Shown here: piece after piece, positions 1-64,000 of the stretch
Layout of the letters: each line of letters begins with the position of its first letter
Position numbering within the stretch: position 1 is the stretch's first letter
From: Pseudisothecium myosuroides
Lineage: Eukaryota > Streptophyta > Bryopsida > Hypnales > Lembophyllaceae
NCBI GenBank assembly: GCA_951799445.1
Contig: OX637291.1
Coordinates: forward strand, 1,676,501-1,740,500
Direction: 5' to 3'
DNA length: 64,000 nucleotides
Notes under the pieces: model-generated
Databases searched by the model: none
Told to the model about the DNA's origin: nothing
What the model saw: the letters and a program-made list of their open reading frames with translations, nothing else
Position numbers and translations under genes: made by a program

Positions 1-3000
1 AAATCTGAAGCCTTGAAAATAGTACAGCCTGAGCCATGCAAGTAGCAAAGGATGTACCGAGCTGAATCTCAATGACGTCACTACGATTTTTAGGTGATCC
101 AACGGTGAACAAAGGAGATGTTGGGGAATTGAGTGTCAGAAAAGGAAGAGTGGTGATGGCCTTGAGTCAGTAAAAAAGTATGGCCGGGGTCGATCTGAAA
201 CTGTACCAGATGTTGATGATGTGATTGAATCGGCAGGTTCTAGAAATTTGGTTGTTTTTGAAATTTGGTTGCATGAAAATTGTCTGCGTTCAATGGATAC
301 TTACACTTCGTGCAATTACTTTGTTTTTCAATCTGATGCTTTGGAAGCCTTCATCATGATGCTTGCTTTCATGGAGCTTCTGTACCTCCTGTCCTTGGAA
401 GCAGGCTTCTCGAACGCAGGGATGATGGATTCAACAACACCAGGGCTCCCAACATCAGAACCGGAACAACCAGCTATGGCATTTCAGTACATCTTCCTGT
501 ATGTCCTTGATCCGGAAGTTCCAATGGATATTTGAAGGTACCATGATGTAGAAATTCTGTAGATTATCATTTTCTTTGAAGCAGCAAGGCATGAGCAAGG
601 TTGTAATTATAAATTTTCGTGTGGTCGATGCTAGCGTTACATTCAATTCCTTGCTGGCTGTAGAGTACCTTGGTGGGTGGTGTGTGCAGACTCCCACCAC
701 TCTACTATATTTAGTTTCAAGATTTTGTAAACTTGGTATCCATTTGTTTTCTCACTGCCGTTTTATACCATTCTTGAGCTTCTCAAAGAATCTTCGCTGC
801 TCTCTCTTTTTCTCCCAAGTATATAGTTGATTGTTTCTTCCAGAAGGACCAACGAGCTCAAGAATGTTATGTTGGATGCGAATGAGAGATGGGTAAAATG
901 GTACACTTATTTGACAGTAGATCAATTGATACGGAGACTATGTCATTGACTTTGTTTGCGAGAACTTCCAGGTGCATAATTGCTGACACACAGTTGACAT
1001 TCCTCCTTACTACGTAACGCATCGATCAGACCTGAGCTGTTGTGGGAAGTTAACACATTTCTTGCCAAGAACTATACAATGACAGTATAACCGTTGCCAG
1101 GAAAGTGAAGAGTCAAATATACAAGGAGTTAACGCTAGCTGAAGCCAATTCACCGTTTCGGACATGAATTGTGTACCTCCACAGTCAGGCAAATGTGGAA
1201 AAGTGGACGTTTCAAAAGTGGATGTCACTGTGAACGTTTCAAACAATTATTTTATTTGGTCAGGACAATCAAACCGTTACTCAATCAGACTCGGTCCCCA
1301 GTGCCCACTTCATGCCTTTGCCGAATATTCATGTCGAAGGACCACTTGGAAACCAAGAATCAAACATACCACAATCTTTTTTTTCAGTTAGGAAAGTAAT
1401 TCTCTGCACTTGCTCTGTAAAGCAAATCAATGGAGGATATTATCTGTTCGATTTGTGAGAGGTTCTGTCCCACTGATCTTCTCTAGACGTCCATTGCATT
1501 GAAGATGCTCTTACAACATAAATTTGTGTGTTTGACTGCTTGACATACCACAAACCTTTACCGATGCAACTAGTATCTCTTTGAAATCATGCGCACATGG
1601 GGCAAAAACCCTGGGGTAAAGCATGCCAAGTTATCTTCCAAGATCTCTTTCCTTTCAATGTTCACCGACCCCCCATTTCTGAATCAAGGCATAAATGTAG
1701 GCATAATGGCCACCCCAAGGGAAGAACAAATCTAGTCAAGAGTTCAACCCTCTCTAATGACACTGCGGCACTGCCTTGGTACATACACGGGCTTGTAATC
1801 ACATTCTAGCACATGCAAGTTGTCCAATCAGATGTACAAAAGATTCCGAGGAAGTGCAAATACAGTGTATTATTAGAGAAGGTGGAGCGTACACTACTGT
1901 CACATTGGCAATATTTGAAACTGGCAGGTCTGTGGGAATCAGGCCAGTTAAAGAAGAGGAACAGAATGCATGTGACGTTGTTTTTGGTCGGTGTAATTAA
2001 TGACTCGTTGGTCCATCAGCCGGCTGCATACATGCATCCCTTCCTCTTTGTGCCAGCCCATCTTGCTAAGCAAGGCAATTTAACAAAGAATTTGTCATCA
2101 CCCAACATTGGACATAATTTGATCTTGCTCACAACTGGAGGCATCGTCCTTGTACTTTCAAAATGCATCGTTCTCCGGCGTGCAGAAGAAATCTCTGGTG
2201 TTCATGATACTCTTCGTTTCTTGGAGCCGACATGAACAAGCGTTTCTTCAACTCATTCTGGTTCATATCCTCTCACATTGTACGCAACTTGAAGTTTGTT
2301 TAAGAATTTGGCATGAAATTGGGAATGGCAGTCTTCTTGAGCACTTGTGAGAGAGTGCGTTGCAGTTGCAGTTCTTTAGAATGGAATCTTGAATGCCGTA
2401 AGATTGCAAAAGAGTGAATGTGGTGGGGCTGAAGACTTGCGGTCATCTAATTCAAAAATCATCCTGATTTTTTCTCCTGCATTACCGAGTTTCCTCTGAC
2501 TTCGTAGTTCTGTGACATTTTTTTGTACTCTGGCAGCCTTGAAGTTGGAAGTATGAAAGTCTTAGGTGGCAGAGAAGACCTTATGAGCTCAAATCTTGCA
2601 ATGAACTCTGCTCTGGCGATGGCGCGACGAATTTGTGACTGAGGTCTTTTCATTGTCGGTGCAGGGTTGATGATATGGGTTATAGAGACGGACTCATGTT
2701 GTAGGAGGGTCATTTTCTTATGAGATTCTCAGCAGGAAGCGATGCAGAGAGGGTGATTATTTAGAGTTTTTTAGAGTGACCTAAGGAAGAGTATGGGCAA
2801 CTTGCATTCCAAGAGAGACTGTAAGTACTACGCATATGCCATTCAATGCTACTTTGGGATAGATGATGGAATGAGCCCTATGGTGCTGTTGACGCTAGCT
2901 CAAACTTGATTTCTTTTTGAGGTGTAGTTTTAGGGTTTAGGAATGTGCATTTTTTGGTTCATTATGTGCTCATTTTGGACTCCTTGTTTGACTCCAGTGA

Positions 3001-3340
3001 GTCGGGAAGAAGAGACTCGAGCCGAAATGAGGTTTAAGAAGGTGACTGGGGACAATGAGCCGTACCTGAAGCGAAGGAAGTTTAAGGATCTGCTTGGAAA
3101 TGGTAAAGGTAGAGGCTCCATTGCCCTTGCATGTGAGCTTTGATTTGTGCTAAGTGTAGAATACGTAATCTATTGACATTTGGTTTTGATTTTCAGCTCA
3201 ACATAAAATAAATGTGCAAAATTTAAGATGGTGCAAGTTTCTAGATTGTTGCAGGAAAAGGTTCAAAGTTTACTTGTATGGTGAATGGAAACTCTCCCTA
3301 TATGACGAATGGAGATTTAAAAGTACGTTAGAATTTTCTA

Positions 3341-3415
3341 CAGTAGAACCTCTCTAAATTGATAGGCCCCGGACTGATATGACAGATTGGTTTACGGAGG
3401 TTTATTGGCTTTTGG
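3341..3415 (+). mobile_element. Emigrant/pogo-like MITE, one end only
   Basis: The stretch begins CAGTAGAACCTCTCTAA directly after a TA dinucleotide (3339-3340). It continues with a block (GACAGATTGGTTTACGGAGG) that also occurs in the complete element at 37091-37280. No matching right end was found, so this is a truncated copy. The CAGTARAACCTC terminus with a TA target is the hallmark of Emigrant/pogo-type Tc1/mariner MITEs. Confidence 0.6.
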
Positions 3416-4891
3416 AGGAATGACTTAGGGAAGGTACTATCTAGTCCATATAATGAGTGATATATACATCTTTAGTTTTCCTCATTTTTGGAGAGGTCAA
3501 TTTGTCTTGTTGCAATCAAGATTTGGCTCTTGAATAATTTCAGGTCTTGAGGTATTGGTCTTAGTGCCAATTGATAAGTGAAGTCAAGTTCACTTCCTCG
3601 AATCCAACTTAAGGTATCTACACCCATAATCGACACTACCCAAAATGTGACTTGCACATTTAGGACCAAAAAACATCACAAAAACTTAGAATTTGATAAC
3701 ACAAGATATCTCCAATCAAAACATGAAAGTCTACTGTTGGTTTTTGGTACTCCTGGAGACAGTACTTTGAAACTTGTAACTTATTCTTATGGTGTCCAAA
3801 TAAAGCATGCTAAAGTATGTTGGAATACTCTTTCTGTTGCCAATAAGATCAAACAAAAATAGTTTATGTTTAATCATAGTAACTATGCTCAGTTGTAATT
3901 AGTGACGATAATAGGTTGTGTAGCCCATTTGAGGCAATCTTGAGCCTGGATCGAATAGGGTTTGTCCAGATGAGCGAGGGGAAATTTTCCTCGGAGCTGA
4001 CTAAACTGAGTCATCAGCTTGGAACTGTTCTGAAAGTGATTTTGTTCAACTATGTGTCTCGGCAACTTATGCAGATGGTTTGTTCAATTACATCGAGACA
4101 TCTGCGTGAGCTGCCAGGACCTTTGTCAGGAGATTGCTTCACTTAGGGCTTCACACTCTTCTGGTTCTAAGCTTGGAGGTTGGTCAATAAAAACCTGATA
4201 TGCTTGATGAAATGAAGACTGTTTGTTGCTCTGGAGAATAGGAAGTTGTGGCTCTGCCTATTGGTACCATGTGAGATACAGCAATTGCCCTATTGTTGAT
4301 TTCTCGGAAAGGTTGTATGACAGCAGTCTCTGCTTTTCGTATGTCCACTTTAAATTCGATAAAAACCCACTGTTGCAACCAATTCTATGAAGGGCCACTT
4401 CCGATTGCACAGGTCGAAGCACAGAAGATTAGAATTTGTCCAACTTCATGTGCAACTAGGGGTGAGATGACAAACGTAAAACAATCCATTGCAGATGTAA
4501 CATATTTAAGGTAACAATTTTTCATTCCAACTTGAAACCTTGTTATCTCAAATATTATTAACATTTCTTTGTTTTCTCAAGCTTGTTGGTTCAGTCTAAA
4601 GTGCTCCTGATGCATGTGATTCGACTATGGAAATGGTGATGGAGTGACTGATGCCCTTCTCACTGTAACATGGTACCAGTCTGGCTCGACTTATAGTCGT
4701 TTGCAACTGGTGATTCCGTGACAATTTTGTACAATTATTACGATTAAGATGATTTCTCAATCAAAGGTTGCAAGAGTAGCATGTGGTAACGACCTCTCCT
4801 CTCACCAACTGCAGAAGGTTTGGACTCGGAATTGCTTTTATTTGTGTTTGCTCTTTGCTTTTAATGCACCAATTGTAGACTAAGGTAAGAG

Positions 4892-4990
4892 ACCTATTTG
4901 TGCCATGTGACAGTTTGTGCCTTTGTGTATCAATAGAGTGCATTTGAAAATTTGAAATGCACACTATTGATACATATTGGCACAAATAGG
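4892..4990. repeat. Short foldback (imperfect palindrome)
   Basis: CCTATTTGTGCCA and TGTATCAATAGAGTGCATTT are mirrored by AAATGCACACTATTGATACA and TTGGCACAAATAGG, with AT-rich DNA at the centre. The left arm has about 20 extra bases. It looks like a small MITE or its remnant. I could not define a target duplication. Confidence 0.55.
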
Positions 4991-6036
4991 GTAGCTTTTG
5001 AATTCAATTAGCATGTAGAATAGAATCATGACCATGAGAGTATTTTTCATAACATTCTTGAGTAGTACTTGGCTTGCCCCTTTTCCAATGTAGCATTAAA
5101 GACAAATCGATCACTAAAATAATGTGAGTGATGGTCTGTGCAGACCTGGGCTTAAGGCAGTGGGTAGAGGACGGTGTTACGAGTGCGTGTTCAGACTTGG
5201 TCATTTTGTGGAACGCCGAGCCTAGCTGGAACGCCACCTAGAGGAAGAAAACAACGGTGCTCAGTCAACGGAGTCACAACTTTCGTGAAGTGGTCACAGC
5301 GTAGCCAGAAGATGTTAGGCAGCTCAAAAATCACGAGAAATGTAGATTTCAGAATTGCAGCAGCGGTGTTATCTAATGCACCTCATAATGGCCCATTAAC
5401 TTAAGGAAGAGCGACTGTAGCTGATATTAGATTAAAATAGTGTTTATTTGGACCCCACCTGATATGTACAACATGCATGCAATTTAATGTACATGGCATA
5501 ATACATATCACCTTGACGTGTAGAAGGTACTGCTCCTCCATCGATAGTCTGTGTTTCCAAGGAATTAGCTTCTGTTTTGCGCCCACCAAATCCCACCTTG
5601 CCTACCGAAATCTTGAGATTTGCGTTTCAATTTTCTATTTTACTGCCTGAATTTGCCGCAATCCTGCAAAGAGAAACTGCCGGAGTTTGCCGCGATACTG
5701 CGAAGAAACAAGAGAACGTTTTGTGATCAGATAAGGTTTCAAAACTAATTGTGCATGTTTGTAAGCACATTGTGAATCCATCTCTTCTATGACAGACATG
5801 CAACTACTGATTCAAACTTAATTAAATTGTCGGAAACAGGTTTGTACCAATGGAGAACCGATTGGAGGCTCGTAATTAAGGAAAACAACCTGCAGCGGAT
5901 GCCGACAGTGACGGTGAGTTCCTGATCTTTCCTGAACTTCATTTCACTTTCCAATTGAGAAGACACGCACCTGCACAGCACAAACACACACTCCAATGCC
6001 ACAGTAAATAGTTGTAGGAAGTTTTAATTTACAGTT

Positions 6037-7355
6037 GGGAGTAGGGGTTTTGAAGGTACCTTGGGTTCCGGACATGCGACATCAGGAACGCCGTCTGGAG
6101 TAGTTTCCGCAGTGCCACAAACTGCGACTCCTGCTACTACCATAGCAACCGGAACCCCTCCCAAGCGTGCTCGTAAAGACAGAGGTGCAAATTGGAATGC
6201 GCAAGAAGTTAGCGCCCTCATTCAAGCGAAGCGCAGGATGTTCCAAGAAGAAAGTGCTACTCTGGACGGTCGAGATCTCATGAATCCCGACGCCACGAAG
6301 TGGATGCGTATTAGCATCGAGATTTCCTTGGCTGACATTTCACCGTGCCCACGCGACGGTCCTTGCTGTAAGACCAAGTGGAATCAGCTGATCTCAGATT
6401 ACAAAAAAATAGCTGATTTCTTTGCAAGGACTGGCAACAGTGAGCGTGTGTACTGGCAATTGACTGCATTGAACAGAAAGTCCGAAGGCCTTCCCTGTCA
6501 TTCTCAGAGGAGGTTTTCTATGAGATCCATGAATGGTTTGGAAGGCGTCCAAGTATGAACCCTCCTCACACCAGGGATTTGTTGTCAAGTGAAGACGGCA
6601 ATTTCCAAGTTCCAATGCATGAGACTGACGTCAACGAAGATGGCGGCGGTGAGCAAGAGAGTGACGATCCCATGGATCTTGCAAATGCGGCCACACAGCA
6701 GGCTACTGATGGAAGCTCAGCAAGCGCTTGTCCTGACATTGGTGGCCGTTTCAGATTGCTGTCACAGGGAGATTAGCAAGCCAGGAACAGCAGTCCCACG
6801 GCATCACCAACTCCACGTAGAAGAAACAATTTGCCTACAGGCGTGACGCCAATTGCCATTAGCTCCAGCGACACATCTCACTACCAAATGCAACGCCATG
6901 TAGGAAATACTGGTGTACGTCGGAAGACACTATCAGGCCATGGACTAATAGCGGAAGCCACACGTGCTAGTGGCGCTGTGATGGCCAGCCAAATGAAGGA
7001 TATGGCAGAGGCTAGCAGGGATCTGGAGCAGTCAAAGATGGAAGTCCAGAAGAAACTCTTCAGCGACCAAATGCAATACCAAGTGGAAAAAGACCGTCGT
7101 CTGCAAGACAACGCACGGATAGCAAATGAGACGGCAAGACTTGCAATCGAAAGACAAGCGGAAGTGGTAAAGTGCTTAGCAACTCTTTCAGAAATCCTCT
7201 GCGGTGGCTTGCACCTGGCCAAGAGAAAACTACGTGCTGAAGAGGCACTGCCTCAATCTCCAGCTCTAGAAAATGAGGACATGGTGCCGGAACTAGTGCC
7301 CGGCATTGCCCCTCACGCTACAGCTGCGCAGCCTAGTGCCGAGCCTGAAATGTAA
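6037..7355 (+). pseudogene. Harbinger Myb/SANT-like DNA-binding protein, frameshifted
   Basis: In PIF/Harbinger elements this second protein binds the element ends and brings the nuclease to them. Its N-terminal half (6061 to about 6500) has a trihelix/Myb-SANT-like domain, with key residues in NWNAQEVSALIQAKR, WMRIS, CKTKWNQLISDYKKI and FFARTGN. The C-terminal half (about 6831-7355) is a charged helical region. Comparison with copy B places a lost base near 6498 and a second frame change between about 6735 and 6785, so the reading frame moves three times. The 5' exon is unclear: a probable acceptor (TTTACAG) lies near 6036. The protein is probably not made intact. The call of the family is firm, the exact gene limits are not. 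Confidence 0.8.
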
Positions 7356-7644
7356 GTCACCTTCTAGCTACTACTGTACATTACATCCGCTTCTATGTAG
7401 GACTGTACATAATTGCCGCTCCTAGTACTGTACATATGATCGGCACACGCTCTGTTACCAATCCGTTCAGCCCAAGACCTGCACATACGGATACACAGAG
7501 TTAGTGAAAAGTCGTTTCTGCTGCAACTCCCCTGAAAAGCTCTCAATTTTGAACTAGTCTTGGAATGTGAGCTCCACATTGTGAGCCCCTCCCAAAAAAA
7601 ATTAATTTTTTTTTTTGAAAAAGCAAATGTGACTCCACTGTCAA

Positions 7645-8382
7645 CTCGGGGGGGTCACTTAGAGTGTCCATTAGAAAACACGTGCGAACAAAACTTTGGA
7701 CCCCCTATATTATATCCTAAAATTTAAATAAAATGAAATAAAAAAAATATGACTAGATTTTCCTACTTCAAAAGTTTATGTTTTGAATTATTGATATTTT
7801 TATTTGTTAATGATAATTAGTTACAAATTTTTGAAGTAATTAGATACACTGTACAACTGAAAAATAACTTTCACACCCCTATATTATATCCTAAAATTTA
7901 AATAAAATGAAATAAAAAAAATATGACTAGATTTTCCTACTTCAAAAGTTTATGTTTTGAATTATTGATATTTTTATTTGTTAATGATAATTAGTTACAA
8001 ATTTTTGAAGTAATTAGATACACTGTACAACTGAAAAATAACTTTCACACCCCTATATTATATCCTAAAAAATTGTCTAAAAAATGAACAAAAAATTCCT
8101 AAAAATAGCTCTCTATTGAAAGTTCATTTTGAGTTGAGTATTGATGCAATGGTCATCTAAATGTGATCTCTATAAATATTTGAGTTGAAAAATATGCCGT
8201 TTTAGGCCATTTTCAACCTCTTGTACAAATCATTTCAACTATTATTTTAGTTTGAAATTTTGGCAAAAGAAACCTATAGTCATTATTAAGCAACCCTCAA
8301 AATTTTAAGTTGAAATTATAGTTCATTAGAAACCACTTGTTCGCACGTGGTTTGTAGTAAAATACTAGGTGCCCCCCCCGAG
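7645..8382. mobile_element. hAT-like MITE with 8-bp target duplication
   Basis: The element begins CTCGGGGGGGTCACTTAG and ends CTAGGTGCCCCCCCCGAG. The inverted ends also share CACGTGCGAACA about 30 bp in. A perfect 8-bp direct repeat ACTGTCAA flanks it (7637-7644 and 8383-8390), which fits hAT. It has no coding capacity. It is inserted between the two genes of Harbinger A, so it is younger than that element. A relative in inverted orientation lies at 21619-22182. Confidence 0.85.
7701..8048. repeat. Perfect 174-bp tandem duplication
   Basis: 7701-7874 and 7875-8048 are identical, followed by about 20 bp of a third unit. The junctions fall on CCCCTATAT, which occurs at both edges of the corresponding single-copy segment. 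The related MITE at 21619-22182 has this segment once, so the duplication arose inside this copy, and recently given zero divergence. Confidence 0.9.
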
Positions 8383-8596
8383 ACTGTCAATGTGCATGAG
8401 TTCTCTTACACCATATCCATCACTCACACGACATTCCTTCTCACATCACAAAGGACGGTGCAAGCCTGCAAACAAAGTGAATTCCATACAGACAACTCGC
8501 TCAATTTGCATGCACTAACAATTTTGAAGCACTGGACTGATTGTGAGAAAGGTTTCACACAAGGACAGTGGTTTTCCACATTCTCACCTCAGCGTT

Positions 8597-9946
8597 TCAG
8601 ACGTGCATGTTTCGTTCAAGCGCCAAGAACACTCCAAGATCGTGACGCTTTGCAACACCCTGCGCCACAGCCACCTCATCTCCAATTATTTCATGAGTCT
8701 CTGGTATGTCGGAGTCAGTGTCCACGACCTCAGCGGGCAGACCCTCTATATGCAGCATTTGAAGAAACCGCTCCACGTCGTCCTGCGACTGACCCAAAAG
8801 AACATTGTGCAAAATTGCACAGGCCAGTATGACATCAGGCATAAAAGAAACTTCCAAATTAGATTTTACCAATAGCTCTCGGAAAGTTTGCTTTAGTATG
8901 CCAAAGGTATTCTCGACTACCCCGCGTCCTCGACTCAGTTTCCGGTTGAACAAGGCTTCAACAACGGGAAGATTGCCTACTCGTCGATTAGGCACCAGCA
9001 ACCACGACATAAGAGGGTATCCAGAATCCCCAAGCAAGTAGGGACTGAAGCTATGAAAGGTGACAGACGGATCCCACAAGCTAGTGTGCATTCCCTTGTA
9101 GTAAAGAGAGGAACATTGCAGACAACGAGCATCGTTGGTTGAACCAGGCATTCCAAGAAAAAGGTCTGTGAAGCGTTTCCTGCAATCCACTACCGCCTGG
9201 CAATTCAACGTATACCCACCCGACTTGAAGTAGAAGTAGTCTGCAGGATCAGACTTAGGTTTATGTATTGAGACATGTGTACCGTCAATGGCACCCAGTA
9301 CTCCAGGTAAACCACAGAATTTTTTGAAATCAGCTTCCGTTTCAAGAAGCTTTTGCCCTACAGGCCAAGAAATTTCTGATATCAGAACCACGTTTATGGC
9401 TTGCACGACTTCTCGCACCATCAGGGAAACAGTTGATCGACCTACGGCAAACAATTCACTGCACATTAGTAAACTTGCAGCGTGTGTCAACTTGAAAAGA
9501 GCGCAAGCGACACGGACAACTACAGGGATTGCCAACCGATACTTGGTGTCTTTTTTCCTCATGTAAGGATCCAGAAGCTGTGCCAATGAGAAAACGGCCG
9601 GTTTAGATATGCGGAAAATTTGGAGCCACCGTTGTTCATCATACTGGCCCAGAAGAAAGCAAGAGAACCAGGTCGTAGAACGAGGCAGGACCCAGTAGCC
9701 AAGATCAGCATCGAACATGGAGAAGACGTTGCACAATCTGAAGTTGTGCAACGCAGCTTGCGTGAACATCTCCGAGTCAAAAATTGGCAGCATGTCGGTT
9801 TGGCGGATGTTGTCGAGGAGGGTCTCAGTGTTGTCCTCACTTTCTTCTTCCAGTGCCTCATCGTGTGCTCTATTCGAAGTGAGCAGGAGCAGGAGCACGG
9901 CCGACGCTACAGACATGATGTCTGCTGGATTGGAAGCGAAATCCAT
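8597..9946 (-). CDS. HARBI1-type PIF/Harbinger transposase (copy A)
   Basis: This 449-residue nuclear DDE nuclease cuts and rejoins the element ends. The frame is uninterrupted. A helix-turn-helix-like region lies around residues 144-185. The catalytic acidic residues are visible: D221 in AIDGTH, D272 in GSTNDAR and E345 in RGVVENTFGILK, with the family motif GDSGYPL at 305-311. The length fits the family (roughly 350-450 aa). I chose the ATG at 9946 because it aligns with the start in copy B. The sequence just upstream (CAG then GTCATCC) suggests a 5'-leader intron acceptor. With all three acidic residues present, it could be catalytically competent if transcribed. Confidence 0.93.
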   Translation of the reverse strand: MDFASNPADIMSVASAVLLLLLTSNRAHDEALEEESEDNTETLLDNIRQTDMLPIFDSEMFTQAALHNFRLCNVFSMFDADLGYWVLPRSTTWFSCFLLGQYDEQRWLQIFRISKPAVFSLAQLLDPYMRKKDTKYRLAIPVVVRVACALFKLTHAASLLMCSELFAVGRSTVSLMVREVVQAINVVLISEISWPVGQKLLETEADFKKFCGLPGVLGAIDGTHVSIHKPKSDPADYFYFKSGGYTLNCQAVVDCRKRFTDLFLGMPGSTNDARCLQCSSLYYKGMHTSLWDPSVTFHSFSPYLLGDSGYPLMSWLLVPNRRVGNLPVVEALFNRKLSRGRGVVENTFGILKQTFRELLVKSNLEVSFMPDVILACAILHNVLLGQSQDDVERFLQMLHIEGLPAEVVDTDSDIPETHEIIGDEVAVAQGVAKRHDLGVFLALERNMHV

Positions 9947-11075
9947 GCTTGGATGACCTGATTCGTTAGGGGAAAAAAAACCTTGTTACAAAATTCAAGA
10001 CCAATTACGTGAAAAAAACAAAACTTTCCACTAACAAAGCGTACAGGACACCTACAGAGAACCAGATGTTTCTTTCTCACAATGCATTGGCGGACGATAG
10101 TTTTTAAAATAAACTGACTCCAATGGCTAGCAAAAATGTGCCAAGTACGAATTAGAAAAGTGCGGGAAGGAAGAAGGCAAGGCACAGGAAACTCACGCGA
10201 TTACAAATCTGTTTCTCGGAAGGCTGAGTCGACATTGTCGGCGGACGGAGCACCTGTCTGAAGCAGTCGCAACGTGAAATGCTGGGACGCAGAAATTGTG
10301 CTCCAATTCAACGTAGCGGCCGAGCAATTCTGGCAATACGAAGAGAAACCCTATGACGTTAATGTAAAGCTGTGACAAAAGCTATTGAAACGGTGAAAGA
10401 CAGGTTCGGAAACCAGATAAAAAAATCCTGCCTATGCTGTGCCTTAAACCCTGAACAACACGGGGGTATGAACGCAGTTGAGTCGTCAGCGACCAAGAAA
10501 AAATCACCTTCTCCGATCGTCTTCGTTGGTGCAATGTCGTCGCGCAACACAGGCGTCAACAAATGGGGGGAAAAAGAAAACACGTTCGCCTCTTAACGGA
10601 CAAGTGCACCTCCAAATGAAGAACGTCGCAGCTTAAAAAGAGCGTAGAAACAGACGCGGCAAATTGCTGAAGGCGTAGCTCCAAATTACGATTACCTCTT
10701 CTCTCAAACGTAGTCGGATTGCTTCAAAAAATCTCGCGCCAAACTCCTTGAACACAGAAACCCCAAAACCCCAGAGACACGGAAATAGACACCAGTGAAA
10801 TGATTGCGCGGCGGGGGCCACATCCACCGTAAGCACTCCCTTCTGGTGTGACCCCCTCTTGTGAAACGGTCGGTTCTCAGTGACGTGTCACTCACTTTCC
10901 TTGAATCTGATGTCCTGGTTTGGACAGCGAGCACCATACTCGCAGTCAGAGGTCCGAGTATTAGTTTTTCTTTCTACACGTCATTCCCTTCCCTACGAAG
11001 AAGGCTCGTTTTTTTGTTCTGACTCACTTATCTTTTAGCACCCACTTGTCCTTAAGCCCAGGTCTACACAGACCA
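9947..11075 (-). other. Leader and subterminal region of Harbinger A
   Basis: No coding frame is evident between the transposase start and the right terminus. A block around 10806-10855 (GGGGCCACATCC, then GGTGTGACCCCC) is conserved at the matching place in copy B (about 53561-53605). It is probably the transposase promoter or 5' exon plus subterminal binding sites. Confidence 0.55.
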
Positions 11076-11116
11076 TGAGTAATGTCCACAATTGTGTGAT
11101 CCTAAGAATCTTAACA

Positions 11117-11270
11117 TTAGAATCAAGTGGCATGTATTGTAAAGACTTGCTACTTTAGAGTTGCAATACAACTTATGATTTGAATGGACTTGCTCTACAC
11201 ATTGTAGTGAGAGATCTCAACAACATGGCCACCCATAGATCGAAGAACAACACTTCGGTCTATCATGTGT
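11117..11270 (+). repeat. Dispersed repeat, second copy at 59727-59880
   Basis: The blocks GGCATGTATTGTAAAGAC, TTGCTACTTTAGAGTTGC and ATACAACTTATGATTTGA recur with few changes at 59727-59880, in the same orientation. No coding content. The parent element is unknown. Confidence 0.7.
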
Positions 11271-11640
11271 AACATATTTTGATCTCTTTCTTTTCATGGA
11301 GTTTTTTTATCTTTCCATTTCATGGTGTTGTGTTGTGAAATGGCACAACGGAATTGGAATCGATTGGTGCAGAATCCATCAACAACCTCGTTGTGCTCGG
11401 TCGGGTCTTCATGTTTTTTGCTGATTCTTTGAGAGTACGTACTAGCATCTAGATGGGGTTACTATTAAGGTATGCACACCTCTAATCAACAGTAATTACA
11501 ATTCAACATACTTTATTATGATTAAACATAAATTCTTTTTATTGAATTTTCATATTAGTTGAAAGAGGATTCCAATGCACATTAACATGCATTATTTGGA
11601 CACCCTATGAATAAATTATAAAAACCCAAAATGTATAGTA

Positions 11641-12128
11641 GGGTGATTGTATGAAACACTTGTACTATTTTCTGTCACTTGTCTCGTACTGATTAATTTT
11701 TTGGACATAACTTTTGCATTTTAACTCCAAATGACTAAAAATTCATAGACAAGGTACTTATGACTATTATACACCTTGTCTAATTTTTTGGAATTTAAAA
11801 AAAATATTTTATTATTCAATAATAGCCCTCAATAATATGTTACAAATGCCAATTTGAGGGGGTTTAGTACTATTTAGTATCCATGAAAACGAATTTAGAG
11901 CTGAAACTTGGTAGAGATGGTCTTCTAGTAGACTTATAGCTACTATCCAAGGAAATTCTCAAAATATTTAATTTTATTTGGTGTGGAGTCCACAAAGTGA
12001 GCCTCTTTCTACTTGCATTTTGAAACATGTAAAAAATTATTTTGGTGGTTTTTTGGTGAATGCCAAAAAAAATCATGAGTACTGTTGCAAAACACAACAA
12101 AATCGGCAGGTGTTTCATGCAATCACCC
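11641..12128. mobile_element. Small TIR element (unclassified)
   Basis: It starts GGGTGATTGTATGAAACAC and ends with the inverted counterpart (GTGTTTCATGCAATCACCC), giving 19-bp ends with one mismatch. About 490 bp, non-coding. I could not identify a target duplication, so the superfamily is open. Confidence 0.6.
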
Positions 12129-13451
12129 AATATTCAATGTACGATCTCTAGAACCAATATGAGACTCTCAAAGTCTCCTATATTTTGCAAGTGTACATCT
12201 TGTGTAATCAACATCTAGGTTTTTGTTATATACTTTTTGTTCCAAATTTGGGCAGTGTTGATTATGGGTGTACATACCTTATATTCCATATATTACAACA
12301 ATGGATAAAATGAACTTGTACTTTACAAAAAATACCTTACATATTGTAGTTGTAGTCTTGTCTTTCAAATCAATGTCCATTTTTGGATATAGTTCTAAGA
12401 CTATAATTGTGTACACAGATCTTTGCATTAGAAATGTTTGAACAAATTCTCCTCAATAATACTCTGCAATAATGATATCTCCATCTAAGCCTTTGTTGGA
12501 TTGACCTTGTTGTTGACCAATTGTTTGCAATTACAAATATGGTTCTTGTTGCGCGACTTATAGCATACCATCACCCACAAGAAATCACCACATTCCACAT
12601 TCTAGTTGATGTTTTTGAGTTAAACACAAAAACATTAGTTGGAATGTATTGAGTTTCTTCTAGTGCCTTCGGGATTGTTGTAAAAACAAAGTGCCCCTAA
12701 AGTGATAGTCCCTTTTGCCAGGGCCAATATCCTTGGTTCTTTGTGATGTTTTTTTTATTTTTCTAGAATTTTAAATCATCATTATGAATAAACCAAGCTT
12801 GAGAGCAAAGGCGAAGGTGAAGTTGTCAAGTTAAAGGAAAGGGGCTTGCCGTAGTCGATTGTAAAGGACTATACATTCTTGAGATTGTTGAAGTTAGATA
12901 CAAAGATGAAAATTAAGGCAAATGAGACGACACTAGAAGAAAATGGTGGCATCATCCCTAGAAGAATTGCTTATGACAAGACTTAGAAGCTGAAGCAAAC
13001 ACACCTGTAGAAAAGAACTATTAAAAAATTGATGAGAAGGAAATTGGCGTAGCAACAACCTTCCCAAAAAATATTTGAAATATAATGGTAGATGCAACCG
13101 CAACAATAAAAGGATAAATTTTGGAGGTAAGGCAACACAAGTTATAGAGGGGGTAGAGAAGGAAGGCGTCAAAATATAATGGACACATTAGTGTAGACTA
13201 AAACCATGGCATATAATTTGAAGAAGGTAGATGCAAAGCAGGGGTAGCATTTATGGAAGGAGGGCCATCTCAAGCAATTCTAATTTTCAGTAGTAGGCCA
13301 AAATGCCCATTGAAGCTCTTAAAGATTCAAAGCAATCTTTTGGATTTTTTGTTTATGCAAATCCTACTCTCTATTGGTTTAGAGCCAGTAAAATTTTATA
13401 GTGACATTGTTTCTGTTGGTGACACTAGTTTCACATTGTTACTAACTGATA

Positions 13452-13750
13452 CAGTAGAACCTCTCTAAGTCAATACTACGTAAGCCAATAAACCTCTCTA
13501 ACAAAATAGTCCTAGCTTGGGGAATATAATAAGTGGTAGAAAAAAATGAGAGCCCGCTAAGGACGGGAAAAACCTAAAACAAGTTTTCTAGTCATGAAGA
13601 GGTCCTTCTTTTCTTCAAGATGTGCTACTTGTACAGCTTCAGCAGCTTCTTACACGTACATGTGCAAATTCTTAAATGCACAGACCCTCTTTAAATCAAT
13701 GAACCTCTCTATTGTAATATTGGCCCTGCTACTTTAGAGAGGTTCAACTG
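13452..13750. mobile_element. Emigrant/pogo-like MITE, complete
   Basis: This 299-bp element begins CAGTAGAACCTCTCTAA and ends TTAGAGAGGTTCAACTG, flanked by TA on both sides (13450-13451 and 13751-13752). AACCTCTCTA blocks recur inside. It is non-coding and belongs to the same family as 37091-37280. Confidence 0.8.
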
Positions 13751-13752
13751 TA

Positions 13753-15579
13753 GGACAAATTAATATATTAAAAATAGTTTGAATAAGATGGGGTGACTAT
13801 CTATTGAAAAGATGCAAGCAGGTGTTGTTCCTGCAATTTCTTTTCCCTCCCCCTTTGAAAAAATCCAAAGCCATTGATATTGATTTAACCCCCCCTCCAA
13901 TTCCATTGATCTCCAATTAAAAAAGTAAACAGTTGCCATTGATTACAGTTGTGAGAGATGATCGGATGCATAGTACCTCAAAAGACATATGTATTGCTTT
14001 AAATGTGTGTCTGATTAGAAGTTTTGTTGGTATTCTTTGCTGTCAGTTATGTTTTGATACTACTTCAATTAATTTTTTAATGCTACAAAGGAAACAACAG
14101 AAAGAGAGATCAAGCAAGAAATCAAGCCATTTTGTACCTCCAATGAGATCTTGAAGGTATGTTTTTGATTTCCACTCCTCATTGAATCTCCACCAAATAC
14201 AAAATTTGTAATTTTTATTTATTTATTTATAATTTATAATATATATGCTTTCTCTGGATTGGATGCTAGAATATCTTTGCTCTTTTTTTATACTTGGAAA
14301 ATATTATGTGTAGATATTGAAGGTCAACGTAGGTCACGAGCACTTCATTTGGTATTGCCTGGCAATATAATCCATAGAATTTATCAATTTTCAAGTACTC
14401 CTGGAATTCACCAATTTTTTTGTAAATTCTAAGGTTTGCAAGGATATGTGATTAATTGGCCAATTATAGAAACAGTCTCAACCTCGCCATTGTGAAAGAT
14501 TAACTAAAATTGCCTTGTTGACATTTTTGTTGTTTGAAGAGTGCAGGAATGCAATTAGAAGTACTACAAAATAAGAGCTCCGAAGGTTGGCAACACGTCT
14601 TGTAGAATTTATTAGAATTCAAGTGCTCTTGAAATTCTTGAGATTTTTCATAAATTCTAGGGCTTGCAAGGGTATGTGTTTGATGTTGAAGTAGGGACAA
14701 GGGCACAATTGAGGCACATTTTTTGAGGTCAGCTGTCAAGTTTCGTTCTTGTAATTAATAGTATACATCTTTGTTTCAACCTCCCAAATGCATGTGTTTT
14801 TCAACTTGTAGGGGGTTTGTACTTATGTCTTGATTTTTAAGTTTAGTCAAAAAGGAATTGCTTGTTTACAAAGATTAAATGAAGATTTGTATACGAATGT
14901 TTATTATAAGAGCATTTGCAAATTCATTGCACCTCATATTTTGTAACAATTGCATATTTGAATGGCATAAGTTTTTGGAAAGAAAGTGATTGTTTATAGA
15001 GATACTCGAATCATAATGGCAAAGATGGAATGAGATTTCATAGTAGAGTATGTTCAAAATTTGAATGCTGGAATTTTATAATAATTTTATAATTATTATT
15101 TTTCAAATGTTGTAGGAAAGAGGCAAAAGGGGACAAAGAAGGAGAATGAGACATGAAATTGAAGACAAGGTTGTTGAAGAGATTATTTAGCAATTTAGGA
15201 TTGAATATAAAAATATTACATTCAATAGAAAAATGGGTAGTTTATACCTTTGAGAATTTGTGTAAAATTTTTACAACCAATGGAAAATTGACATGTGTAC
15301 CTTTCTTATAATCATTTATGGTTTTTATTGTTTTTGACATGGTTTGACACTATTACTATCCCTATCACCTCAAAAGAGGCAGTAACTGCATGTATACAGA
15401 AAAATAGTTTGAATAAGATGGGGTGACTACAAACAAGAAGCAGTAACTACCTATACACAAAAAAATAGTTTGAACAAGATAAGGTGATTACAAAGTGTCC
15501 TTTTTAGGAGCGATCCTTCTTATACGGATGTTGAAACTTTGAAAATATTTTTCCTTCAATTTTCCTTGAAAGCCTCGAC
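13753..15579. other. AT-rich, gene-free stretch
   Basis: No recognisable gene. A phrase AAAATAGTTTGAATAAGATG recurs near 13770, 15403 and, slightly changed, 15465, pointing to local repeat debris. Confidence 0.5.
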
Positions 15580-15582
15580 AAA

Positions 15583-17049
15583 CACTACAAGAAAAAGGGG
15601 CCCTAATTAATAGAAGATCAATGCATTTACTTTAATTATGACAAAAAAATTTGGGCTTAGTTGATTTGGCAGTCGTCTAAACATCAATTAACATAATTTT
15701 GTTGATTTGACCAAAAAAATATTTGCTTAGTTGATTTGGATCAATCTTCTAAACATCATTTTTATTTTTCCACATATCATTACAATAGGGCAGGGTCGGC
15801 AGAAAATAATTATTCAAAAGTAAGCCAAAAAATAAAAAAATTGATTAAGAGAAATTGTCAAATTCAACAAGAATTAAACAACCAAGATGTTGTCAAAAAT
15901 GAAAATGTTCAATGTTAGTAAGAAAGTCCAAAATAGAATCCAATGACTATTTACCATCAAGTAATTTTTAAATGGCATGGAAAAGGACTTTCTTCCTTGA
16001 CATGTAGAGAGTATGTTAGGTAGAGAAGTCGTTTTTTTAATGAAATCCATTGTCTATCATGAATCCTCAAAGGATATGGGACAATTTGAAGATGAGAGCT
16101 TCACCGCTCATTATCAAAATGTAGGAATTGTGTGCAAAATAGAATTTTAGACCTCATTTTAGCGTAATAAAATAAATTTTTTCAAAAAAACTTTTACTAA
16201 GAAAAATTATGAAATAAATCCAACATTCATTTGCAAAAATCCGTTTGAAGTTTCAAGCCTCCAATAAAAAGTTATAGACAAATTTCAGAGAGGGTGTTTG
16301 AAAATTGTCAAAAAAAATGTCCCTTCCAACCCCTCTCTAAAATTTGACCATGACTTTTGATTGGAGTATCGAAATCTAAAATGGATTTTTGGAGATAAAA
16401 GTTAGTTTGATTTTACACATTATCTTAGTTCAAAGTTTTTTGTAAAAAATTATTTTAGACTACCTAAATGAGGTCTAAAATTTCAATTTTTAACCACAAT
16501 TCTTACTTTGGGCTTAACTATGAGTAGTAGAGCTCTTACTAATCCTAACTCACATATTCCATATCAGTTGTCTTACCTCCTACCATCCCACTAGTATAAA
16601 GAGCTTGTCTTTTCTTCCCTTCGTACACTAAGGTAAGTGATATTCAAAGTTCAATTGATGATTATAATTGAATACTTAGAATATAGTGCTGATTTTTGTA
16701 AATTACATTTTAATTAAATATTAATTTAATTTACTTATTAATTAATTAACTTAAAAAAATTTAATCCATTATTTGGCATTAATGGGTTGGCTACTTATGT
16801 GGCAGTCTAACTTGCGTGGTGAGTTTGTTGACGAGGCAGTCTTGCCTGCGTGGCAAGTTTTGCTTACATGACAACCTATGTGGCAGATTTTTAAATAGTA
16901 ATTTATTTTGTTAATTTTGACAAAATTTAGAAAAAATTAACATAAAAGTATTGATTACTATCCGAATCAAAATGTCGTAATCAACTGTCCAAATTAACAT
17001 ATATTTTTTGATTTTCCTGTTGAATCGGACACTGAATTTTCTAGTTGTG
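15583..17049. mobile_element. Non-autonomous CACTA element
   Basis: The left end reads CACTACAAGAAAAAGGGG. The right end, read inward, is CACAACTAGAAAATTCAG, matching the CACTA consensus with a few changes. AAA flanks both sides (15580-15582 and 17050-17052), the 3-bp duplication typical of CACTA/EnSpm, although AAA is weak evidence in AT-rich DNA. No transposase frame is present. A foldback (16122-16505) is nested within. Confidence 0.65.
16122..16505. repeat. Foldback element nested in the CACTA element
   Basis: The ends share AGAATTGTG and TTTTAGACCTCATTT in inverted orientation. The arms stay partly complementary toward the centre, around the AGAGAGGG and CCCTCTCT blocks. It is non-coding and probably a MITE. 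Confidence 0.6.
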
Positions 17050-17710
17050 AAAGCTTCATCTATCCCAAGTTGTTACATATTTTTTGGAACCTCTGAGAGA
17101 TGAAAAATGAATTTCTAATGTCAACATTCCAAGAAGAACAAAATGCATTCAACGCTTGTACTTGAATGCCTCTTCAAAGACTAAAAAATGATATGAAGGC
17201 ACCCAAAAGTGAATCCAAATATATAGTTTATAATGTGTTTTGTCATGTCTCTTTAGAAACAATCATGGGACCTAGTGTGGGACTTGATATAAACATATTC
17301 TTCATATACACCAATCATAGAAAGCAAATAGTTAGAATTCTTCTCTTTGTAAGGTAGGTGTCCCCCAAACGCCATTTTTTGTTGTTTTGCCTAGCTACTA
17401 TTACGTTACAAAAACTCTGAACCCTGCACAAAGCCATTTGATTTTCGGTTGTAGTGCAATTACAAGGGAAACAAAAATAAATTTAAGTTTTTTTTTCAAT
17501 TTTTTTTTGAAATCACTAGTCTGACGTGGCGCTACTAGTGATTACATGAATTCAAAAAAAAAAATTAAAATTAAAATTTCCCCCCCTACAATTGCACTAC
17601 TGTATGCATTCAAATGGCCTTCTACTGGCTTGAAATTTTTCCTAATGTTAGATTAATAAAATTTTCATGTTTTCTTGTTGGCAAGTGAAACAAGTTCCAA
17701 TGCATTAAAG

Positions 17711-17743
17711 CATTAGAAAAGTTTTGGGGTCACTGAGAGGCCC
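17711..17743 (+). repeat. Left terminal inverted repeat of the giant element
   Basis: It starts CATTAGAAAAG and continues TTTTGGGGTCACTGAGAG. It pairs with 35776-35808. The bases just outside (GCATTAAAG) do not repeat beside the right end. Confidence 0.75.
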
Positions 17744-18172
17744 CCTGAGCCCAAAATTGGGCAGCTGTTTTGAGCGGGAAACGTACATGACACATCGAAA
17801 AATCGTGCTGGCACATAAGGTGCCACTTTGCTGCCTTGTTGAGTGGTTTGTAAAGTTCGCAGCCAATCACTGAGCTCCAGTCCTGTGCTTGGGTACAGTA
17901 GACAACATACATCCGCATGTGTGATTAGACGTACTCTCAATATTTTAGTAGAGCCACGGCCTTTGAAAAAGATTAAAAAAAACAACGTTGTCCTAGCCAG
18001 TCTGAATAAACAAACTATAGATTTATAGCGGGAATCTGATGACATGGATTAATGGTGCACAAGCTAAGTATGTAATCATCCTCTTTCCCCCCCAGGTGTC
18101 TTTGATATTTAGTTTCAAAAGTTTTGAGGGGAGAAGTTGTTTTGCTGTAGCAAGTTACTTTGCTGTAGCTAG

Positions 18173-19402
18173 ATGTCGAAGCCACTGGATGAGGTCCATA
18201 GTGTCGTGCTCCACAACACTGTGGATGCACGTGGTAAGTATATTCCACTGCGCGTAGAAATTGGATCATGGGTGACATTGAGAGCAGCCGAAACAGATCC
18301 ATGGTCTCAGGATGCTAGGGTTCATGGTGTTGACACATTTGCTGGAGCATGGAAGGCCCAAATTTTGGAGTTTAGGTTCAAAGTGGAGGTGCAACGGGGG
18401 AAAAATGTACTGCAGCTTGATGCTATCAAGGTGCGACATGCTTATCAGCGGCGGCAACTACAGCTTGATCCGGCGACTTTTGCCAACGAGCCACGTGCAT
18501 GCAATCTGCTGAATATGTCCTACTGGGACGACTGGGTTGATCCAGCGGCAGTAATAGATGTCATTCTTGTCGTACATCATGAGGTTGGAGAGGCTGCAGT
18601 GCGTAATGGCCGTAGTCATAAGCAGCTGTTAGATAATGGTACTTTTTTTCTGAAAGCCATCTATGTTCCTCAATCTGGCACTTCCTTGTATGGTAGTCTA
18701 GAAGAATTGCCACTGCCGGCTCTTGATGATCCGCATTGGCCCCTCCCGGACATGCACACCTCAGAGGCTTTCAGAGCTAAGCTTGCGGTGGACATTGCGG
18801 AAGCAATGAAAGGGGGAACTGGTAGTAAAGCGGCACATGTGAAGTGGTTCATGCCTGTGCACGTCATGGTGGACTTCTTTGCCGTAGCAGACAACGTACG
18901 TCGCACTTCCACGATGTACATCATCAAAGCACCATCAACTACAGTTCTGAATAGTTTAATGGATGCTGGATGGGACGAGAAGTTCCAAACAGGGCAAGAC
19001 GTGCTTAAGTTGACCGTTAGCAAGTCTAGTATGGTTTTCCGCTATTATTTAGCTCGACAGGTGTTGTATCTCAATTTTCAATATGTGCGCTACAGGAAGG
19101 AGGGTAGTGTTTGGGTGCCCATCGATCAGGGTTTAGGGTATCAGCACATGATACCCATCACAGTTGAGTTTGGAGGAAAAGAGTTGCCCAGTTTTGAGGT
19201 TGGTTCACTTTGGCTAGTTTCGCACATTCGAGAGGAGATCTCAATTCTGCTTCCGCGAGAGGTCATCCCCGAGTACTACAACCTTGTTGTGAAGCGCCCT
19301 CGTTTGGCTGATTTTAAAATCAATGCTCGATCTGAGCGAAGCACAGAAATCAAAGCGTTTTTGTTGGGGAAGTCCAATACCCTGAAGATAGTCCCATGCT
19401 GA
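18173..19402 (+). CDS. Giant-element ORF1, unknown 409-aa protein
   Basis: This is an uninterrupted 409-residue frame with balanced composition, clearly GC-richer than its surroundings. I do not recognise the family. The N-terminal ~100 residues contain GSWVTLRA, HGVDTFAGAWKAQILEF and AIKVRHAY, a beta-rich pattern that could be a small chromatin- or nucleic-acid-reader fold. The middle has RTSTMYIIKAPSTT. The C-terminal ~80 residues (LWLVSHIREEISILLP, EYYNLVVKRPRLADF, ending NTLKIVPC) have a strand-helix-strand rhythm reminiscent of a beta-grasp domain. Both fold ideas are inference. No signal peptide or membrane segment is seen. It is the gene nearest the left end and faces RING protein 1. 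Intact, unlike the transposase. Confidence 0.8.
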   Translation: MSKPLDEVHSVVLHNTVDARGKYIPLRVEIGSWVTLRAAETDPWSQDARVHGVDTFAGAWKAQILEFRFKVEVQRGKNVLQLDAIKVRHAYQRRQLQLDPATFANEPRACNLLNMSYWDDWVDPAAVIDVILVVHHEVGEAAVRNGRSHKQLLDNGTFFLKAIYVPQSGTSLYGSLEELPLPALDDPHWPLPDMHTSEAFRAKLAVDIAEAMKGGTGSKAAHVKWFMPVHVMVDFFAVADNVRRTSTMYIIKAPSTTVLNSLMDAGWDEKFQTGQDVLKLTVSKSSMVFRYYLARQVLYLNFQYVRYRKEGSVWVPIDQGLGYQHMIPITVEFGGKELPSFEVGSLWLVSHIREEISILLPREVIPEYYNLVVKRPRLADFKINARSERSTEIKAFLLGKSNTLKIVPC

Positions 19403-19852
19403 TGCTTAATTAGCTCACATCTGGTTTAGGCAGAAGCTTGCTGTAGACATTCAGAGGAGGTTTAAGAATTGCAAAACTGTACTTGATCTCGAAAGAGCAT
19501 TTGCAATTGTAATTAAATGTCTACATTTGTCTCTTCTACTTGATTTTGGAACTACATTTGTAAGCATTTGTCTCTTTGTTTGAATGAAGCAGATTACGTT
19601 GCTTTAGCATTTCAGCCATCATCAGTAAACAAAAGCCAAATTTTGTCTCCTAATTTGATACATTGAGTTTATACAGATTGACCACATTGAGTTCATACTA
19701 CACCATTTATTGCTTTTAGTATAGTGGACACTAAATGCCAGTTCATACACCAATTGTGAAGTAGACAATTAGTGTAGTAATAAAAACTATACACCAAATA
19801 CTAATCACTACAGTATTAGTGAGTGCTTTTGGTTTAGTAGTTGGCATTTAGT

Positions 19853-20373
19853 ATTTGGCATTTAGTCTAATGATATATATACTATATCCTAGGAGGTCAA
19901 GTTTGGCTAAAAATAATTCTAAAAATTGCTTCCAAAAATGTTTAGATATATGGTTTAGAAATATCATAAAGGAATTTGTTTTTGAAGAATATTCTATTTT
20001 TAGACATCTATTGAACTTCTATTTTGGAAAAAAATAATTATTCAGCATAAGAGTGCCGAAACTGACCCTAGAGTACGATATACATTTGGAAAATAAAAGT
20101 TTTGGAAAATGAAACTTTTGAAGAATGAAGCTTTTGGAAAACGAAATTCTTTGAAAATGAAACTTAAAGAAACTGAAGCTTCTAGAATATGAAATCTATA
20201 CTTTAGGACTTCAACTTTAAAAATATGTACCCTATGTAAAAGCATTCTTTTAAAAAGTGATTTTGTAAGTTTTGTACTTTTAATTTCACTTTCGGGTACT
20301 GGCCTTTTATTTTTTGTTTCTCTTACTTTCAATTTTAGATAACTAAATTTTACCTTTTATTTTTATATTTTTT
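19853..20373 (+). repeat. Direct repeat, copy 1 of 2
   Basis: It starts near GGCATTTAGTCTAATGATAT and ends in a CTAAATTTTACCTTTTA block. Copy 2 follows at 20639-21150 with scattered changes and a missing ~30-bp block. It is non-coding, with many AAGCTTTTGGAAAA-type motifs. Confidence 0.8.
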
Positions 20374-20638
20374 TCACTATATTTTTTTTATTTTTTTACA
20401 TTTAGGTGAATGACTTTATTTTTACATTCACTTATAGGTGACTCTTTTATTTTGACTTTTATTATTAATAGGTAACTAACCAATGATCCTAAAATCAATT
20501 TATGAAAATTAGTAGAAATGCTACAACCTGCCCTTTCAAGTAGTTGAGTAAGCCTATTCAAGCACGTTATATGTGGAGGTACCTAGATCATACCGGAAAT
20601 ATCCGTGACATATTTAGATGATACACACGTAGCATTCA

Positions 20639-21150
20639 ATATTTAGCATTTAGTCTAATGATATATATATCGTATCCTAGGGTCAAGTTTGGCTAAAAAT
20701 AAATCTAAAAATAGCTTTCAAAAAATGTTTAGATATATGGATTAGAAATATCATCAAGAAAAAAAGAATTTTGAAGAATATTCTATTTTTAGACATTTGC
20801 TGGACTTCTATTTTGGAAAAAATAATTATTCGGCATAAGAGTGCCGAAACTGACCCTAGAATATGGTATACATTTGGAAAATAAAAGTTTTGGAAAATGA
20901 AATTCTTTGAAAATGAAACTTAGGGAAATTGAAGCTTCTGGAATATGGAACTTTTGAAATTTTTACTTTAGGACTTCAACTTTAAAAATATGTAACCTAT
21001 GTAAAAGCATTCTTTTGAAAAAGTGATTTTGTAAATTCTGTACTTTTAATTTCACTTTTCGGTACTGGCCTTTTATTTTTTGTTTCTTTTACTTTTAGTT
21101 TGAGATAACTAAATTTTACCTTTTACTTTTATAATTTTTTTTTTAATATT
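20639..21150 (+). repeat. Direct repeat, copy 2 of 2
   Basis: Same order of blocks as 19853-20373, including CATAAGAGTGCCGAAACTGA and ACTTTAGGACTTCAACTTTA. The divergence suggests an old duplication or two insertions of one family. Confidence 0.8.
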
Positions 21151-21618
21151 TTAATATTTTTTAAGAGAAGGTAATATCTAAAGTAATGGTACGGAAGCAT
21201 CTACTATTGTGCTGGACAATGTATAGCAAGAGAAGTAGCAACAGCAGCTTGACATGACACAAAGTTCACTTCTTTTCTCTCTTAAAAAATACTACAGTTG
21301 TCAAGGCGGGCAAGCTGCAGCATGTCTCAAAGTACAAGATGAGTTTCAGCGAAAAAATGGAAGCTTTTTTCATCACACCTGAAAGCACATCACATTGCAA
21401 TCTCTAGCATGAGCCCCTGCCCAAGAAAGTCAACAGTCTTTTTAAACTGGTCAAACCTCTTGATCTCCGAAACAATCACTAATTCTTATAATTGAACTTG
21501 ACAGCATCCTCACATTAGTCCTTCCACTTCACATTTTACGGTTACTTGTGTCATGCAATGACCTAATTCGCCACATTCTTTCTTGCAAATTATTCATCGT
21601 TTGAAGATTCCTGGTTGT

Positions 21619-22182
21619 CTCGGGGGGTGCACTTAGTTCTACTTCAACAAACCACGTGCGAACAAGTGGTTTCTAATAAACTATAATTTCAACCTAAAAT
21701 TTTGAGCATTGTTTAATAATGACTATAGGTTTCTATTGCCAAAATTTCCAACTCAAATAAAAAATGAAATGATTTCTAGAAGAAGTTGAAAATGAACTAA
21801 AATGGTATGAATTTCAACTCAAATATTTATAGAGAACACATTTAGATGACTATTGCATTAATATTCAACTCAAAATGAGCTTTCAATAGAGATTTATTTT
21901 CAAGAATTTTTTGTTCATTTTTTAGACAATTTTTTCTTATATAATATAGGGGTGTGAAAGTTATTTTTCAGTTCTACAGTGTATCTTTTTACTTCAAAAA
22001 TTTGTAACTAATTATGATGAAGAAATAAAAATATCAATAATTCAAAACATAAACTTTCAAAGTAGGAAAATGTATTCATATTTTTTTTATTTGATTTTAT
22101 TTAAAATTCAAAAAGTAAATAGGGGGTCCAAAGTTTTGTTCGCACGTGGTTTCTTATGGACACTCTAAGTGACCCCCCCGAG
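21619..22182. mobile_element. hAT-like MITE nested in the giant element
   Basis: It starts CTCGGGGGGTGCACTTAG and ends CTAAGTGACCCCCCCGAG. A perfect 8-bp duplication CTGGTTGT flanks it (21611-21618 and 22183-22190). Internal sequence matches the MITE at 7645-8382 in reverse orientation, but with the 174-bp segment present only once. No coding capacity. Confidence 0.87.
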
Positions 22183-22732
22183 CTGGTTGTCCGCCAATGA
22201 ATAAGGTCATTCCAGGGTTAATCAACTTCTTTGCTTGATTGTTGTAACACATTCCACGTGTCTTTGATCCGTGGTCACGCTGCCCAATACCAACAACTTA
22301 ATCTGATTCAAAAAATTAGGTACAGAGTGTACGTACCATTTAGATATATATTTCAGCTGCTACAGCAACCATTCCTTATACTAATATGCCTAGGTACAAA
22401 TTGTTTCACGTACTTAAAGAAAACTTTGACTCATCTACATAAACAAGTTTAACAAACGTGTTAATCAACATTTACAAGAATACAACATTAACAGTCTGAA
22501 AACAAAGTTCTATACTTCATTGTTTGCAAATTAAGCCTTTGAGTGTCATAAGGTCTAGCACTATGTTCACAATACAAGCAACGATGTTGCTAACCAAGCT
22601 GCAGATTAAGCTAATGTTGCTAATCAAGCTGCAGACTCTTTGTCACAATCAGCTGTAGGCTCTTTGTCACAATCAGTTGCAAGCTCTTTGTCTTCAGCGC
22701 AACTACAAAGGAAATCAGGCACTGGAATGTTG

Positions 22733-24208
22733 TCATCCTTGCTTGGTGGCTCGTAAGAAGCTCGAGAAGAAATTACAGTCGGTATGGTGGTGTGGCTCCA
22801 TCCGTCCCCCAAATTGTGCCACCCACGGGCCTGCAAGATGAATTGGTGATGAAGCAAGGTGAGGATCCTTGCACTGCTTGCACTTGTAATCTTGACCTGC
22901 CATCAGCTCCGCCACGCATGGAGCATGCAAAAAACACCCACAAGATGACAAAACGGCGGCTCTCCACACAAATCCTAAACCACAGTAAGCACAAGTGTCT
23001 TTGCCTTCAATTCCTAAAGGGGGAACAGATGATTGTATTGGATAATCAAACGGCCTCGGTGTTTGGAGTGTGAGCAATTGTCGCCTTGCTTTCGCAACCT
23101 GTGCTTGAGCGCTCGTCAATGCAGCAACAGCCGCTTCGTGTGCTGCACGCTGCGTTGTCACATCTGACTCCAGCTGCAACACCTCCGTCCAAAATGCAGC
23201 GTTTGCCTGTCGCAAAGAAGCAAGCTGAGTTGACAATTCTTCCATTTCGGCAGCTTTCTTAGTATACTCAGCAGCTGGAGCGCATTCACGGAGAAGACGT
23301 TTTGTCTCTTTTGATGCTGCAATGTATGCAGCATTAAGCGCGTCCTCGACGTCGTCATCTTCTCCCTGCATCTTGGCTAAGGCGGCGTCTAATTTCAGGC
23401 GTGTCTCCTGCAGAAGGGCCGCTGTCGCCTCCACTTCATTGGCGCGGATGCTCTCCTCCTCTTGCGCAGCAGTAAGACCTTGAATGGAGGCAGGTGCACC
23501 GAAATCGTTTGCTGCATTGCTTCTGCAAGATAATTCTGAAATTATCTTGCACAAGCCTTCGACTTGGCAGCGCGTTGCCACCGGCCCGAGCTTCTGGGGA
23601 TTACGGCGTTGATTCTTCATTCGATGCGCCATGCGAGACAGTGCTTCCGCGCACCAGTTCACAAGCTTCTGATGAACGAACGTGGCGTAGTACGCCTTCA
23701 AGAATCGCAAAGAGTAGTAAGCATTGTCGGGTTTATTACCGTAGACCTTGAAGTATTGTTGCCCGAATACCTTCAACTGTGTCAGGTCTGTGCACCTCGC
23801 CAACTCGTATTGATTTGGTTGACTGCCCGCCTTCCACACGTCGGTGACTTCCTTGTCGGTGATGAAGGGATACACCTTGGAGACTTCCTTCACTTGCGGA
23901 CCTTCGGCACAGAGACCCACCTGCATAGTGAAGAACTGGTGCCCGTACTGTGCGTCACGCCCAAGTAGCATGGGTGCTGCGGCAACCATACACTCGTACA
24001 AATTGTTTTGGATATTCGCGAGGTCGAACGGCTCATCAAACTCCTCCGTGGAAATCCCCCGCACAGTCAGTGCCTCGCTCTCACTGGCACCTGAAGAGGA
24101 GTCATCCTCCGCGTGATCATCTGGTGGAGGCTGAAGCATTGGCGTTCGGCTACAGCTCCCCTTCCGCTTCCGCTTCCGCGTCTCCTCCTTTTTCTGTCGT
24201 GACGTCAT
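22733..24208 (-). CDS. Giant-element RING-like coiled-coil protein 1
   Basis: This 491-residue frame is uninterrupted. Residues 6-17 are strongly basic (KKEETRKRKRKG) and look like a nuclear localisation signal. About 50-230 is a domain shared with the paralog at 29175-31465 (FDL..I..NL, AP.LLG..A.Y, FF, GL). About 250-380 is alanine/glutamate-rich and probably coiled coil. The C-terminus has a RING-like finger: C406, C409, C423, C425, H428, C431, C443, C446. The CGCFLHAPC centre is C-x-C-x2-H-x2-C, i.e. a RING-H2 arrangement with the first histidine replaced by cysteine. RING proteins are usually ubiquitin E3 ligases, but ligase activity is inference. A PWVAQFG motif follows, also conserved in the paralog. 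The gene converges on ORF1 and appears intact. Confidence 0.8.
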   Translation of the reverse strand: MTSRQKKEETRKRKRKGSCSRTPMLQPPPDDHAEDDSSSGASESEALTVRGISTEEFDEPFDLANIQNNLYECMVAAAPMLLGRDAQYGHQFFTMQVGLCAEGPQVKEVSKVYPFITDKEVTDVWKAGSQPNQYELARCTDLTQLKVFGQQYFKVYGNKPDNAYYSLRFLKAYYATFVHQKLVNWCAEALSRMAHRMKNQRRNPQKLGPVATRCQVEGLCKIISELSCRSNAANDFGAPASIQGLTAAQEEESIRANEVEATAALLQETRLKLDAALAKMQGEDDDVEDALNAAYIAASKETKRLLRECAPAAEYTKKAAEMEELSTQLASLRQANAAFWTEVLQLESDVTTQRAAHEAAVAALTSAQAQVAKARRQLLTLQTPRPFDYPIQSSVPPLGIEGKDTCAYCGLGFVWRAAVLSSCGCFLHAPCVAELMAGQDYKCKQCKDPHLASSPIHLAGPWVAQFGGRMEPHHHTDCNFFSSFLRATKQG

Positions 24209-25417
24209 AGATAATCAACTGTAGTAACTACAGATCAGGACAAAACGGTGTACTTCTCGAACAACAGGCTGGCCAGTGAAAATAGAATGAGCTAGAGTGG
24301 GGTTCAAAGACAACAAGCTGGCTGAAACAGAAAGACCTATGGCGAGAATGGGAAGTTCCAAAACAACAAGCGGCGTAAGCAAAATGACAGACGGACATGG
24401 CCAAATTTGGCTTCATCATTTCTCAAATGTTAAGCAAGCCGACTTGACAGTTTGATGGTGTACATTAAACGGTGCAATTAAGGTCTGAATTGAAATGCTA
24501 GCAATTACAATTACACTCAATACACTTAATTTATAATTTGTTTAAACAATTGAATTTGGTATTGAAACTATTTTTTGTTGTAGATTCCATTTAATTTGCA
24601 TTTATTCTTTTGTTAATTCTTTTTTATTTCTTGTCTTTATATGTCAACCCAAATCTATAACATAATTTTACATTGTTTTGGTTGATATATAGAACCATCT
24701 AAAACTTCAATTGGTTCAAAATGAGGTATTTCTAGAAGCTATATACAAAAAACACTCAAAATTGCCATTTCTATTGCAAAGCAAAAAAAACTTTAGAAAT
24801 TTGTTTTTTTTTGCATATCTAACAGAGTGACATTTGTTGATTGAGTCTCAAGCCTCAATTTCACATTAAAAAGCACCTAGGGGTCACATCAAATTAGTCA
24901 AAAAAATATTGGTAGATACCATTTCATTTTAAAGTATGATATGCATGCCTATTATCGATCCTTGTTACAATTTTTTTTTAATACTAAAAATTTAATGAAA
25001 GAGTAAAACATATTTGTAAGCAATTTGAAAAAAAGGCATACCGAAGTGCAATGATTTCTTCCAATGTTTTCTTTATTGACACATTCATATGCTTTCTTTC
25101 CCCACTTATACTCATATTTTAGATGTTGATATTAAGCAAAAATGATATTGGATGCTCTAACCATACCAGAAGCCTTGATCTTATTGTAAGAACTTTCTTC
25201 AAAACCAAGAACAAAAAGGATTTAAGTGAGTTGTTTAAAAAGATAAAGGAATTATTTGGACTTAGAATTCTTAAATTCTTAAATTGGTCTTTCTTTTCAA
25301 AAAGAATAATCAATCACAGTAGTATTCTAAAGACATTCCTATATTTAAAAATATAGGGTATGATTTTTTTTTGCTATTTGTACATTTTTGAAATTTGAAA
25401 TTCAATAACTTTCATAA

Positions 25418-25550
25418 ACTTTGAAATTCAATAACTTTCACACCGTGAGGGCCAAATGCCACAAAACCAAGCCTGTGCACCCCTCCTCTCCAAGGGCTTT
25501 CCAACGATACCAAACACGCGACCAGGGGACTCATGCGACTGGGGGACTCA
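25418..25550 (+). repeat. Dispersed repeat, copy 1
   Basis: Shares TTGAAATTCAATAACTTTC, CACACCGT, GGTGCACCCC-type and GCTTTCCAACGATA blocks, in the same order, with 26188-26340. It is GC-richer than its surroundings and non-coding as far as I can see. Confidence 0.7.
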
Positions 25551-25672
25551 AGTTTCTGGTCCAAACCCATCAAGTTTGGGGCCCAAACCATCCAACTTTG
25601 GGCAGAAAATCATCAAGTTTGGGGCCAAAACCTATCAAGTTTGGGGCCGAAACCCATCAAGTTTCGGTCCTA
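25549..25672 (+). repeat. 22-bp minisatellite, about six units
   Basis: Units of about 22 bp have the form CAAGTTTGGGGCCAAAACC plus AT, with base changes between units. The array follows the end of the repeat that starts at 25418. Confidence 0.85.
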
Positions 25673-26077
25673 GAAAGTACCAGTGTTGGCTCAAAAATTA
25701 TAAATTTAGAATTCAAAGGTCTTTTACTTGAAGTTTACTTGGAGTTAATTTATTTAATTTGTCTTTAAAGTGTTTTACTTCTAATTTAACTTCACTTGCT
25801 TTCACTCTAACTTCACTTGCTTTCACTTTAACTTCACACTTGCTTTCATATTAAGATCATTTTTTTCCACTTGAAAATAATTCATTTCCTTTTACATTAA
25901 TATGGTTTTTTTAAATTTAAGTTTTATTTTTACTTTAATATATTGTTCTTTTACATTTAGAAGGACATATATGTTTAATTTTTTGTATTTATATCCCTCC
26001 TAATTGTGCATTATTATTCTTTCATTCATGTTTACTAGGATGGCCCTGTGCCATTCGCCCAATTTTCATCCACCCTC

Positions 26078-26125
26078 GGTTCCACTCCTGGTTCCACTCC
26101 TGGTTCCACTCTTGGTTCCACTCCC
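26078..26125 (+). repeat. 12-bp tandem array, four units
   Basis: GGTTCCACTCCT is repeated four times with one or two substitutions. Confidence 0.85.
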
Positions 26126-26187
26126 TGTACCAAGAACGCCACCAAAATCAAAGTAAAAGTAATTTTCTAATTTTTTAATCAATAAAT

Positions 26188-26340
26188 ACTTTGAAATTCA
26201 ATAACTTGCACACCGTAGCTCCAAACGCCACGAAACTAAGCCGGTGCACCCCTTCTCGGCGAGAGCTTTCCAACGATAGGCAATACAATGTGTATCACAC
26301 TGCGTTATGGAAGCACGCGGCCGGAGGACGCATGGTCTGA
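26188..26340 (+). repeat. Dispersed repeat, copy 2
   Basis: Partner of 25418-25550. It begins TTGAAATTCAATAACTTGC and runs past GCTTTCCAACGATA to GGAGGACGCATGG, then diverges. Confidence 0.7.
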
Positions 26341-27059
26341 GAGATCTCAACGTAACAAAACAAACAAAACAAACAAATAAACAGCCTAATTTAAGGTATA
26401 GATTATTATATTATTCCATTTTTTAAATTCCAAATGTTATGTTAATTTACTTTTTCAATTAATTAGATATCAATTATTTTTTCAATGAATTAAATCTCAA
26501 TTAATAGAAAACTCATTCTTACAACAAACACCTAGTGTCTAATATATTATAAATGTTTGACAAGAATTTTTGAAATAAAGTCAACAATAATCATGCTCCC
26601 CTTGTAGTGTTCGAAGCAGGACAAAGTTTTTTTTTTTTACATTTATAGCCAAACTGGTGGCACAACTTTGTTGGAGCCTGCTAATTTGGCAATACAATGT
26701 GTCTAGGCTAAAATCATATAAAAGCAAATTTTCTTCATAAACATAGGTTTGTACATCATTTTTTGGTGGAGTCCTCCAAAACAAGCTTCAATCTAGGTTA
26801 AACATGTATAGTTAGTACGTGACTACAAAAAAATATAGATTATATAGTGTTTGACATTTAGTAGGAAAACTCGCAATCTTGCATTGTTAACTGTTGATAT
26901 GCAGTCAGATTTTTTTGCCCTTTTTTGCCCCCTATTTTTTATTAATATCACTCTTTAAATTCACATGAGCTAAACCTTAAACCCTAAAAGCCCAAGTGTC
27001 ATGAACGGTAAAAGTTAAATATAAGATTGTATATATATGGTCCCCTGCTGACCTTTTAA

Positions 27060-28490
27060 CCCCTAAAAGCCCAAGTGTCACGAAATGGCAATTTGAAAAT
27101 TTGGTCAAGTTCCTATGGAGTCAATTTCTAACATTCTTCTTCAAATTTTTAATTATAAAAGGGTATTACTAAAACCTAAGTGGGAGAATAATTTCTTTCT
27201 AAATCCAAAATTATATGAAAAAGTTATAGGGATTTGAATTTCAAATTGGGAGAGTGGGCACATTGGATACATCCAAATTTTTTTGCTAGGATAATCTATT
27301 GAATATGAGAATTTCAATACTAGCAAGTAATATTATTTCTTTTCATATTTTCAAAAAAACCCCTTTGTCTTTAGTAAAAAATAGGGCATTAACTCAAGTC
27401 AAAGATTTCCATGTTACTCCACACATTGTCGGGCAAGCCATCCAAAAAAAAACTTCTTTTCCACTCATAAAACTTAGAGATTTTTGTTTTTTTACTTTTA
27501 TTTTTTCCACAATAATATAAGGTGTAAACCTTCATATTGAGCGTTTGGATTATCAATCTAAAACATATTAAGTTTGTAAAAAACTAAAACTTGAATTAGC
27601 AATTTTTGAACCTCTACTACTAGCACTGTTGATTTGAATAAGCCTACACCCATTTTCACTACCTCTAAAAATTGGTGTATAAGGAACTAACATCATCTTG
27701 AACACAATGGTAATGGATTTAGACCTTATGTAGTGCAAAAATTTGACACCAGGTAAAGGAAAAGTCTGCTGATCCACCAAACGCAGGGCAGAAAATGAAC
27801 CATTTGCTTGCCTTCAAACACTATAATCATTCAATCCGTGCGGTTAAAGTTCATGAAATTTTGTAGAGACATCAATAAAAAAGTCTTTATTGAGATCCTA
27901 CGATTAGATGTAGAAAATAAAAGGTTTTGTCTCCTTTTTTAAGCATTGTACTAGAACGGAGCAGTTTTGAAGTGTTTTTGGTGCAAAAACGCCCCGGAGT
28001 GGCAACTAACAATACAAAGATTAGGGCTTTCTTAACCCTTCTAATGTACAAGAAGGGAATAAATTATTTTATTAAGTAGGTTATAGAAACATAGTAAGAA
28101 AGAAGACATTGAGAGGATTTGAATGGTATCATTTTTATACTAATCATAAAAGTTTTAGGTTCTCAAAAATCATTTTAAGAACTTATAATACAAAGAATTT
28201 CTCAAATAGGTAGCACCACGCAGACCCCCCGGTTCATTTTTGAAATTATTAAAAATTATTATTTCTTAAATACTCTTCTCAAAAAAAATTCTAAAAATCC
28301 TAGTGTTAAAATTTCATTATTACCTATAAATCTTATAATTTCTTATAATTTATTAGAAGTTCTTTTGAGGTTATAATAATTTCTTAAATTTGAAACATAC
28401 AGCTCTTTTTACTCTCAATCTTAAAACTCTCCCCCTTGCACATTATACAGGAGTTGCCACCCCGGGGTAAACGCCTTGGGCCTTTAGGGA
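27060..28490. mobile_element. TTAA-flanked piggyBac-like element, with nested insertion
   Basis: TTAA at 27056-27059 is followed by CCCCTAAAAGCCCAAGTG. The right end GGGCCTTTAGGGA is followed by TTAA (28491-28494). About 1.43 kb, of which about 0.48 kb (27992-28467) is a second nested element. The segment before 27992 matches the family at 41176-42095 (GATCCTACGATTAGATGT, then GTGTTTTTGGTGCAAAA). It is non-coding. Confidence 0.65.
27992..28467. mobile_element. TIR element nested in the TTAA element
   Basis: The ends are CCCCGGAGTGGCAACT and AGTTGCCACCCCGGGG, inverted copies with one mismatch. (A/T)AAACGCC lies on both sides, offset by the shared C run, which suggests a 7-8 bp duplication as in hAT. 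Removing it restores the GGCAAAA..CCTTGG end seen in other family members. No coding frame. Confidence 0.65.
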
Positions 28491-28500
28491 TTAAAGGTTG

Positions 28501-28613
28501 AAAATTATCCACTATGATTCATTGAGTGAACTTTCTTCATGAGGAGTACATGTGTTGACTTGCCTCAATGTGGTAAGCATTAATCAAATATTTTACTAAG
28601 AACATCTAAGGAC
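28501..28613 (+). repeat. Direct repeat, copy 1 of 2
   Basis: The blocks CCACTATGATTCATTGA, TGAACTT and AACATCTAAGGAC recur in the same order at 28935-29048, about 434 bp downstream. This looks like an old local duplication just upstream of RING protein 2. Confidence 0.75.
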
Positions 28614-28934
28614 AAGAGACTCCTAACAATCAGAGCTTTCCTTACATGCAACAATACTTGTCCTGCTTTCAAAATCAGGGACGTTTACTTAAAAAAATTG
28701 GCATGACGTCATTGAATGGGAGAGGATTGACAGATGCTTAAAAAAATAAAATTGCCCATGTCCAATTAGCAAGGCCAAAAGTTACACCCCACATATATTT
28801 TTTGGGTCCAGTAATCTCCTCTTCTCAATCAAGGTGTACATATTGTTGTATGATGAGTACATTTTCTAACCCTACAGAAATCATGATGGATGAAAGATGT
28901 GTACCAAGAATACGAAATGGGTGGGAGAGGTTAT

Positions 28935-29048
28935 GAAATTACCCACTATGATTCATTGATTGAACTTACCACATCAAGAGTACATTTTGTTGACTTATCT
29001 CGATGTTTAAGCATTAATAATATATCTTACTAACTAGCATCTAGGGAC
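28935..29048 (+). repeat. Direct repeat, copy 2 of 2
   Basis: Counterpart of 28501-28613 (CCCACTATGATTCATTGATT through AGCATCTAGGGAC). It ends about 130 bp before the start codon of RING protein 2. Confidence 0.75.
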
Positions 29049-29174
29049 ATGGACTTCAAGCCATAAGTGCCATTCCCGACACTTGCTGTTGTCAACCTCT
29101 ACTCCTTTGTTGATGCACGCGCTTAGGCTCCATAGTTGACATCTGCATCCTCCACACCTTTGCTGTAGCAAGCC

Positions 29175-31465
29175 ATGACAATGGGAAAAACTAAGAAACA
29201 ACACAGAGTGGCTCTGCCACAAGTCGATGAGATTTCCAGTGAGACTAGCAGCGATGAAACTCCTCTCACTTCTGCGGCACTAACTCCTTCTATTTGGGCT
29301 GAGGCTTTTGATCTTCGAGGAATAGGAGAGAATTTGAGGAAGCAGTTAACCACTGTAGCTCCATTTTTGCTTGGTGACGCTGCGTACTACAGCTTGGAGT
29401 TCTTCCATGAGGTAGGTGGACTTTCGATGAAAGGTGTCCCATTCAAGCGCTTGAAGGAAGAGCATAATCTCCCTATGGAGGCAATTGTTGGCACCTACCC
29501 CCTGAATAGGAATGAGAACCGCCATCCGCTTAGGCATATGGATGACGAAGTTGCTGCTAGAGCACTGAGGATGTATCAACACGTTTATGGGGGTGCAGTC
29601 CCGGACAATGGGGAATTTGGGACTGCTTTTGTGAGAGGCTTGATGCTTGACGCCAAGAATTGGAAGATAAATTGGGCTGAAGGTGCTGTTGAGATAGCAA
29701 AGGTAAGTTCCAACTTTTTGTAGCAGAGACTTTGAGCACAAATAGCTGGTCCATTTATGTATTTGCTTACTTTTGTTGATTCCAAGTCCTGATCATTTGC
29801 TCTAACTCGTTCATTCGTAGTCTTTTTAGCATTGTTTGACTTTTGTTGATGCTTATGCAGAGCCGCCTCAAAAATCCTGGTACCAATCCAGCCAAGCTCA
29901 CTCCACCATGCTTGCGGGAGCAAATCTAAGCCATGTTGCACGTGTTCAGGGTAGTGGTCGACAAGGTCATACGGGAGAAAATCGCGGCAATGAAGACAAT
30001 TTCCGAGGGAGGTGTGCCGCGTTCCGGCGGTATTGTGCTTCAGCCACGCGCTCCACAGGCTGTCATGGAAGCACCGCTCCGCAAATCACCACTGAAGCCT
30101 ACTATAGTATTGAAGGGTCTAGCTGGAGCACCACTCCACCAATCACTGCCTAAGCCTGCTGCAGCATTGGCAAAACGTGAGAAGAAGCCCTTTGAAACAC
30201 AACCAGAAGCCACACTCCAGAAGCCAACACTCCAGGGAGCTGCAAAGTTGATGAAGCAACGTGAGAAGAAGGAGGCGGAGCTACTTAAAATCAGAGATCA
30301 ACTAGAGCATGCAGAAATGTCGTTGGCGATGCGAGAGACCAAGAGGCAAGAATTGGCGCGCACTGAGCAAGCGAAGTGGGAGGAGTTTGCAGGGATCCAA
30401 CAGTCGAAGCAAGACATGGTCTTGGACGACCGCTCCAAAAAGATGGTAGATATGCGCTTGCGATCTCTCATGGAGGATGCAGTTGCTGTGTCTACCAAGT
30501 TGTCAACTTTGGGCCCTGAGATTAAGGACTGGACTACAGTCACTGTCGATTTGCGAGCCCAGTTGCTTCCGCTGCAGGATTCCATTAACAACATTAGCGC
30601 CAAAATTGACATCATGATTATTCTAGAGAGTTGTATCTGCCCACACCAGTTTTATTCAGCATTTCCTGTGAACCGTGAAGAAATGGTACCGTTGAAGCAG
30701 CACCTCCCATGCGTAGGATGCGGACGCTATTGGGCAGAGATGGCTTTAGCGAACCTCCCTTGCGGATGTCTTCTTCACCCGATTTGTTTGTTTCAGGTTG
30801 CTCTATCCTCCAAACCTTGTTGTCCTGGCTGCAATGTCAAGCCATCTGGAGGATGGATGGGACAATGGGGCTTTAAATCCGACATTGCTTCAGAAGAGGC
30901 TGCCGTTGCGGCTGTGAACAAAGAAGGATGGGCACCTCCATTGAGTCGCATTGAGACGAAGCTGCAGAATATTAAACGGAAGATTGAAGCGCCATCATCT
31001 AATTTTTCCTCCTCCAAGCGAGCATGTCACCCACTACACAAGGCGACTGCACCCGACGTTGAAACTACCGGCCACATCGATGCGGCAGCTGATATTGTAG
31101 CAACCGTTGCTGTACAGGTTGTCGACTTTGGAGCATCGCCTTACGAGGTAATTGGTCGCACTGAGGTCGTGCTGGAAGTTGGCGATAATGTAGCAAGTGG
31201 CACTACGGTTGTAGCAGCTGGTTGTGAGACTGGAGTTGTTGCTGCGAATGATGTTGCCAAGGATGTAGCAGTTGGGGACGGTGTCGAAGCTAGTGTCAAC
31301 TTAGCAGGCCACCACAGTGCAACATCCGGCCCAATGCCACCTAACTATGCAGAGCGAGAGTTAGTAGTTGAAATTTCACCTGAAGTTAGACCTTTAGATT
31401 ATGGAGAGATCCTGAACATTGCAAATGCTGCAGCAGCAGAAGCGGATCCCACTACTGCAACATGA
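29175..31465 (+). pseudogene. Giant-element RING-like protein 2, one in-frame stop
   Basis: Two exons: 29175-29702 and 29861-31465, with donor GTAAGT and acceptor TTATGCAG. The joined reading contains a single in-frame TAA at 29927-29929. Homology with RING protein 1 runs across the exon join (RLKNPGTNPAKL against RMKNQRRNPQKL), so the stop lies inside coding sequence. The N-terminal domain matches the paralog (FDL.GIGENL, APFLLGDAAYY, FFHEVGGLS). Exon 2 has a long charged coiled coil, then a RING-like finger at about 30710-30830 with the same CGCLLHPIC centre, followed by GWMGQWG. A Val/Ala-rich tail ends the protein. It could still be expressed from a downstream ATG (29933) as a C-terminal piece, or the stop could be skipped by splicing. 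I favour a decayed copy. Confidence 0.7.
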
Positions 31466-31862
31466 AGCAACCATGTTCATTAAGCTAGTTAAAGGCTAGC
31501 ATATATAGACTTGGAAGACTTGCTGCAGCTAGAAGATCAATCAGCAGTAGACTCTTTGGCTTCTTAGCACATTGCCATGTGCACATCATGTATCTTTTTT
31601 AGTGCAATAGAAGCGAAAAGCACCTTTGTTGGCATATTTATGTACGCCATGAATGTCAATATCTGTATGCACTTTGTCATGAAATTGTATAACAAACACA
31701 ATATAGTTGGTGGACATGCAGCTAAACAATTGGTCTTCGATGGTGGTGTGAGCTGCTTGGCTCGGCAAACCATTACTTATTTATTGATATTTTGGTAGAA
31801 GTCATCATGTGAATAAGAATCTTTAGCATTTGTATCTTTGAATGAGAATTTTCCATTAAAAC

Positions 31863-34800
31863 TCAAATGATATCAGTTACATCCTCTACGCTAGTTTGGG
31901 AGTCACTACAGCCTGCTTCAGTACTATTAACGGGCTCATCTATGTCTGATGCCTCAACAAGCACATATCTACTGCCCTGACGGGTACGACCCTCACGCCA
32001 TGCTTCACTGGCAGCCCCTGCCCTAGACGCATGCCACGCGTCTCGCCTACAAGCTATACCTGCAACGATCGCTGGATCAGGCAATGTCTGCTCAGATTCA
32101 AGAATCCTCTTTTGCAACTTTGGAGCATACCTATGTTGTATGTTTCTATACCAAAACTCATATTGCTGCACAATAACACTTGTCCTAGCTCTTGTCCCTC
32201 CATGTTGTCCATGGTACTGGCTAGATGCTTTAGCAGCATGGTGCGATTTCTCCATCCCTTGACAGTTCCAAACAGACAAACTCCCATATTTTTCCACAAA
32301 CCAAGGTCCGTGCTTCACCAGAACATGCTGCAAGCATTGAGAGCACAAGCGGACACTTTATTAAAAGTTAAATATACTATATGCAATGGAGATTTTGCTG
32401 CAGCAACGATCACATGGAGGCTATGTCTAAAACTTGCAGATCTTTGCTACAACAACAATCACTACTCAAGCCTAGGTCAAGGGATGACTTACAATGTAGT
32501 GTGTCACATGACCCTCACCATGGGCAGCAATAAATGCCCTTCCAAAACCCTCAATGATCGATTTACAGTTCCTCCTTTGCTCATTTGTTAGAACCAACCC
32601 TGTGAGTATGGCTGCAGCGCCTCGAGGGTCTCCCACACTCGCCTGCGTTTCACCCTTGCTTGATCGTTCTCCAGGTTGTTCGACTCTGAAGCAAGCACAT
32701 CCTTCCAGACCTGATCATTCCCAGACCATGAACTTGGTCCAAACAATTTGCTTGCTAATACTCCTCCTATGCTAGGCTTCTGAACCACATTCCCTGTTTT
32801 GCCAGATAGCTTTGGGTCCTGCTTCAGCACACAATTAGATCCCTCCACGCCAATTGCAGACATAGTTTTCTCCATAGCATCTATAGCAACCGATCTCCTC
32901 TCTTCATCTTGCATGTTCCAAACAAACATGTTGTGGAGATGGAGGACTTTTTCACTGATGCGGACCAACGCATGCAAAGTGCATATATGAGTCCTGCTAA
33001 GGGGAATTGGTAGGATTGGCTTCCATCGAGGATGTGTGTTGATGTCACACGGTGGACCTCGAATGTTAGGTGCGAACAATCCTCCTTGCCATGAACCTTT
33101 TCCACGAGAAGAGGTTGCTCGCTCTGCTTCAGCCGCAGTGCAAGTCCTCAGACGTTCGTGTTGTTGCTCACAATATATGCAATTCATTTTGCAGGCCGGT
33201 CCATGCTGTAGGCCGTACATACACTTGATCGTTTTCATATCCGCGCTTAAGTGCCACTCCACTAGAAAACTCCCATGGCCCGGAACTTCTAGATGTTGCC
33301 CATCAGATTGTGCTTTGATAATTGCCGGGAAGTCAGTTTGCTGAAACACCCACTGGAGGATGTCATACGATTCTTTCTCCACCTGGAAGCAACCCACTGG
33401 CCAAATCTCTTGCTCTGATTGAACTGAAAAATACCTCTCATCATTTTTTTGAATATTTGGGTCTAGAGCTCGATTTATGAGTGTCAGACTCACTCTTTCA
33501 AACTTCTTCCCATGGATCACCTCCGCCTCGTCCAGCTTCAGCACAAATATCAGCGGCCCACCATTGCACTCTGTAATGAATTGAAGTTATGGAAATGAAG
33601 TTCACTAGACTCTGCTGCAGCAAATGAAATCCAACTTAAGGCACTTTTCAAGACTCACCTTCAACTGTGATGTTATAGAACAACACCATCGATCGCTGAA
33701 CAACTTCGATATTCGCAAAGAGATTATTATTGTCGTTGAGAATGACCTCTTTCAAATTCCTAACCACCTTTCTATTGACCCTCACTTCTGGAATCACTCG
33801 CCGGCCATCAATATGGAAGTACTCTCCAATAAACTGCAGAAGCTTACTGTTCATTTTTCTTCTCAATTCTGCCAGCCTTGTACTAGAGGGCAAAAGACCA
33901 TGCTTCAGCTCAGGTGATACAGATGTGACTCGATGCTTGATAACCTTGCACAGTGCAAAGTATCCTCTGTGTGTTATATTGTTGCCATCACACACTCCCA
34001 ACATTACCTCCCTACTCAACTCCTTCTGTATCTTCTTAAAAACAGTCTGGGTTGCTGCCCCATTAGCTTGACTCATTCTAGGTTGCTCCCCCAGCCTTAG
34101 AGCCTCACCTGCGGACAAAACACTTGCAATAGCACGTGCTGTAGCAGTCTGAGAATCTTTTGCTCCAACCCATCGTTTCCTCTCTCTGCGTGCTTTATTT
34201 GATTGCTGCAACTGACTGACAAGTTGCGGTTGAATATGCGCTCGTAATATGGTGCGCCGCCGTTTAGCATTCCCCGATCCTACAAAGCCAATAGAAATAC
34301 CAAATCCAAGCATAGACAATCACCATCAAATACTCATGGAATTCATCTTCAGATTCATAATTTCATTAAGCATAGAACTGGCCCGAAGACAAAAAAGAAC
34401 ATGCATGGGCCAACTATATAGTACGATCACAACTTAAGCATGAGCCACTTAAGAACCTCGTGCAAGTTCATCGACGTTCTTGATGCTTTGGATGCGAACA
34501 CGCTTGCGGAGTCCTCTTGGAGTTTCCACCATGGATTTGATCTGTGCTTGTAACTTCTCGTATGTTGCCTTAGATTGTAACAAATCCAACTCCAAAGCAC
34601 TGATCTTCTCTTGGCTTGCTTGAGCTCCTGCAACAGCTGACATCCTTAATGCTTCACATGTAGCTTCTAAGTTTCCTACTTTGATTTGCAGCTGCGCACG
34701 TTCCTGAACAAGCGTAGTTGTAGTGTTTGACAAACTTTCAACTACACCTCGCTGGACCTCATATTCCTGCTCTAAACCTCAAACTGTAGACTGCAAGTTC

Positions 34801-35105
34801 AATATTTCTTGAACACCGCTCACACGTTTAATGTATCCAAGCATACCCTGCTCGCCGTGGCATAAGAACTCTAGATATTCTTTTGTAGTGCGGAAGCTTG
34901 GAGGTGAATTGGTAGCTGGATCCACTGGATATAAACCACCATCAACCCAGAGGTCAATGTGAGTTTCACCAGCTACCCTCCTTGCCGCAAAGGTTAAACG
35001 ACTGACTTGTTCATGCAAGAGCGTGCCTCTCTTCATAACTGGAGCATAGCTAGAAGTCAACTTGACAGCAAGAGTATAAGTATTTGTAATATCTCTAAGT
35101 GCCAT
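31863..35105 (-). pseudogene. Giant-element DDE-transposase-like gene, broken
   Basis: Four exons on the minus strand: 35105-34457, 34279-33659, 33570-32493 and 32327-31863, all with GT-AG borders and consistent phases. Exon 1 includes a coiled coil. Exon 2 starts with a basic NAKRRRT segment. The catalytic candidates fit an RNase-H-fold DDE enzyme: Asp in KLDEAEV (33532-33530), Asp in WHLSADMKTI (33241-33239), a Cys cluster ACKMNCIYC just after it, and Glu in NCQGMEKSHH (32252-32250), preceded by KYGSL. This order recalls long transposase-like proteins dispersed in several eukaryotes, but I cannot name the superfamily. Lesions: in-frame TGA at 34781-34779 and a missing base near 32600, after which the frame continues as LTNEQRRNC. 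It is probably inactive. Confidence 0.65.
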
Positions 35106-35775
35106 ACTGAAGCAACGTTAAAATCAGTGTTGTCTACCAATCTGACAAGAAAGTATCACTGGAAAGTGAATCTAGGACACGTGATACTAAATGTCAAATC
35201 AAGTCATTGCAAAAATATTGTGCTACAGCAGAATTCAGGGAAACAATTAAAAAGATTTTGCTACATCAGAGGTCAAAGGTTGACAAAAACTTGGCGCATG
35301 CCAAACATGCCACATGCCATAAATCACACATCTTCCCGCCAATTTATTTTGCCCTTTCCCGCCCTACTAAAGCTGAAGTGGCATTCTTTTTTTAAAGATT
35401 TTATGCTCCAATTCATTTTATACTATTTGTGAGCTGGTACAGTAAAGCCTCATTTGCATATTTTATTGATTCAATTGTTTGGTACATATGATACTAAATG
35501 GTTTTTCTTTAGACTGAAAGGACGGCCAAAAAATTAAAAAATTTGTGTGCTAGAAAATGCCATGATCACGCAGGCATGATCTATTATTTTTTAAGCATGC
35601 CATCTTGGATTTGAGCATGCCACATCAGAGAGCGCGAAGGCATAATCATGCCGTTTTGCTTGGGTGGCTGGTCCTTTCGCTGGACGATAGGGACGACCAA
35701 CAGTTTGGGCAGGCTTAATGTACCACTGCCCAAGCAAGAATATGCTCAAAGGTACCATGCCCGAACTCCCTTAAA

Positions 35776-35808
35776 GGGCCTCTCAGTGACCCCAAAAATT
35801 CTCTAATG
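35776..35808 (-). repeat. Right terminal inverted repeat of the giant element
   Basis: Read inward it starts CATTAGAGAAT and continues TTTTGGGGTCACTGAGAG, pairing with 17711-17743. The bases outside are AATGTGACA. Confidence 0.75.
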
Positions 35809-35944
35809 AATGTGACATTTGGATACCATATGCAAAAGTTATGAAGCGTCAAAGTTTTTTGGGGTAGATGTTATAAACTCGTTTCTTCAACATACGTGCA
35901 TATTGATTTTGGAGTTGAACACAAAGCAATGATGGTGGTTTTAA

Positions 35945-36165
35945 CCCTTAAACGACGGGCTCATTACCATAGAAATCATCTGTTTTGTCACCATATGAAT
36001 TGTTGGATTAAAATAATGCAAAAGCACTCATTGGAAGTCAAACTACTATAGATGATATTCCCTTTTCCCACTAAATTTGGAGGATGAATAGTTGCACTTC
36101 TGTCCCGTACCGAGAGATTCTTTGTCATTCATTGGTTGGAAAACGTCCTTTGCGGCGTTTATAGG
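35945..36165. mobile_element. Short TTAA-flanked MITE (221 bp)
   Basis: TTAA (35941-35944) is followed by CCCTTAAACGACGGGC. The right end GCGGCGTTTATAGG is followed by TTAA (36166-36169). The ends match over about 13 bp with a few changes. Terminal CCC and TTAA target fit piggyBac-like non-autonomous elements. Confidence 0.6.
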
Positions 36166-37090
36166 TTAAGTAGGGTGCAATTTTGGGTGCACCCAACTTG
36201 GTTAATGGTTCTTTTTCTAGTTTAAAAATAAATAAATAAATTTATACACACTTTAAAATCAACATCTTGGAGAGATTGACTGTAGTGTATGCAACCCATT
36301 CTCGATCACCTCCCCATTTCCACGACATAGGCTGTTGCATTTTCGTTCAAAGTGGCCATGCATAATTGTTCAGTTGTGATGGATAACAAGCCGTTGATTT
36401 CCAGTCGATTTCTTCACTAGTCTATGGTCAGAATTAGATATACCTATATAACAAGAACAGGTTTCACAAATCTTGACCAAAAAAATTCACAATAATTTTG
36501 TTTTTGGGCTAAAAAATGAAAAAAATTCAAATCCGTCTGAAATCTATTTTCCCACACGGAGAAAAAATTTCCCCCACCAAACCTAGCCGGTAGCTATGGT
36601 GAAAACCTTGAGCGGTTGGAAGCTTCTAGTCAGTCGTCCCGGGCAGCCGGCTGTCAACTGAGCTCGCCAAAGCTGAATTTGAAAGACCACAAAAAATACA
36701 AAATAGTCAGCCCAAGGACCGTCATGTCGTCATGGTCAGCTCTCAAAATAACCATAAGTAAGCAAGATCTCAGCACGTGTCAACACTTTATTCGTCCACT
36801 TTTTCATTCGTCAGCCACTTGGCGATTACTTACTTCTGGCCCAATGCCACTCCTGGGTTCAGATACCCCCACTGATGCTGCGATTCCCCCAGCCTCCCTC
36901 TTTAATGTCACCGCCTTGGCAGTTGGCACTGAATGTTTGGTGTAGGAGAATATTACAGTACGATAATATAGCGTTGCGTAGAATCTAACGATCACCAAAT
37001 GAAGTTCATCAGATCAGTCGAAGTTGCCTGTGCAGGAACGCGACTAAACAGGGAATGTCTGCAGAAAACTACAGTACAAGACGTAACATA

Positions 37091-37280
37091 CAGTAGAACC
37101 TCTGTAAGTTGATCGGTCTCGGACCGGTCTGACAGATTGGTTTATAGAGGTTTATTGAGACAGAGAGGGTCATTTTTAGTCACAGCCTTTGTTATGTGGC
37201 CAAGTTCGGGACCGATCTGACATGATTAGTTTACAGAGGTTTATCAACTTAGAGAGGATCAACTTAGACAGGTTCTACTG
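37091..37280. mobile_element. Emigrant/pogo-like MITE, complete (190 bp)
   Basis: It starts CAGTAGAACCTCTGTAAG and ends CTTAGACAGGTTCTACTG, giving 24-bp inverted ends with two mismatches, flanked by TA (37089-37090 and 37281-37282). GGACCGGTCTGACA and GGACCGATCTGACA form an internal repeat. It lies 340 bp upstream of the aldo-keto reductase start and could influence its promoter (inference). Confidence 0.9.
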
Positions 37281-37366
37281 TATATTTCTTCCGGGTGCTC
37301 CGTACTTTCGGGAGACCATTGGCTTCTCTTCACCACCACCGGAATATTCCGAGCTATGAAGGAACC

Positions 37367-37421
37367 ATGTGACATTAGAGAATGACATTGAGAGGAACAG
37401 AGGATGTGACATTAGAGAATG
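37367..37421 (+). repeat. Short direct repeat upstream of the reductase
   Basis: ATGTGACATTAGAGAATG occurs at 37367-37384 and again at 37404-37421. It may be a duplicated promoter segment or the footprint of a lost element. Confidence 0.6.
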
Positions 37422-37622
37422 TCATCCTAAGAGTTTCTGTTAGTGCGCACAGACGGCACACACTTGTCTCCAATTCAAAGCTCGCTGCATCGCCTGGCTT
37501 GTTGCTCTGCGTGCTCGTTGCTTCAATTTTGCGAGCTCCCTTGTACTGTATCAAGCTCCTTTGTATCCAAGCTTGGCGAAGTTTGATCTGCTGGTGCAGT
37601 TTTGGTAGAGATCGAGGTAGCG

Positions 37623-39893
<2,271 letters not shown>

Positions 39894-41171
39894 TGTCATC
39901 CACAACTCAAATAGGACGTTTGAGTGCATCAGAAACCTTATTAGCACTGGCTGCTAGTGAATGTTGTAATAAGCTTGCATTACATATCGAACACCAGGAA
40001 GTAGCTTCAGTAGGAGACTGAAACGAGTTGTCTATAGTGGCTTGAATAGTAAATTTATTAATAATGGTCACTTGGTTCTTAAATTTATAGTCTTGAGTTG
40101 TTCCGACGGAGTAATTTTTTAGCGTCCTTGTTCAGTCAGCACTTCCGCGAAATTACTATGAAGTTTTTATGATGCTTGTGGTATTCCAGCTGTAACTGTG
40201 TAGCCTGTAGGTGGTTTTGTGAAATAGTCTTCCCGGATGTAGTTATTGTTTGTCGAAAATTGGCATTGCGTCGACATCAGGAGGTGGCCTTCTAGTATTC
40301 TAAACCCTGGAAGGAGAAGGGCAGATGACTACTGATTTCAACCCTCATTGTCCATCACTCTGTTTGCTGCCATTTTGTAACTGGATATGAATGAAACTTT
40401 TTTTTTAATTTTCAGAAAGTCATATGTCTACTACAAGTCATAAAGTTTTTGGGGGAAAACTTGAAATTATTGCGATTTTTTAAAGAAAAAAGTGAAGAAA
40501 AATTTCACCATAGATGTATATTATAGTGTATAACATCAGGGTCTAAACCAAAGTTATCTTGTCACTCTAAAATTAAAAAATCAATGATCCATGGTTGTAG
40601 GCCTATAGTTCAAAATTGCTTAAAAATATTGAAATTTATGAATTTTCAAAATTTCCAATTGGAGTAGAAACTACACTTGATAAGTTTTATTCATTAGTTG
40701 CACTCAATTTTTGAAAATATCCTTTTTATGGTTGAAATCCACATCAAGAATAAATAGTAAGAAATGGTCAAAATGCACTACAAGGGTTATCAATGAATTA
40801 AGCATCTAGTTCTTCTTCTACAATAGTTTGAACCTTTCTTGCTGCTAAAGATACAATGGCTTATGTTTTTTTCCCTACTTTCCAAAAGACTATATTTCCT
40901 TCATTGGTATTAGTATCCACTGGTTCATCTTATTAATGCTTGTTATGAAATGAGCTTATACACAATTATGACATGGGAAGAGTATTTTCACTAATGAAAT
41001 TTATGAAGAATCTTTACTATAAAAAGCACAAGTATTCAAACAATGGTATTGTCCTTCTAAAAAGTTACAATTATATAAGTTTGTTTAGTAAAACATACTA
41101 AGGTAACCAATGAACCCTTCTCCAATCCCAAACCCTATTTTTGAACCCATTTCCATTAATCTATTGGGATA
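39894..41171. other. 3' flank of the reductase and decayed repeat
   Basis: No gene. From about 40320, sequence such as CTGATTTCAACCCTCATTG and TTTGCTGCCATTTT resembles the TTAA element at 47419-48157, so this is probably a diverged member without clear ends. Confidence 0.5.
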
Positions 41172-41175
41172 TTAA

Positions 41176-42095
41176 CCCCTAAAGGACCATTGTCCGTTCG
41201 GGGGACAAATGGGACTTGGGGCAGGTACCTACGGGCTGAAATTTTTTCCTAATTTTTTGAAACTTTTTGTGAACATGAAGAATTCAGAGAGGTACATGGC
41301 AGAAAAAAAAAATTTGAAATCGGACCTTTGAGCGAGAAATTATGCCATTTCTTGGAATGCGTGGGGACGGGGGGCAGCAAAAAAATTTTGCACAATTTTG
41401 AATTTTTTTTTTAATATTTTTTCCTTGTAGATTATATTTTTGTCTATGTGGAAAGCTTTGATTCATCTCATTTGGATTCGTTATGAGGAAGTTATGGACA
41501 TTCTTGTTTTTCGGGTAGTTAGAGCATCTTCTTGAAAAAAATAACTTGTAGGATGCATTTCGGAATGCAATTTTTGTAATTTTTCAATTTTTTTTTTTGG
41601 AATGGTTTAGTTTACTTGCTAGAACAATCTCACCATTGGGATTAGTGCATTTTAATTTCATCTAAAATATATGAATATTTTAGATTTTCCTTCTATCTTG
41701 TACCTACTTCTACTTAACAATTTTTTTAAGAATGATAATTAAGTTTTTTTGAATTTTTTTTTTTTTCCTAGAATCTCAACTCAATTCTCCACTATAAAGA
41801 TTTAAAGCTCAAAACTCTGTAGTGCAAAAATTTTAAGTTAAAAATGTTTAAAGTCAAAAAATCTGGTCCCGCAATGTGCTGAAAAACTTGTTTTTTCCAC
41901 TTTAAACGCAGATATCTTGCAATCTGTGCGGTCAAAAATTCTGAAATTTTTTCCACACATTCTCATACCAATTAGGTGTAAGATCCTACGGTCAGATGTG
42001 AAAAAACAAAAATTAAACTTTTTTTTTACTCTTTGCTATAGAAATGGCAGTTTTGAGTGCTTTTTGGCAGAAAATAGGCCTTGGAACTTTAGGGG
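41176..42095 (+). mobile_element. TTAA-flanked piggyBac-like element, palindrome arm 1
   Basis: TTAA (41172-41175) precedes CCCCTAAAGGACCATTGTCC. The right end CCTTGGAACTTTAGGGG precedes TTAA (42096-42099). It is 920 bp and non-coding. A second copy in opposite orientation follows at 42283-43203, near-identical over its length. Confidence 0.75.
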
Positions 42096-42282
42096 TTAAT
42101 AGACTTTCATTATTTGAATTCTTATTTTTGAAAGAATGGTTTTGGACAATTCTATGGACACTAATAGGTGCCTACTATCCTTTTCACTTCAAATATTTAT
42201 AAAAAATAAAAATAAAACAATTTTAAGATCAATTTTTTTTTCTACTAGATTTTTCTCCAAAAGGCTAATCAACACAAATTAT

Positions 42283-43203
42283 CCCCTAAAGGACCAAGGC
42301 CTTTTTTCTGCCAAAAAACACTCAAAGCTGCCATTTCTATAGCAAAAAGTAAAAAAAATTGATTTTTTTTTCCACATCTAACCGTAGGATCTTACACCTA
42401 ACTAGTATGAGAGTGTGGAAAAAATTTCAGAATTTTTGACCGCATAGATTGCAAGATATCTGCGTTTAAAGTGAAAAAAACAAGTTTTTCAGCACATTGC
42501 GGGACCAGATTTTTTTATTTTTAACATTTCTAACTTAAATTTTTTGCACTACAAAGTTTTGAGCCTTAATCTTAATAGTGGAGAATTGAGTTGAGAGTCT
42601 AGGAAAAAAAAAATTCTAAAAAATTAATTATCATTCTTAATAAAATTGTTAAGTAGAAGTAGGTACAAGGTAGAAGGAAAATCTAAAATATTAATATATT
42701 TTAGATGGAATTAAAATGCACTAATCCTGATGGTGAGATTGTTCTAGCAAGTAAACTAAACCATGCAACAAAAAAAAAATTGAAAAAATTGAAAAATTGC
42801 ATTCAGAAATGCATCCTACAAGTATTTTTTTCAAGAAGATGCTCTAACTGCCCGAAAAACAAGAATGTCCATAACTTTCTCATAATAAATCCAAATGAAA
42901 TGAATCAAAGCTTTCCAGATAGACAAAAATATAATCTATGAGAAAAAAAAATATTAAGAAAAAAAATTCAAATTTTTGCCATTTTTTTTGGCTGCCTAGG
43001 TTGCCCCCCGTCCCCTCGTTTGAGCTTATTTGGTCATAACTTTTTTTCCCGGGCACCGATTGTGAAAAAAATTATATTCCCACAAAGCTAATCAGATTTT
43101 CTACCTCCAAAAAAAGTTAAAAAAAATCAAAAGAAAATTTCAGCTTGTAGGTACCTGCCCGAAAATGCATTTGTCCCTCGAAGGGACAACGGTCCTTTAG
43201 GGG
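42283..43203 (-). mobile_element. TTAA-type element, palindrome arm 2
   Basis: The copy runs from CCCCTAAAGGACCAAGGCC to GGTCCTTTAGGGG in opposite orientation to arm 1 and is flanked by TTAT on both sides (42279-42282 and 43204-43207). The same 4-bp repeat on both sides, differing from TTAA, argues that the four bases are a target duplication, not part of the ends. 921 bp, non-coding. Confidence 0.75.
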
Positions 43204-43207
43204 TTAT

Positions 43208-43732
43208 TCAATTGTGACTCTTGGTATCATAGCTTCCTAGTAGCGTGATCAAGGAAGTAAATAATTAAAAGTATGACCAAATTTTTGGAAAATTACTTAG
43301 TGCTAATCTGGCTTTTGCGAGGTAGGAGGAAATGAATTTAACTCCACTATAACTTTGAGAATGCAAACAATCCAATGACACTAGTTCTTTCATAAATTTT
43401 TTGTTATTCATTGCAATAGCTTTCTACTTTACAAAGTTTCTAGACTCCAAAATTCAAGAGTTATTGCCTCCATTAGTATTGAAAGCACTTCAAGCTTATT
43501 CTTGCCTTTGCCTCGGCATATAAAATTGGCAGAATTGGCCCTGGATTGCAAAACCGGCCATTAGAGAGAATTTCGGCCCTCTAAAGGGCTGCGAGTTCCC
43601 ATGAGTTCTCCACAAGTGTTGAATAGTTCCTGACTGCTGAAACTGCGCCACCGCAGCAGGGTGACGTGGTCGGGACTCGGCCACATCAGATTTTCAATTT
43701 TCAATTTTTTTTTTCTTAAAATGAAATTTGGT

Positions 43733-43768
<36 letters not shown>

Positions 43769-45696
43769 CTTAAAATTCAGGTTTTATTTCCTGACATTTT
43801 GAGAAGTCTACTGCTTTACTCTTTATTTAAAAATATTTTTCTACACGTATATACCTATTGGTTTGCTACGTTTATATAAATATTTGCTCAATTTAAACAT
43901 CATGTCTATATATCAAACTCGATTTGATGTTACATATGGTTACAAGTACCTCTGCAAGTTCCACACTGACGTACCAACTTTTGGTTATATCAGAAATCTA
44001 ATCCATGGCTGATATATGCCCATAAACCCTGACATGGCAGTATTTGGATGGGATTGATAAATCCCTGTACATACTTCTGCTTGGTCCTTGATTAAAATAA
44101 CATTTGACGGCCTTCGGAGCTTGTGCCTTAACTCGCCTGGTTTAAGGCTCCTCTCTATTTATGAATTTCTGGTTGGTAAGCCAATTAGGTGAATGAGCTG
44201 GCTTCTCCAGTCTGTCCCAGACTGCTGGACCTTCGCATGAACGGAACAAAATTACGAAACACACTCAATCATAGCCTGTTGTTTCTCTTGTTACAATTTG
44301 CAAGATTGGTGCTGTGCTTTCTTGTGGACCGGAAGGGCTGGATCAGATTTGAGCTTACGAGGATGGTGCTTGGGTCTCAAATAAGCGGTCAACAGGTGTT
44401 TTGTTTTCTTAAAAGTGTAGCTTTCTTTGACTATCGACGTTGTTTGGTTTTGAAATTACGTTGATATTTTAGAAAAGTATTGAACATTTTCTCTGGTGAA
44501 TATACAATGACAAGTAGTGGTAACTTGCAGACACCTCGTACACGTCTAGTGGCATACTAATAGTTTGCTGCTTGGCATGGGTACAGGTGAGGGTTACCAC
44601 CTCCTGAGGATTTTTTCAAAAATTTTCAAAAATTACGTTCAAGCTATGACTTTTGGAGTTTGTTTTATGTGTTGAATACCTACACATCAGTCCTGGGAGT
44701 TTATACTTGATACACCAATTGCTTCCATTGGGGTTCTAATTGATACGTACCATCAATCTGATCAAGTTTGACGTACTCAGGCTTCTCTTAGGGTTTCAAT
44801 TATCAGGTCCTGAAACCCTCCGGTTACAATTGCTGTTCTCAAGACTTTTTACGATGCTTGATTGATAAACAAGCCATGGTTGTATGCTCTGATTGAACCA
44901 CCAGGTTTATGATGTGATAATATTTTGACCTAGCTATTGATTGTCAATTCATGCTTCATAATAAATATATTACTTGGGTTGCCTGATTCGACTGATCTTA
45001 CAGCTTAGAAACTACAGGTTAAAACTAAGCCCTGGTTTCATTCTCTATTCCCCAATTTTTACGGGATAAACTTTGTCCAAAGTTTTGAGATTGTTATATC
45101 TAGTTGTAAGTTTCGTACTGGTATTATATGCTTTATAGTAAGTAGTCTTTGATTACTGCTCAATACGGCAGATGGTCTGTATGGGTTACATATACAAGAC
45201 ATCAAATTAGAGGGACACATACCTGTTGTTTACCATTAGTCTCATCTCGCAGTATGATCTAAAATTGAGTTTTTGTGTTAAGCAAAATTGATTATGAGGT
45301 CCAATCAAGAGTGTGACTTTCAATAGAGAAATAGAATCTACCCTGATTCTATTGGGGAAGTTTCAAAAAAGCATTTTTTTGAAAATATATTTTTCGGATA
45401 GCCCATACCACTATTCACAACATGGGGACAGATTGGGGAACGGGCCTGAAACGGCCCTTTCTTGACCCCAAATCCCTTCTAATGCCTTCGTGCAAATTTT
45501 GCATTCCAGGGCCAATTTTGCCATGCCTAAAGTGCTTTTAATGCCAGGAAATGGGTTGCACAAGGCTAATTTTGTCATGTGCCCAATGCATAGTCATAGG
45601 GCTCACCCCATCGCCGCTTATAGGGCTGAATTGGCCCTGCATAGCCCATTCCTAGTACGTGGAAGTTGTTTGTTTGGGCTTATCTAGTCATTGTTG
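43208..45696. other. Gene-free region with CATTAGA-type ends
   Basis: No recognisable gene. At 43559 the sequence reads CATTAGAGAGAATTTCGGCC, and at 45484 (read inward on the minus strand) CATTAGAAGGGATTTGGGG, both similar to the giant-element ends. A T-run lies near 43738-43765. Flanking GGCCCTGGATTGCAAAA and its inverted partner near 45505 extend the symmetry outward. Confidence 0.45.
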
Positions 45697-45700
45697 TTAA

Positions 45701-46749
45701 CCCCTAAATGCCCCAAACACCCAATTTGGATGTCAACAAAACTTTGAAGTTAAATAAAACCTAACCAAGTTGCTATTTTTAGTAATTTATATTTTTGAAA
45801 AAATTATTTTTGAAGTCTAGTTTTAGCATCAAAAGTCCGATTTTGAAAATGATGGATTATGATTTTTCTATTCAAGATCTTGTGCAAGGGTATCCATTGC
45901 AATCTTGACTTTCCGTAGTGTTGAGGGCTCTTGGAAATGAGCCTCAAATACACTGAGGTACCCCCTCCCCTAACGGACCAAATAAAGAATTTTGACATGA
46001 TCTGGAGTAGTGAAGGCAAAACAAATACTTTTTAGAGGTACATCGATGGAAATGACATGGATTGCAAAAAATTTGGTAATTTTATTGCTTGAATTGAAAT
46101 TACTATGAATTTTGGAAGGCAAAAAGCGCGCCGGACCCATGGTCAATGTGTAGATTCTTCCAATTTCGATCATTCAATAACTTTTTACCTAATCATTATT
46201 TCTTACTTTTTTTTCCACAACTTAGGACATGTGTCATGTATTTATTTGTTCCAACTTTGAAAATGAGAAAAAACACATTCTAAGCTTGGTCAGAAATACA
46301 TGCACCTATAGGTTGGAAATGGGTCAGTGGTTGGGAATGGGGGGGGTACCTTAGATCTTGGAGAAAAATTCACTTTAGAAATTCATTTAAAAAAATTGTA
46401 GAGTAGATTTTGAGAAGCCGTAAATCGATTGGGGTTATGCATGTTAGGTCCTTTAACCTCATATTTTTTTATTGACCAACTTTTTAGATTTGGCATGTGA
46501 AAAGAGGACTGAAAGACTTCAAGTCACTTTTGCATTTTTAACACCCTCATGTTCAAACATTATAATCTTTCAATTCATAAGTGATATTGTTGTGTTTTCT
46601 TTTCCTATGTGACCTCTAATATGTCCAGTTTGAATTTGTACGGTTACAATTCTAAAAAATCCTGAATGAACTTATCAAAATGTTGACCTTTTGTTCAATT
46701 TAGAGCAAATTCCTAGAAGTTCAAAAAAGGCCACTTGGACATTTAGGAG
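45701..46749. mobile_element. TTAA-flanked element (1.05 kb)
   Basis: TTAA (45697-45700) then CCCCTAAATGCCCCAAAC; the right end GGACATTTAGGAG then TTAA (46750-46753). The ends pair over about 13 bp with two or three mismatches. Non-coding, AT-rich. Confidence 0.6.
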
Positions 46750-46753
46750 TTAA

Positions 46754-47414
46754 TTTATCCCCTCCACGACGGGTCTCTGCATGGCTGTGTCTTCTTTTGC
46801 GCATAAACCACTCCCAAGAAACTGCGTGTTCATTTCCTGGGAGGCTTTTGCAGTGTAATGCCCGATTGCGCGGGTTTTCCTACATAATCGGGCATTACGG
46901 ATTTCTCATCCGATTTTGACTTCTCATCCCCTATTTTCATCCTTTTTACTCGTGATTTACGACGGGTAACGCACTTGTCCTTTGGACATTCCGTGAAAAA
47001 ACGGACCTCCTCGTCGGGCCCTTTTTACACGGAATGCCCTTACACTCAGGCATTACCCTATACGTAATACACGTGAAAATGAATGAAAGCAAATCAGTCT
47101 CCACCTTCCACATCCATTTTCATTCGTCAAAGGGACGCAAAACGTCCACCCCCGGCGTATCAGCGTAGTTGGAGGACCCGTCCTGTCCAAGAGGTGCCTC
47201 TCCATCCCTGATTCTTCGGAACCCACTACACCAAGAAACTGCCGAATTGTCAAGTGCATGTCCCAGCAACCTCGAATGGCTGTCTGCACTCGGAGATGGA
47301 ATACATAACTTTGCTCCTCATTTTTTGGAGCTACACGAAATAGCAACTACAAGTACTCTAGAGTCTGGTTGGCTTTCCGAGTAACGTCGTACGCAAACTT
47401 CCTCAGATGTAAGC
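46754..47414. other. Gene-free segment with local inverted repeats
   Basis: It is GC-richer than its neighbours. TAATGCCCGATTGCG and its near-inverse ATAATCGGGCATTA (about 46857-46899), and GGACATTCCGTG against TACACGGAATGCCC (about 46983-47040), form hairpins. No coding frame is convincing. It may be another, unclassified element. Confidence 0.5.
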
Positions 47415-47418
47415 TTAA

Positions 47419-48157
47419 CCCCTAAATGACGGATCTATAACCACTGATTTCAGGCCTCAGTGCCTATCACTCAATTTGCTGCCATTTTACAATTAGATAT
47501 GTATAAAAAAATTTATATTTATTTTTCAGAGATGAAATTACATGTCTTCTTTACTTCACAAAAAAATTAGATTTTTTTTTTGTGGAAAATTGATTTTTTT
47601 GAGAATTTTTGAAGTAAAAGTGAAGAAATATCACATCAAATAGAAAATTATTGCAAAAATTCTCAAAATATCACCATGTGTGTATTCTACAATGACAAAC
47701 ATCATGGTGTAAACTCAATTTCCGTATCATTCTATATTAGAAAATAATAGACATTGAAAATACACATAAAGTTCAAATTGCAATAAAATATTCAATATTA
47801 GGAATTTTTTCAAAATTCAAACTGGAAAAGAAACTCGAGTAGATGACCTTCATTTTGTTTTTTGGGCTCAAACTCAAAAAATATCATTTTTGTGGAGAAA
47901 TTTCAGATTTAGAGCAAGGAACAACAACTTCCCAAAATACACTAAAATAGCATATTTTGTGATCCGTTTTTTTTTATAACTTCTCATTTATGTGAAGATA
48001 GACACTTGCATGACTACAAATTCAACTACACACTCTTCGTAATCCACCATGGAAGGTCAACCAAAAAAAAAACGGATGAAAAAATGTTTCCAATCAATGT
48101 ACAGATGACCGCACAGTCATCCAAAAGCCACAAAATGGTTGTCCTGGTGTTATAGGG
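47419..48157. mobile_element. TTAA-flanked element (739 bp)
   Basis: TTAA (47415-47418) then CCCCTAAATGACGG; the right end GTTATAGGG then TTAA (48158-48161). The internal TTTGCTGCCATTTTAC block recurs near 40360. Terminal symmetry is weaker than in the 41-43 kb pair. Non-coding. Confidence 0.55.
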
Positions 48158-48224
48158 TTAATATCAGCTTTTGTCAACGTAGTCTTAGGCGAGAGCCAAT
48201 ATTTCTTTTGAAAAAGAGAAGGGC

Positions 48225-48260
48225 ATAACATTATATAACCAGGCAATGGTCCTCGCCTAA
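48225..48260 (+). repeat. Left part of a dispersed repeat split by Harbinger B
   Basis: TATATAACCAGGCAATGGTC here plus 53815-54010 on the other side of element B correspond to the continuous stretch 57550-57735, which reads TGTATAACTAGGCAGTGGTC and then GATTAAGAAGGTATC. That paralogue is an approximate empty site, with TAA at the junction. Confidence 0.7.
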
Positions 48261-49232
48261 GGGTCTGTGCAGACCTGGACTTAAGCCTGTGGACGGAGGG
48301 TGGTGTTGGGTGGAGAAAGAACGCAATGTTCAGACTTGCGCAGTTCGGGGACTGCCGAGCCGAGCTGGAGAGCCACCTAGAAGAAGATAAAAACGCTGGT
48401 CAGTCAAAGTAGTGACAACTTTTCTATAGTGTTATCGCCATAGCTGGGATAACTTGGGTAGCATTAGAATCTAGGAAAATGTAGATTTTAGAACTCCAAG
48501 ACCGCTGTTAATTAATGTGGGTCATTATGGCCCATTAGCAAAGAGTGGGTGTTGCTAGAATGGCGGAATGGGCCTATAGTAAAAACATTTTGTTATTCCT
48601 TGGACCCCACATAAATTGTACTGGCATGCATGCAATTTAATGGAGAAGGCGTGATACATATCACCTTCACATCTAGGAGGTAGGCCTTCTTCGTGAAATC
48701 TCAGCATTATCTTGATAGAAATTTCTGTTGCTTTGTATTAATTCCCACTGTTTGCAAAATTGTGCAATTTGTGTTCAAATTTCGTTTACTTTTCTTGAAA
48801 GAAATCCTGAAATTGCGGCTACAGTGCATAGCTCGAAGACAGACTCATCCGTTTCAAATTGCAGCTACAGTCCGGAGCTTGAAGGCAGCCTCATCCGTTT
48901 CGGTAAGATTTGTTTTCCTTTCAATTAGACCTCCACGCTCATCGCTAATTCTCTTCTTGCATGACTGATGTTTCATTAGTACATTTCTGAACTTCGTACG
49001 TGAACACTGTGAACTGTTGTTTTAGAGTGATGCAAAACCACCTGGAGGCTGGAAGTTTAGGCCGTCAACAAACTGCAGCGACACATCCTGATTCCGATGG
49101 TAAGTTCTTTGTCTTCATTTCCCAATTTTTTTTTTTTTTAAAATTCAGAGATGAACCTACACACCACAAACACACACTCTGATGCCACAATGAGTACAAG
49201 GTCTAAAGAATTGACGTCAGTGGAGTGTTGGG

Positions 49233-50695
49233 GTTCATGAAGGTACCTTGGCTTCCGGGAGAGTGAGATCAGGGACTCTGGCGCATCCCAACTCAGAGAA
49301 CTCACGTCCGCCACCTGCTAACACATCAAACATTCCAAACCCACAGAAGCACGCCAGGAAGGACCGAGGTGCGAATTGGAACACCGAAGAAGTCATCGCA
49401 CTCATCCAGGCTAAGAGACAGATGTTTTTTGATGAATCTGAAGCTATGGACGGCCGGGATCTCATGAATCCCAACACCACGAAGTGGATGCGGATCAGCA
49501 ATGTTGTCATGCAAGCAGATTGTTCACCGTGTGTTCGTGACAGAGCTTCCTGTAAAACTAAATGGAACCAATTGATTAGCGATTACAAGAAGATAGTAGA
49601 CTTTTTTGCTCGCACCGGCAACAACAACCACGTCTACTAGAAGCTCACTGCAACAAATAGGAAGTCTGAGGGGCTCCCTTGTTCTTTCACTGAGGAGATC
49701 TTTTATTCCATTCATGAATGGTTTCACTAGTAGAAAATTCAGTTTTTCTGTTGTTTTGGACATGTTGATCCGGTCAGAATCTGACAGAAATCTGTTGAAA
49801 TCAACAGATTTCTGTCAGATTCTGACCGGATCAACATGTCCAAAACAACAGAAAAACTGAATTTTCTACTAGTGTTTGGACAACGCCCTGTCATGAATCC
49901 ACCACACACTCGAGATTTGCTGTCGAGTGAAGATGGCAACTTTCAACTTCAAGCAAATCAAAGCGGCCTACCAGACAATGATTGCACTAGTGATCCTGCA
50001 ACTGAGGATCCCATGGACCTTGTAAATGTTGCAACTCAATATGACATTGGTGGCAGCTCAAAGAGTGTGTGCCTTGACATTGTGGACCCGATGCGACGGG
50101 CGACTAGTGCTGGTATGGGAACCAGGAGCAACAGCCCAACATGTTCTCCCCTTCCACAAAGACGAAAGAATTTGCCTCCGGGTGTGACGCCATTTCTAAT
50201 CAGCTCCAACGACACTTCCAGTTACCAAGTCAACCGCCATGCAGGGAACACTGGTGTATGTCGCAAAACTGTGAGTGGTCATGGTCTCATTGCAGAAGCA
50301 ACTCGGGCTAGTGGCGCTGTTATGGCTAGCCAAATGAAAGAAATGGCGGATGCCAGTAGGACTTTGGAAGAATAAAAAATGGAAGTGCAACGGACTCTTT
50401 TCAGTGAACAAATGCAATATCAACGCTAGAAAGATGAGCGCCTGCATGAAAACGCCCGCATTGCCAATGAAATTGCAAGACTAGCCATTGAAAGACAAGC
50501 AAAAGTGGTGAAATGTCTGGCAAGTCTTTCACATGTTCTTAGCGGAGGCATGACCCTGGCCAAGCAAAAACAACATGCCGCAGAGGCACGAGTGGACTCT
50601 CCAAATGCAGAAATTGAAGAGACAATGGCCGACGCTAACCTGGACTTCCTGCCTGCTGCTACTCTTGAACAGCCTAGTGCCGTTCTTGAGATCTG
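49233..50695 (+). pseudogene. Harbinger Myb/SANT-like protein, stops plus MITE insertion
   Basis: Homologous to 6037-7355. The DNA-binding half (49248 to about 49630) keeps NWNTEEVIALIQAKR, WMRIS and CKTKWNQLISDYKKI. It is then broken by TAG at 49638-49640, by a 150-bp CACTA MITE at 49725-49874, by TAA at 50373-50375 and by TAG at 50427-50429. After the MITE the frame resumes with MNPPHTRDLLSSEDG, and the C-terminal charged helical region ends at 50695. Copy A has different lesions, so each copy decayed on its own. The N-terminal exon and true start are uncertain. Confidence 0.85.
49725..49874. mobile_element. Palindromic CACTA MITE (150 bp)
   Basis: A near-perfect palindrome, mismatched only at its centre, with ends CACTAGTAGAAAATTCAG and its inverse. 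TTT flanks it (49722-49724 and 49875-49877). Copy A at the matching place reads GAATGGTTTGGAAGG without interruption, confirming the insertion and the 3-bp duplication. It lies in coding sequence of the Myb-like gene. Confidence 0.95.
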
Positions 50696-51242
50696 AGTTA
50701 GCTTCTGTGCTATACTGTACATTAAATCCGTTTACTGCTAGTACTGTACAGATGTCCCCCAACTTTCCTTGTATTTCGAACCGGCTAGCTCTAAGAGTTT
50801 CGTAAGTCCATAGAAAGACCTGCACATCGTAAAGTTCTCAGTTAGTAAATTCTGCTTTCTGTTTTTGCTTCCATCACTTTAACTTGCCATCAGTGTCTTC
50901 CTATCGCAAGAACTGGTGCATGTGAGGCCCCCCCCAAAAAAATAAAAAAAACAATTTTGAAAAGCTAAAATTGCGTCTTCCGTTACCTGCTTCTCGATTC
51001 TAGCTTCAGTTCCCTGCAATGACATTCACGTGATTGAAATAGACTTAAAGCTTTCTCTTGGATACACACTGCAAGTACAGGCCGAATTGCCTCAAAAGCT
51101 ACTCAAGGCCAATCTACGACATGACGGTACAGTCAGGCACTAGCACATTTCTCACAAGCACATATCTCACAAGCACATATCTCACAAGCAGGTACTGAAA
51201 TTGCATTCACGAAAGAAATTCACTTCCTCTCACCTGAGGACA

Positions 51243-52580
51243 TCAAAGTTCCAAATTCCGTTGCAAGGCCAAATAGACACCGAGATCACGACGTTTTGCA
51301 AGACCCTGTGCCACAGCGGCATCATCATCCAGGACTTCGTGTTCTTCCAGGACAGTTTCGTCATCATCGACGACCTCAGGAGCGAGACCTTCGGTGCGTA
51401 GCATTTGCAGAAATCGGTCAACATCCTCATTGGACTGGCCCAACAGAACTTTGTGCAAGAGAGCACAACAGAGAATGACGTCTGGCATGAATGTCACTTG
51501 TAAGTCTGATTTCACTAGCAGCTCTCGAAAAGTTTGCTTCATGATCTCGAATGCGTTCTCAACAACCCCGCGACCCCGACTGAGTTTCCTATTGAACAAG
51601 GATTCCGCAATTGGCAGGTTCCCCACGCGCCAGTTCGGCACAAGCAACCACGGCATCAAAGGAAAACCGGAGTCTCCGATTAAGTATGGTTTGAAGCCTC
51701 CAAAACTCAGAGAGGCATCCCACAAACTGCTGTGCAATCCCTTGTAGTAAAGGGACAAACGACGCAGACAACGAGCATCGTTGGTAGAGCCAGGCATTCC
51801 TAGAAACAAATCTAGAAAGTGTTTTCGAGAATCAACAACAGCTTGACAATTTAGTGTATAACCCCCCGACTTAAAGTAGTAGTAGTCAGCCGGACCAACC
51901 TTTGGTTTAGCTATGGATACATGCGTACCGTCAATGGCACCCAGAACTCCAGGGAGGCCACACAAATCTCTGAAATCTGCTTCTGTTTCCAAGACCTTGT
52001 CACCAGAGGGCCATGAAATCTCGGATCTCAAAGCCACGTTGATGGCTTGGACGACTTCACGAAGCATCAGAGATACGGTGGAGCGACCTACAGCGAACAA
52101 CTCACTACAAATTAGCAAACTTGCTGCATGGGTCAACTTGAAGAGAGTGCACGCAACCCGAACTACAATAAGAATGGCCAAGCGGTATCTAGTATCCTTT
52201 TTTTTCACATATGGATAGAGGAGTTGTGCAAGAGAAAACACAACAGGTTTAGACAGTCTGAAAAGTTTCATCCAGCGCTCTTCGTCATATTCGGCCATGA
52301 GAAAACGGGAGAACCAGGTTGTTGAACGTGGCTGAACCCAATAACCGAGGTCAGCATCAAAGAGACAGAATACATTGCACAGTCTGAAATTGTGCAATGC
52401 AGCCTGAGTGAACATGTCACTGTCATAAACTGACGCCATATCAGCGTGCCGAATGCTGTCCAGGAGGTAGTTGTCGTCCTCTTCTGCTAGCAGATCCTCC
52501 TCTTTGTTAGGCGTCAGCAGAAGCAAGAGCACAGCGGATGCCATTGACAAGATTTCCGCCGGGTTGGAAGCGAGATCCAT
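51243..52580 (-). CDS. HARBI1-type PIF/Harbinger transposase (copy B)
   Basis: A 445-residue DDE nuclease, uninterrupted, alignable end to end with copy A. The catalytic residues are D217 in AIDGTH, D268 in GSTNDAR and E341 in RGVVENAF, with GDSGFPL at 302-308. The last motif reads NAFEIMKQTF where copy A has NTFGILKQTF. I chose the ATG at 52580 although the frame extends upstream to 52634, because copy A starts at the equivalent Met and an acceptor-like GCCGATGCAG lies just before it. That implies a 5'-leader intron. Potentially active nuclease. Its Myb-like partner in the same element is destroyed. Confidence 0.93.
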   Translation of the reverse strand: MDLASNPAEILSMASAVLLLLLTPNKEEDLLAEEDDNYLLDSIRHADMASVYDSDMFTQAALHNFRLCNVFCLFDADLGYWVQPRSTTWFSRFLMAEYDEERWMKLFRLSKPVVFSLAQLLYPYVKKKDTRYRLAILIVVRVACTLFKLTHAASLLICSELFAVGRSTVSLMLREVVQAINVALRSEISWPSGDKVLETEADFRDLCGLPGVLGAIDGTHVSIAKPKVGPADYYYFKSGGYTLNCQAVVDSRKHFLDLFLGMPGSTNDARCLRRLSLYYKGLHSSLWDASLSFGGFKPYLIGDSGFPLMPWLLVPNWRVGNLPIAESLFNRKLSRGRGVVENAFEIMKQTFRELLVKSDLQVTFMPDVILCCALLHKVLLGQSNEDVDRFLQMLRTEGLAPEVVDDDETVLEEHEVLDDDAAVAQGLAKRRDLGVYLALQRNLEL

Positions 52581-53814
52581 AGTTACTGAACCTGCATCGG
52601 CAAAAGAAATTGAAAAAAGACAAACCTCGGTCATTTACTACTACTGACGGAGCAAATCGTTAACCACTCTATTAATTCAGGAGAACGAGCATGTACAACA
52701 ATTATGTACAAGCAGAACTTGCAAACAAATGTGCAAACAAAACGGAAGTCATATATAGAAAACGGGAAACCAAAAGGAAAAATTTTAAAGTGGCCATCGC
52801 CTGTGACTGGGAAGCACGTTTTGCGACCACCAGCTTCACCAACTTCAAGACTGTTACATACAAGCAGCAGTGAAGGGTTCAGGTGAGTGGGAAGAAATTT
52901 ACCTGGACGAAGGATGTTGTTTCTCAATGTGGAAATGGAGACGAAGACGAAATGGCGTACGCGCTCTCACTGTGCAGTAAACTCTGTCTCCACACGCACT
53001 GCCGCAAAGAGAAGCTTCAAAAAGTACTCCAAAAAGCCTATAAGAAACAGAACGTGGAGAAGGTAGAACCCTAGAACGTGAACGTCGGGCGGTGGAATCT
53101 GCAATGCCGACAAGCGATTAAGAGAAGGCCGCTTTGAAAATTAAAAGTGGGCAAGCGCATGGACAATCTAAAACCCTACGCGCAGCGAGCATCACGAAAA
53201 CTAAACTTCAATTTCAAGAGATAGCGCTTACCTGATTCGGAACTTCACTCTGCAGCGCCTCCTGTGATGACCGCGCACTTATGCACAAGCATTGACACTG
53301 AGTTCCACACTTTGGACCCTCTGAAACTCTCAGGCGCGATACTCGGTACTCAAATTCCCAACAGACGCATCGGCGCATAGCAACTAAAGGCGAGCGGCGC
53401 GAAAACTACAACAAATTCCCACCAGAGGTGCGCAAAAACAACTACAAATTCAGAAACAACTCTTGCGCCACAGTTTGTGAAGTTGAAGACAGGTGAACTA
53501 GTTGGTGAAGCTGAAGAGAAGTGAACCAAACTGCTGGGACGCGCAAAATCGGGGCGCGGTAGGGGCCACATCCGAGGTAAGTACTCGCTTCAGGTGTGAC
53601 CCCCACTTTGGTAACCTCTGATGTGGCACTATATCAATCTTTACCTCACCTGTATGTGTGAACAAGGAGCCATGTTCTGTAATTCAGCACTGCTATTAAA
53701 TTTTGAGTGGTGGGACACGCCATTCCCGTCCCTGGCTTCTGGGCCCATCCTACGTTTTTGGGACATTTAACTTTACACACCCGTTCCTACGTAAACACAA
53801 GTGTGCATAGACCA

Positions 53815-54010
53815 TAAGACTCGGAAGATATTATGCTTTGCTAAATATCTAGAGAGGGATTTATCAGATAATTCAAGGATTGCGGTTGAATTGAGGAGCC
53901 ATATAAAAGAATTTTGTTCATTGTTGGGGTCCCCTTTTTCAAGAATGCAGAAGGGACTGCTGCCTCATTGGTAAACAATGTTATGGGAGAGAGAATTGTT
54001 TAGTACTTTA
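53815..54010 (+). repeat. Right part of the dispersed repeat split by Harbinger B
   Basis: GATATTATGCTTTGCTA, AATTCAAGGATTG and TTTTGTTCATTG match 57590-57735 (GGTATCTTGCTTTGCTA, AATTCAAGGATTT, TTTTGTTCATTG). See 48225-48260 for the other half. Confidence 0.7.
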
Positions 54011-55501
54011 GAGTATTCAGGTTTGTTGTTGTAATAAAAAAGTGGTTGATGCTTATCCTTGAATTGAAGAATAGAAGAAGATTCAATGGAAAGAAATTTG
54101 ATGTAGAGGGGAGTGGCAGACTTGGCCACAACCCTATGGTTTCACCCAAAAATCTACTTATTGGAACATTGTTCTAATAGCTTGCTTGAAAGCATAATTT
54201 TCTTTCTAGAGAATTGGTGTAACACCCTATTGGAATAAAGATGCAAGCAAGGTAATTTTTTGGGTGGAAGAAACTAATTTCATATTCTGTATTCATGTTC
54301 AAGGAAAGATGTGAGCAAAATAAAAGTTATATAAAAATTGAAAAATTGAAAATTGAAAAAAATTATATTTACATGCCTGTATTTTAATGGAAATGAAAAT
54401 CTAATACCTTGCTCAAGCAAAAGAGTTTTTTTTTTTTTTTTTTGTGATACAACATTTTCAGTCTCAATGCACGTAATTGAAAATTTTAAGTACAAGTTTG
54501 ATTTTGGATTAGGTCAAATATTTGGGTCAAAAATGGATTCGAGCCAAAAACCGTTTTTCCAAATGGCAAATCTATTATCTTGTTTGAATAAAGATTTGAG
54601 CAATAGTTAATTTTCAAATAACAAGTCTAACACCTTTCTTCACTACAACTTTGCGCATAATCCTCTTTCTACGAGAAAATGGCTCTCATACCACATGCAA
54701 ATAAATAAGAATATTGGCAAAATCTCACCTTTTGAGATGCCAATTCGAAGACATTGCTCCACTTTTAAAAACATGTATATACTATAAGTTGATAAGAGAT
54801 TCTTCACATGCGAAGAATAATTAACTTTCATCATAAATCCAAGTTCACCTTGGTGCAGTTGCAAGAAACAATTTCACTATTTCCCCTCACACTTTGCTAT
54901 CCATCTTGTTTTTCAAGCACAAGGTTTTTTTAGTATGGTAGCTACTCAAACTTCCTCAGGGTATCTTTTGTTGGATGCGAAGGCTCCTCCCTCCGTGGAC
55001 AATCTTTGACCACAGAGACTGCAGTGGCACATCGGGATGCTCCCACCGTAGGCCACAAGCAAGCCGAGGCTGCACCTTGTAGAACTAACCAACAGAAGCG
55101 ACTGTGGTGACTCTTCTCCTTTGGCAGAGAATTTGATACAGGGTGGCAGTCCTTTTGAAATCAATGAAGTCCAACAAACGGCCGACGTCATGGTCAGGAA
55201 TTCCGTGGACAGCTGACCTCATTCCCATCAATTGAGAATTTCAACGTCACCTTCCCATTTCAAATACAGTACAAACTTCTTCGGACTGAGCCTGGAGCTC
55301 AATAAGTAGATATGCAGACTTAAGCCTGTTGCAAGCATTACTTCGCGCTAGCTAGTGTATCGTAAACCGCAGGCACTCAGTTCTGTACTTGACGCTCCTC
55401 GCTGCAACTACTCAATTCTGTACAATTCTGTACTTAGATTGTGTTGATTGAGAGCTAGTACGATTATTCCAAGAGTTGACGTGAGGGGAGGGTAAGCAGC
55501 A
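54011..55501. other. Intergenic region upstream of the MDR reductase
   Basis: AT-rich to about 54900, then GC-richer to 55500. No recognisable gene. Minus-strand frames here have no known motif. The promoter of the downstream gene should lie in the last few hundred bases. Confidence 0.45.
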
Positions 55502-57262
55502 ATGGCGAAAGCAATTGTGTACAAGGGTGACACGAAGACGTATGAGCTGGTCAAGGGTTTACCAGTGCCGGAACCACGACCTGGGCAGGTGGTGGTGCAC
55601 ATCACCTTGCGGCCTCTGAATATCATGGACCCCATTTTTGCGCCCATTGTGTATCAGGAACTCGGGAAGCCCATTATTCCGGGATATGAAGGATTCGGCA
55701 TTGTGCATTCGGTAAGGCCTCATGTGAACCTTGGAATTGAGTCTTTGCTGGGGAGTCAAGTAACTGAACTAGCTATGCATGGCTTGCTGGTTTGAGTCGA
55801 TTTTGTTGCATACTCCTGATTGTAACTCTTGTAGACAGACTGTCTTGAGAAGAATTATTAGGGGTGTCAAAAGTGCGAGCGCTCTGTTCCGCAACAAAAG
55901 GCAATTCTCTTACGCAATTTGCGGACTTTCGGCAGAGTCTTGTAATTTCTGGGATGAGGCCGGTTCGAAGGCTCAAAATTGCGTAGTCTCCAAATGGGAA
56001 AGAAACAAGGAAATCTCGCTCTACAAGTCTTGATTATTAATACACGCAATAGGAATGTCGGCATAGTTCATTGCATCATTCTTGGAACACATGTCTTGAA
56101 CTCTGTTATTCGAGAATGGGACCAATTCACTGAATTCAAGCATGAACGCAGGTGGGCAAAGGCGTGACAAAGCTCAAACTGGGCCAACGCGTAGTGCCAT
56201 TCCTGCTCCACCACGGCGAGCAGGGCAGCGGCTCCTGGCAGGAGTACATCACCATCGCCGAAGATTACGTGTGGCCCGTCCCGGACTCCGTCTCCGACGA
56301 AACCGCCGCGCAGTTCGTCATCAACCCCTGGACAGCCTTCGGGCTCGTGGAGGATCTGCAAATCCCCAAAGGCGAGTATCTCCTGCAAACAGCCGCCGCA
56401 TCGGTCCTGGGACGCTACGTGATCACTCTCGCGAAGCACTACTTCGGAATCAAAACCATCAACGTGGTCCGACGAAAGGAACAGGTCAACATTCCCTCTC
56501 TTCATGCAATTTCCACCTAAACCCTCCAAGAATTCTACCAATTTCCGGCAAATTCGCATAATATCTTTCTTCTTTGGTAGCAACAGTAGTGGAAGCTGGA
56601 TGTCGGGACTCTTCTGAATTTTTGGACTCTTCTGAATTTTTGAGACTCTTTTGAATTTTGAGAATTTCCTGACGTCCCTTATCACAGCTCGTGGCATCTG
56701 GATCCCTGATTACATAGCAACCTGGATCCCCAATTGCATTTTGCCCAGGACTTTCTTAATTGCAATGTGTGGCCACTGTCCCTAACAGCGACATGATCCT
56801 GCGTCCTCCTTGCAGGTCTCCGAGCTGAAGGCTTTGGGCGCGGACGAGGTGATTTGCACCGTCGACGAGGACATCGTCACCCGCGTGAAGTCGATCACCA
56901 ACAACCTCGGCGCGTACGCAGGTCTGGACTGCGTGGGCGGCGCCGCGACGAAGCCCGTGTGCGCGAGCGTGCGCGACGACGGCACCGTGATCTTGTTCGG
57001 TTCGATGAGCGGGACGTTCGACGGGTCGGCGTCGTTGCCGGACCTCTTCCGCGGCGTGAAGCTGACCGGGTGGGGGTTGCTGCGCACCTGGGAGGCCAAG
57101 CGCCACGTGTTCGCGGAGGAGGTGGGGAAGCTGGTGGAGAAGAAGGTGTTGCCGGAAGTGGGCGGGGAGAAGGTGGCGATGGAGGACATGGAGGAGGCGT
57201 TTCGGAAAGCCAAAGCTGGGGCCGCCGGGGGAGCGGGGAAAGTGTTGCTGTCCACCCCTTGA
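55502..57262 (+). CDS. MDR-family reductase (MECR/quinone oxidoreductase-like)
   Basis: NAD(P)H-dependent medium-chain reductase, probably acting on enoyl thioesters, quinones or other activated double bonds. Three exons: 55502-55711, 56152-56484 and 56816-57262, all phase 0 with GT-AG borders, giving 329 residues, normal for the family. The N-terminal GroES-like domain has RPLNIMDP and GYEGFGIVHS. INPWTAFGLVE and GEYLLQTAAASVLGR mark the start of the Rossmann domain, then KTINVVRRKEQ and ALGADEVI follow. No zinc-ligand pattern is seen, so it is of the zinc-independent type. It has no clear N-terminal transit peptide, so a mitochondrial role is not supported. The third exon is very GC-rich (CGCGACGACGGCACC). 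Confidence 0.88.
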
Positions 57263-57549
57263 AAGGGCTGTCCCAACGAACCCAAAACTAAAGACAGTTT
57301 TATTTTTATTTTTTACAAGTGGCGCCAGAAGCCTTTATATCACTGGAGCAAATCTGGAGGGAGGGAGTCGGACGGGCTCAAACCCTCTAACAAGTGCGAA
57401 ATTTCGCTCAAAAAAACTGACGCTCACTGGAACCCCTTAATCCGACTTGAATGGTAATCCCTTAATTAGTATAAGTCTAATAGTTTGGAATGTGAGATAA
57501 GTGTGCTATGGGCAATGAGAGTGTGGCAAGTGTGCAAGATATTCTAGAA

Positions 57550-57735
57550 TGTCATTGTATAACTAGGCAGTGGTCCTCTCCATGTTGATTAAGAAGGTAT
57601 CTTGCTTTGCTAGAAGTCTGGGAGGGACTTGTTGGTTAATTCAAGGATTTAGGTTGGTTGAAGAGCTATAGAAGACAATTTTGTTCATTGTAGGAGTCTG
57701 CTTTTCAAGGATGCAAAAAGGACCCTTGCGTGTCA
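57550..57735 (+). repeat. Uninterrupted copy of the repeat split by Harbinger B
   Basis: Colinear with 48225-48260 plus 53815-54010. It reads GTTGATTAAGAAGG where element B sits in the other copy, so TAA is present at the junction. Confidence 0.7.
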
Positions 57736-58551
57736 ATATTATGTGTAGAGAAGGTCAAATTAAGAGCACGTTTCCATGGCATGACTGGAGCTCTTGAACT
57801 AGAGTGTCGAGGTGGTTTCCATTGTACAATGTTCTCATTTTGTGCCTCCGGACCCCATCTAACCTCCATCCCTTGATTTGCTCAAATGCAAACCTTAAGG
57901 GCTTAGAAAATGGGTTGGAGGGGTTCAATATTCGGAAAAAGACAAGATAAATATAGAGTGTCATGCTGATTTCCAAGATGGAGTGTCATGTTGAAAATCT
58001 AAAATATCATATCAATTTCCAAAGAATTTGTGATCCAAACTACAGTCCAATGGAAACCTTGTCTAGGGTCCAAGCCGACTTGGAGTGTCAAGGGAGCTTC
58101 TAGGGCCCCTTTAGTTCCTACCCCCCAACCAGTGAGTGGAAACATTCTCTTAAAGAGAATTGAGTGTAGCATGGGGAATCAAAGTCAAGACTAAATATAG
58201 AACAAACTTTCATTTAGTGTTAAAATTGAAAAAGAATTTTCAAGTATCCCAAACTTTTATGCTATGTTGGGATCAGAAAAGAATTTTCAAGTTTCCAAGA
58301 GTGGGAATTGCTTTCTCAATGTTTTCAATTCTGTGCGAGTAAGGTCGAGGGGTATACAACTTGACACTTTTGTTTCCATTTGATTTAATTGTCGTAAATG
58401 CTTTTTGACCTTATTGGCAATTTTAAAAAGATTCCAAAATATTTTGTTATACATTGATTTTTTGGACATCACATGAATTTATTATAATTTTTCAAAGTTT
58501 GACTTTGTAGATTTCTAACAACCATGCTCTAATTTTGATTTGCATTTCATG

Positions 58552-58553
<2 letters not shown>

Positions 58554-58590
<37 letters not shown>
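58554..58590. repeat. TA dinucleotide microsatellite
   Basis: About 18 uninterrupted TA units, followed by CATATAAAAT. Confidence 0.95.
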
Positions 58591-58597
<7 letters not shown>

Positions 58598-58977
58598 AAT
58601 TGAATATCTACTTATTTTCAAGACTTTTTAGGGCATGCTACTAGGTAGGTATTTGGATATGAGTATGCCTATCTTATGAAAAAGGCCATGTTAGCGGCAC
58701 AGATTGCAACATTTATACTCTTTAACTCTTAAAAGGTTGTGAAGTCCAATTATAAACATTTTTTGCGTGCAAAGAAGGTGTTTTATATATTTAACATAGA
58801 AGGTACACAAATTGAGGTATACATAGATGACAAAAGTTTGTATTCAATGACAAATAATACTTTCATTTTAGACCATTATTACACCTCTTGCATGTCTCAA
58901 AAGTTAGTAAATGGTGAGATATTCTACTAGTGTATGTGAGCATAATAAGGTTTAGATGTCAAATTGACATCCAAATG

Positions 58978-59278
58978 CATTAGAGGAGACCTGGCTGGCT
59001 GGAAGACCGTTTCAAGGCTGTTCCCAATGCTGGGAACCAGCCCCCGATGTCAGAAAAAAAAATTATTAAAAAAATTTTAAAAAAAAAAAAAAAGTTCTTA
59101 AAATGTTAAAAGAATACTAATTTTTTTTTTTTTTTTTCAAAAATTTTTTTTTCAAAAAAATGACGTGGCAGTCGCTCGGCCACGTCGGACTGGCCATGCG
59201 GCAGCGTTTCAGCAGTCCTGCAGAGTTCCCACAGTCCGGGAACTCGCGGGCTCTTAGAAGCCAAAATCTCCTCTAATG
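58978..59278. mobile_element. Small CATTAGA-ended element (301 bp)
   Basis: Both ends read inward CATTAGAGGAGA. The right half (GAGTTCCC, ACGTGGC, GCTGAAAC blocks, inverted) is related to 43559-43690. The flanks AAATG and AAACG are similar but not identical. The terminus resembles that of the giant element, so it may be a non-autonomous relative. Non-coding. Confidence 0.55.
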
Positions 59279-59726
59279 AAACGTGCAAATTATTGAATTA
59301 TCAATAATTTAATCCAATAGTGTATGCTTTCCATATTTTAATCCATAATTTGTATTCTAGATTCAGAAAATATTTGGATGTTGGAAAAGTCTATAATTTG
59401 TATAATTAATCCATAATTAGTCCATAATTTGTATTTGAATGTTTCAAATATTTGCATGCATTGGCAAGACCAACAAACCATAATACCATGAATAGTGAAG
59501 TTTTTGGATTTTCCCAAAATGTAGGCAAAGTGGCTGAATTTTGAGAATCTCTTTTTGTTGTTTTCTCCTTGAGGGTACCTTGTTTCCTCCTAAGTTTTCT
59601 CACGCAATAAAGGGGTATCAAAGATTGTTTCCAAGTTTTTTGCTTGAGTTAACCAAAATTTTAGTCTTGTCCTTCAAATTCCAACTTTGACATCCACTAA
59701 TATGAGAATTTTGGTAAGGAAGAGGC

Positions 59727-59880
59727 ATTAGAATCTAGTGGCATGTATTATAAAGACTTGCTACTTTAGAATTGCAATACAACTTACGATTTGAGTGGGC
59801 TACTAGGCTTGCTCCAGTCACCGTACTGCGAGATTTTAGCAGCATGGGCACCTACAGATCAAAGAATAAGCTCCCTATGA
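59727..59880 (+). repeat. Dispersed repeat, partner of 11117-11270
   Basis: Shares GGCATGTATTATAAAGAC, TTGCTACTTTAGAATTGC and AACTTACGATTTGAGTGG with the copy just right of Harbinger A. Confidence 0.7.
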
Positions 59881-60699
59881 GACAGGGCTGTGTGTGTTTG
59901 AAGGTCAGCCGGTCTCCTTGTATTCGATTGGTCCATCATGTGTCTTCTTCTCTCTTTGATTAGTGTTCTTTTCTTGAAATTTTATTCTTTCCATTCACTC
60001 ATTGTGAAAAATTTGAAAATTGCCAAAAATTACATTGACCTTTATCAAATTAGTAGTTTTTTCACAATATTGACAATGATAATTTCTTATTTTTGGAATT
60101 TGTTGGATCAATTATGTGCATCATAAACTCTAGTCTTTAAACACAAAAATTATATTTTAAAAATGCATTATATAGCTCTGAATATGAATCGAATGCATTG
60201 TCCAATTCAACAAATATTTCAAATGCAAGGGCATTAAGATGTAACAATGGTCCATATTGCAACCTATACTCTCTCTACAATGGCTAATGCTATCCCATAC
60301 TCTCAATTCAAAAAAAAAATTCAAATATTGTGAGAACCAACATCATTTGTATGTTTGTCAAACTGTTGGTACATTAAAATCTATAAATGTCAATTTCCTT
60401 CAATTTTTGTGTAGAACAATTTGAAATGATGTATAACAACATGCAAAGGCACAAAATTATTTTACGGAGTTCTAAAAAAATTTGATAAAAAATAAAGTAC
60501 TTCCAAATTATGTTGAAACAAAACTAAGTTTAAGACATTGCTAACTTTGAAATTGATTTTCTTTCTAATCATAACTAATTTTTTCTTCAAACTTCCATGG
60601 TAACGTGTAATATGTTGCACACTACAACTTTTGTATATACACTTTTGGACTTTGTCCAGTGATGCTTATGGTATGGTTGTTTGAATGAAAACATTTTTA

Positions 60700-61378
60700 A
60701 TTTGTACTCAATTTTGTTCGTTATTGTTTACGTGGAAAGCTTTGAATCATTCCATTTTGATTAATGAGATGAAAGTTATGAGGAGTTTTTGTTTGCAAGC
60801 AGTTATGGATTCTCTACTCTAAAATAAACTTTGAAGTCTTTTATTTTACTCAATTTTCAATATTTTTTGAAAAAAATTAAATCATAGGATGTAGATAGTT
60901 TATTACAACATTACAACCATTGGGATTGACATTTTTCAATTCCATAACAAAATTCTTGACAATTTTGCATTTTGAATCATTCTCTACTTCTTTCTACTTA
61001 CTATTTTTTCTTATATGTTGTACAATTCCAAATGATATGAACTTTTTCAAGCATGTAGCCAACTTGCCTAGAAGAATGAATCTAAAGAAGCACCACCATC
61101 TTGGACATTTTTCCATACAAATGCGACCTTGTGAAGTGCACTTGCCATGTTTCCCACATGGCCCAAAAAGGATTTTTGTCAATTGAAACGCTAATATCTT
61201 GCAATCCACACAATGGAAATTTCTGAAATTTTTTCCACATCTTTTCAAACTAGCTGATATTATAAGATCCTACAGTTGAATGTGTCCAAAAATGTTTTTT
61301 TCTAAAATTTGGTACTTGCACTAAAAATGACAATTTTGGAGCGGTTTTGGCAGAAACATAGTCAAAGAACTTGAGGGG
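60700..61378 (+). mobile_element. Diverged TTAA-type element, left end lost
   Basis: GTGGAAAGCTTTGAATCATT, AGGATGTAGATAG and AAGATCCTACAGTTGAATG match successive parts of 41176-42095. The right end CTTGAGGGG is followed by TTAA (61379-61382). I could not find the left end. Confidence 0.55.
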
Positions 61379-62361
61379 TTAAAAATTAGAACCTTGATTG
61401 TTTTTTGATACACCTATTTTTTGCAATTTGAATTAATTTAGGTTTAGTTAATTTATCCAAGCTAAAATATAATTTGTATTTTCATTATCAAGGCCTATTT
61501 ACACGCATTCAAATGATGAGTTAATTTGATTATTTTTGGAAAGGAACATGCCTCTTGAATTTTCTGGTATAAATGCGGTAAGTTTTTGTATACGATGGAG
61601 ATCTTTGTTAGTCACTCAAATAATCGTATGAAAATTTGGCCTACAAAAGAACTACAAAGTTGTAGATTTGTAAGTTAGCTTTCATTATCATTTTTATTAT
61701 TTACATCTTCTAATTCTAATCCCACACACTATGTCATTAAAAACAAAAGTCATGTCACCCCTGTAATGGCTTTAACATGGACTTGAGAGAGAGACTTAGA
61801 GTAGTTATAGCCTTTAGATATTATTAGGTTATACAAACTTGCATATTAAAGTAATAATGAATTCAAAAATTATATAAAAGATTATAGAATACATTTCTAG
61901 TTCTATAATTTCAAGTACTTCTTCAACAATAGGTTTAATTGTCAGTTTATTACTAAAACTAGAGTCATTTAAATGACATTAAAATAATGCCAAGTGAACA
62001 TGAAATCCATGATGTAACTTTTATACGTAAAGACTAAATTACACCATCCTCAAAATAAAAAAGTACAATGATTTTTTCTATTTGTGCTTGTAACACTAAT
62101 TTATCAAAATTACACTATTTTGAATTAGTGTAGGTTGAAATATTTACCATTTTGTCCCAATTAAAAAAAAAACATGAGATTCTGTGGTGACACTAATTAT
62201 GTAGGTGATAATTATCTTCCTAACTATAAGTTCAAGTATTAATTAATATAATTAGAGTTATTTTCTTTGCAACAATAAAATATCATAATATTTTCATGTA
62301 CCAAACATTGAGTGCCAAGGTGGTGACATTAAAGAGGGATGTTGGTGGAACCACAACATTA

Positions 62362-62573
62362 TACTGTTAGAAAATTTGTTCTTTTGCAATTAGTCACAAA
62401 TAACTCATTTTGGTCTTTTACAACTTGCTTTCTCAAAAACAAGTTGTTTTGGACAAGTTGTTCTAGATATCATCCCTAAACAACTCATTTTCAGAGGTTC
62501 TGAACAAATTATGAGTGGTTATGGACGAATTATTCCAAACAATGGAGTTGTAAAAAACAAATTTCTACTAGTG
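62362..62573. mobile_element. CACTA-like MITE with a decayed left end
   Basis: The right end read inward is CACTAGTAGAAATTTG, matching the MITE at 49725. The left end TACTGTTAGAAAATTTG is its degenerate partner. Target duplication not clear. Confidence 0.45.
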
Positions 62574-64000
62574 ATTAGTGGGATATCTCAAATCTTGGAG
62601 TCATTTGGCAAGAAGTAATAGTCGAGGGGGGTTAATGAGAAAGTGGATGAATAAAGTATTGACAAATGATGAGATCTTGATGATGGTTATTTTGACAACT
62701 AACTATGACGATATGACCACTAAACTAACTATAATTTTGTATTTTTGTGGTCTTTGGTGAGTGTTGTAGTTGCCCAAACAACTAACAATCGATTCGGACC
62801 CTAAGATGTTGATTTTGTCACTTTTTGATACCTTTATATCTTTGAAGAGTCATTCAAGTATAGTATCCGGAAGAAATGGTACGTAGGTCTCATTCTTGCA
62901 CATGCAACTTTAGCTAATTTGATTAACTTCCAAGAAACACTTGTTTGATGAACAATTGAAAACCTGGATAGGTTTGGACATGGTCAACTTTGGTCATATG
63001 TTCAAAAAATATTAACACAAGTTGTGAGTATGTACCTTTTTATGGGAATATAATTTTTTTTCTGATCAAGTGCCCAAATCAAAAGTTTATTGCCCTAAAC
63101 TTTAGAGGCAAAATGGGCATCTTTGGGGCATCTTTTTCTAAAACCTTCACCAACTTTTGAAATTTGGCATGAATATAAATATGAAAATATGAAAAAAAAT
63201 TGTCCAACAAAAATCAATTTTAGTTTTCAAATCATTCATTCTAAGAGGAGTCAAACTTCTATTAGCTATGTTAGGGCGATTTTAAGAAAAAAAACATTTT
63301 CTTTTAATCTTTATAAGACCAAAGCCTTTTTTTGGCCAAAAAAACATTCAAAACAACCATTTCTATAGCAAAGAGTAAAAAAATTGAAAATTATTTTTTT
63401 TGGACATCTAACCATAGGATCTTACACCCAATGATCCTTTAGGTTTTTTTACAATTTGTGAAGTCAAAGTTCTTGAAATTTTTCCTACATATTCCCAATG
63501 TTTATCTCTAACTTTCACTAAATAAATTCCAAATAAATTTTTTCTCATTGCACAAGAAATCATCAAAAAACAACTAGTGTATTGCCAATTCACTTAACCT
63601 CCTTACATTAAGGATAATTTAGAGTAGACTAGATTCCATATTTTTTTTTCATTCTTTAATTTTCATGAGTGAACCTAACATCATATACTTATGAATGGTG
63701 AAAATCCTCATTCCTTGTTTTGGAAGAATGAAAAAAAAAAGATTCTTCCAATTTAGATTTTATAATCTTTCAATCCACGTTGTCAAATGGGCTAAAATGC
63801 TTTCCGCACATTGCCTTGCTTTTGCGATACTCATTTGTACGTGTGGAATTCAAAACAATAAAATAAAATTGATTTTGGACAATGCGTCGAAAATTGGCAT
63901 TGTGGGACTTTTCATTTTCCAACACACCTTCCATCCTTTAGGGACTAACTTCATTTGGTGACCATTCATTAAGCACTTGGCATTTTCCAACTAATAGGGA

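Follow-up and report, generated by a model that had tools for sequence, protein, structure and literature searches.

An 18-kb multi-copy DNA transposon that inserts without target duplication and encodes a transposase with a predicted RAG1-like fold

In animals, antibody genes are cut by the enzyme RAG1, with which V(D)J recombination began in vertebrates. Target duplications of 8 bp are made by the P element and by hAT transposons, and CACTA (EnSpm) elements have CACTA/CACTG termini and a 3-bp duplication. In RAG-like (RAGL) transposons, RAG1L and RAG2L are often convergent and the ends are of the CAC type, and a 5-bp target duplication is invariable in protostome RAGL and predominant in ProtoRAG, Transib and RAG (PMC7204232, PMC9435367). 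PMC9435367 also reports 39 Transib-like proteins from plants, and the mere presence of a RAG1-type protein there is therefore no novelty. Insertion without target duplication is described for Spy (PHIS), which inserts within AAATTT and has a DDE transposase related to PIF/Harbinger (PMC4482050).

In the window, the 64,000-nucleotide stretch analysed here, an earlier note had proposed an 18-kb DNA transposon carrying four genes between 33-nt inverted ends. The two ends are paired at 31 of 33 positions (94% complementary). The window's own genome (388 Mb, 222 contigs; window at C5:1676501-1740500) was searched with a 22-base end core at up to three mismatches, and 12 sites were found, six on each strand, against 0 sites for the reversed pattern. 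Ten of the 12 sites form five inverted pairs, 17.5-25.6 kb apart, which include the window's pair and enclose the same gene set, so that the note's refuting condition of ends never paired at this distance does not hold; the remaining two are single and three bases off. The coordinates of the five copies and of the features of the window's copy are shown in Table 1.

Table 1. Features of the element in the window and positions of its five copies
Feature	Position	Strand	Remarks
Whole element (copy E3)	17711..35808	.	18,098 bp; homology with four other copies bounded here
Left terminal inverted repeat	17711..17743	+	CATTAGAAAAGTTTTGGGGTCACTGAGAGGCCC; first seven bases same in 5/5 copies
Right terminal inverted repeat	35776..35808	-	inward reading CATTAGAGAATTTTTGGGGTCACTGAGAGGCCC
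Gene 1	18173..19402	+	single exon, 409 aa, no known family; transposase's usual convergent neighbour elsewhere in the genome
Insertion of 563 bp, private to E3	21620..22182	.	9-bp duplication CTGGTTGTC; absent from other four copies
Gene 2	22733..24214	-	~491 aa; conserved N-terminal domain, coiled coil, RING-like CxxC..CGCxxHxxC..CxxC
Gene 3, paralog of gene 2	29175..31465	+	exons 29175-29702, 29861-31465; one in-frame TAA in E3
Gene 4, RAG1-like transposase (predicted)	31863..35105	-	~935 aa; exons 35105-34457, 34279-33659, 33570-32493, 32327-31863
Putative first catalytic Asp codon, KLDE	33530..33532	-	invariant in 9/9 aligned proteins
Putative second catalytic Asp codon, WHxxxD	33239..33241	-	invariant in 9/9 aligned proteins
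Putative catalytic Glu codon, QGMEKSH	32250..32252	-	invariant in 4/4 sequences reaching it
Copy E1	C3:34089777-34107361		inverted end pair
Copy E2	C3:36486127-36511740		inverted end pair
Copy E3	window 17711-35808		inverted end pair
Copy E4	C5:19165990-19183517		inverted end pair
Copy E5	C2:45563744-45586249		inverted end pair

Aligned pieces of E1, E2, E4 and E5 were mostly 96-98% identical to the window and stopped exactly at the two outer positions of the element, except that homology of E4 starts three bases earlier on one side, which a chance match of the E4 flank accounts for. All ten ends of the five copies open with CATTAGA. Two end regions were compared among the copies, which differ there by 1.2-2.2%; of the 243 copy-private changes, 179 were G>A or C>T, a pattern that cytosine methylation would give. 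The four genes lie inside the ends in two convergent pairs and are GC-richer, with about 0.45-0.52 per kb in the gene stretches against about 0.27-0.37 between them, both as previously claimed. For genes 1 and 2, the searches found close copies in the five elements only, which bears on the suggested refutation that the four genes might occur elsewhere without these ends; divergent paralogs are present elsewhere and often lie together in the neighbourhood of further transposase genes. The stretch is a real multi-copy mobile DNA element, with copies that remain 98-99% identical at the ends, and its reading as a DNA transposon with four genes is supported by the paired ends, the gene set shared by the five copies and the empty sites described below.

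Segmental duplication was ruled out by the unrelated flanks and the empty sites, and a CACTA element defined by an inner CACTG motif was rejected because the homology boundary lies about 20 bp farther out. For a viral origin, 48 pattern matches were obtained in viral_contigs, none of them a confirmed relative, and there was no BFVD match at E<=0.001. Rfam at gathering thresholds gave 0 matches in the window, and PADLOC gave 0 matches for four ORFs. Further insertions are carried by E3, E2 and E5; the one private to E3 is a younger nested element, outside the transposon proper, and with its GC-rich inverted tips it is perhaps a nested Mutator-like miniature element. A 22-bp tandem repeat with TCAAGTTTGGGG units was observed at 25548-25664, and a similar AGTTTGGGTCC repeat upstream of a transposase of another lineage; both could be candidate binding sites. 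Elsewhere in the window, two paralogous Harbinger-type modules (6028-9985 and 49215-52634; three aligned blocks 72-74% identical) each consist of a Myb/SANT-like ORF and a convergent DDE_Tnp_4 ORF, and likely parts of host genes encode the C-terminal part of an aldo/keto reductase (39516-39893) and part of a zinc-binding dehydrogenase (56786-57262).

Gene 4 has GT-AG introns and a four-exon structure that was found in all five copies, and three homologues of 857-900 aa confirm the gene model; the only named organism among the transposase homologues was the fern Adiantum nelumboides. The window's own genome gave 58 matches to the chlorophyll a/b-binding family, the best of them in open frames of 220-234 aa, and the family also matched in one control, a cyanobacterium; together with the fern homologue, this points to a photosynthetic eukaryote as host, probably a green plant. 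At least one stop or frameshift is present in gene 4 of each of the five copies, including an in-frame TGA and a private 1-nt deletion in E3. In exon 4 of E4, an 8-bp insertion absent from the other four copies was observed, which might be the excision footprint of another element. The encoded protein has a coiled-coil N-terminus followed by a DDE-type core. The earlier note had seen a plausible DDE triad in one gene, and the gene 4 alignment has invariant D, D and E positions, presumably the catalytic residues. KLDE, WHxxxD, CxxC, HxCTLH and QGME are kept among the homologues, with CxxC following WHxxxD as in RAG1-type zinc sites, and the D-D-E and C2/H2 residues are all placed by pattern except the Glu, which the offset in the structural alignment puts at RAG1 E962.

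The predicted model of a gene-4 homologue (32-37% identical; pLDDT 71, pTM 0.57) has a RAG1-core fold over the catalytic core. Its match to RAG1/Transib spans residues 244-801 of the model and is widely separated from the next fold, and the P element and Hermes also match the model at lower Z. In Pfam, no transposase or recombinase family other than RAG1 was listed for gene 4 or any of its homologues, and RAG1 itself reached E 0.0054 and 15.3 bits, below the cut-off of 25, in one of nine members of the set. Profile searches of PDB up to E 10 gave no RAG1 or Transib chain, and PF12940 matched nothing in the window's own genome, a profile that was also silent in all 14 controls. Harbinger was ruled out, since gene 4 had no DDE_Tnp_4 match and the window's two Harbinger transposases do match. 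Of the label "DNA transposon of unassigned type", the transposon stands, and the type can now be assigned from the predicted structure, as having a RAG1/Transib-like transposase.

Gene 1 matched no PDB sequence, and in Pfam (21 members) its best E was 0.05, for unrelated families, with no RAG2 or kelch match. It has 32 conserved homologues. The transposase query P0001 gave at least 90 genome matches, which were merged into 78 loci (79 of 439 candidates scored), and the gene-1 query gave at least 110, merged into 99 loci (102 of 333 candidates scored); distances were measured between match starts. At the 73 listed transposase loci outside the five copies, the nearest gene-1 paralog was convergent in 56 cases (median 3.3 kb), on the same strand in one and divergent in three, and at 13 loci none was listed within 50 kb. 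With random transposase positions, a gene-1 locus lay within 50 kb at a mean of 2.4 of 78 (300 trials, maximum 9; the size of C11 was assumed to be 17 Mb, other contigs as measured). A listed transposase lay within 50 kb of 68 of the 99 gene-1 loci. At C4:1842183-1868039, two transposase/gene-1 pairs separated by about 12 kb are mirror images of each other in gene order, which looks like the inverted duplication of a single element.

Genes 2 and 3 have in common the N-terminal domain, the coiled coil and the RING-like motif, with gene 3 read in E2, E3 and E5 only and its start not located in E1 and E4. Pfam RING matches to both proteins were below the cut-off, and the predicted model of the RING-like protein (pLDDT 59, pTM 0.32) was too poor for a structure search. 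The gene-2 query gave 48 genome matches, from which 32 RING loci remained after removal of five-copy matches and split pieces; these divergent paralogs are 25-39% identical. Among the RING loci, 28 of 32 had a transposase or gene 1 within 50 kb, and in an earlier set 22 of 36 RING matches were within 30 kb of a transposase. A RING-like paralog was found within 50 kb of only 14 of the 73 listed transposase loci outside the five copies. A 10-kb element at C2:16260242-16270303 has CATTAGA ends, gene 1 on the left, RING in the middle and the transposase on the right. These genome-wide locus counts and this layout indicate that the usual core is the convergent transposase/gene-1 pair and that the RING genes are a rarer third component. 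The earlier view of these genes as cargo is corrected in one point: gene 1, as the usual convergent neighbour of the transposase, is not random cargo.

Units of 4.4 kb, 1.9 kb and 618 bp with the same end type are also present in the genome. Among 173 CATTAGA-end sites, 100 were listed, and their tie to transposases was assessed on C1-C3, where ends with at most one mismatch were found at 6 of 40 loci of the transposase, against a random mean of 0.4 of 40; without the five copies the count is 3 of 37, and one more such locus is on C8. Few of the transposase lineages are thus linked to CATTAGA ends. No CATTAGA ends were found in the 1.1 kb searched at one two-gene locus. Of two transposase pairs from other lineages, one showed homology right up to the edge of the stretch, with no ends, and the other broke without the motif. 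Of the 100 listed sites, 25 have the end type CATTAGATGTTTTTTGGGGTCTCT, for which the list contains no paired end; this is a high-copy subfamily in which the opposite end may have diverged.

The earlier note had seen no target duplication beside the ends and had suggested looking for empty sites and comparing flanks. The flanks of nine paired units were examined, namely those of the five copies, of a second family (10,062 and 4,415 bp), and of units of 618 bp and 1,937 bp. Two identical bases on both sides were found in E1 only (AA), and one identical base in six of the nine, above the expected quarter. Joined flanks were then used as genome queries with base-by-base alignment, and junction-spanning empty sites were recovered for E2, E5, E4 and the 1,937-bp unit. 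The E2 junction equals left flank plus right flank with nothing gained or lost (4 of 4 fetched empty sites; the target is a repeat), and the E5 and E4 junctions equal the joined flanks exactly (one empty site each), giving a duplication length of 0 bp at three insertions, in agreement with what had been seen beside the ends. The single base shared at E4 and E5 is not a duplication there, and the missing duplication is a property of the element, because empty sites equal joined flanks at these sites. The idea that the CATTAG end hides a TA or TTA/TAA duplication was rejected, the empty sites being without CATTAG. For the 1,937-bp unit, the joined flanks exceed both empty sites by one base, which is either an added G or a 1-bp duplication with substitution. 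None of the nine junctions lies within AAATTT, which abuts the junction in one case (E2).

We consider it about 80% probable that this is a cut-and-paste DNA transposon of an apparently undescribed superfamily related to RAG1/Transib, whose insertion without duplication would proceed in the following way. The transposase would bind the CATTAGA ends and excise the element, and both ends would join target phosphates directly opposite each other, by blunt attack or with a stagger that is then removed, and not with the 5-bp stagger of RAG/Transib. The gene-1 protein would act as second subunit, in the place that RAG2 has in RAG transposons. The RING-like genes 2 and 3 may be a less widespread addition, perhaps a ubiquitin ligase or a dimerising factor regulating the complex or the host.

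An assignment of gene 4 to another eukaryotic DDE superfamily without a solved structure (CACTA/Mirage/Chapaev, Academ, Kyakuja/Zisupton or similar), whose fold is merely common with RAG1, appears unlikely. RAG1 would then top the structural matches because it is the closest one with a structure, and the sequence profiles that fall short of RAG1 and Transib, the lower-Z matches of the P element and Hermes, and the D-D-C2-H-E plan of several of these superfamilies would fit. However, Pfam-A has families for several of them and RAG1 was still the sole one listed, the long structural match is well separated from the next fold, the ends are not CACTA-like, and to our knowledge these superfamilies make target duplications. 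The smaller units with the same ends could also suggest a giant composite mobilised in trans, in which a simple CATTAGA transposon captured host genes and genes 1-3 are passengers, and the scarcity of RING near transposases and the 31 of 99 gene-1 loci without a listed transposase within 50 kb point the same way. We regard this as improbable in view of the convergent gene 1 at most divergent transposase loci and its conserved homologues; the RING association also looks old, because 28 of 32 divergent paralogs are no farther than 50 kb from a transposase or gene 1. End joining would be expected to leave small losses or filler, and the junctions of E2, E4 and E5 are base-perfect. This makes it rather improbable that repair inserted the excised ends by end joining, in the manner of RAG signal-end reinsertion, instead of their being integrated by catalysed blunt joining. 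In that case the duplication would be missing because repair joined the ends; RAG-type excision leaves ends joinable by repair, and the one extra base near the junction of the 1,937-bp unit would be in line with it.

Returning to the RAG1-related superfamily, its wider extension is put forward tentatively, at somewhat less than even odds: green plants may carry their own large superfamily of two-component RAG-type transposons that use CATTAGA signals and integrate bluntly, without duplication. Their RAG1-fold transposase would have in gene 1 a convergent counterpart of RAG2, either unrelated to RAG2 or not recognised as related. If true, the convergent design of RAG1 plus partner would predate the RAG lineage of animals or have arisen independently of it, and the RAG fold would be compatible with another geometry of strand transfer. 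A RAG1-fold transposase without duplication, in a plant-like genome with dozens of copies and with its own convergent neighbour, would serve as an outgroup for tracing how the two-gene RAG system originated and would test what sets the strand-transfer spacing. Annotation based on target duplications or Pfam would miss such an element type.

By its predicted fold, the transposase groups with RAG1/Transib; by its ends and target duplication, the element is no Transib or RAGL, and it is close to a new superfamily. Among the papers listed on RAG1, Transib, plant or duplication-free elements, we found no description of this element. With RAGL/ProtoRAG it shares the predicted RAG1-core fold, the conserved D, D, E and C2/H2 residues, terminal inverted repeats and a transposase gene convergent with a second gene. 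It differs from them in having 0 bp at three sites and CATTAGA instead of 5-bp duplications and CAC ends, a partner without sequence match to RAG2, an extra RING-like pair and a length of 18 kb. From Transib it is set apart by the lack of a sequence-level match, another end motif, no 5-bp duplication and its several genes. Compared with the P element and hAT (Hermes), the structural match is much weaker than that to RAG1, and compared with CACTA (EnSpm), both the CATTAGA termini and the absent duplication are different. Spy (PHIS) shares the duplication-free insertion, whereas its PIF/Harbinger-type DDE and its AAATTT target are both unmatched here.
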